The notes under the pieces were generated by a model. That model ran no database searches. It was not told the origin of the DNA and saw nothing but the letters and a program-made list of their open reading frames with translations. The position numbers and the translations under genes were made by a program. A stretch of 33,250 nucleotides of DNA, from assembly GCA_947259495.1 (NCBI GenBank), contig CAMYLV010000032.1:1-33250 (forward strand), in the 5' to 3' direction. The stretch is from an uncultured Desulfobacterales bacterium. GTDB taxonomy: Bacteria; Desulfobacterota; Desulfobacteria; Desulfobacterales; JAHEIW01. Shown here one piece after another: positions 1 to 33,250 of this stretch (position 1 is its first letter; each line of letters opens with the position of its first letter).

Positions 1-4
1 CATT

Positions 5-691
5 ATGAGCATTAATGTCGTTGAAAGGGTAGATGATTTCGTCAAAGTACAGAATATTCTGGTCAGTGTTTCCGACAAACGCGGACTTGAACAGTTTATT
101 CCGAATCTGATTGAGATAAATCCGCAAATTCAAATTTTTTCAACCGGTGGAACCTATGGACGCCTCCGCGAAATTCTGGGAGATTCGGATGCGAGCCGCT
201 TAATGCAGGTCTCAGACTATACCGGTCAGCCCGAGACCCAGGGCGGCCTGGTCAAAACCCTGGATTTTAAAATTTACCTGGGACTCCTCACCGAGACTTA
301 CAACGATGCGCACCAAGGTGACCTAAGTCGTACGGGCAGCGTGCCCATCGATATGGTAGTCGTCAATTTATATCCCTTCAAAGAGACGATATCACAGCCG
401 GATGTCTCTGTGGAACAGGCCAGAGGCAATATTGATATCGGTGGGCCTTGCATGATTCGGGCCTCTGCTAAAAATTACATCCGGGTTGCATCCGTAGTTG
501 ATCCTGCTGATTACGATAAGATTCTGTCGGTACTCAAAGCAAACCAGGCCTCAACAGACCTGGATCTTCGTTTCCAGCTGGCGCGCAAAGCGTTTGAGCA
601 CACGGCCGTCTATGATCGCACTATTGCCGATTTTCTGGTTTCAAAACAGATCGATGATGTCAAAACATGTTATGACCTGAACCTTGCATGA
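5..691 (+). CDS. purH: IMP cyclohydrolase, stand-alone N-terminal half of PurH
   Basis: This 228-residue protein matches the methylglyoxal-synthase-like IMP cyclohydrolase domain of PurH, which closes FAICAR to IMP in the last step of purine synthesis in the cytosol. Family landmarks are SVSDK at residues 21-25, STGGT at 46-50 and VVVNLYPF at 118-125. The usual PurH protein is bifunctional and about 520 residues long. Here the chain stops after the cyclohydrolase domain, and the transformylase is a separate gene 86 bases downstream, so the two are probably co-transcribed. The normally conserved KTLHPxxHGG segment reads KTLDFKIYLG at 84-93, so the conserved His-Pro and His-Gly-Gly are lost. 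The ATG at position 5 fits the domain start, but the window edge hides its ribosome binding site. The family call is firm. Full activity with the altered motif is uncertain. Confidence 0.85.
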   Translation: MSINVVERVDDFVKVQNILVSVSDKRGLEQFIPNLIEINPQIQIFSTGGTYGRLREILGDSDASRLMQVSDYTGQPETQGGLVKTLDFKIYLGLLTETYNDAHQGDLSRTGSVPIDMVVVNLYPFKETISQPDVSVEQARGNIDIGGPCMIRASAKNYIRVASVVDPADYDKILSVLKANQASTDLDLRFQLARKAFEHTAVYDRTIADFLVSKQIDDVKTCYDLNLA

Positions 692-776
692 AAATTAATA
701 CGAAATTAATGTTGTATTTTATGAAGTACATTAATCAAACCCTTCAGGTGTCAATTGGAAAATAAGGAGTGATACC

Positions 777-2027
777 ATGGCTGAAGATCTCAAAAAGATG
801 TATCGAACCGTGATGGATGACCATTTTCCGCCCCAGATGGAAATCAGTTTTATCGAAACCGACATACGCCAGACCCTTTTTTATGAGAAAGTGGTCTGGG
901 TTGTCGATGATGTTCAGAGAGGCCTCCGGTACGGAGAGAATCCCGGCCAGGAAGCGGCCCTCTATAAGCTGGTCAACGGTAATCTGGTGCTGGGGGAAAC
1001 CGAAACCATTCAGCCCGGACAATTTCTGGCATCCGATATTGAGCTGCTACAATCCGGGAAACACCCGGGCAAGACAAATTTGACCGATGCAGATAATTCT
1101 CTCAACATTTTGCGCTATTTTACGGACAAACCCACCGTGGTCATCGTCAAACACAATAATCCCTGTGGTGTAGCCCGGGCCGGCACCCTGGTTGATGCAT
1201 ATGTCCAAGCCAATATGGCCGACAGGGTTGCCGCCTTCGGGGGCTGTATCGCCGTGAACCGGCCGGTAGACAAGGCGACTGCTGAGGCCATCACCCAGCA
1301 ATATGCCGAAGTCGTGGTCGCGCCTGATTTTGAGCAGGGCGTGATGGATGTCTTTTCCCAAAAACCCAATCTGCGGGTGATTAAAATCGGCAATATCGAA
1401 CGCCTGCAAACATTTGTGGGGCAAAGATGCGTTGAATTTAAAAGCCTGATCGATGGCGGCATTATCGCCCAGTGGTCGTTCAAGCCGACCACCCGTTCAA
1501 AGGAAGACCTCAAACTGGCCGAGTGTGAGTACAAAGGTCAGCATTTCAAAATCAATCGCGAGCCCACCGATAAAGAATATGATGATCTGATTTTTGGCTG
1601 GCTGGTGGAGTCCGGGATCACCTCCAATTCGGTCATCTACGTAAAAGATGAGGTAACAGTGGGTATCGGGACCGGTGAACAGGATCGGGTGGGGGTTGCC
1701 GAAATCGCCAGAGATAAAGCCTATCGCAAGCTTGCCGACCGGTATTGTTTTGAAACACACGGCACGCCCTACAATGAATTGACCGATTCTGAAAAAAAAG
1801 CTGCAATTGACGACCAGGTAGCTGCTGAAAAAGGTGGGCTCATCGGTGCTGCCATGGTGAGTGATGCTTTTTTCCCGTTTAGAGACGGGGTGGATGTGGG
1901 TATCCGCGAGGGGATTTCAGCGGTTATTCAACCCGGGGGCTCTGGAAACGACTATCAGTCCATCGAGGCATGCAACGAAGCCGGTGCGACCATGGTGTAT
2001 ACGGGGCAGCGCAGCTTCAAGCATTAG
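777..2027 (+). CDS. purH: AICAR transformylase (phosphoribosylaminoimidazolecarboxamide formyltransferase), stand-alone
   Basis: This 416-residue protein is the AICAR formyltransferase half of PurH. It formylates AICAR with 10-formyl-tetrahydrofolate, supplying FAICAR to the cyclohydrolase encoded just upstream. Diagnostic motifs are RYGENPGQ at residues 51-58 (usual form RYGENPHQ) and KHNNPCG at 125-131, which carries the catalytic Lys-His pair. The end, GQRSFKH, is the normal PurH C-terminus. An AAGGAG ribosome site lies correctly before the ATG at 777. The chain is longer than the roughly 330-residue transformylase domain of a fused PurH, with extra N-terminal sequence ahead of the RYGENPGQ motif. 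The stop codon TAG at 2025-2027 is also the outer end of a palindromic element. Identity is secure, and the split from the cyclohydrolase is direct observation. Confidence 0.93.
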   Translation: MAEDLKKMYRTVMDDHFPPQMEISFIETDIRQTLFYEKVVWVVDDVQRGLRYGENPGQEAALYKLVNGNLVLGETETIQPGQFLASDIELLQSGKHPGKTNLTDADNSLNILRYFTDKPTVVIVKHNNPCGVARAGTLVDAYVQANMADRVAAFGGCIAVNRPVDKATAEAITQQYAEVVVAPDFEQGVMDVFSQKPNLRVIKIGNIERLQTFVGQRCVEFKSLIDGGIIAQWSFKPTTRSKEDLKLAECEYKGQHFKINREPTDKEYDDLIFGWLVESGITSNSVIYVKDEVTVGIGTGEQDRVGVAEIARDKAYRKLADRYCFETHGTPYNELTDSEKKAAIDDQVAAEKGGLIGAAMVSDAFFPFRDGVDVGIREGISAVIQPGGSGNDYQSIEACNEAGATMVYTGQRSFKH

Positions 2028-2168
2028 TTGCACCCCTAAATGGACCTTTTTCCGGTGACCTGTGTTCTCCGCGGGTTTTAGCCCTCGACGTACTCAAAGT
2101 ATGCCGAGGGCTAAAACCCTTGTGCGGCCTTGCTCATCGAAAAAACTTCTCATTTATGGGCGCAACTA
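2025..2168. repeat. Palindromic element A between purH and ltaE
   Basis: The 144-base interval is an imperfect palindrome. The outer arms, 2025-2042 and 2151-2168, match at 16 of 18 positions as inverted repeats. The centre is a very strong hairpin: arms 2073-2087 and 2105-2119 are perfect 15-base complements, and the stem continues almost to a three-base loop at 2095-2097. There is no T tract, so it is not a standard intrinsic terminator, although it lies between two convergent genes and could end or protect both transcripts. It looks like a REP- or MITE-type intergenic repeat. Confidence 0.7.
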
Positions 2169-2251
2169 AATTTTTAATAAGTTTCGAACCCGGCCTGGTC
2201 AATTTTCTCTCATTGGCCGTTTGCCGTAAGCCCTGCGCCTTGTGCCGTATC

Positions 2252-3286
2252 TTATTTCATCACCTTTGAAATAACATCCAGGGCCCAATCGATATCTTCG
2301 GATGTAATATGGTAATGGGTGACGGCTCTTATCCTTTGCGGCCCCAGCGGCAGCATGCGGACGCCGGCGGCATCGATTCGCTGCACAAATTTCTGCGGGG
2401 TCATGTCCTCACGCTTGACTTCAAAATAGATGATATTGGTGTGTATCTGGTCGGGGTCAACGATCAGCCCTGGAATCTGCGCCAGGCCCACGGCCAACTG
2501 TTTAGCATTGGTGTGATCTTCGGCCAGCCGTTCCACCATTTCATTGAGGGAGACGATTCCAGCGGCGGCCAAAACCCCGGCCTGACGCATCCCGCCGCCA
2601 AGCACTTTACGTGCGCGCCGGGCCTCATTTATAAAATCCTTGTTACCACAGATCACAGATCCTACTGGAGCCGCTAAACCTTTACTCAAGCAGAAAGAAA
2701 CGGAATCGGCTTCGGCAGCCAAATCCTTGGCCGCCATGCCCAGGGCGACGGCGGCGTTAAAAAAACGGGCGCCATCAACGTGGATTTTTAATTTATGCTG
2801 CCGCGCAATTTTGCTCGCGGCCGCCATGTAATCTGCATCCAGCGGGTAACCGCTGCAGCCATTATGGGTATTTTCCAAAATGATAAGCCGGGTTCGCGGA
2901 AAGTGTATATCGTCGCCACGAATGGCAAATTTGATATCCTCAAGATCAAGCCTGCCATCTGGCTGATTGGGTATGGTCCAGGGATGAATGCCGGCTAAAG
3001 CAGCTGATCCGCCCTGTTCAGCCCGAAATGTATGTGCCTGACTTCCCAGGATAATCTCGTCACCCCGGCCGCAGTGCGCCAGCAGACTCACCAGGTTGCC
3101 CATGGTGCCACTGGCGACAAACAGGCCCGCTTCTTTCCCCAATCGATCTGCGGCCATCTCCTCCAAATGATTAACAGTTGGATCCTCGCCGAACACGTCG
3201 TCACCCACCTCGGCTTCGGCCATTGCCCGGCGCATGGCCGCTGTCGGTTTGGTCAGGGTGTCAGATCGCAAGTCAACAATTCGCAT
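2252..3286 (-). CDS. ltaE: Low-specificity L-threonine aldolase
   Basis: This 344-residue PLP enzyme of the beta-eliminating lyase/threonine aldolase family cleaves L-threonine or L-allo-threonine to glycine and acetaldehyde in the cytosol. It begins with the family signature [12 protein letters not shown] (residues 4-15), followed by [11 protein letters not shown] (27-37). The PLP-binding lysine is K202 in SFCLSKGL, and His85 in SQAHTF is the usual residue near the cofactor. Length is normal for the family. The start has a good AAGGAG site about seven bases upstream. It is a single gene transcribed against purH, with palindromic element A between the two ends. Substrate preference (L, L-allo or both) cannot be read from the sequence. 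Confidence 0.92.
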
Positions 3287-3539
3287 GCTAGTTCTCCTTT
3301 TGAAATGGCTTCCAGAGAATATATTAAGTTAATCGGGCTTGATACATTTGACGCAACGAACCTAACTGATATCTGAAATCGAAATCGCCTTCAAGAATTA
3401 TTGCTTTAAATTGTCTATATTTTTATGGCATTTTCTTGACTAAGCAACGGCGTTAAAGGTAAATACATTATTAATTTCTTAACTGCAATCGCGATTAATC
3501 ATGTATGTGCTCTGATGATAATACTAGAGGAGATTGATT

Positions 3540-5495
3540 ATGACAGAATTGTTGTGGGAACCTTCTGAGAAGCAAATTAAAGAATCGAATATGTTTCGTT
3601 TCATGACCTTTATAAACGAAACCTATCATCAAAATTTTAAAGAATACGCCCCCCTTTACGACTGGTCGGTTGAGAATATTTCTGAATTCTGGGCGGCTTT
3701 CTGGGATTTTGCCGAGATCATTCACTCCAAACCCTATGATCAGGTCATCGATGATGCCACAAAAATGCCGGGAGCCAGCTGGTTTGCGGGTGCCAAGCTC
3801 AATTTCGCCGAAAATCTGCTTCGCTACCGGGATGACCGGGTGGCGTTGATTTTTAAAGGAGAAGACCAGCCCTCAATTCGGATGACGTATGCCCGGCTTT
3901 ATGATGAAGTGGCGCGCTTGGCCAAATCATTGAAGGAGCTGGGGATTCAGCCGGGCGACCGGGTGGTGGGATTCATGCCCAATATGCCTGAATCCATTAT
4001 TGCGATGCTGGCGGCCGCCAGCATGGGCGCCACCTGGTCATCCTGCTCGCCGGACTTCGGCATCAAAGGTGTGCTCGATCGATTTGGACAGATCAAGCCC
4101 AGAGTCCTTTTCACCGCCAACGGGTATTCCTTTAAGGGTAAAAAATTGGATTCTTTAGAACGCATTGCAAATATTCTCAAAGAATTGCCGTCAATTGAGA
4201 AAGTCGTCGTCGTGCCCTACACCGAGCAGAAAGCGGATATCAGCGCAATTGCCAATGCCGTTCATTATCAGGATTTCCGATCATCAGAATCCGGTCTGGA
4301 GATAGAATTTGAACAGCTTCCTTTCGGGCATCCGCTTTATATCATGTACTCATCTGGAACCACCGGTTTGCCCAAATGTATGGTGCAAAGTGCCGGAGGT
4401 ATTCTGGTGCATCAGTTAAAGGAACATATACTGCACACCGATTTAAAACGTGAGGACACCCTTTTTTATTTTACCACCTGTGGCTGGATGATGTGGAATT
4501 GGCTGACCTGTGCATTGGGGGTTGGGGCGACCCTGGTTCTGTTTGACGGTAATCCGTTTCACCCGCATCCTGGGGCGCTCTGGGAGATGGCCCAGGATGA
4601 AAAAATAACGGTATTTGGAACCAGTGCGGGGTACATTGCAGCGCTGCTAAATGCAGGCGTCAAACCCGGTAAGACATATGACTTAACGCCGTTACGCGCT
4701 GTTCTTTCCACCGGCTCCCCGCTGTCAATCGAAGGGTTCGAGTTTATTTATCAGGAAGTCAAGGCCGATTTACAGCTGGCATCCATTTCCGGCGGAACGG
4801 ATCTAAACGGCTGTTTTGCGCTCGGTAACCCCATGCTTCCGGTTTACGCCGGTGAGCTTCAGTGCCGCGGCTTGGCGATGGATGTGCGGGCATTTGATGA
4901 ACTGGGCAACGAGCTGATCGATGAGCAGGGCGAGCTGGTCTGCTGTAAGCCCTTTCCGTCGATGCCCATCTATTTCTGGGAAGATCCGGACGGCAGCAAA
5001 TACCACAACGCTTATTTTGATGTGTTTCCCAATATCTGGCGCCATGGCGACTTTGTTACTGTTACCCGGCGCGGCGGCGTTGTAATGCTCGGCAGATCGG
5101 ATGCGACGCTTAACCCCGGCGGGGTTCGCATCGGCACGGCTGAAATTTATCGACAGCTGGAGCAAATGCCGGAAATCGCCGACAGTGTTGTGGTCGGGCA
5201 AGATTGGAAAAATGATGTCCGGGTAATCCTCTTTGTCAAGTTGGACGAAGGTGTCGAACTCACGGATGCGTTAAAAGACAAAATCCGGCAAACCATCCGC
5301 ATCAATGCGTCTCCACGGCATGTGCCCGCCAAGATTCTCAGGGTGCCGGATGTTCCATATACGCTTAACATGAAAAAGGTGGAACTGGCGGTTAAAAAAG
5401 TGATCCAGGGCCAGGAGGTGCTCAACAAAGATGCCCTGAGTAATCCGCAGGCACTGGATTATTATGCGAATATCAAAGAGCTTCAGGAAAATTGA
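3540..5495 (+). CDS. aacS: Acetoacetate-CoA ligase (acetoacetyl-CoA synthetase)
   Basis: This 651-residue member of the ANL (AMP-forming acyl-CoA synthetase) family activates acetoacetate with ATP and CoA to acetoacetyl-CoA. It carries the acetyl-CoA-synthetase-like N-terminal region (ASWFAGAKLNFAENLL), the P-loop-like SSGTTGLPK at residues 271-279, and the C-terminal NMKKVELAVKK segment bearing the catalytic lysine. The spacing and the TTCGWMMWNW segment favour acetoacetate over acetate as substrate. I chose the ATG at 3540 because AGAGGAG lies seven bases upstream; an in-frame TTG at 3534 is closer than normal to that site. The stop overlaps an in-frame TTG of the trmO frame, but trmO has its own start, so the two are adjacent and probably co-transcribed. 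Role: ketone-body or short-chain fatty-acid use. Confidence 0.88.
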   Translation: MTELLWEPSEKQIKESNMFRFMTFINETYHQNFKEYAPLYDWSVENISEFWAAFWDFAEIIHSKPYDQVIDDATKMPGASWFAGAKLNFAENLLRYRDDRVALIFKGEDQPSIRMTYARLYDEVARLAKSLKELGIQPGDRVVGFMPNMPESIIAMLAAASMGATWSSCSPDFGIKGVLDRFGQIKPRVLFTANGYSFKGKKLDSLERIANILKELPSIEKVVVVPYTEQKADISAIANAVHYQDFRSSESGLEIEFEQLPFGHPLYIMYSSGTTGLPKCMVQSAGGILVHQLKEHILHTDLKREDTLFYFTTCGWMMWNWLTCALGVGATLVLFDGNPFHPHPGALWEMAQDEKITVFGTSAGYIAALLNAGVKPGKTYDLTPLRAVLSTGSPLSIEGFEFIYQEVKADLQLASISGGTDLNGCFALGNPMLPVYAGELQCRGLAMDVRAFDELGNELIDEQGELVCCKPFPSMPIYFWEDPDGSKYHNAYFDVFPNIWRHGDFVTVTRRGGVVMLGRSDATLNPGGVRIGTAEIYRQLEQMPEIADSVVVGQDWKNDVRVILFVKLDEGVELTDALKDKIRQTIRINASPRHVPAKILRVPDVPYTLNMKKVELAVKKVIQGQEVLNKDALSNPQALDYYANIKELQEN

Positions 5496-5509
5496 TCCGG
5501 AGGGATACC

Positions 5510-5920
5510 ATGCCGGAAACCTATCAGATATTTCCTGTGGGTGTGGTTCATAAAATTGAAGAAGCGACCTGGATAGAAATCTTCGAACCCTATGCCGATG
5601 CGCTTCTGGGGCTGAAGGGCTTTTCCCATATCCTGGTATTTTTTTGGTTTCATGAAAACGATACCGCCGACCGGCGTAAAACCCTGAGAGTGCATCCCCG
5701 TAAAGATCAGAAAAATCCCCTGACCGGCGTTTTTGGAACCCATTCCCCCTTGCGGCCCAACCTGATCGGACTGACGCTATGTAAGATAAAATCAATCAGG
5801 GGCCGGCGTATTCAAATTGAAGATATTGATGCTTTTGACGGAACGCCGGTTATTGATATAAAGTGTTATATCCCAGGTTCTCCGGCTGAATCGGATATAC
5901 GACTTCCCGATTGGGTGTAA
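5510..5920 (+). CDS. trmO: tRNA N6-threonylcarbamoyladenosine(37) methyltransferase TrmO-like
   Basis: This 136-residue single-domain protein of the TsaA/TrmO (UPF0066) beta-barrel methyltransferase family uses SAM to methylate t6A37 in tRNA in characterised members. The signature is GVFGTHSPLRPN at residues 73-84 (usual form GVFATRSPxRPN), with DGTPVIDIK at 110-118. The ATG at 5510 follows a CCGGAGGG site by about five bases. A TTG at 5492 in the same frame would overlap the stop of the upstream ligase but has no ribosome site. It is shorter than E. coli TrmO, which has an extra C-terminal domain, but matches many compact family members. The T-H in place of the usual T-R within the signature is a small deviation. 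Family is firm, exact substrate inferred. Confidence 0.82.
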   Translation: MPETYQIFPVGVVHKIEEATWIEIFEPYADALLGLKGFSHILVFFWFHENDTADRRKTLRVHPRKDQKNPLTGVFGTHSPLRPNLIGLTLCKIKSIRGRRIQIEDIDAFDGTPVIDIKCYIPGSPAESDIRLPDWV

Positions 5921-5975
5921 GCATTCAGATAATCAATGTTTATCAAAAAACTTAGAATATCGCCGATTAAATACA

Positions 5976-6066
5976 GGAGTAATGGAGTGTTGGAGTAATG
6001 GATAAGAACGATTGACGTTTCAAATATTCTAACAATACTCCATTTCTCCTTTACTCCATCACTCCA
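5976..6066. repeat. Palindromic repeat C, copy 1 (GGAGTAATGGAGT family)
   Basis: The left arm (5976-6001) is a short run of GGAGTAATG-like units. The right arm (6037-6066) is its inverted counterpart, with about six differences over 28 bases. The arms flank roughly 35 AT-rich bases. A second member sits at 26372-26459. The copy lies in the 227-base gap between trmO and recD2, where I see no gene. Function unknown; likely a dispersed intergenic repeat. Confidence 0.65.
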
Positions 6067-6147
6067 AAGCGAAGCTTATACGCAAACGTTTTGGTAGGAC
6101 GTATTTTCCTCCTATTTTAAACAGCAACCCGAAAGTGGACGATATTA

Positions 6148-8337
6148 ATGCTTACCGATCTATCCGGCCGGATCGAAAGAATCACCTTCACCAACGAAGA
6201 AAACGGCTTTACGATTGCCAAGGTTAAGGTTCAGGGAAAGCTGGATCTGGTCACGGTTGTCGGTAATTTGATGGCGCCGATGCCCGGTGAAATTCTCGAC
6301 ATGCGGGGTGAGTGGGCTATCCACCCCAAATTTGGTGAGCAGTTTAAGGTTGTCCAGTTTAAAACCAAAGTTCCGGCAACGGCCCATGGCATTAAAAAAT
6401 ATTTAGGTTCGGGCCTGATCAAGGGATTGGGCCCGGTGATGGCCGCGCGCATCGTCGAACGCTTTGGCGAAAAAACTTTGGATATTATTGAAAATCAGGT
6501 CGGCCGTCTGGCCGGTGTCAAAGGCATCGGCCAGAAAAGCATTGCCAATATCGCCAAAGCCTGGGAGGCGCAGAAGGAAATTCGCGATGTGATGATTTTT
6601 TTGCAAAGCCACGGCGTCAGCGCTGCCTATGCGACCAAAATATTTAAGCGCTACGGGGATCGCTCGGTTGCGGTGGTCAAACAAAACCCCTATCGTCTGG
6701 CGACCGATATTTTTGGGATCGGATTTCTAAAAGCCGACCATATTGCAAAAGAACTCGGATTTTCAAATGACGCCAGGGTAAGGGTTGAAGCCGGGGTTGT
6801 TTACACACTGCATCAGCTTTCAGAAGATGGACATGTATTTTACCCTTATGAGCCGCTGATCGAGCGTTGCCGTGATATCCTGGGTGTTGGACGAGAGCCT
6901 ATCGTCGGCGCAATTGGCAACCTGAATGCAGACAAACTGATCATTATCGAAGATATTAATAAAGATATTGAAGACTCCAAAGAAAACAACAAGGCCGTTT
7001 ATCTGACCCGATTGCATCAGTGTGAAACCGGCATTGCAAACCGATTGAAAGCATTGCTGTCCACACCCAAATCGATGCGACAGGTTGATGTGGAGCGGGC
7101 TATTCAATGGGTCCAGCAGCAACTTTCTTTTCAGCCGGCCGAAAATCAGAAAGATGCCATTCGATATGCCCTTGAAAATAAAGTTCTGGTCATCACGGGG
7201 GGGCCGGGTACCGGAAAGACCACCATCATTAAGGCGATTCTAAAAATATTGTCACAAATGAAGATCAATATCATGCTGGCCGCACCCACCGGCAGGGCTG
7301 CTAAACGCATGAGTGAAATGACCGGCCACGAAGCTAAAACCATCCACCGCCTGCTCGAATACAGCATCCATAAACTCGGGTTTCAAAGAAATGAAAAAAA
7401 CCCGCTCGATTGCGATGTGCTGATTGTTGATGAAACCTCCATGATCGATACGGTTTTGATGTACCACCTCCTCAAAGCGGTCCCTGCAACCGCCAGCTGT
7501 ATTTTTGTGGGTGATGTCAATCAGCTGCCATCGGTCGGTGCCGGCAATGTACTGAACGATCTGATCGCATCCGGTGCTGTTGCGGTTATCGAATTGACCG
7601 AAATATTCCGCCAGGCCAAAGCCAGCCGCATCATTGTCAATGCTCATAAGATCAATGCAGGCGAGCTGCCGGTTTTAAGGCAATCTGAAATTTCCGATCC
7701 CCAAAATGATTTTTATTTTATTGAGCAGGATGACCCTGAAAAGGTTTTAGAAATTATTTTGGAACTGGCATACAGACGAATTTCTCACCGTTTTGGCTTC
7801 GATGCCATAGATGATATTCAGGTGCTGACACCGATGCACAAAGGGATTGTCGGGGCGGTCAATCTCAACAATCGGCTGCAGTCCGCATTAAATCCCGGAA
7901 ACGGCGGTATTGTTCGCGGAGACCGTACCTTTCGCGTCAACGATAAAGTCATGCAGATCCGCAACAACTATGACAAGGAGGTCTTTAACGGGGATATTGG
8001 ACGCATCACCGCCATTCAAGCTGAAGAACGCCGACTAACGACCCGCTTTGATCACCGTGATGTCGTCTATGAGTTTAGTGAACTGGATGAAATGGTGCTG
8101 GCGTATGCGGTTTCCGTCCATAAATCACAGGGGTCGGAATATCCGGTCGTAATCTTACCGATTCTGACCCAGCACTATATCCTGCTGCAGCGCAATTTGA
8201 TTTACACGGCCGTCACCCGCGGCCGCAATCTGGTGGTCATGGTGGGCAGCCGAAGGGCGCTGGCCATCGGCGTTAACAACAACCAGACCCAGCAACGATT
8301 TGCCCGTCTGCGCTATCGACTGGGATGGCAACCTTAG
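6148..8337 (+). CDS. recD2: RecD2-type 5'-3' DNA helicase (SF1B)
   Basis: This 729-residue superfamily 1B helicase is of the RecD2/YrrC kind, a RecD relative that acts without RecBC. The N-terminal OB-like region (MLTDLSGRIERITFTNEENG) and helix-hairpin-helix repeats (about residues 85-215, with GIGQKSIANIAKAW and GIGFLKADHIAKELG) precede the motor. Walker A is GGPGTGKTT at 351-359, Walker B is VDET at 427-430, motif III is GDVNQLPSVGAGN, and motif VI is AVSVHKSQGSEYPVV near the C-terminus. Length is as expected. The start is supported by the conserved N-terminus; the ribosome site is weak. Family members unwind DNA in repair and stress responses. No partner nuclease is encoded nearby, consistent with the stand-alone RecD2 class. 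Confidence 0.93.
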   Translation: MLTDLSGRIERITFTNEENGFTIAKVKVQGKLDLVTVVGNLMAPMPGEILDMRGEWAIHPKFGEQFKVVQFKTKVPATAHGIKKYLGSGLIKGLGPVMAARIVERFGEKTLDIIENQVGRLAGVKGIGQKSIANIAKAWEAQKEIRDVMIFLQSHGVSAAYATKIFKRYGDRSVAVVKQNPYRLATDIFGIGFLKADHIAKELGFSNDARVRVEAGVVYTLHQLSEDGHVFYPYEPLIERCRDILGVGREPIVGAIGNLNADKLIIIEDINKDIEDSKENNKAVYLTRLHQCETGIANRLKALLSTPKSMRQVDVERAIQWVQQQLSFQPAENQKDAIRYALENKVLVITGGPGTGKTTIIKAILKILSQMKINIMLAAPTGRAAKRMSEMTGHEAKTIHRLLEYSIHKLGFQRNEKNPLDCDVLIVDETSMIDTVLMYHLLKAVPATASCIFVGDVNQLPSVGAGNVLNDLIASGAVAVIELTEIFRQAKASRIIVNAHKINAGELPVLRQSEISDPQNDFYFIEQDDPEKVLEIILELAYRRISHRFGFDAIDDIQVLTPMHKGIVGAVNLNNRLQSALNPGNGGIVRGDRTFRVNDKVMQIRNNYDKEVFNGDIGRITAIQAEERRLTTRFDHRDVVYEFSELDEMVLAYAVSVHKSQGSEYPVVILPILTQHYILLQRNLIYTAVTRGRNLVVMVGSRRALAIGVNNNQTQQRFARLRYRLGWQP

Positions 8338-8419
8338 CATCAAAATAGAGATAAAGAAAATAATTTACTATAGGCCCAGTTTTTAATTTGGTTGATAGCT
8401 TCGACGAAAGGAGGAAAAC

Positions 8420-9775
8420 ATGAAACCGATAGTAGTGCTTATCTGCGGCCTGCTTTTGCTGGTCGGCTGCCACACGCCCGCGCCGCCGCCGACTCCGGAT
8501 CCGGACGCCGAGCTGATTGAAAAGGGCAGGCAGATCTTCTTCAATGAAACCTTTGACGGTAACGGTCGAACCTGCGGCACCTGCCATCCGGCAGAAAATA
8601 ATTTTGTCATTGACCCGGCGTTCATCGCCTCGCTGCCGGATGACGATCCGCTCTTTGTTGCTGAATTCAATCCCGCGCTGAAGGAAAATTTTGAAAATCC
8701 ACGGCTGATGCGGGAATTTGGTCTCATTACCGAAAATTTGGACGGATTCGACGATCTGGCCAACAAATTCACCCTGCGTGGCGTTCCACATACCCTCGGG
8801 CTGCGATTTACGATTGACAGTTCCCTGGGACCGCGCACCGGATGGTCAGGTGACGGTTCACCCGGCGACGGCTCACTGCGCTCCTTTGCAACCGGTGCGG
8901 TCATCCAGCATTTTACCAAAACCTTAAATCGGGTTGCGGGCGTTGATTTCCGCCTGCCCACCAATGCAGAGCTCGATGCCCTGGAGGCGTTTCAATTTTC
9001 ACTGGGGCGGCAGCAGGAATTAACCCTGCCCCTGCCGCTCAAGGGTACGGTGGCAAATAGAGGTCAGGCAATTTTCAACGATCTCACGCTAGGCAAGTGT
9101 TCTGCATGTCATTTTAACGCGGGCGCTAATTTTAATCCGAATATTCCTTTCCCTGTCACAGGTAATTTAAACTTTAACACCGGAGTTGAGGATTTGCCGG
9201 ATCAACCCCAAGATTTAACCGGTGAACTGGTTCCGCCGGATGATGGGTTTGGTATTCCCGGCGATGGCACCTTCAACACGCCTGCGCTGATTGAAGCGGC
9301 GGATACGGGGCCGTTTTTTCACAACAACGCGATCGAAACCATCGAAGGTTCAGTGGCGTTTTATAACGGAGATGCGTTTAATAACTCTCCGGCCGGTCAG
9401 CTTATACAGCAGGCGACCGGCAGCGGCATTAACCTGGACGGCACCCAGGTGGTGGAGGTTGCTGCTTTTTTGCGCGTTATTAATGCGCTTGAAAATATTC
9501 GGCAAAGTATTGAGCTGTTGGAACCGGTGGCCCGAAAATCTCACCAAACTGTTGAACAGGGCCTGCAGCTGCTCGATCTGGCGGGTCGGGAAACCGAGGA
9601 CAGTATTATGGTGTTATCCGCTGGTGGGCTTCATCCCGAGGCCGTTCAGCATTTAAAAGAAGCTCTGCGCCTGACCCGCAAGGCCAAGCGCAGCATTTTT
9701 TCGAAAAGCCATCTGGCGCGCCAGGCCATCGAACAACAGCAAAAAGCCCGCGCTGAACTGGTGGAAACATCCTAA
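8420..9775 (+). CDS. Di-haem cytochrome c peroxidase-like lipoprotein
   Basis: This 451-residue exported protein resembles the bacterial CcpA/MauG di-haem peroxidase family. A lipobox LLVGC ends at Cys17, so it should be acylated and membrane-anchored outside the cytoplasm. Haem c motifs are CGTCH at residues 52-56 and CSACH at 228-232, with long linkers between them. FNTPALIEAADTGPFFHNN resembles the family's distal segment before the C-terminal haem axial region. The last 90 residues are helical and charged, beyond the usual peroxidase core. The AAAGGAGG ribosome site is strong. A small exported protein follows after 31 bases and may be co-transcribed. The likely role is reduction of H2O2 or another oxidised substrate in the envelope. 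The substrate is inferred, and a non-peroxidase role is possible. Confidence 0.78.
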   Translation: MKPIVVLICGLLLLVGCHTPAPPPTPDPDAELIEKGRQIFFNETFDGNGRTCGTCHPAENNFVIDPAFIASLPDDDPLFVAEFNPALKENFENPRLMREFGLITENLDGFDDLANKFTLRGVPHTLGLRFTIDSSLGPRTGWSGDGSPGDGSLRSFATGAVIQHFTKTLNRVAGVDFRLPTNAELDALEAFQFSLGRQQELTLPLPLKGTVANRGQAIFNDLTLGKCSACHFNAGANFNPNIPFPVTGNLNFNTGVEDLPDQPQDLTGELVPPDDGFGIPGDGTFNTPALIEAADTGPFFHNNAIETIEGSVAFYNGDAFNNSPAGQLIQQATGSGINLDGTQVVEVAAFLRVINALENIRQSIELLEPVARKSHQTVEQGLQLLDLAGRETEDSIMVLSAGGLHPEAVQHLKEALRLTRKAKRSIFSKSHLARQAIEQQQKARAELVETS

Positions 9776-9806
9776 TTGATGATTACTCTGTATGGAGGAT
9801 AGCAAC

Positions 9807-10184
9807 ATGTTAAAACATATAATCATAGCAGCTACTATTTTTATTTTGATATTCGGTGCCTTTTCAGTCCAGGCCGAAAAATCCACCGAAATGTTTATTC
9901 CCATCGGCCAGTCTCCCGGTTTGTCCGGTGAGTATACGGTCATGGGGAAGATCGATCAGGTCAATGCACGGGATCAGAGCATCAAGATGTCGGGGCCTTC
10001 CGGCAGCTATACCGTTAGAATGACCAAACATACCCTTATTTATCTGGATCGCAGCAAAACACAGCTGCCCAACAGCTATGGAACGCTTGCGGATTGCAAA
10101 GTCGGAGATATGGCTGAAGTGAAGTTTGTCGACAATGCCCGCAGCAAACCCATCGAGTGGATCAAGGTTCAGAAGGCGAAATAG
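9807..10184 (+). CDS. Small exported protein of unknown function
   Basis: This 125-residue protein has a clear Sec signal peptide: lysine at residue 3, a hydrophobic run to about 20, and a likely signal peptidase I site after VQA at 21-23. The mature part of about 100 residues is polar and looks beta-rich, with VMGKIDQVNARDQSIKM and a closing VGDMAEVKFVD segment that resemble small OB-like or DUF5666-like domains. I do not recognise the family with certainty. I chose the ATG at 9807, eight bases after GGAGG; an ATG at 9792 overlaps the ribosome site. It follows the peroxidase-like gene by 31 bases, so it may act in the same envelope compartment. No catalytic motif is visible. Confidence 0.7.
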   Translation: MLKHIIIAATIFILIFGAFSVQAEKSTEMFIPIGQSPGLSGEYTVMGKIDQVNARDQSIKMSGPSGSYTVRMTKHTLIYLDRSKTQLPNSYGTLADCKVGDMAEVKFVDNARSKPIEWIKVQKAK

Positions 10185-10210
10185 CAGCGGGTGGCACAAA
10201 CCGCTAAAAA

Positions 10211-10262
10211 GTGCCGCGCCGAAGGGGCTCGGATCACATCTCCGAGCACCTCAGGCGGGCAC
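10211..10262. terminator. Strong hairpin between convergent genes
   Basis: An inner perfect stem, GCTCGGA at 10227-10233 with TCCGAGC at 10241-10247, is enclosed by an outer GC-rich pair (GTGCCGCGCC at 10211 with GGCGGGCAC ending at 10262). It lies between the ends of genes at 10184 (+) and 10290 (-). No T run follows, so its role as a bidirectional stop is inferred from position and stability. Confidence 0.4.
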
Positions 10263-10289
10263 TGCTGCCCCCGTAAAACGGCCCATCTT

Positions 10290-10529
10290 TTACATCTTTC
10301 TGGCCAGCGTGTATCCCTCCGCCGTCAGATAAGCCGCAAAGGTATCCACCCTGTCGGTATCCACTAAGCCTTTTTCAAAAAGCGATTGGATGGCGGATTT
10401 AGCAATGGCCACTGAAATCTTTAAGTGCGCCGCAATAACCGCTGTTTCAACATAACCCGGCGGTCCGGCTTCATCCCACTCATCCGCTAAAAGCTTGAGC
10501 AGATCACTTTCTATCCGATTCAATTCCAT
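10290..10529 (-). CDS. Small helix-turn-helix-like protein, hypothetical
   Basis: This 79-residue cytosolic protein has no signal or membrane segment. Residues 1-50 (ESDLLKLLADEW then VETAVIAAHLKIS and AKSAIQSLFEKGLVDTD) have the pattern of a winged-helix domain: helix, helix, recognition helix, then a short beta wing ending in YLTAEGYTLA. This resembles the DNA-binding half of MarR-like or phage-type regulators. The start has AGGTGG nine bases upstream. It is divergent from the lipoprotein gene at 10778. The family is not recognised by name. A role in regulating its divergent neighbour is possible but unsupported beyond position. Confidence 0.6.
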   Translation of the reverse strand: MELNRIESDLLKLLADEWDEAGPPGYVETAVIAAHLKISVAIAKSAIQSLFEKGLVDTDRVDTFAAYLTAEGYTLARKM

Positions 10530-10546
10530 ACTTAACCACCTGTTAA

Positions 10547-10575
10547 TTGACTCTTGATCATTTGTTGTTTATGAT
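10547..10575 (+). promoter_or_regulatory. Sigma70-type promoter for the DUF4136-like lipoprotein gene
   Basis: TTGACT at 10547-10552 and TATGAT at 10570-10575 are separated by exactly 17 bases. The transcript would start near 10582, giving a leader of nearly 200 bases that includes the hairpin at 10633-10687 before the ATG at 10778. Confidence 0.5.
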
Positions 10576-10632
10576 TAAAAAATAAACGATCTATTCAACG
10601 TGATTATGCCATTCAATAAAATTGCGCCTTTA

Positions 10633-10687
10633 AAGTGGTTGTCAAAAAAACGTTCCGTTATTCCAACGTTTTTTTCTACAACCACTT
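10633..10687. other. Long leader hairpin upstream of the lipoprotein gene
   Basis: The arms AAGTGGTTGT + AAAAAAACGTT (10633-10654) and AACGTTTTTTT + ACAACCACTT (10665-10687) pair almost completely around a ten-base loop. It lies between two divergent genes, so no gene ends on it. In the plus-strand transcript it would fall inside the leader. It could be an attenuator-like or RNA-stability element, or a small palindromic repeat. Confidence 0.55.
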
Positions 10688-10777
10688 ATACCCCAGGGCC
10701 GTATTGCGGAATATTAATAGGGGTAGCGGTATAAAGATCTTATGAATTGAATCATCCAGCATAAAAGGAGGTCGGAT

Positions 10778-11281
10778 ATGAACGGTTTCAATAAATTTCT
10801 CGTTTTGGGATTGGTGGTTCTTTTTAGTGGTTGTGCGTCGACGATCGAGCTCCCCAAGACGGTTAACTATGATTATAATGTGAATATGGATTTTTCGAAT
10901 CTGCGAACGTATGACCTGAGTCCGATCCCGACAACCGTTGGAATTGAATATCTAATGCTGGTGCGGATTCAAGACGCCATACATACCGTATTACAGGCCA
11001 AAAATGTCCAACGGTCAACCCAAAACCCCGACTTTCTGGTCAGTATTTATGGCGTCAGATCCAAAATATTTACAACCGCATGGCGGGGATTTGATTCTGA
11101 TCTAATTGCGCAAAAGGGAAAACTGATCCTGCAGTTTGTGGACCCTAAAACGAATCGGATCCTATGGTGGGGTGAGACGCGTGCGATATTAGATCCCAAC
11201 CGGAATCCGGCAGTTGAGACCCAAATGGTAAACGATGTCGTTCATCGAATTCTGCAGAAGTTTCCACCGGCGTCTTCGTGA
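10778..11281 (+). CDS. DUF4136-like outer-membrane lipoprotein
   Basis: This 167-residue protein has a lipoprotein signal peptide with lipobox LFSGC ending at Cys19. The residue after Cys is Ala, not Asp, which favours outer-membrane sorting. The body fits the DUF4136 pattern: YDYNVNMDFSNLRTYDL near the start, then a PDFLVSIYGV strand, LILQFVDPKTNRILWWGE, and a final helix with VNDVVHRILQKFPP. Family members are small envelope lipoproteins of unknown function. The AAGGAGG ribosome site is strong. The gene stands alone on its strand, ends 34 bases from the convergent gene at 11316, and has a long leader containing a hairpin. No enzymatic motif is visible. Confidence 0.8.
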   Translation: MNGFNKFLVLGLVVLFSGCASTIELPKTVNYDYNVNMDFSNLRTYDLSPIPTTVGIEYLMLVRIQDAIHTVLQAKNVQRSTQNPDFLVSIYGVRSKIFTTAWRGFDSDLIAQKGKLILQFVDPKTNRILWWGETRAILDPNRNPAVETQMVNDVVHRILQKFPPASS

Positions 11282-11315
11282 GAATCTTTTATCGAAACTA
11301 CGCTGTGAGCGGTCT

Positions 11316-11627
11316 TTACTTTTTTTTAGTTTTGCTGGATTTAAATAATTTTTTCTTTGTATTTTTGTAAAATTCGACGGCCTTATTTTTAATGGTCACA
11401 ATCAAGGGCGCGCTAATGTATTTGTAGCCTTTGTCCGTGTAGACATTTCTGGCGTTTTCCGGCGGCGGAGCGTCTGAAATATGCTTGCCTCCCCTTGAAT
11501 CCGTCCAATGATACAGCGTCATGCTGGGTTCCAGCTGCTGCTTTTTGGCTTTATCGTACCAGTCCCATCCCAGATATCCGCCCGATCCCAGAACCAGAAC
11601 AATGATGACAATCAAGGCCTTTCGCAT
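11316..11627 (-). CDS. Membrane-anchored DUF4124-like small protein
   Basis: This 103-residue protein has one N-terminal hydrophobic segment (about residues 4-22, IVIIVLVLGSGGYLGW) without a clear cleavage site, so it is probably a membrane anchor with the rest outside the cytoplasm. Residues 37-60 (TLYHWTDSRGGKHISDAPPP) match the DUF4124 pattern of a Y-x-W-x-D-x-x-G strand followed by a S-D-x-P-P turn. The C-terminus is very lysine-rich (KKKLFKSSKTKKK) and could bind acidic surfaces. An AAGGAAA site precedes the ATG. Function is unknown. It converges with the DUF4136-like gene and is not obviously part of an operon. Confidence 0.7.
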   Translation of the reverse strand: MRKALIVIIVLVLGSGGYLGWDWYDKAKKQQLEPSMTLYHWTDSRGGKHISDAPPPENARNVYTDKGYKYISAPLIVTIKNKAVEFYKNTKKKLFKSSKTKKK

Positions 11628-11743
11628 TCAAAGTTTCCTTTTTGAAGTTTCGGTATCAATAGAAAATTATACATAAATTTATCTGAAAAATCCATCTCAA
11701 GATTCGGGTCCAAGCCCGGGGAGCGCAACTACATTCTGGCAGC

Positions 11744-11772
11744 TTGACACGGCATGGGCATTTGCCTATACT
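11744..11772 (+). promoter_or_regulatory. Sigma70-type promoter for purB
   Basis: TTGACA at 11744-11749 and TATACT at 11767-11772 are separated by 17 bases, about 60 bases before the purB ATG. This is near consensus. No purine riboswitch-like structure is evident in the short leader. Confidence 0.6.
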
Positions 11773-11832
11773 TCGGCGGCTCGTGCAGAATTCAGGTTAC
11801 AAACCCCATGAACGTAAAATTGGAACCCTCCC

Positions 11833-13185
11833 ATGAATCTATCAAACTTGGAAGCTATTTCACCGGTTGATGGCCGCTATCGACGGGCGGCTGCTGCCCT
11901 CGGAAAATATTTTTCAGAAGGGGCCTTAATTAACTATCGGGTGCAAATCGAGGTCGAATATTTTATTGCGCTGTGCCGTTTGCCGCTGCCCCCGCTCAAG
12001 GGGATCGGCCAAAAGGACTTTGCATCCCTGCGCAAGATTTATAAGGATTTCTCCCTTGACGATGCGACCCGGGTAAAGGATATCGAAAAAGTCACCAACC
12101 ACGACGTCAAAGCAGTTGAATACTTTTTAAAGGACAAGTTCGATGAGCTGGGTTTGGCAGCTTACAAGGAGTTTATCCACTTCGGATTGACTTCCCAGGA
12201 CATCAACAATACCGCTCTGCCGCTTTCCATCAAACAAGCCTATCTGGCGGTGCTCAAACCGGCGCTCGCTGAAGTTTGCGCATATCTTGAAAACAAAACC
12301 AGAGACTGGGCTGATATTCCCATGCTCGCGCGCACGCACGGCCAGCCGGCTTCACCCACCACCATTGGAAAGGAACTTTATGTGTTTGTTGATCGTTTGA
12401 CGGTTCAAACCGATCTGTTACAAACCATCCCTTTTTCAGCAAAATTCGGGGGAGCCACCGGCAATTTCAATGCCCACCAGGTGGCCTATCCAGATGTTGA
12501 TTGGATTGCATTTGCGAATCATTTGGTCAACAAAACGCTGGGCCTGACGCGCTCCCGCGTCACGACCCAGATTGATCATTATGACAATCTGGCCGCATTT
12601 TGCGATAATTTTAAGCGCATCAATACTATTCTAATCGACTTGACTCGCGATATATGGACCTATATTTCTTTCGATTATTTCAAACAGAAAATAAAAAAGG
12701 GAGAAGTCGGCTCATCGACCATGCCGCACAAGGTCAACCCCATTGATTTTGAAAACGCGGAAGGCAATTTAGGCGTTGCCAATGCCCTGTTCGAGCATCT
12801 GGCCGGAAAGCTTCCAATCTCAAGGCTGCAGCGGGATCTGACGGATTCAACCGTAACCCGCAATATCGGCGTTCCACTGGCTCATACGCTCATTGGATTA
12901 AAGTCGCTGATGCGGGGATTGAAAAAATTGATTATAAGTGCGGATGTCATCCGTGCGGATCTGCAACGAAACTGGGCGGTGGTGGCCGAAGCCATCCAGA
13001 CGATTCTGCGCCGGGAAGGCTATCCCCAGCCCTATGAAGCTTTAAAGGCGTTAACCCGCACCCATAAAATCATCGACCAGAAGGCCATTGCCGAGTTTAT
13101 TGCCTCTCTGGATGTTTCCCCGGCGGTTAAAGATGAATTGCTGGAAATTACTCCCGAAAACTATACGGGAATCATTGATTTTTAA
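11833..13185 (+). CDS. purB: Adenylosuccinate lyase
   Basis: This 450-residue enzyme of the fumarase/aspartase superfamily acts twice in purine synthesis: it splits SAICAR to AICAR and adenylosuccinate to AMP, releasing fumarate each time. It resembles the E. coli type, starting with LEAISPVDGRYR. The mobile signature loop GSSTMPHKVNP (residues 293-303) contains the catalytic serine S295, and THGQPASPTT holds the general-acid histidine at 169. Length matches the E. coli enzyme. It supplies AICAR for the transformylase encoded at 777, although the two are 10 kb apart. It is a single-gene unit with its own promoter, and its stop overlaps the stop of the convergent DUF3786-type gene by four bases (TTAA). 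Confidence 0.95.
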   Translation: MNLSNLEAISPVDGRYRRAAAALGKYFSEGALINYRVQIEVEYFIALCRLPLPPLKGIGQKDFASLRKIYKDFSLDDATRVKDIEKVTNHDVKAVEYFLKDKFDELGLAAYKEFIHFGLTSQDINNTALPLSIKQAYLAVLKPALAEVCAYLENKTRDWADIPMLARTHGQPASPTTIGKELYVFVDRLTVQTDLLQTIPFSAKFGGATGNFNAHQVAYPDVDWIAFANHLVNKTLGLTRSRVTTQIDHYDNLAAFCDNFKRINTILIDLTRDIWTYISFDYFKQKIKKGEVGSSTMPHKVNPIDFENAEGNLGVANALFEHLAGKLPISRLQRDLTDSTVTRNIGVPLAHTLIGLKSLMRGLKKLIISADVIRADLQRNWAVVAEAIQTILRREGYPQPYEALKALTRTHKIIDQKAIAEFIASLDVSPAVKDELLEITPENYTGIIDF

Positions 13186-14099
13186 CCGGTTGGTCCCTGC
13201 AACAGGGCAGTGGATACCCGGTTGACAAGCCCCCAGATGGCATCCGCAGAAAACACGGCTTCAATCGAGCGATCAAACAAAACCGAAATTCGGGGTTCAA
13301 ATTCTTTATCTCCCTGCCAGAATAAGAAATACAGCGGCACCCGTGGAAAGGGGAACAGTTCATAAGCCGCATCCGCCATGTCCACCGGGCGGCCCTCCAG
13401 AAACCGGGCGGCGTCTTCAAAGCCGCTTATGTCCTGTCCATAGCGCTGCAGCAAGGGATCTGTCTGCAAGATGTGCGGTCCCTGGAAAAAATGCGCTTCT
13501 TTGAGATCTTTGACACCCACAATTTCGCGACCCAGGGGGTGAAGTTTTTTGACATTATTCAGATAAATCACGGTTACCAGCTCAAGCAGCGGGTCCTGCG
13601 TTTTTTCCCAGCCCCTGCCGTTGTCGCGCTTCAGGCAGCCCTCCGCGACGTCCATTAGCACCTCTTCGTTTAAAAAATGAAACACCACCTGATGGGCAGA
13701 AACCAGCCTGAAAAGGGTCCAATTGCAAAGGGTGTTCAAGTCCTTCGATTGCAGCTCGTCCCAAAACTGGGAAGGCACTTCCACCGGGGATTTGTCGGGA
13801 GCAAACGCCGGCGGATTTTGTCGGCGGCGACGGTTCTGCATCTGAAGGTACCCGCGGCTAAACGGGTATGGGCCCTGCGAAAAATTGTCACAGGCAAATT
13901 GAGCGCAATCCCGCAGGCAGTATTCAACCCGGTTCAATTGCGCACATGCCAGAATGGCGCAGGTACCGCCCAATAACCGTTGTTGGGTCGCCAGCTTTTG
14001 TTCGGCCAGCGGGCTGGTACCCGGGCCGCAGCTTGAGCAGGTGCCCAGCAGATTTAATTTGCAGACATCACAGTTAATACCGCAGGCGCCGGTGGGCAT
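13182..14099 (-). CDS. Cysteine-rich (DUF3795-like) plus DUF3786 protein
   Basis: This 305-residue cytosolic protein has two parts. The first 70 residues hold ten cysteines (C6, C10, C13, C21, C24, C47, C52, C61, C65, C70). The opening CGxxCxxC-x7-CxxC spacing suggests Fe-S cluster or zinc binding, as in DUF3795-type domains. Residues 110-300 match the DUF3786 pattern, ending with FPRVPLYFLFWQGDKEFEPR and VLFDRSIEAVFSADAIWGL. DUF3786 proteins are found mainly in strict anaerobes and have no established function. The stop overlaps that of purB tail to tail, so each transcript is antisense to the other's end. No ribosome site stronger than GGAGG-like (GGGAGG upstream of the ATG) is needed to explain the start. 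I infer a redox or metal-linked role only. Confidence 0.75.
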   Translation of the reverse strand: MPTGACGINCDVCKLNLLGTCSSCGPGTSPLAEQKLATQQRLLGGTCAILACAQLNRVEYCLRDCAQFACDNFSQGPYPFSRGYLQMQNRRRRQNPPAFAPDKSPVEVPSQFWDELQSKDLNTLCNWTLFRLVSAHQVVFHFLNEEVLMDVAEGCLKRDNGRGWEKTQDPLLELVTVIYLNNVKKLHPLGREIVGVKDLKEAHFFQGPHILQTDPLLQRYGQDISGFEDAARFLEGRPVDMADAAYELFPFPRVPLYFLFWQGDKEFEPRISVLFDRSIEAVFSADAIWGLVNRVSTALLQGPTG

Positions 14100-14127
14100 C
14101 GTCCAAACCTCCCGTTCAAGGGTTTAA

Positions 14128-14151
14128 GGTTCAGCGTTCAGAGGTTCAAAA
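14128..14151 (+). repeat. Repeat F (GGTTCAGCGTTCA family), copy downstream of mutM
   Basis: This 24-base segment matches the inverse of 14315-14338, inside the mutM 3' end, at 23 of 24 positions. Related runs occur at 15191-15218 and 15332-15360. All are built from GGTTCA or TGAACC units. The gap 14100-14254 holds this and other low-complexity sequence and no gene. Confidence 0.6.
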
Positions 14152-14254
14152 GTTAAATAACAGAAGAAAGGCGTCAGGCCAATAGCTCATAGCTGATAGC
14201 TCTTAGGCCAAAGGCATAAAGCTGGGATGCCAGGATGCTGGAAGGCTTGGTGGT

Positions 14255-15175
14255 TTAAAAGCTTTCGGGCTTCGCAGCCTCATGGCTTTCCGGCTTGCTT
14301 GAAGATTTGCCTTTTTTTGAACCTTTGAACGCTGAACCCTGAACCTCAATAACCTGACACACCGGACAAATATGCGTACTGCGCTGGCCGACAATGATTC
14401 GCTCAATTGTAGCGCGACATCGGGGGCACTGCCGTCCGGTGCGCCGGAATACCTTCAACTGATCACTGTTGCGGCCCTGATGTTGAGCGATGGAATAAAA
14501 GTTGGTTTTGCCGGTTCCCAATGATGTCCCCAGGTTTTTTAAGCCCCGCCTCAGCACCCTGCGTATCGCCCGATGGAGTGCCCGCATCTCAGTCTCGGAC
14601 AAAGCGGCTGCAATTCGGCAGGGGTGAATCTTCGATTCCCAGAGGGCCTCATCGACGTATATATTGCCGAGTCCGGCAATAAAGGTCTGATCCAGCAGCA
14701 GCGGCTTTAACAGGCGTTTGCGCGGCTTGAGACGGCGCGCCAAAATTTTTTGCGTAAACCCGCTTGCCAGCGGTTCCGGACCCAGGCGACCCAGTATTGG
14801 GTCGGCGCCAGGCGTCAGATAGAGGCGGCCAAATTTGCGGGTATCATGAAAGCGCAACTGCTGTCCGCCCTCGAGATCCAATAGCACATGTTCATGCTTT
14901 TTGCGGGGCTGATCAGCGGTAACCAGATGCAGGCGGCCTGACATGCGCAAATGCATGAGCAAATGTCCGCCATTTTTGAACTCAAAAACAAGGAATTTTC
15001 CACGGCGCCGGATTGCCGTTATCGTTTGCCCCTTGATCCGGCGGCAAAACGTTTTTACTGATGGCTCTGCAATCGTGCGGGCCCAGAAAACCCTTGCAGC
15101 CATTATGGTTTTACCTTCAAGACGGGCTGCCCTGAGGTCATTTACAATCGTCTGTACTTCCGGAAGTTCGGGCAT
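14255..15175 (-). CDS. mutM: Formamidopyrimidine-DNA glycosylase with extra C-terminal tail
   Basis: This 306-residue base-excision repair glycosylase/AP lyase removes 8-oxoguanine and formamidopyrimidines. The N-terminus MPELPEVQT carries the catalytic Pro2 and Glu3; the beta-hairpin lysine is K60 in RRRGKF. The H2TH region contains GLGNIYVDEALW, and the zinc finger uses CPRC (250-253) and CPVC (270-273). A normal MutM ends directly after the finger at about residue 274. Here 32 more residues follow, rich in Lys, Ser, Glu and Pro (14258-14353). That DNA contains a copy of repeat F, so the tail seems to come from intergenic repeat sequence read through to a new stop. The catalytic core is complete and should be active. 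The tail has no known role. Confidence 0.92.
   Translation of the reverse strand: MPELPEVQTIVNDLRAARLEGKTIMAARVFWARTIAEPSVKTFCRRIKGQTITAIRRRGKFLVFEFKNGGHLLMHLRMSGRLHLVTADQPRKKHEHVLLDLEGGQQLRFHDTRKFGRLYLTPGADPILGRLGPEPLASGFTQKILARRLKPRKRLLKPLLLDQTFIAGLGNIYVDEALWESKIHPCRIAAALSETEMRALHRAIRRVLRRGLKNLGTSLGTGKTNFYSIAQHQGRNSDQLKVFRRTGRQCPRCRATIERIIVGQRSTHICPVCQVIEVQGSAFKGSKKGKSSSKPESHEAAKPESF
14315..14338 (-). repeat. Repeat F copy inside mutM coding sequence
   Basis: Read on the minus strand this segment matches 14128-14151 at 23 of 24 positions. It encodes part of the extra MutM tail beyond the zinc finger. A repeat of the same family also precedes the gene (15191-15218). Confidence 0.6.
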
Positions 15176-15190
15176 TTCGGTTCGGGTTCC

Positions 15191-15360
15191 GAGGTTCAGG
15201 GTTCAAAGGTTCAGGGTTACCAGTTGCATGTCGGGAGTTTCGAGCTGCGTGATGCAAGTTTCCAGAGATCAGTGATCATTGACCAAGCGTTAGCAGCCGG
15301 AAGCAAGTTACCAGAAGCCGGCCGCCAAGGCCGAACCTCTGAACACTGACACCTGACACC
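15191..15360. repeat. Repeat F cluster upstream of mutM
   Basis: Units GAGGTTCAGGGTTCAAAGG (from 15191) and GAACCTCTGAACACTGA (from 15332, opposite orientation) lie in the 334-base gap between mutM and the acyl-CoA dehydrogenase. No gene is seen in this gap; its right part holds the promoter and dyad described separately. Confidence 0.5.
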
Positions 15361-15375
15361 TTTCTGTAATAACGA

Positions 15376-15404
15376 TTGACAACTTGAAGTCATAATCCTA
15401 TAAA
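15376..15404 (+). promoter_or_regulatory. Sigma70-type promoter for acyl-CoA dehydrogenase
   Basis: TTGACA at 15376-15381 and TATAAA at 15399-15404 are 17 bases apart, about 105 bases before the ATG at 15510. This is near consensus and is followed directly by a dyad at 15421-15435, suggesting a strong promoter under repression. Confidence 0.6.
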
Positions 15405-15420
15405 ATGGTCCAGTTTCAGG

Positions 15421-15435
15421 GACTATACCATAGTC
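15421..15435. promoter_or_regulatory. Operator-like dyad GACTAT-ACC-ATAGTC
   Basis: Six-base perfect inverted arms flank a three-base centre, starting about ten bases after the predicted transcription start. The position would let a bound dimer block initiation. The HTH-cupin regulator encoded two genes' length downstream (16719) is a plausible but unproven ligand. Confidence 0.45.
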
Positions 15436-15509
15436 GAGCACGTAAAAAAATGGTCGTTTTGTGGCCATAATTGATGACCGTCGGAATTTCCGATGATAAA
15501 GGAGCACTT

Positions 15510-16667
15510 ATGGATTTTAGCCTTTCAACGGACCATGAGATCTTACGTGAATCGGTGCGCAGTTTTGCCGAAAAGGAGATCAAGCCGGTTGCCGGAGAAC
15601 TGGATGAAAAGGAAGAATTTTCTTATGAAACCATGCAGAAAATGGCCGAACTGGGCCTGTTCGGGATTTTTGTCTCCGATAAATACGGTGGCCAGGCCAT
15701 GGATTATATTTCCTATATCATTGCGGTCGAAGAAATCGCCAGGGTTGACGGGTCGCATGCCGCCACCGTAGCCGCCGAAAACTCGCTGGGAATTGGCCCG
15801 CTTTATTATTTTGGGAATGAAGAGCAAAAAAAGAAATACTTGCCGAAGCTGTGCAGCGGAGAGGCCTTGTGGGGGTTTGGCCTGACCGAACCCAATGCGG
15901 GCTCTGACGCCGGGAATACGCAGACCTCCGCAGTTTTAGACGGCAATGAATGGGTCATCAACGGCAGCAAAATTTTTATCACCAATGCAGCTACCGACAT
16001 CACCACCGGAGCAACGGTTTTGGCACGAACCGGTGTCAGAGATGACGGCAAACCCGAACTGTCCTGCATTATCGTTGAATCCGGTACACCCGGATTCACC
16101 GCCAAAGAAATGCACGGCAAGCTCATGTGGCGCGCGTCGAATACCAGTGAGCTGTATTTTGAAGATTGCCGGGTTCCCAAAGATAACCTCTTGGGCCCCA
16201 GAGGACAGGGGTTTCACCAGATGATGAAAACCCTGGATGGCGGAAGGCTGTCCATCGGCGCTATGGGCCTCGGAGGTGCTCAGGGCTGCTTTGACATGGC
16301 CATGAAATACAGTCAGGAACGCGAGCAGTTCGGCCGCCCGATCGCAACATTTCAGATCAATGCCTTTAAACTGGCCGACATGGCCACCGAAATCGAATGC
16401 GCCCGTTTGCTGTTGTACAAAGCCTGCTGGTTGAACGACAATGCCCTGCCCTATGCCAAAGAGGCGGCCATGGCGAAACTATATTGCTCCGAAGTAATGT
16501 ATCGGGCTGCCAACCATGCCGTCCAACTGCACGGTGGATACGGATTAATGAAAGAGTATGATATCGAGCGCTTCTACAGAGATCAAAAACTTCTTGAAAT
16601 CGGCGAAGGCACCTCTGAGGTCCAGCGGCTGGTTATCGCCAGATATTTGGGAGCCAAAAGCCTGTAG
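15510..16667 (+). CDS. Short-chain acyl-CoA dehydrogenase (butyryl-CoA dehydrogenase-like)
   Basis: This 385-residue FAD flavoenzyme oxidises acyl-CoA to trans-2-enoyl-CoA in the first step of beta-oxidation, or reduces enoyl-CoA in the opposite direction, passing electrons to ETF. FAD/substrate signatures are GFGLTEPNAGSDAG in the N-terminal half and QLHGGYGLMKEY near the end. The catalytic base is Glu366 in IGEGTSEVQR, the position used in short- and medium-chain members. I chose the ATG at 15510, preceded by AAAGGAG; an upstream in-frame ATG at 15471 adds residues not conserved in the family. It is followed after 51 bases by an HTH-cupin gene. With acetoacetate-CoA ligase in this window it fits fatty-acid or butyrate metabolism. 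Chain-length preference is inferred. Confidence 0.92.
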   Translation: MDFSLSTDHEILRESVRSFAEKEIKPVAGELDEKEEFSYETMQKMAELGLFGIFVSDKYGGQAMDYISYIIAVEEIARVDGSHAATVAAENSLGIGPLYYFGNEEQKKKYLPKLCSGEALWGFGLTEPNAGSDAGNTQTSAVLDGNEWVINGSKIFITNAATDITTGATVLARTGVRDDGKPELSCIIVESGTPGFTAKEMHGKLMWRASNTSELYFEDCRVPKDNLLGPRGQGFHQMMKTLDGGRLSIGAMGLGGAQGCFDMAMKYSQEREQFGRPIATFQINAFKLADMATEIECARLLLYKACWLNDNALPYAKEAAMAKLYCSEVMYRAANHAVQLHGGYGLMKEYDIERFYRDQKLLEIGEGTSEVQRLVIARYLGAKSL

Positions 16668-16718
16668 CCAAATGTGCAATTCGAAACAGGAATAACCGAT
16701 TTTTGATAAGGAGATAAA

Positions 16719-17357
16719 ATGCAAGAGAAAACCAAAAAACCGCATTTTGATTTTGACTTTTTTGAGGATTTAACCGGCGATATACCGATGGAACCGCCAA
16801 AGAGCGTGGATGATGTCGGGGAACGTATCCGCAAGATCCGGGAAGAAAAGGATCTTTCACTTGACGAGATTTCCAACTTGACCGGATTTGACGTCGATTT
16901 TTTATCTAAAATTGAAAACAAGGAACTGCAGCCCCAACTGGGCACGATGATCAGACTATCAAAGGCGCTGGACAGTGCCTTCGGCCGACTGGTCTCAGGA
17001 GTTGGCGATAAACTTTACGCCATCACCCGCAAAAACGAGCGCCGCACGATTTCACGGTCCACATCCAAAAAAGGCCGGAAAAAAATCTATACATACAAAA
17101 GCCTGGCACCGGATGTGAAAGGGCGTCGCATGGAGGCTTTTCTGGTCCAGCTCGAAGAAGATCCTGAAAAAGAAACCTCGCTGCACGAAGGCGAAGAGTT
17201 TATTTTTGTGCTGGATGGCGAAGTGATTTTAGAGATAGGGGAAGATCGGTTTGAGCTCGAGCCAGGCGACAGTGCCTATTATCTGTCGACCACCGCCCAC
17301 CACATTGCAGCTAAAAAAGGAAAAGCGACCATCGTTGCGGTGATGTACGAAGCCTGA
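16719..17357 (+). CDS. HTH-cupin transcriptional regulator
   Basis: This 212-residue cytosolic regulator has an HTH_3/XRE domain at residues 33-90 (RIRKIREEKDLSLDEISNLT, then DFLSKIENKELQP) and a cupin_2 domain at 138-210 (HEGEEFIFVLDGEV and LEPGDSAYY, with H156, E160 and H194/H195 as possible metal or ligand residues). Such proteins bind DNA through the N-terminal domain and sense a small metabolite in the cupin barrel. The acidic, Phe-rich N-terminus (DFDFFEDLTGD) is an unusual extension before the HTH. A good AAGGAG site precedes the ATG. Directly downstream of the acyl-CoA dehydrogenase, it probably regulates that gene, possibly through the dyad at 15421. An intrinsic terminator follows at 17462. 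Confidence 0.87.
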   Translation: MQEKTKKPHFDFDFFEDLTGDIPMEPPKSVDDVGERIRKIREEKDLSLDEISNLTGFDVDFLSKIENKELQPQLGTMIRLSKALDSAFGRLVSGVGDKLYAITRKNERRTISRSTSKKGRKKIYTYKSLAPDVKGRRMEAFLVQLEEDPEKETSLHEGEEFIFVLDGEVILEIGEDRFELEPGDSAYYLSTTAHHIAAKKGKATIVAVMYEA

Positions 17358-17461
17358 TCCGAGCCGGTTTAATCCGAGCCAGCGGAAAACTTTTCTTTAC
17401 AGAAGTTATACACAAAAACAAACAATTTAAGATACTTATCTTCGATCGTGATGTTTTAGTC

Positions 17462-17496
17462 ACGGCCATGTGTACGGTGTGCACCTGGCCGTTTTT
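17462..17496 (+). terminator. Rho-independent terminator after the HTH-cupin gene
   Basis: A 13-base stem (ACGGCCA pairing with TGGCCGT, continuing inward with one mismatch to a GGT loop) is followed at once by TTTTTCGTT. It lies about 100 bases after the regulator stop. A weaker stem, AAAGCCG with CGGCTTT, follows at about 17532-17568. The rest of the 342-base gap 17358-17699 holds a promoter and no gene. Confidence 0.7.
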
Positions 17497-17579
17497 CGTT
17501 CGGCGTATTGGATTTTTGTGAAAATTTGTTATAAAGCCGACACACGATCCTTAAAAAGGGCCGGCTTTTGACCTGAATT

Positions 17580-17607
17580 TTGACAAATCGATTTTGGCCA
17601 TTATTTT
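17580..17607 (+). promoter_or_regulatory. Sigma70-type promoter for the M16 peptidase
   Basis: TTGACA at 17580-17585 and TATTTT at 17602-17607 are 16 bases apart, about 93 bases before the ATG at 17700. Confidence 0.45.
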
Positions 17608-17699
17608 TTACTCCTTACACATTTTAATTTTCTAAAGTACAATTAATACGGATTTGAAATTAATCTAACCCATTAAGCGATGCATCGGAGACATTACAT

Positions 17700-20600
17700 A
17701 TGCGTTTTGTAAAAATCATTAAAATCGGCTTGTTGCTTTTGTTTCTGACCGGAAGTGTGTGCCTGGCATCGGGACCATTTGCTGATATTCGGCTTGACGT
17801 CAAAGAATTTCAGCTTGAAAACGGCATGCTGTTTTTAGTGGTCGAACGGCCGGCAACACCCCAGGTGGCATGTCGGCTGGCCATCCGTGCGGGATCGGCC
17901 CTCGAAGAAACCGGTCGGACCGGCATTGCGCACCTGCTGGAGCATATGATGTTCAAGGGGACCCAAAATTTCGGCACCCTGGATGTCACCCAGGACGAAA
18001 AACTGCAGCAGCAGATTGAGGCGGCCTATCAAAAAATTCTCAGCGAGCAGCAAAAACGGGCACCTGACGAAAAACTGATTCAGCAAAAGCGTGCTGAGAT
18101 GGTAAAGCTGCGCGCGGAAGTCCAAAAAATTTATGTGCCTCAAGCATTTTCTTCTCAGCTGGGTAAAATCGGAGCAGTCAGCGTTAATGCTTTTACGACG
18201 AAAGATCAAACCCAGTATATGACCTCGGTCCCCTCGGATATGCTGGAACAGTGGTTTTCCATCATCAGTGAACAATTGTTTGAACCCTCCTGGCGTGAAT
18301 TTTACGTTGAAAAAGAAGTGGTCCAGAGGGAGTGGGCGTTTCGTTACATCAATGACCCCGGCGGGGCGGCCTGGCTGGATCTGAATGCAGCCGCCTATAC
18401 CGCACATCCCTATCGCAACCCCACTATCGGATGGAAAAGCGATATGGCAAAATACAGCACACGGGATGCCATCGAGTTTCACCAAAAATATTACAATCCC
18501 GCCAATGCGGTTTGTGTTCTCGTTGGCGATGTGACTGTTGCAGAGGCCAAACAATTGGCTAAAACTTATTTCACGCGCTATCCGGCCGGGTTAAGCGCTG
18601 CTGAAACGGTAACCCGGGAACCGTCGCAGCAGGGGCCGCGCAAGAATATTCGCTTTTTGAAGGGCGCCCGAACACCGCTGGTGAGAATCGGATATCACGG
18701 CGCCAAAATGGGGACACGGGATTTTTATGCACTCGATGCCATGATCATGGTACTGAGTCATGGCCGTAGCGCCCGTATGACCCAAAATATCATCAACCAG
18801 GGCCTGGCCGTAGAAGCCTGGGCCTACAATCCTGACAACCGGTATGGCGGCATGCTCATCGTCGGCGGATCACCCAGTGAGCCCGAAGCACTAAAAACAG
18901 GGTCGGACTCGCTCAGTGAAAATCAGAAGCGTAAGGCGTATTTGGCGGCCTGTGAAAACCTCGAAGCGTTGCTGGTCGGTGAAGTTGCAAAATTTAAAAC
19001 CGAGCTGGTATCTCCGCGCGAGCTGGCGCGCATCAAAAAACTCAACCAGCGGGACTTTTTGGATCGAATGCGCAGCAATGAAAGTCTGGCCGGTACGCTG
19101 GCAACACTCGAGGTACAGGTCGGTTGGCAATACCTGAACGATTATCTTGAGCGAATCGATGCCGTAACGCCCGCAGAAATTCTTGAAGCAGCGCAAAAAT
19201 ATGTTCGCACGGATAATAAAACCGTGGTTTATGTTATTCCGGGCGGTCAACCCGATAAACCACCCGCGCAGTATACCGAAGTGCGAAATATCAGCAGCGG
19301 CGCAGCGGCCAACATGGCTTATGTGGGCGATTTTAGAAACAGATCTGATTATCCCACCCCAGCTGGATGGAAGCATCCACTTTCGTTCAGGCGTGACCCG
19401 CAAAAAATAAAATACCCCCGGGCCGAGACTTTTGATGTTAACGATGTCAGGGTCTTTTACCTGCCGGACACCGAGTTGCCCTTGATTGATCTGACGATCC
19501 TATTAAAGGCTGGTTCGGTTGACGTCGCGAAATCCAAGACCGGTCTAGCCGACGTTTTCAACAGCGTGATTGTACGCGGTGGGACCCAAACGCTGTCGCC
19601 CAATGAACTGGCACAGGTACTGGATGAGAATGCCATTCAGCTTGGCGTATCGGTTGATGAGGAGCAGACATCGGTTCATCTATCGGTGATGAAAGCGGAC
19701 TGGGAGAAGGGTTTAGAACTTTTGCAAGCGGTGCTGACGCGGCCCGGCTTTGACCCCGGCGTACTGCAAGTCGCGAAAAACCAGGAACTCGTATCGCTCA
19801 AAAGACAGGGCGGTGATGCGATGGCGGTGGCCCTGCGTGAAAGTAAAATATGGCATTTCAAAAACCATCCGTACGGCCGGGATCCACTGGCAGGCTTGCA
19901 GACCATTCCGGACATATCACCGGAGGATCTGAAGCACTTTTTAAAGACCTATTTTGTCTCCGAAAATATGACCATTGCGATTGCCGGTGACATTGATAAA
20001 GAAAAAATAATTTCCGGCCTGCGCAACTTCCTGCAGGCCTTTCCGAAAAGCCGGGCACCGCAGCGCAATTTAGCGGACCCCGCTGTGACCCCACCGGTCC
20101 TGATTTTGGTCCACAAACCCGGTCAGGTTCAATCCCAGGTCATTATGAACCTGCCGGCTATAAAACGCTCCCATCCGGATTACTGGAAAGCCAGCCTCTT
20201 GATGAACGTTTTCGGCGGCAACGACTCGCTGATGTATAAGCGCTTGCGGGATGATTTGGGCCTTGTATATTCAGCCGGATTTTACCAGACCTTCAAATGG
20301 CAGGCCGGTCAACTGGTGGGTTACATCGGGTGCAAGGGCGATCAGACCACAGCGGCCATCCAGGAAACACTAAAACTTATGGCTGTGCTGCGTGACGCGA
20401 TTCCCGAAAAAGAGCTGGAATTAAAGCGGCTGGATGCACTCAACAGCTTTGTTTTTAACGTGGACACCAAATCAGAGCTGGTGAATGTCTACGGTCGCTA
20501 CCATTTGCGGGAAGAACCGCTCGACACCCTCGAACGAATTCAGGATGCCTATATGGGCGCCACCAAAGAGGAACTGCATCGGCTTGCCCGCGAGCTTCTT

Positions 20601-20747
20601 GACCCTCAGAAAATTCAAATCTTTGTTGTCGGGGATAAAAACATCACCGTGCAGGCGCAAGACGGAAAACAAACGACCCTGGAAGAAGACCTCAAACGCC
20701 TGGCCCGCCAACACGACTTGTCCTACCAGGAAATCCAGTTGCGATAA
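17700..20747 (+). CDS. Exported M16 family (pitrilysin/insulinase-type) zinc metallopeptidase
   Basis: This 1015-residue protein has a signal peptide (hydrophobic run at residues 9-20, likely cleavage near CLASG) and two tandem M16 modules, so it probably acts in the periplasm as a closed clam-shell peptidase. The active site is HLLEH at residues 78-82. The distal zinc ligand is Glu211, with the accompanying Glu204 (EKEVVQRE), as in pitrilysin. Between them lies an extra charged, Gln/Lys-rich stretch of about 50 residues (roughly 97-148) that looks like a helical coiled insert. The C-terminal module (from about residue 560) lacks HxxEH and is the non-catalytic half. It has its own promoter and no operon partner. 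Natural substrates are unknown; members degrade short peptides. Confidence 0.9.
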   Translation: MRFVKIIKIGLLLLFLTGSVCLASGPFADIRLDVKEFQLENGMLFLVVERPATPQVACRLAIRAGSALEETGRTGIAHLLEHMMFKGTQNFGTLDVTQDEKLQQQIEAAYQKILSEQQKRAPDEKLIQQKRAEMVKLRAEVQKIYVPQAFSSQLGKIGAVSVNAFTTKDQTQYMTSVPSDMLEQWFSIISEQLFEPSWREFYVEKEVVQREWAFRYINDPGGAAWLDLNAAAYTAHPYRNPTIGWKSDMAKYSTRDAIEFHQKYYNPANAVCVLVGDVTVAEAKQLAKTYFTRYPAGLSAAETVTREPSQQGPRKNIRFLKGARTPLVRIGYHGAKMGTRDFYALDAMIMVLSHGRSARMTQNIINQGLAVEAWAYNPDNRYGGMLIVGGSPSEPEALKTGSDSLSENQKRKAYLAACENLEALLVGEVAKFKTELVSPRELARIKKLNQRDFLDRMRSNESLAGTLATLEVQVGWQYLNDYLERIDAVTPAEILEAAQKYVRTDNKTVVYVIPGGQPDKPPAQYTEVRNISSGAAANMAYVGDFRNRSDYPTPAGWKHPLSFRRDPQKIKYPRAETFDVNDVRVFYLPDTELPLIDLTILLKAGSVDVAKSKTGLADVFNSVIVRGGTQTLSPNELAQVLDENAIQLGVSVDEEQTSVHLSVMKADWEKGLELLQAVLTRPGFDPGVLQVAKNQELVSLKRQGGDAMAVALRESKIWHFKNHPYGRDPLAGLQTIPDISPEDLKHFLKTYFVSENMTIAIAGDIDKEKIISGLRNFLQAFPKSRAPQRNLADPAVTPPVLILVHKPGQVQSQVIMNLPAIKRSHPDYWKASLLMNVFGGNDSLMYKRLRDDLGLVYSAGFYQTFKWQAGQLVGYIGCKGDQTTAAIQETLKLMAVLRDAIPEKELELKRLDALNSFVFNVDTKSELVNVYGRYHLREEPLDTLERIQDAYMGATKEELHRLARELLDPQKIQIFVVGDKNITVQAQDGKQTTLEEDLKRLARQHDLSYQEIQLR

Positions 20748-20943
20748 TGCGGAAATGGATCTTATTCCCGGGCGGTGGTTTTTCAGATTCTGACCCACGA
20801 ACGGGTAGGTCGCGGCTTTTTAGGATTTGCGGGCCCGGCAGCGGCCCCATGATCGCTGCATCGTATGGTTTCACCTGAAGAAGCCGGTGTTTAATGGCTA
20901 CCCACCTTTAGGCCAACCATGAAAAGCACCTGTTCCTGTTACC

Positions 20944-20972
20944 TTGACACCGGCAGCCTGATTTTTTATTAT
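20944..20972 (+). promoter_or_regulatory. Near-consensus promoter for the DHH gene with a long leader
   Basis: TTGACA at 20944-20949 and TATTAT at 20967-20972 are exactly 17 bases apart. Initiation near 20979 gives a leader of about 250 bases that contains palindromic element B and a 22-base tandem repeat before the GTG at 21227. The first part of the gap, 20748-20940, shows nothing I can identify. Confidence 0.55.
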
Positions 20973-21009
20973 TTAGTTGTCATTTAAAAATTCATTTTTA
21001 TTTTGTTTA

Positions 21010-21207
21010 CCCTTCGGGATTGATGATCTGTCCACATCTACTGTGCCAGATATCGCCCCGCATACGCGGAACGATATCTGTCTAGTCGCTGCGGCAAATC
21101 TTCAGAGGCGGATCTTCGGTCCTCCAAAGGCGGATCTTCGGTCCTCCAAAGGCGGATCTTCGGTCCTCCAAAGGCGGATCTTCGACCTCGGACAATCGCT
21201 CCATTAG
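21010..21207. repeat. Palindromic element B, copy 1, interrupted by a tandem array
   Basis: The element begins CCCTTCGGGATTG and ends in ACAATCGCTC-C-ATTAG, both shared with copy 2 (22978-23097). Inside is a clean two-step hairpin at 21048-21079: AGATATCG with CGATATCT, then CCGC with GCGG around ATAC. Between the common GCGGCAA and ACCTCG blocks this copy carries a tandem array that copy 2 lacks. Confidence 0.7.
21107..21184 (+). repeat. 22-base tandem repeat with UUCG-loop potential
   Basis: The 22-base unit begins at 21107, 21129, 21151 and 21173: three full copies and a partial fourth. Each has GGATCTTCGGTCC, which in RNA can fold as a short stem closed by the very stable C(UUCG)G tetraloop with one bulged U. 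There are no spacers, so it is not a CRISPR array. It ends about 43 bases before the GTG of the DHH gene. Confidence 0.75.
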
Positions 21208-21226
21208 GGTAAAGCGGGAGATACCA

Positions 21227-22153
21227 GTGAGATTACTGACGCGATCGGATTTTGACGGCTCAGTGTGTACGGCAATTCTTGAAGAGCTGGGGCTTATCGA
21301 CGATATTCTTTATGTGCATCCCAAGGATATGCAGGATAACAAAATTGCCGTTACGGGCAACGATATTCTGGCAAATGTACCGTTTGTTGAAGGGTGTGGT
21401 TTATGGTTTGACCACCATTCCAGCGAGCATGAGCGTTTGCAGCTGGACGGCAAGTTTAAAGGCGCCAGCAAAAATGCGCCCAGTGCGGCTCAGGTCGTTT
21501 ACGATTACTACAAACAGAATAAAGCTTATGCGGCAAAGTTAAGCAAATTCAAAGAGCTGATTGAAATTGCCGGCAAAGCCGATTCGGCCAAATTTACGAA
21601 AGACGATATTCTTCATCCAGAGGGCTGGACGATGCTGGCATTCATTTCAGATCCGCGTACCGGTCTCGGTTATAAGCGCAGCTTTACCATCAGCAATTTT
21701 GAATTGATGAAGAAATTACCCCAATTACTGCGCACCCAAAAAGTCAATTACATTTTAAAACTCTCCGATTTCCAGGAACGGGTGAAGCTCTACCAGGAAG
21801 AAAATAAAAAATACGAGCAGCTGATCACCCGAACAGCCAGAATCAAGGGGGATGCAATCATTATCGACCTGCGGGATTGTCAGACTATCCCGGTCGGCAA
21901 CCGCTTTTTGGAATATGTTTTGTATCCCGAGCAGAATATATCCATACGGATCGTAGACGGCAAAAATAAGCAGTTTGCCATGATTTCGGTCGGGCACAGC
22001 ATCATTAACCCGACAGCAACAATCAATGTGGGCGCTTTAACCCTCAAATATGGCGGCGGCGGGCACAAAAGGGTCGGTACCTGTCAGGTCTCGTACGAAG
22101 CGGTCGACCGGGTGGTCGGCGAAATGCTTGATGTGATTAAGGCGTCCAAATAA
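21227..22153 (+). CDS. DHH/DHHA1 phosphoesterase (exopolyphosphatase/NrnA-like)
   Basis: This 308-residue cytosolic DHH-superfamily phosphoesterase has the Mn-binding motifs SDFDGS (D8, D10), FDHHSSE (D62, H63, H64) and the C-terminal DHHA1 motif GGGGHKR (276-282) that holds the substrate. Characterised relatives cleave polyphosphate, nanoRNA, pAp or cyclic dinucleotide products; the sequence alone does not decide between these. The start is GTG, preceded by GCGGGAG, and the N-terminus MRLLTRSDFDG fits the family with no missing residues. The leader is long and structured (element B plus tandem repeats), which hints at post-transcriptional control. The WbqC-like gene starts 63 bases downstream and may be co-transcribed. 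Confidence 0.85.
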   Translation: MRLLTRSDFDGSVCTAILEELGLIDDILYVHPKDMQDNKIAVTGNDILANVPFVEGCGLWFDHHSSEHERLQLDGKFKGASKNAPSAAQVVYDYYKQNKAYAAKLSKFKELIEIAGKADSAKFTKDDILHPEGWTMLAFISDPRTGLGYKRSFTISNFELMKKLPQLLRTQKVNYILKLSDFQERVKLYQEENKKYEQLITRTARIKGDAIIIDLRDCQTIPVGNRFLEYVLYPEQNISIRIVDGKNKQFAMISVGHSIINPTATINVGALTLKYGGGGHKRVGTCQVSYEAVDRVVGEMLDVIKASK

Positions 22154-22216
22154 GTCTTAAAGTTTCCAATCTATTATCAGCAGGCTCAACGGCCAAACGG
22201 ACCAGCGGGCCAACCA

Positions 22217-22894
22217 ATGATTATATCCACCCACCAACCCTATTTCATCCCGTTTTCGGGTTTTTTTCACAAAGCCCGGCAATCTGATATTTTTGTCATT
22301 CTCGATACCGTGCAGTTTCCACGGGGCACCACATGGATCAGCCGTAATCGCTTAAAAAACGATCAGGGAATGTTATGGTTGACCGTTCCGGTCTGGAAAA
22401 AGGGTATGGGCCTGCAGCCCATCTGTGAAGTCAAGATCTGCCATGCATTTCGCTGGGTCGCCAAACATCTGGTCAGCCTAAAATCCGCTTATGCCAGAGC
22501 CCCCTATTTTACCGATCATATGCCCTTTATTGAAGATACGTATCGGGCTCGTTTTGAAAACCTCATTGATCTGAACATGACCTTCATTCATTATTTGTTT
22601 CGGCAGTTTAAAATCGATACCGAGATTAAATTGCTGTCGGAATTGGGCATTCGAGCAGCAGGCAATCAGTTGCTCGTTGATATCTGCCGGCAACTGGAGG
22701 CTTCAGTTTATCTGGCTCAGCCTGCGGCCGGAAGATATCTGGACAGCGAGTTGTTCCAAAAAGAAGGTCTTCAGATTCAGTTCATTAAACCACCTGCCTG
22801 CGTCTATCCACAGTTGTGGGGTCCTTTTATTGCCAACCTTTCGGTCTTTGACATGCTTTTCAACTGTGGTCCTAAGGCAAAGGACATATTTTGA
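22217..22894 (+). CDS. WbqC-like family protein
   Basis: This 225-residue cytosolic protein matches the WbqC-like family: ISTHQPYFIPFSGFFHKA at the start, DIFVILDTVQFPRG at about residues 29-42, and the C-terminal NLSVFDMLFNCGP. Members occur in polysaccharide or glycan clusters and are suspected to modify nucleotide sugars; no reaction is firmly established. Here it follows a DHH phosphoesterase by 63 bases and faces the glycosyltransferase-sulfatase end of the minus-strand operon, which is consistent with surface-glycan work but not proof. The start has no strong ribosome site. The gene is complete and of normal length. A 17-base perfect inverted repeat follows its stop. Confidence 0.85.
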   Translation: MIISTHQPYFIPFSGFFHKARQSDIFVILDTVQFPRGTTWISRNRLKNDQGMLWLTVPVWKKGMGLQPICEVKICHAFRWVAKHLVSLKSAYARAPYFTDHMPFIEDTYRARFENLIDLNMTFIHYLFRQFKIDTEIKLLSELGIRAAGNQLLVDICRQLEASVYLAQPAAGRYLDSELFQKEGLQIQFIKPPACVYPQLWGPFIANLSVFDMLFNCGPKAKDIF

Positions 22895-22902
22895 AATTGA
22901 TC

Positions 22903-22978
22903 GTTTCAAATTTTAAAAAAGATAATTTTACCTTTTTTGTAATGAATTCTATCTATTTCTATTTTTAAAATTTGAAAC
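22903..22978. repeat. 17-base perfect inverted repeat after the WbqC-like gene
   Basis: GTTTCAAATTTTAAAAA at 22903-22919 is perfectly mirrored at 22962-22978, 42 bases apart. It is AT-rich, begins nine bases after the stop codon, and runs directly into element B copy 2. It may be the left end of that element. Confidence 0.65.
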
Positions 22979-23097
22979 CCTTCGGGATTGCCGATCTTAC
23001 CGCATCTACTGTGTTAGATGCCGTCCCGCATAGAGTTACTATAGCGGAACGACATCTGCCGTGTAGCTGCGGCAACCTCGACAATCGCTCAATTTAG
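22978..23097. repeat. Palindromic element B, copy 2
   Basis: This copy shares CCCTTCGGGATTG, CATCTACTGTG, GCTGCGGCAA and ACAATCGCTC blocks in the same order as copy 1. Outer arms CCGCATCTAC and GTAGCTGCGG pair at nine of ten positions, and the inner part is an imperfect palindrome. It fills the gap between convergent genes ending at 22894 and 23126. It has no tandem array. Confidence 0.65.
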
Positions 23098-23125
23098 TTT
23101 GTGCATCTGTTGAATCTACTAGTAT

Positions 23126-24808
23126 CTAATGAGTGCTGAAGGCCTTCAGAAAGCCTGGCAGGAAAGTTTCCATCCCGGGATGGGGGGGCATCTGTCTGGG
23201 AATCAGACCGGGTGTGTAACCGTTGTTTTCAAACGGCTCCAGGAGCCGTTTGTTGCGGCTAATGACATGAATCGGAACCGACCAGGTGCTATCCGGGCCG
23301 GTGATCTGTACATTGGGCTGGTGATCGCCCATAATAATAATCAGCGTATCATCTTTAAGATACTGCTCGATAAAGCTTTTGAGCACGGTTAACTCGTATA
23401 TAATGGCGGTGACGTAGGCTTTGGCCGCATTTGCCAAATCCGGCCAGACAACCGGAAAGGTAACGGTCTCTTTTTGATGGTAGATACTGCCGTCGCCAAT
23501 TTGTGACCAGTCTTCCAGATATGGCGGTTGGCGGTTAAAAGGGGCATGGCTGCTGATGAGGACAATCTCGATAAATAGCGGCTGCCTGCTGGGTAAGATC
23601 TCTTTGCGATAAATATATTCAAGAACATATTGATCGGGCATCGGTGACCAGCCAAACTTTGGACCCGTATATTCAAAATCCCGCGCGAAATAGTGTTTTT
23701 GATAGCCGAAAAATTTGCCCTGGGGCCAGGGCAAGTCGTTGGCCGGCATAACGCTGACGGTCCGGTATCCGGCCCGCTTAAATATGGGCGCAATGGTGGT
23801 CGCATTTGAGGTGATCAGCAGGTCATAGAACAACTGGTCGGAAAGATTGACACCGCTGGCAATGGTGCCGTGAGCCAGCCATGAGCTGCCGCCGAAAGCA
23901 GGCGATTTTAAAAAACCGGAGCGCACCGTAAAACCCCGATCCGCTAAATCCTGTTCATACTGCGTCAGCACCGGCAAAATGAAATGGAAGTGGCGATTAT
24001 CGTCAAATATCGTCTTCCCGTAAGATTCGATGAAAATGATATACACATCTGCACCGCCAAGTTTATCTAATGCCGAAGGCGTTTGTTCGAGTTCAGCAGA
24101 CCTTTGGCGGATGGCCTGTAAGTTTTGGGTTCGGTAGCCGCGAACATGTAAAAGAAAATCGATTTCTGCGACGATTCGATGATAAAATGCGGGATGGAAT
24201 ATAGGTAACGGGCGGGTGTGCGCCGCACTAAACAGCAGCTGGATTGACAAAACGGCAACGATCACAGCGGCAATGATACGCACTTTTCGCAGCCTGGTGA
24301 GCGTTTGATGGATGGTTTTTACTGACCACCAAACGCCGGCGGTGATGGCGGCAATCAAGAAAAGACCCAGGGCACTATTGATAAAAAACGTTTTCAAAGG
24401 CAGCGTTTTATAAAGCAGTCGGATCAAAACCGGCAGAAACTGCGCGTCTATGTAGAGATTAAATGGGCGGAAAAAATACATGGGCACCAGTTCATCTGCG
24501 CTGCGGAACAGGCGTAAAAACATGAACAGCAGCGTTAGCATTAACAAGAACCCGCGGTCAAATGGCAACTTCAGCCAAGTGGCGATGCAAAGGGCCCCAA
24601 TGATCAATAAAACTTCAGGTGAAACCAGCAGCGGCAACCATAGCGGTTCTTGGGGGGCGGGATAACGCAAGTTGAGCAGCACATTCAAGAAGCCCCAGGC
24701 CAGTGAAAACGCAATGACGGTTTTGAGCGTCCGCAGTCCCCCGCAAAAAGCCAAAAGATTGCCAATGGTCTTTTCCGATTCTTTTTGCTTTGATTCTGCC
24801 AGATTCAT
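23126..24808 (-). CDS. Membrane sulfatase-fold (LtaS/EptA-like) phosphotransferase or hydrolase
   Basis: This 560-residue protein has about five hydrophobic segments in residues 25-195 (for example LLLIIGALCIATW and FLLMLTLLFMFLRLF) followed by an extracytoplasmic alkaline-phosphatase/sulfatase-fold domain from about 250. Likely metal residues are Glu261 (FIESYG), His421 (SSHAPF), and Asp495-His496 (MGDHQP). The nucleophile is in GGSSWLAHGT (S308/S309). The architecture is that of lipoteichoic-acid synthase or phosphoethanolamine transferase, which move phosphate-linked head groups between lipids and glycans; a true sulfatase is less likely. It overlaps the glycosyltransferase stop by ATGA and has no own ribosome site, so it is translationally coupled as the last gene of the minus-strand operon. 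Substrate unknown. Confidence 0.8.
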   Translation of the reverse strand: MNLAESKQKESEKTIGNLLAFCGGLRTLKTVIAFSLAWGFLNVLLNLRYPAPQEPLWLPLLVSPEVLLIIGALCIATWLKLPFDRGFLLMLTLLFMFLRLFRSADELVPMYFFRPFNLYIDAQFLPVLIRLLYKTLPLKTFFINSALGLFLIAAITAGVWWSVKTIHQTLTRLRKVRIIAAVIVAVLSIQLLFSAAHTRPLPIFHPAFYHRIVAEIDFLLHVRGYRTQNLQAIRQRSAELEQTPSALDKLGGADVYIIFIESYGKTIFDDNRHFHFILPVLTQYEQDLADRGFTVRSGFLKSPAFGGSSWLAHGTIASGVNLSDQLFYDLLITSNATTIAPIFKRAGYRTVSVMPANDLPWPQGKFFGYQKHYFARDFEYTGPKFGWSPMPDQYVLEYIYRKEILPSRQPLFIEIVLISSHAPFNRQPPYLEDWSQIGDGSIYHQKETVTFPVVWPDLANAAKAYVTAIIYELTVLKSFIEQYLKDDTLIIIMGDHQPNVQITGPDSTWSVPIHVISRNKRLLEPFENNGYTPGLIPRQMPPHPGMETFLPGFLKAFSTH

Positions 24809-25920
24809 AACGAGCTGCTTTGCAGGTTCGATTCCTGCCGCTGTTTTCGTAAATTTGTCAAAAAGTGATGGATGGAATCCATTGTATTGGCCCAGCCGGG
24901 TCTTGCGAGGGATGTCTGCAGCGCGGCCTCACTGAGACTGAGCAGATGATTTCGGTTCTTGTGCAGATCTAAAATAATGGCGGCACACGTTTTCGTTTCA
25001 CCGACCGGGATCAAAAAGCCGTTAACGCCGTTGCCAATAAATTCCCTTACCGCGCCGGCTGCCGAGGCCAGGACCGGCAATCCATAAGCCTGGGCCTCGA
25101 GACAGGCGATACCGAAGCCTTCATTGGAATATGGCATGACAAACAACTGGCTATCGGCCAAAATCTTTATGAGCTCCCGGCCGTCGAGCGGTCCCATCAA
25201 GCGCACCTGCTCGCCGATATGATTGGCCGAAATCATGCGCTTGATCCTGCGGACGTGATCGGGATCCATCCGGAGGCTTCCCACAACCGTCAACCGCCAG
25301 ATGTCTGGCGGCAACCGTATCAGGCTTTCAATCAGCGGCATCAGGCCTTTGATGGGTGTGATGTTGCCGACAAACACCAGCTCCAAAGGGCCTGTCCGCC
25401 GGGCTCTGGCCTTAATTTTTTCGGGTGTTGGCAAATGACCCAAGCGGTCTGCTCCCGGGTTGGCCACGATTGAAGGGTGGCTAAAATTGATCAAGCGCTG
25501 CACATGGCTGCGGGTCGTTTCACTGTTGAAGATAAAGGCATCAACGTTGGTCAGGTAGATCTTTTCAACGGTCTTAAAAAGATGATGGGTCCCGTATTTG
25601 CGGGGCTGACTGGAAAGCACCTGGTGCACAATGGAGACGATCGGAACGCCATTGTGTTTTTGGTGTTGATGATTGAGCCAAAAAAGGGAAGGATGGTTGA
25701 GTTCATCCTGTAAGATGAGATCATAGGTTTTGCGGGTAAGCTTGGATCTGAGTTCCGGTGAGAAATTATCCAACAGCAGCCTGCCGTAACGCCGCCAGGG
25801 AAGAGAAACAATGTCAACTGTATGCCCTTTTCGGCGCAAATGCCGCACCAGAAATTTATCATATAGGAAACCGCCGGTCAGGGTATCCAGGCTGCCGTAT
25901 ATCATCAGGCACAAGCGCAT
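24805..25920 (-). CDS. GT4-family glycosyltransferase
   Basis: This 371-residue GT-B fold retaining glycosyltransferase belongs to group 1. The nucleotide-sugar domain contains LVFVGNITPIKGL (182-193) and the E-x7-E motif from E267 to E275 (EGFGIACLE), both typical of GT4. The N-terminal acceptor domain is complete (residues 1-160, with the GG of LTGGFLYD), and there is no signal or membrane helix, so it works at the cytosolic face. It starts through a TAATG overlap with the PTPS-like gene and ends in an ATGA overlap with the membrane sulfatase-fold gene, so all three are translationally coupled. GT4 enzymes in other bacteria include tetrahydrobiopterin glucosyltransferases and lipid glycosyltransferases; acceptor and sugar are not determinable here. 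Confidence 0.88.
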   Translation of the reverse strand: MRLCLMIYGSLDTLTGGFLYDKFLVRHLRRKGHTVDIVSLPWRRYGRLLLDNFSPELRSKLTRKTYDLILQDELNHPSLFWLNHQHQKHNGVPIVSIVHQVLSSQPRKYGTHHLFKTVEKIYLTNVDAFIFNSETTRSHVQRLINFSHPSIVANPGADRLGHLPTPEKIKARARRTGPLELVFVGNITPIKGLMPLIESLIRLPPDIWRLTVVGSLRMDPDHVRRIKRMISANHIGEQVRLMGPLDGRELIKILADSQLFVMPYSNEGFGIACLEAQAYGLPVLASAAGAVREFIGNGVNGFLIPVGETKTCAAIILDLHKNRNHLLSLSEAALQTSLARPGWANTMDSIHHFLTNLRKQRQESNLQSSSL

Positions 25921-26297
25921 TATAAATCTTTCGTGTAGGCAGCCCAGGCGATGTCATTTTCCCAGATCGTGACCGTCATCGATTTTAAATTCGACGATTT
26001 GAGTTGCTCCGAGATGGATTGCCAGATAATTCTGGCAAAATGCTCCAGGCTCGGATTCAACCCCTCAAACACCGCCAAACGGTTAAGGGTCATATCCCGG
26101 TAAAGCTCAACAAGTGCATCCAGAGCGGTTTCAATTTCACAAATGTCAACCAGATATCCGTGACGATCCAATTCCGGCCCGTCAAACCGGGTTTCGACAA
26201 CATAATGATGGGCATGGGTCTCATTTTCCGGTCCCCAGTCACCGCCCGTTAAAAAATGGTTTGCAATAAAATTGCGGCGCACAGCTACGGAATACAT
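25920..26297 (-). CDS. PTPS/QueD-family protein with Glu in place of catalytic Cys (PTPS-III-like)
   Basis: This 125-residue T-fold protein belongs to the 6-pyruvoyl-tetrahydropterin synthase/6-carboxytetrahydropterin synthase family. Zinc ligands are His14 (ANH) and His28/His30 (THAHHY, usual HGH). The catalytic cysteine should be four residues before His28; that position is Glu24 in GPENETH. In Plasmodium PTPS and bacterial PTPS-III proteins a glutamate there is known to redirect dihydroneopterin triphosphate to 6-hydroxymethyl-dihydropterin, replacing FolB. So this is unlikely to be a QueD for queuosine. The conserved DxxxL segment (LVDICEIETAL, 49-59) and the C-terminal glutamate (IWEND) are present. 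An AAGGGGG site precedes the ATG. It is fifth in the seven-gene minus-strand run. Confidence 0.8.
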   Translation of the reverse strand: MYSVAVRRNFIANHFLTGGDWGPENETHAHHYVVETRFDGPELDRHGYLVDICEIETALDALVELYRDMTLNRLAVFEGLNPSLEHFARIIWQSISEQLKSSNLKSMTVTIWENDIAWAAYTKDL

Positions 26298-26371
26298 GCA
26301 ACACCCCCTTAGAGTTTGAACATTAATTTCAGGCTACCTTATCAGGAATCCGTCGGTGTAAAATCAGATAT

Positions 26372-26459
26372 TGGAGTAATGGAGTACTGGTAAATACGAA
26401 GAGCTGGCAAACAGCAACCTCATAAAAAATACCATTACTCCAGCACTCCAACACTCCGG
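26372..26459. repeat. Palindromic repeat C, copy 2, inside the operon
   Basis: Left arm TTGGAGTAATGGAGTACTGG (ending 26390) and the inverted right arm at 26432-26459 share the GGAGTAATGG units of copy 1. It sits in the 195-base gap between the ICMT-like gene and the PTPS-like gene, the only wide gap in the operon. No terminator T tract is seen. Confidence 0.6.
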
Positions 26460-26492
26460 CCAAACATTGCCAATTTGAGTATATTTTGGCTT

Positions 26493-27176
26493 CTATGAAT
26501 TTTTAGATACCTGCGATTTGACGACCGTTTGAATTTTCGGCAAATACTTTCCAACGCTATTTTTGTACTGAAGATAATCATTGCTGAAGGTCTTCTCCAG
26601 ATAAGCCTCTTCCATTTTGATGCGGTAATGGGAGTTCAGCAGAAAGATGATCAATCCGATGAGCATGGCCACAGACGGTCGCGCCAGCACAAACCCGGCA
26701 ATAATCGTCGCCAGGCCCAAAGTGATGGGATTTCTGACGGTGCGATAGATCCCTGCAGTGTACAAGCGGGTTGTTTCGCCAAATTCGTGAAAGCTGACAT
26801 GCGACCGCAGGGTGGCAACGGCAATATATGTCAGGCTGTTTCCCAGCAACAGCAGGCCTGCGCTGAAAATGGAAAGGCCACCAGATGGCGGCATATTATT
26901 CAACGGCAAAAGATAGCGGTTCATTTCGGGAAATAGTACCGTCAGCAACGGAATCATCGAGGCGGTCAAGACTGCCATTGTGGCGCCGGCGGCGCCGATC
27001 ATTTTCGGTGTGGAATGCATGACGGCCGTGGCCGGATGGCGTTTCGAAGATGTTGATTTGCGCTTCAGGTTAAACAGCATTTTACCGGTGGATCCGGCGC
27101 TGGGTACCGCATAAAAGCAGATCTGGTAAATTTGGGCGACATAGGTTGCGATAATGAGATAGTCTAACCAGTGCAT
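26493..27176 (-). CDS. ICMT/PEMT-like membrane methyltransferase family protein
   Basis: This roughly 227-residue integral membrane protein has about five hydrophobic segments. The C-terminal half carries the isoprenylcysteine-carboxyl-methyltransferase/phospholipid-methyltransferase pattern: LYTAGIYRTVRNPITLG, then a hydrophobic hairpin, then RIKMEEAYLEKTFSNDYLQY and KYLP at the end. This is the SAM-binding region of the family (usual RHPxY in place of RNPIT). The N-terminal third is more divergent and includes a basic stretch (LKRKSTSSKRHP). Start choice is weak: ATG 27176 has only GGAT upstream, and an in-frame TTG at 27188 is an alternative. In the operon it may O- or N-methylate a lipid-associated product. 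The family call is moderate; the acceptor is unknown. Confidence 0.7.
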   Translation of the reverse strand: MHWLDYLIIATYVAQIYQICFYAVPSAGSTGKMLFNLKRKSTSSKRHPATAVMHSTPKMIGAAGATMAVLTASMIPLLTVLFPEMNRYLLPLNNMPPSGGLSIFSAGLLLLGNSLTYIAVATLRSHVSFHEFGETTRLYTAGIYRTVRNPITLGLATIIAGFVLARPSVAMLIGLIIFLLNSHYRIKMEEAYLEKTFSNDYLQYKNSVGKYLPKIQTVVKSQVSKNS

Positions 27177-27237
27177 ACGTTTATCCAAGCTATCAATTGT
27201 AGCGGTTGTTTTATCAGGTGCCAGGGATCAATAGGTG

Positions 27238-28284
27238 TTACATCTGTGAACCCGACTCCCCATATGTGAAAATAACCTGAATGGCCTCCTGCGGGTTTTT
27301 ATCCAACAATTCATAGGCCTCCTTTGCCCGGCTGAGGGGATATTGATGGGTGATAAATTGCGCCGGTTTCAGCTTCCGAATCATTTCCCAAGCTATATTT
27401 AGTCGCCTATTTTTTGTCCAGCGTCCTGAAAATTCCGGGGACAAGGTGCTGACCTGGCTGCTGATCAGCCGAATGCGGTTGCGATGAAATCGTCCGCCCA
27501 GGTCCAGACTCGCCGCCTGGCTACCGTACCAGGAACCGAGCACTATGCGTGCGCCGAAACCGGCAATCTGGATTGCCTGGTTCAAGGCCTGCGGGTTGCC
27601 CGACAGTTCATACACTAAATCCGCCGGGCCGGCTGCGGGGTTGTTGGCGTCCGCTCCAGCCGAAGCAGCCATAAACGCTGGGTCTTTGGGATCCAATGCG
27701 CTGTCGGCACCCACCTCCAAAGACGCCCGGCGTCGTGCCGCATAGCGGTCGAAGGTGACCAGTTGATGCAAAGGAAATTGTGCCAGCAAGGCCGTTGTGA
27801 GCAGACCCACAATACCCTGTCCGAAAATAAACACGCTCTCACCGATAATCGGCCGTCCATCCATCAGGAAATTAACAGCCGTTTCCATATTGGGCAAAAA
27901 GAGCGCTTCCTTCAGGTCCATTTCTTCGGGAATCACCATAATTTCTTTTAGCTTCGCCGTGAAATGGCTTTCATGGGGATGAAAACTGAAGATCTGCCGC
28001 CCCAGCCAATTTTGATCTACGCGCGAACCCACTGCAACCACTTCACCAACAGACCCATAGCCGTATTTGAGCGGATACCGAAAAGGTTTTGAAAGGGATT
28101 TAATGGTCGTATCGGCCGGCAACCCGGGGGGAATTTGACCTCGATACACCCGTAATTCGGATCCCGCACTGATGGCCGAAAACGTCGTTTTAATGAGCAC
28201 CTCCTGGGCCTTGGGCGCCGGCAAGGCTTCTTCTCTCAAAGCGACCGCGTGAGGTTTCTCAAATATGATCGCTGTGCGCTTCAT
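27238..28284 (-). CDS. MDR-superfamily dehydrogenase without zinc-ligand cysteines
   Basis: This 348-residue protein has the two domains of medium-chain alcohol dehydrogenases: a GroES-like catalytic part (1-145) with YGYGSVGEVVAVG, and a Rossmann part with GQGIVG at 155-160. The usual catalytic-zinc Cys in the G-I-C-G-T-D segment is replaced by SAISAGSELRVYRG (36-49), and the four-Cys structural-zinc lobe is absent, so it is either zinc-free or uses other ligands (FHPHESH, 101-107). It is probably an NAD(P)H-dependent reductase or dehydrogenase of an oxygenated side chain. I chose the ATG at 28284, with GGAAGG upstream; it overlaps the stop of the RibD-like gene by ATGA. A TTG at 28311 is a less likely start. 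Confidence 0.82.
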   Translation of the reverse strand: MKRTAIIFEKPHAVALREEALPAPKAQEVLIKTTFSAISAGSELRVYRGQIPPGLPADTTIKSLSKPFRYPLKYGYGSVGEVVAVGSRVDQNWLGRQIFSFHPHESHFTAKLKEIMVIPEEMDLKEALFLPNMETAVNFLMDGRPIIGESVFIFGQGIVGLLTTALLAQFPLHQLVTFDRYAARRRASLEVGADSALDPKDPAFMAASAGADANNPAAGPADLVYELSGNPQALNQAIQIAGFGARIVLGSWYGSQAASLDLGGRFHRNRIRLISSQVSTLSPEFSGRWTKNRRLNIAWEMIRKLKPAQFITHQYPLSRAKEAYELLDKNPQEAIQVIFTYGESGSQM

Positions 28285-29114
28285 GTAACCTTCCACCCCG
28301 GGCGGGCCCAAACAATGATATCATTGCCCAAATGTTGATAGTGAACCTGCTCACAGTCCAGATATTGAGCAGCTTCAAGCCCCCTGGAATTCAGGACCTG
28401 CAATCCGCCGACCAGTTTGGGGGCAATCGTAATAATAAACAGATCCACCAGCTTTGAATTTACGAAGCTGGTGATCACCTGGGCACCGCCTTCTACCATA
28501 AGACTGTTAATATTCATTGCGGCCAGCAGGTCCATTAACGCCAAAAGATCGATTTTGCCGTTAGTACCGGTCGCACACGTCAACGGTTTTGCACCGGCTT
28601 CTTCAAGCACCCGTATTTTTGGGATGGAATCGGTTTTCCCGTTGATGATCCAGGAGTTCACATCATTTCTTTGAACACATTTCGCATTGAGGGGGGTTCG
28701 CAGGTGGGTATCCAGAATAATGGGTTGCGGGTTTTTACCGTCAACCCTTCTGGCAGACAGCTGCGGGTCGTCGGCTAAAACCGTGCCAATGCCAATTAAA
28801 ATGGCATCACAGCAGGCGCGGATTTGATGGGTCAGCTCCCATGATTTCGGTCCGCTCAAAACAAGGGGCTCTCTTTTACGCGAGGCGATACTGCCATCGA
28901 TACTCTGGGCGTAACTCACCGTTATAAACGGACGGTGATATTTGGCGCGGAACTGCGCGGCGTAATGCAGCTGCGTTTTCAGATCCTCGATCGACTGGAT
29001 GCGCATATCGGCATAATTTTCAACGACGTTGTCTGCTTGTGCAAAAGCGCCGGCGTTAGGTTTGCGTCCAGCTTTTGATGCATTGTTGGATGACACCATT
29101 TCCCTCCAAATCAT
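28281..29114 (-). CDS. RibD C-terminal-domain (DHFR-like) reductase
   Basis: This protein, up to 277 residues, contains only the reductase half of RibD, a dihydrofolate-reductase-like fold that reduces a pyrimidine or pterin-type ring with NADPH. Landmarks are RPFITVSYAQSIDGSIA (61-77), GIGTVLADDPQLSAR (108-122) and LMVEGGAQVITSF (205-217). The N-terminal deaminase domain of RibD, with its HAE and PCxxxG zinc motifs, is absent. In this position a stand-alone reductase could act on pterin precursors as well as on riboflavin intermediates. The first roughly 37 residues are poorly conserved in appearance, and the start is uncertain (ATG 29114, ATG 29099, or GTG 29096, which best fits the GGAGGG site). 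Its stop overlaps the dehydrogenase start by four bases. Confidence 0.82.
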   Translation of the reverse strand: MIWREMVSSNNASKAGRKPNAGAFAQADNVVENYADMRIQSIEDLKTQLHYAAQFRAKYHRPFITVSYAQSIDGSIASRKREPLVLSGPKSWELTHQIRACCDAILIGIGTVLADDPQLSARRVDGKNPQPIILDTHLRTPLNAKCVQRNDVNSWIINGKTDSIPKIRVLEEAGAKPLTCATGTNGKIDLLALMDLLAAMNINSLMVEGGAQVITSFVNSKLVDLFIITIAPKLVGGLQVLNSRGLEAAQYLDCEQVHYQHLGNDIIVWARPGWKVT

Positions 29115-29153
29115 TGGCCCCCAGCGTTCTATAGAGGGCTGCCGTATAAAAAC

Positions 29154-30410
29154 CTAACTGCGACTTTCACCCTGCCGCTCTAAAAACAGCTTGTCTTCCG
29201 GTTGCCATATTGACCGCATGCCTGAGCCGGTCAGCATCAGGGTCAGCGCGCATGACAGCAGGAGAAAAAGACTAAACGGTGAATTCCATCCCGTCAGGGA
29301 GCCGGCCACCAATAGACTGATCAGCAAAGCGGCGCTGCGGGCCATGCAACCCAAAGCAATCAATAAGCCGGCTGCCGCAAGCATTGGCAGCGCCGGCAGA
29401 TCAAACGGCATAGAAGCATTCAGCAGGGCAACAGTAACGCTCTGTTTGCCCGTGGCATGCGCGGCAGTGGCATCGTAAAAGAAAGAGATGATGACTGCGC
29501 TGATGATAAAACGCAAATAAACCGGAAATAGTTTTGTTAACCCAAAACCCAGATGGCGATCCCAGCGTGCTTGCTGAAGATGGTTAACATGAACATAACC
29601 ACTGACCACCAGTGCATCTCTGAGAAATCCGGCCAGAAGCGGTATCATGAAAATGGTGGCTGCAATCGTCATCACCGGTCGGGAAAACATCGGAAGCAGG
29701 GCCATTGACACCAGGCCCATCTGAAACCCGGCAATCATTCTTTTAGCCGGATGTGGTTTTAGACTTACAATCGGCTTGTTATTTTTCTTTCGATGCCAGA
29801 TACCGAATTGAAAAAGATAATAGGCTAGGCTGACGCTGATATAATAAATGGGCAGCCGCTCATACCCGACCGCCAAAATGGGCGCCACCAACAGGCCCAA
29901 GGCGTCGATTTTGGTATCGAGCCATTCGCCCAAACGGGTTTCAGACCGCGTGACTCTGGCAAGGTATCCATCAACGTAATCCATCAGGGCCGCGATAAGA
30001 TAAATGGCGCCGGGTACCCAGATCAGCCAGTTGGACCCTGTCGCAGAAGGCGGAGGCGTTTGAAATAGAAATCCGCCCAGGGCGCCGATTAAAAAGCCAC
30101 GTACAATGGTCAGCCAGTTGGCATAACCCAACTCGGGTTGCAAAACGGCGTTCTGCGGGGAATGGTTTTTCCCAAGGGCGGTCCACAACAGCCACAGCAC
30201 ATAAGCGTTGATGGCGGTCGCTTGCAGCAGCCATTGGAAAGCCGAAAGCGGCTGCCAGGCGAAATAAAGACAGCTAAAGCAGCCCATGATAATGAGCAGA
30301 CAAACCAAACACGCTGTCCACCAGGCATTTTGCAGACAGCCCTGGAGGGCCCCATCTTTATGGGCGCAACGCTGATTTATGAATTCTGATCTGAGCATAC
30401 TCGTTTTCAC
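29154..30410 (-). CDS. CDP-alcohol phosphatidyltransferase, long form
   Basis: This membrane enzyme of about 418 residues carries the full CDP-alcohol phosphotransferase signature at D144-x2-D147-G-x2-A-R-x8-G-x3-D165-x3-D169. It transfers a phosphatidyl or similar phospho group from a CDP-activated donor to an alcohol. About ten hydrophobic segments span the chain, so it is twice the usual length of roughly 200 residues: an N-terminal pair of helices and C-terminal helices (280-400) flank the core. The start is uncertain: GTG at 30410 or ATG at 30398, neither with a clear ribosome site. A 14-base segment in the N-terminal coding part equals the arm of element A. It is first in the minus-strand operon, so the product may be membrane-linked. 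Confidence 0.83.
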   Translation of the reverse strand: MKTSMLRSEFINQRCAHKDGALQGCLQNAWWTACLVCLLIIMGCFSCLYFAWQPLSAFQWLLQATAINAYVLWLLWTALGKNHSPQNAVLQPELGYANWLTIVRGFLIGALGGFLFQTPPPSATGSNWLIWVPGAIYLIAALMDYVDGYLARVTRSETRLGEWLDTKIDALGLLVAPILAVGYERLPIYYISVSLAYYLFQFGIWHRKKNNKPIVSLKPHPAKRMIAGFQMGLVSMALLPMFSRPVMTIAATIFMIPLLAGFLRDALVVSGYVHVNHLQQARWDRHLGFGLTKLFPVYLRFIISAVIISFFYDATAAHATGKQSVTVALLNASMPFDLPALPMLAAAGLLIALGCMARSAALLISLLVAGSLTGWNSPFSLFLLLSCALTLMLTGSGMRSIWQPEDKLFLERQGESRS

Positions 30411-30491
30411 AATCAGGTGGTGTTCCGGATACCCATTGCCCCACGGCTTCGCGTTTGACTTATTCGCTTAGAATTTCAAGATCTGTTTAAA

Positions 30492-30519
30492 AACATAATG
30501 CGTCTTTTAGTGTTGGCAA
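30492..30519 (-). promoter_or_regulatory. Possible sigma70 promoter for the seven-gene minus-strand operon
   Basis: Read on the minus strand, TTGCCA (30519-30514) and TATGTT (30497-30492) are 16 bases apart, about 80 bases before the first start codon at 30410. The match is moderate. The 413-base divergent gap 30411-30823 holds this, the FNR-like box and the hemerythrin leader, and no gene. Confidence 0.35.
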
Positions 30520-30577
30520 TCCACTCGCTTTCCATAACCGACAATGTTTGTTGCAGGAACATGCTCTGCGGCTTATT

Positions 30578-30591
30578 TTGATCTAAGTCAA
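30578..30591. promoter_or_regulatory. FNR/DNR-type box TTGATCTAAGTCAA
   Basis: It differs from the FNR consensus TTGAT-N4-ATCAA at one base. Possible -10 hexamers TAAATA (30614) and TATAAA (30618) would put its centre at about -41.5 or -45.5 of a plus-strand start, the class II activator position. Leader length to the hemerythrin ATG would be nearly 200 bases. Confidence 0.5.
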
Positions 30592-30823
30592 AGACCTTTT
30601 GATTCGGAATAATTAAATATAAACTGAGCAGAAATCCTTATTTAACAGCTGATGGATGACCTGAACCTGAAGCAGAGCACCAGCCGGCTTGATGGACCTG
30701 ACCGCACCTATGGCCCCGCTGCCTGTGGTAAAATCGTGTCGGTGCCTTTTGAGGCACTACAATCCATCCGCCAAAATCTTTCTGAATCTATCCGCGAGCC
30801 AGAGGGCGCCGGAAGGAAAACAG

Positions 30824-31402
30824 ATGAAGGCAATTGACATCTTGACCCGCGAACATGGCCTGATTCTCCGGGCCCTGGAAGTCCTTTCTCAAGCAAAAAA
30901 ACAAATCGAAAAAAATCAACCACCCCCGAAGGCGTTTTTTGACAAAGCGCTGGTATTTTTGAGAGGGTTTGCCGATCAATTTCATCACTTCAAAGAAGAG
31001 TATTTGATGTTTGGTCTTCTGGCGCTCAAAAAAGGGGATGCATTCGACGGCCCCATCGGTGGCCTCAGATTCCAGCATGAAAGATGCAGAGCATGTATCG
31101 ACGGAATTTCAAATTCCCTTACTGGCTATGCTGACGGGGATGATATCGCCACCACAACCCTGCTGGAAAACCTGGCGGCCTATATTTCGTTGTTGCGAAG
31201 GCACATTTATGAAGAGGACCACACGTTTTTTAAAATGGTAGAAAAAGAACTTTCGCGGGAAGAAGAAGATATACTTTTGATGCAATTTAATAAAGAAGAT
31301 GAAAAGATGGGAGATCAAAACTTTTATGATCAAAATCGTCAACGGGTCGATGAAATGGAGACCTATCTCAGACGCGAAGATACGGATGGCCGAAGGTTAT
31401 GA
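30824..31402 (+). CDS. Hemerythrin-domain (HHE) protein
   Basis: This 192-residue cytosolic four-helix HHE protein should bind a di-iron centre and sense or store O2, NO or iron. Candidate ligands are His11 (REHG), His54/His55 with Glu59 (FHHFKEE), His85 (FQHER) and His127 with Glu131 and His133 (RRHIYEEDH). A polar helical tail follows residue 145. The ATG at 30824 has GGAAGG upstream and begins exactly at the domain. Longer in-frame starts at 30689 would add sequence unlike the family. The stop overlaps the kinase start by ATGA, so hemerythrin and kinase are made together, which suggests hemerythrin supplies a gas or redox input to the kinase. An FNR-like box lies upstream. Confidence 0.85.
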   Translation: MKAIDILTREHGLILRALEVLSQAKKQIEKNQPPPKAFFDKALVFLRGFADQFHHFKEEYLMFGLLALKKGDAFDGPIGGLRFQHERCRACIDGISNSLTGYADGDDIATTTLLENLAAYISLLRRHIYEEDHTFFKMVEKELSREEEDILLMQFNKEDEKMGDQNFYDQNRQRVDEMETYLRREDTDGRRL

Positions 31403-32889
31403 AAAGACAAAATTGTTGGGAATATATGAAATGCGGCCGTCAGCCGGGGGGGCACAAGGTCTTTGATTTGGGTGTGTGCCCGGCGGCTGAGGATAACTCC
31501 TATGACGGGATCAATCGCGGCAAGAATGCCGGTCGTTTTTGCTGGGCGGTGGCCGGCACGTTTTGTGGCGGAATGGTTCAGGGCACATTTGCCGACAAGC
31601 GTCCATCATGTCTGAGCTGCCCGTTTTTCAGCAAGGTGCGGGCTGAAGAAGGCACGGCCAACTTGCGAACCAAATTCCTGCGCTTCATTTCCGAAGACGC
31701 CGACGGGCCTGTTTTAAGCAACATGCGCTACACTCAAATACGGGCCGGCAAAAGATTTATCACTCAGGGACAGGCTGCAGATGCGGCCTATATCATCCAG
31801 AGAGGCACCTGTCAGCTGGTTGTGGAAAAAGACGGTGATCTGCACCCCGTGGATCATCGCGGTGAGGGCGATATTGTCGGCGTGATGGCTATTTTGACCG
31901 GTGAACCCCGCCGCGCCCATGTCGAAGCCGAAACTGATATGGAAGTATGGGTGCTAAACCGCGACCAATTTGAGCATGTATCCAGCGAACAACCCGGACT
32001 TTTGGATTTTTTGACCGAACTGGTGGCCGATCGGTTTGACTCCAGAAGACCGATTGCCGACCGTTCGATCGGAAAATATGTCGCCACAGACATCATCGGG
32101 CGCGGCGGATTCAGCATTATCTACAAGGGGATGCATCCGGAGCTAAATACGCCCGTGGCCATTAAAATGCTGAGGCACCATCTGGCCATGGATCCTGATT
32201 TTCTGCGCAATTTTCAAAATGAGGCCAAAACCATTGCAGGTTTAAACCATGCAAACATCATCAAGGTTTACGACATTGAAGAGCGCTTTAAGACCGTTTT
32301 TTTAATCATGCAATTCATTGCCGGCGAATCCTTAAGCGTAAAACTCGAGCGCTTGAAAGCCATATCGCCGAGTGCAGCGGTCCACTATTCAATTCAAATC
32401 TGTTCCGGCCTACGATATGCCCATCATCACGGGATTATCCACCGTGATATCAATGCGTCAAACATCATCATCCAGCCAGATGAACACTTAAAGATTTTAG
32501 ACTTTGGACTTGCCTGTCCGATCGGCACCCGGGATTTCAGTTCCCTGGGTACCCTGGCTTATATGGCTCCCGAACAGATTAACGGGGATCTGATGGATCC
32601 GCGTACGGACATCTATGCTGTGGGGATTACGGCCTACGAAATGCTGGTGGGCAAAAGGCCTTTTGATGCGGGCGATCCCCGCAGGCTGGAGGATATGGTC
32701 CTGCAGCGAGACATCCCGGATCCCATCCAAAGTGTCCCGGACCTGCCCAAAGACCTTCAACATTTCATCATCAAATCCTGCCGGCGCGATCCAAATCTGC
32801 GCTATGACAACATAAAACAGGCCCTGGCCGATTTAAAACGTCTTGCCACGAAACTGGGGATAGCTTCTGAAAATACAGCGGCCCTCTAG
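31399..32889 (+). CDS. Two-CW + cNMP-binding + Ser/Thr protein kinase fusion
   Basis: This 496-residue soluble protein has three domains. Residues 1-82 form a cysteine-rich two-CW domain (C6-W7, C12, C27, C48-W49, C56, C71, C74), which probably binds metal or an Fe-S cluster. Residues 110-215 form a CRP-type cyclic-nucleotide-binding beta-roll (GDIVGVMAILTGEPRRAHV as phosphate cassette, lacking the usual Gly-Glu). Residues 224-480 form a Hanks-type kinase: IGRGGFSIIYKG, K256 (VAIK), E275, HRD at 348-350, N355, DFG at 368-370, APE at 390-392. The catalytic loop reads HRDINASN, lacking the usual lysine two residues after Asp. There are no membrane segments. It is coupled to hemerythrin by ATGA. 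It probably phosphorylates targets in response to redox, gas or nucleotide signals. Confidence 0.88.
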   Translation: MKRQNCWEYMKCGRQPGGHKVFDLGVCPAAEDNSYDGINRGKNAGRFCWAVAGTFCGGMVQGTFADKRPSCLSCPFFSKVRAEEGTANLRTKFLRFISEDADGPVLSNMRYTQIRAGKRFITQGQAADAAYIIQRGTCQLVVEKDGDLHPVDHRGEGDIVGVMAILTGEPRRAHVEAETDMEVWVLNRDQFEHVSSEQPGLLDFLTELVADRFDSRRPIADRSIGKYVATDIIGRGGFSIIYKGMHPELNTPVAIKMLRHHLAMDPDFLRNFQNEAKTIAGLNHANIIKVYDIEERFKTVFLIMQFIAGESLSVKLERLKAISPSAAVHYSIQICSGLRYAHHHGIIHRDINASNIIIQPDEHLKILDFGLACPIGTRDFSSLGTLAYMAPEQINGDLMDPRTDIYAVGITAYEMLVGKRPFDAGDPRRLEDMVLQRDIPDPIQSVPDLPKDLQHFIIKSCRRDPNLRYDNIKQALADLKRLATKLGIASENTAAL

Positions 32890-33024
32890 CCCTGGCTGGA
32901 CAAACCAGGCATATCATTTCCCGTCCCCGCGAAACGGGATCATAAAACAACATGGCCTTTTCATCGAGCTATATTTAGACTCATCTCAATTTTATTTAGT
33001 TTCAAAGAAAAAGATATTTTATTT

Positions 33025-33167
33025 GAACTGCCTTCAGATGGCCAGGTTTTGTTCGATAGCACAGCGTAACTCAATTTAAAAACGGAGCGTACACGCTAGT
33101 ACGCGAGTATTTTAAATTGAATTATAACAAAGCTATCGGGCAAAACCTGGCCATCTGAAGGCAGTTC
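33025..33167. repeat. 143-base palindromic element D
   Basis: The outer arms 33025-33059 and 33133-33167 match at 33 of 35 positions, and both differences become G-U pairs in RNA. Inner arms CAATTTAAAA and TTTTAAATTG and an apical GCGTAC/GTACGC stem complete one long hairpin. It separates the kinase end from the convergent partial gene, and its right end abuts that gene's stop codon. The rest of 32890-33024 shows two small hairpins and no gene. Confidence 0.8.
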
Positions 33168-33250
33168 TAGAAGTTGTCACCGATAGACAGCTGCCTCCCG
33201 GCTCCGCGCTTCAAGAAGTTGCTTTCAATGTAGTTTTGCAGATCTTCGAG
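33167..33250 (-). CDS. C-terminal end of an unidentified protein, cut by the window edge
   Basis: On the minus strand the last 27 codons of an open frame (starting LEDLQNYIESNF, ending LSIGDNF) run from the window edge to a TAG at 33169-33167. LEDLQNYIE recalls the RELxNxIE segment of sigma54 activators, but in those more sequence follows. The fragment is too short to identify. The frame is open to the edge and its stop coincides with the end of element D, which supports it being real. Confidence 0.4.
   Translation of the reverse strand, partial: LEDLQNYIESNFLKRGAGRQLSIGDNF

Follow-up and report, generated by a model that had tools for sequence, protein, structure and literature searches.

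Gene content and organization

Seven minus-strand ORFs tile positions 30410 to 23126 of the window, that is, the whole 33,250-nt stretch of Desulfobacterales DNA that was analyzed. In reading order, these genes, together with one repeat, were as follows:

29154..30410, minus strand: CDP-alcohol phosphatidyltransferase (CDP-AP), 418 aa, GTG start (PF01066, 3.4e-16, residues 97-254)
28281..29114, minus strand: RibD_C-only reductase, 277 aa (PF01872, 6.4e-44, 150.6 bits)
27238..28284, minus strand: MDR dehydrogenase, 348 aa from ATG 28284 (PF00107, ADH_zinc_N, 1.9e-8)
26493..27188, minus strand: PEMT/ICMT-type membrane methyltransferase, 231 aa, TTG start (PF04191, PEMT, 2.8e-11)
26371..26451, no strand: interspersed palindromic repeat between PEMT and PTPS, probably outside the pathway
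25920..26297, minus strand: PTPS-like T-fold protein, 125 aa (PF01242, 2.2e-24, 86.2 bits against a cut-off of 22.4)
24805..25920, minus strand: GT4 glycosyltransferase, 371 aa (PF00534, Glycos_transf_1, 8.6e-30)
23126..24808, minus strand: membrane-anchored LtaS/EptA-superfamily protein, 560 aa (PF00884, Sulfatase, 1.9e-10)

The families, the order (CDP-AP, RibD_C, MDR, PEMT, PTPS, GT4, Sulfatase), and the overlaps listed in an earlier note were confirmed from Pfam matches and the sequence. RibD_C and MDR overlap by ATGA (28284-28281), PTPS and GT4 by TAATG (25922-25918), and GT4 and Sulfatase by ATGA (24808-24805), while spacers of 39, 49, and 195 nt lie between CDP-AP and RibD_C, MDR and PEMT, and PEMT and PTPS, respectively. 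The MDR start is most likely ATG 28284, not the TTG 28311 of the ORF list. The repeat in the PEMT-PTPS spacer is a genome-wide element, and with this interruption PTPS could have a separate transcript; a local repeat search returned no hairpin in that spacer. Promoter and terminator scans found little more than in shuffled sequence (12 versus 9.3, sd 2.7, and 16 versus 9.8, sd 3.4, respectively) and were set aside. The identical seven genes in identical order were found in two other genomes of the genus (L049 and L050; 64-86% identity), which, together with the recurrence of the core in other phyla, argues that the operon is not a chance arrangement.

Distribution and gene neighborhood

Neighborhoods were compared across 84 distinct loci selected by MDR. 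The sample draws on the best 80 among 355 loci in which an MDR relative is encoded, a figure that is not a number of clusters, and so leans to near kin. Three of an initial 87 loci (L057, L116, and L122) were dropped as duplicates of L050, L053, and L054, and are still included in the PTPS column statistics and the motif and MDR residue counts below. RibD_C was present in 76 loci, PTPS in 74, and GT4 in 70, with lower counts for a SAM methyltransferase (44), RibA (GTP cyclohydrolase II; 42), CDP-AP (41), the flippase-like LPG_synthase_TM (30), and the LtaS/EptA-like gene (18); the corresponding absences are upper bounds, since many contigs stop near the cluster. RibD_C was missing from eight loci, in two of which (L094 and L135) the locus starts less than 250 nt from MDR, and one locus (L068) held MDR with no other cluster gene. 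Where both genes of a pair were held, they shared a strand in 76/76 (RibD_C-MDR), 74/74 (MDR-PTPS), and 64/68 (PTPS-GT4) loci. This neighborhood comparison is a check that the earlier note had suggested, and it bears out the claim of a conserved pathway to which RibD_C, PTPS, MDR, and GT4 belong together.

These counts also bear on whether the locus serves an envelope polymer or headgroup, with the pterin-type genes as passengers, an explanation suggested by the likeness of CDP-AP, GT4, and LtaS/EptA-like genes to those of teichoic-acid or headgroup systems. The steady part, however, was RibD_C-MDR-PTPS-GT4, while CDP-AP and LtaS/EptA-like genes came and went, and we consider the passenger explanation very improbable, although selection by MDR favors a steady-core picture for MDR itself.

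The cluster extended over six or seven bacterial phyla and some archaea, with a related cluster in Streptomyces. Within the phylum, MDR was patchy, being present in 24 of 395 genomes. Six YceI matches were seen among 70 scanned neighbor ORFs, 68 of them hand-picked from 123 and two (L104:7285-7875 and L084:3836-4429) added because they had already been noticed, such that this is not an unbiased count.

Link to the early riboflavin pathway

RibA formed one ORF with RibD_C in 21 of its 42 loci, lay no more than 300 nt upstream of RibD_C in 20, and was apart in one (L119). As judged from sequence, the fusion is in keeping with RibD_C reducing 2,5-diamino-6-ribosylamino-4(3H)-pyrimidinone 5'-phosphate (DARPP). 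GTP cyclohydrolase III was located beside MDR in Haladaptatus (7.6e-87) and, by annotation, in Haloarcula sp. GH36. No GTP cyclohydrolase was found in the window cluster, and RibA was absent from half of the 84 loci in the stretch examined; the single RibA match of the window genome is on another contig (C13). The earlier observation that no GTP cyclohydrolase lies alongside thus holds for this branch only, since relatives carry RibA or GTP cyclohydrolase III.

We searched 13 Chloroflexota genomes of unstated completeness, which we picked among 44 loci assigned to this phylum by hand on the basis of record titles, and one of which has MDR alone (L068). RibA was present in 12, with the cluster copy in all 12 and as the sole RibA in 11. 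Riboflavin synthase (RibE) was found in none of the 13 and lumazine synthase (RibH) in one; FolE was present in all three of those checked for it. RibH was also found in the Pseudohongiella and Haladaptatus carriers. The cluster RibA in relatives and the lack of RibE in these Chloroflexota genomes point to an entry from the early riboflavin branch, diverted, and not from dihydroneopterin triphosphate, which the earlier note gave as the substrate of PTPS enzymes.

The RibD_C gene matched no deaminase or other Pfam family in a Pfam profile search, and scored 129.6 against the archaeal equivalog profile, below the cut-off of 186.45. In phylogenetic reconstruction, the cluster RibD_C formed a branch apart from housekeeping RibD (support 100/98, from a bootstrap not yet settled), based on 74 cluster rows (>180 aa) and on housekeeping rows that came from 20 of 24 loci (L009-L032), all of the window's order. 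The L119 sequence had a very long branch. Phylum labels were taken from record names, and sequences named 'Deltaproteobacteria bacterium' were entered as Myxococcota, a label that may be a naming artifact. Overall, the cluster resembles the early riboflavin pathway (RibA and RibD, or archaeal GTP cyclohydrolase III, ArfB, and reductase) in its RibA or GTP cyclohydrolase III, its RibD_C reductase, and, in Streptomyces, a creatininase-family gene, but has no deaminase domain and continues into MDR-PTPS-GT4, with RibE and RibH mostly absent in the 13 Chloroflexota.

Because the RibD_C and PTPS families serve riboflavin, folate, and queuosine synthesis, the genes could be ordinary paralogs backing up those pathways, the explanation that the earlier note had set against its own. 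The window genome, however, has separate RibD, RibA, RibH, and RibE (the latter two together in another locus), FolE2, and a second, QueD-like PTPS with CENMHGH; 12 of the 13 Chloroflexota genomes lacked RibH and all lacked RibE; and the cluster RibD_C is a branch of its own. To our knowledge, none of these pathways uses a GT4, CDP-AP, or LtaS/EptA-like enzyme, which likewise counts against paralogy. A housekeeping role is disfavored on these grounds, and we give it scant credence.

Altered active sites in MDR and the PTPS-like protein

The 348-aa MDR protein contains zero cysteines, as the earlier note had stated. At the columns that we take to be the zinc ligand places, position 40 was A, P, or S in every one of the 87 rows but one, which has a gap, and the GH[E] place was GY in 86 of 87 and GH in one. 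The protein thus lacks the presumed catalytic Cys and GHE ligands of a zinc-dependent alcohol dehydrogenase. The best curated NCBIfam profile was PRK10083 (1.8e-21; 76.5 bits against a cut-off of 376), slightly ahead of bacteriochlorophyllide dehydrogenase, BchC (residues 12-334, 1.1e-20; 74 bits against 291). Both lie so far below their cut-offs that neither names the enzyme, and BchC, not being the top model either, was rejected.

The PTPS-like protein retains the zinc histidines, has Glu at the catalytic Cys place, and has lost the catalytic His. Across 79 rows, H14 was present in 78/79, H28 in 75/78, H30 in 78/78, E24 in 77/78, and E113 in 76/76, while position 69 was His in only 2/78. Known PTPS-I (QueD), -II, and -III proteins bear CxxxHGH, CxxxxxHGH, and ExxHGH, respectively, according to an excerpt of PMC5041015. 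None of the three motifs occurred in 77 cluster homologs (three on duplicate contigs), nor PTPS-I or PTPS-III in six plasmid proteins, even though cluster-type genes are named 6-carboxytetrahydropterin synthase (QueD) in plasmid records. Thus, the window protein shares the T-fold and zinc histidines of the PTPS family (COG0720) but is of a kind that mostly reads ExxxH[SA]H (ENETHAH in the window), outside the three published motifs. A PTPS-III reading based on the Glu was rejected, since an extra residue separates the cluster Glu from the His, and H[SA]H mostly stands where PTPS-III has HGH. It is possible that the protein corresponds to PTPS-V, the function of which is called unclear in the same excerpt (PMC5041015). 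Judging by the residues, loss of the Cys and His might leave a binding role only.

The predicted model (pLDDT 95.7) had a TM score of 0.91 to PDB 3d7j, the Streptomyces protein SCO6650, which was the best match in the PDB by both sequence and fold, the fold comparison (VIA-align) covering Foldseek's best 1000 chains.

These active sites leave room for a product with no pteridine ring, in which the same GTP cyclohydrolase II/RibD_C entry, for which the evidence fits equally well, would lead to a glycosylated (ribityl)aminopyrimidine, perhaps lipid-borne, and the PTPS-like protein would have a new, non-pterin activity. The absence of the three subfamily motifs from the 77 homologs favors this. 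Arguing against it, the PTPS fold is retained together with the terminal Glu and all three of the zinc histidines, and in known members this pocket binds pterins. Vicine and convicine are pyrimidine glycosides of plants. Their synthesis in faba bean is started by a bifunctional riboflavin protein, as described in part of PMC12202586, a precedent for such a route. We regard the aminopyrimidine product as possible but doubtful.

Streptomyces and haloarchaeal relatives

A plasmid of S. fungicidicus (p1; L141) encodes CDP-AP, MDR, PTPS, GT4, a SAM methyltransferase, LPG_synthase_TM, creatininase, and RibA, the last with Met for Tyr. Relative to the window, its MDR is 35% identical over 290 aa, its PTPS-like protein 28%, and its GT4 30% over 256, and its flippase-like and SAM methyltransferase genes are as in the window's relatives. 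MDR, PTPS-like, and GT4 genes are close and co-oriented in both (MDR-PEMT-PTPS-GT4 in the window, MDR-PTPS-GT4 in Streptomyces). The Streptomyces cluster differs in its Met-type RibA, its creatininase, and the lack of an annotated RibD_C, as in the GH36 stretch (both gene tables are incomplete). Its PTPS lacks the Glu and the second His of the HxH pair; more broadly, Streptomyces and Thiodictyon had PTPS without the Glu or HxH pair.

SCO6650 reportedly lacks zinc and PTPS activity, and SCO6655 is said to make only the formylated intermediate. The L141 PTPS is, by eye, nearly the same as SCO6650, and RibA lies five genes further on, which would fit the SCO6650/SCO6655 numbering, SCO6655 being listed as GTP cyclohydrolase II in PMC2853524. 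According to PMC9478397, the creatininase-family enzyme BrbF removes the formyl group from the GTP cyclohydrolase III product, which yields the same intermediate as that of GTP cyclohydrolase II. With an evident SCO6650 ortholog in the Streptomyces version, the structure of which is in the PDB, the earlier term 'undescribed' is too strong; no paper on the cluster itself was recognized in the open-license literature, which is weak evidence as subscription papers lie mostly outside it.

Counting against strict linkage, two Streptomyces plasmids had PTPS with no cluster genes annotated nearby. On Haloarcula marismortui pNG700, the PTPS match was in two unannotated pieces and a creatininase-family gene lay ~5 kb before MDR, with no GTP cyclohydrolase listed in the cluster stretch; no deformylase was annotated in the GH36 stretch (incomplete gene table).

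Membrane-associated genes

The window CDP-AP has an extra C-terminal region and the motif DYVDGYLARVTRSETRLGEWLDTKID; the canonical DxxDGxxAR-x(7-11)-GxxxDxxxD was present in 38 of 44 CDP-AP cluster homologs, the window copy included. The methyltransferase is better matched by PEMT than by ICMT (4e-4, below the ICMT cut-off), and the earlier ICMT-like label was dropped. The PEMT-type gene was in 5 of the 84 loci, none of which also had the SAM methyltransferase.

The LtaS/EptA-like protein combines membrane helices with an alkaline-phosphatase-type domain and had no PDB sequence match at 0.001. Its predicted model (pLDDT 82.5) aligned to LtaS with Z 21.2 (4.3 A, 283 residues) and to full-length EptA and MCR-1 with Z 18.9 and 19.7, although identity to LtaS and EptA-type rows was low (8-17%). 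E261, S309, H421, D495, and H496 were invariant in 13 aligned proteins, and Ser 309 is presumably near the usual Thr nucleophile place, assuming equivalence to LtaS residues without superposition. On the basis of the model, the protein is presumably a phospho-headgroup transferase.

Genes for a CDP-alcohol transferase, a flippase-like protein, and an LtaS/EptA-like enzyme suggest that the product is attached to the membrane. CDP-AP and the flippase-like gene were on one strand in all 28 loci with both, and 17 of the 18 LtaS/EptA-like loci also had CDP-AP. A further gene family, of which the one member checked was PlsC-like (PF01553, 2.2e-6), occurred in eight loci, none with CDP-AP. These patterns speak against a soluble final product (cofactor, signal, or antibiotic) with the membrane genes serving export or a neighboring envelope function. 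That explanation draws on CDP-AP not being found in 43/84 loci and LtaS/EptA-like in 66/84, cut contigs being partly responsible, and we judge it distinctly unlikely.

Discussion

We put at about an even chance that the operon is the Desulfobacterales branch of a pathway of wide occurrence, in which the first product of riboflavin synthesis is channeled into a glycosylated, methylated, and probably membrane-linked pterin-type compound. Of the earlier pterin-type proposal, the conserved module stands, while the dihydroneopterin triphosphate entry, the term 'undescribed', and the ICMT label are not supported; the gene families make glycosylation, methylation, and attachment to the membrane plausible. 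The comparative data establish the conserved linkage of the module, the association of a riboflavin-branch GTP cyclohydrolase with it in relatives, the changed PTPS active site, and the LtaS/EptA fold, whereas use of RibA by the window operon, the chemistry from the RibD_C step onward, and the lipid link are inferred.

In the proposed pathway, GTP cyclohydrolase II would make DARPP, a step ascribed by analogy here, as RibA is missing from half of the loci, the window among them; the enzyme is presumably the single housekeeping RibA in the window genome and the cluster gene in many relatives. RibD_C, without a deaminase, would then turn the ribosyl into a ribityl chain with the 2-amino group kept, a step that may not be universal given the loci lacking RibD_C and its lack of annotation in Streptomyces and GH36. 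The zinc-less MDR would oxidize a side-chain hydroxyl; if this were at C2', the ketone and the 5-amino group could condense to a 7,8-dihydropterin ring at the dihydroneopterin monophosphate level, and ring closure would need no GTP cyclohydrolase I. The PTPS-like protein, with Glu in the Cys place, may act on the dihydropterin side chain, after which GT4 would add a sugar and a methyl group would come from the PEMT-type enzyme here and the SAM-type methyltransferase elsewhere. Finally, CDP-AP would couple the compound to a lipid phosphate, and the LtaS/EptA-like enzyme, where present, would handle the phospho-headgroup outside the membrane; judging by the CDP-AP and LtaS/EptA-like counts, attachment to a lipid may be confined to some lineages. 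Against the proposed route counts its chemical detour, in which a reduction is followed by a re-oxidation.

More speculatively, and in our view unlikely, the clusters could represent a widespread and so far unrecognized class of membrane-anchored reduced pterins, with glycosylated, methylated headgroups on phospholipid, that act in the membrane as redox or light-active cofactors. These would form independently of GTP cyclohydrolase I, through GTP cyclohydrolase II/III, RibD_C, MDR oxidation with spontaneous closure, and a Glu-type PTPS, in Chloroflexota, Desulfobacterales, and some archaea, with a variant form in Streptomyces.

The analysis ties SCO6650, an orphan Streptomyces PTPS homolog, to a cross-domain pathway, and, with a starting point named, the product can be looked for. 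Closure of a pterin ring on a riboflavin intermediate, if it takes place, would give pterins a second biosynthetic route, and a product linked to lipid, should there be one, would represent a new type of membrane cofactor.

The operon and its surroundings

Seven consecutive ORFs on the minus strand made up the operon; their order matched that read by the earlier note, and Pfam agreed with the gene families it had named. The operon and its neighboring features in the window were:

30410-23126, minus: CDP-alcohol phosphatidyltransferase (CDP-AP), RibD_C, MDR dehydrogenase, PEMT, PTPS-like protein, GT4 glycosyltransferase and LtaS/EptA-like (sulfatase-fold) protein
22217-22894, plus: WbqC-family gene (5.1e-68), convergent with the operon
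21227-22153, plus: ORF upstream of the WbqC-family gene, Pfam match not found, convergent with the operon
31399-32889, plus: Ser/Thr protein kinase with a fused cyclic-nucleotide-binding domain, preceded by a hemerythrin gene
13182-14099, minus: DUF3786 protein with a Cys-rich N-terminus
5-691 and 777-2027, plus: two consecutive ORFs, presumably resembling two halves of PurH
5982-6067 and 26371-26451: GGAGTGNTGGAGTANTGG-like elements, as oppositely oriented pairs

The three overlaps reported earlier were also read in the sequence, namely ATGA between RibD_C and MDR, TAATG between PTPS and GT4, and ATGA between GT4 and the sulfatase-fold gene. For MDR, the ATG at 28284 is the better choice of start codon. 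PEMT and PTPS were separated by a 195-nt spacer with an interspersed repeat inside. The GGAGTGNTGGAGTANTGG-like pattern, an interspersed palindromic repeat, had 29 matches in the genome at one mismatch or fewer; written backwards, it had 0. Judged by their starts, the WbqC-family gene and its upstream ORF also adjoined the cluster in two loci from the same genus (L049 and L050).

Conservation and distribution of the cluster

All seven genes, in unchanged gene order, were present in two other members of the genus. Four more distant genomes from the window's taxonomic order had locus matches to six of the seven, PEMT being the exception. Two of these four, belonging to family f17, additionally carried genes for a soluble SAM methyltransferase and a flippase-like protein (LPG_synthase_TM). 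An MDR-alignment scan returned 355 loci encoding an MDR relative; the best 80 of these, the window and six other loci gave 87 loci, on 84 distinct contigs. As loci were picked by MDR alone, the presence of the other genes is an independent outcome. Among these 84 loci (mostly from the best 80 of 355), the core genes were RibD_C (76), PTPS (74) and GT4 (70), followed by SAM methyltransferase (44), RibA (42), CDP-AP (41), LPG_synthase_TM (30), a small membrane protein (24), LtaS/EptA-like (18), PlsC-like (8) and PEMT (5). The search for this neighborhood across genomes, which the earlier note had proposed, found the genes kept together: in loci of the same set with both partners, RibD_C and MDR shared a strand in 76/76, MDR and PTPS in 74/74, and PTPS and GT4 in 64/68.

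By names and tree labels, bacterial carriers belonged to Chloroflexota, Thermodesulfobacteriota, Pseudomonadota, Acidobacteriota (PTPS not found in that locus), Binatota, WOR-3 (Caldifarciminota) and perhaps Myxococcota, and archaeal carriers to Bathyarchaeota, Methanomassiliicoccaceae and haloarchaea. Plasmids yielded additional haloarchaeal and Streptomyces carriers. Within the window's own phylum the MDR gene was patchy (24 of 395 genomes). Two Streptomyces plasmid loci (L138 and L142) had SCO6650-like PTPS genes with the other cluster genes not annotated nearby, and on Haloarcula marismortui pNG700 (L140) the PTPS match was unannotated and in two pieces; this gene may be broken.

The PTPS-like protein, RibD_C and MDR

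The PTPS-like protein retained the zinc histidines, had Glu at the Cys position, and mostly carried Lys, Gln or Arg at the catalytic-His position (65/78); we take these positions to have the catalytic and zinc-binding roles assigned to them in PTPS enzymes. An ExxxHxH motif was present in 71 of 74 proteins, with Asn replacing the first His in the other three. None of 77 PTPS-like cluster proteins had the PTPS-I (CxxxHGH), PTPS-II (CxxxxxHGH) or PTPS-III (ExxHGH) motif, as these are given in PMC5041015. The second PTPS of the window's genome had CENMHGH, combining the PTPS-I and PTPS-III motifs. The top match by both fold and sequence was SCO6650, a Streptomyces PTPS-like protein of solved structure; unlike the window's cluster, SCO6650 and the S. 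fungicidicus and Thiodictyon PTPS lacked both the Glu and HxH.

In the RibD_C tree the cluster proteins were split from housekeeping RibD (support 100/98). Judging from its domain content, RibD_C should retain the 2-amino group, as in pterins, since it has no deaminase domain. The MDR lacked the usual zinc ligands; its top two curated models, PRK10083 and BchC, scored far below cut-offs, and its solved relatives included polyol and ketose dehydrogenases.

Proposed entry from GTP

The statement in the earlier note that no GTP cyclohydrolase lies alongside held for the window's cluster and failed for many relatives, with RibA (GTP cyclohydrolase II) in 42 of the 84 loci (mostly from the best 80 of 355), specifically in 36 of 44 Chloroflexota versus 6 of 40 other loci; the enzyme in L059, for example, matched PF00925 at 5e-67. 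RibA and RibD_C formed one ORF in 21 of the 42, RibA lay within 300 nt upstream in 20, and the two were apart in one (L119). Anaerolinea thermolimosa (L103) combined RibA, RibD_C, MDR and PTPS at a single locus. Because this fusion exists, the data suggest that RibD_C uses the RibA product, 2,5-diamino-6-ribosylamino-4(3H)-pyrimidinone 5'-phosphate (DARPP).

In Haladaptatus a GTP cyclohydrolase III gene (7.6e-87) preceded MDR, and one was annotated at the matching place in Haloarcula sp. GH36; none was among the genes listed for the H. marismortui stretch. The RibA of Streptomyces fungicidicus had Met at a position that was Tyr in 40 of 42 cluster RibAs (two were missed by the motif), and was adjoined by a creatininase-family gene. 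The product of Met-type RibA is a formylated intermediate. According to PMC9478397, a Sinorhizobium creatininase-family enzyme deformylates the GTP cyclohydrolase III product. With this precedent, and given RibA, GTP cyclohydrolase III, and Met-type RibA with creatininase, three lineages appear to reach DARPP through different enzymes.

Riboflavin and folate genes in carrier genomes

Of the 44 Chloroflexota loci, the genomes of 13 were searched. RibA was found in 12, the other (L068) having MDR alone; in all 12 the cluster ORF contained a RibA match, which was the genome's sole copy in 11. Lumazine synthase was found in one of the 13 by a search positive in 14/14 controls, and riboflavin synthase in none of the 13 by a search positive in the window's genome, two relatives and 11/14 controls. 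The scarcity of lumazine synthase was not general, as Pseudohongiella and Haladaptatus carriers had it; the former also had three RibA matches. The window's genome and six cluster-bearing relatives each had one RibA, one RibH and one FolE2, with RibE in 3/3 checked and FolE not found in any of the seven; therefore, the cluster in this branch presumably shares the housekeeping RibA.

Membrane and methyl-transfer genes

The LtaS/EptA-like protein had a membrane part and a phosphotransferase-type architecture, and its gene was in 18 of 40 non-Chloroflexota versus 0 of 44 Chloroflexota loci (84 loci, mostly from the best 80 of 355). In the same set, PEMT (5 loci) never co-occurred with SAM methyltransferase (44), nor PlsC-like (8) with CDP-AP (41); these look like like-for-like swaps, in small numbers and on cut contigs. 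A YceI gene lay inside one cluster (L123:8497-9108), with relatives near two others (L084:3836-4429 and L133:15229-15969) and six matches among 70 hand-picked neighbors, and the Thiodictyon cluster (L139) contained a cytochrome b gene; both may be redox partners of a putative lipid product.

A proposed route and what appears new

In the most economical reading, GTP would be converted to DARPP and then to a ribitylamino compound, which MDR would oxidize before closure to a dihydropterin; PTPS would perform side-chain chemistry on it, and sugar, methyl and lipid phosphate would be added last. Oxidation at C2' followed by ring closure would, we infer, reach the level of dihydroneopterin monophosphate independently of GTP cyclohydrolase I. 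Counting against ring closure, some clusters were without RibD_C, and reduction merely to re-oxidize is roundabout; if the ring does not close, the product would be an aminopyrimidine glycoside, with the entry step common to both readings.

Searches of an open-licence library brought up no paper that we recognized as treating this cluster. The family takes in the partly known S. coelicolor SCO6650/SCO6655 type, for which the PDB has a structure and whose enzymology we take to be known in part. Apparently new are the range of the cluster across domains, the fusion of RibA with RibD_C combined with a lack of riboflavin synthase in the searched Chloroflexota genomes, a PTPS motif that sets these proteins apart, and the association with lipid-headgroup genes.
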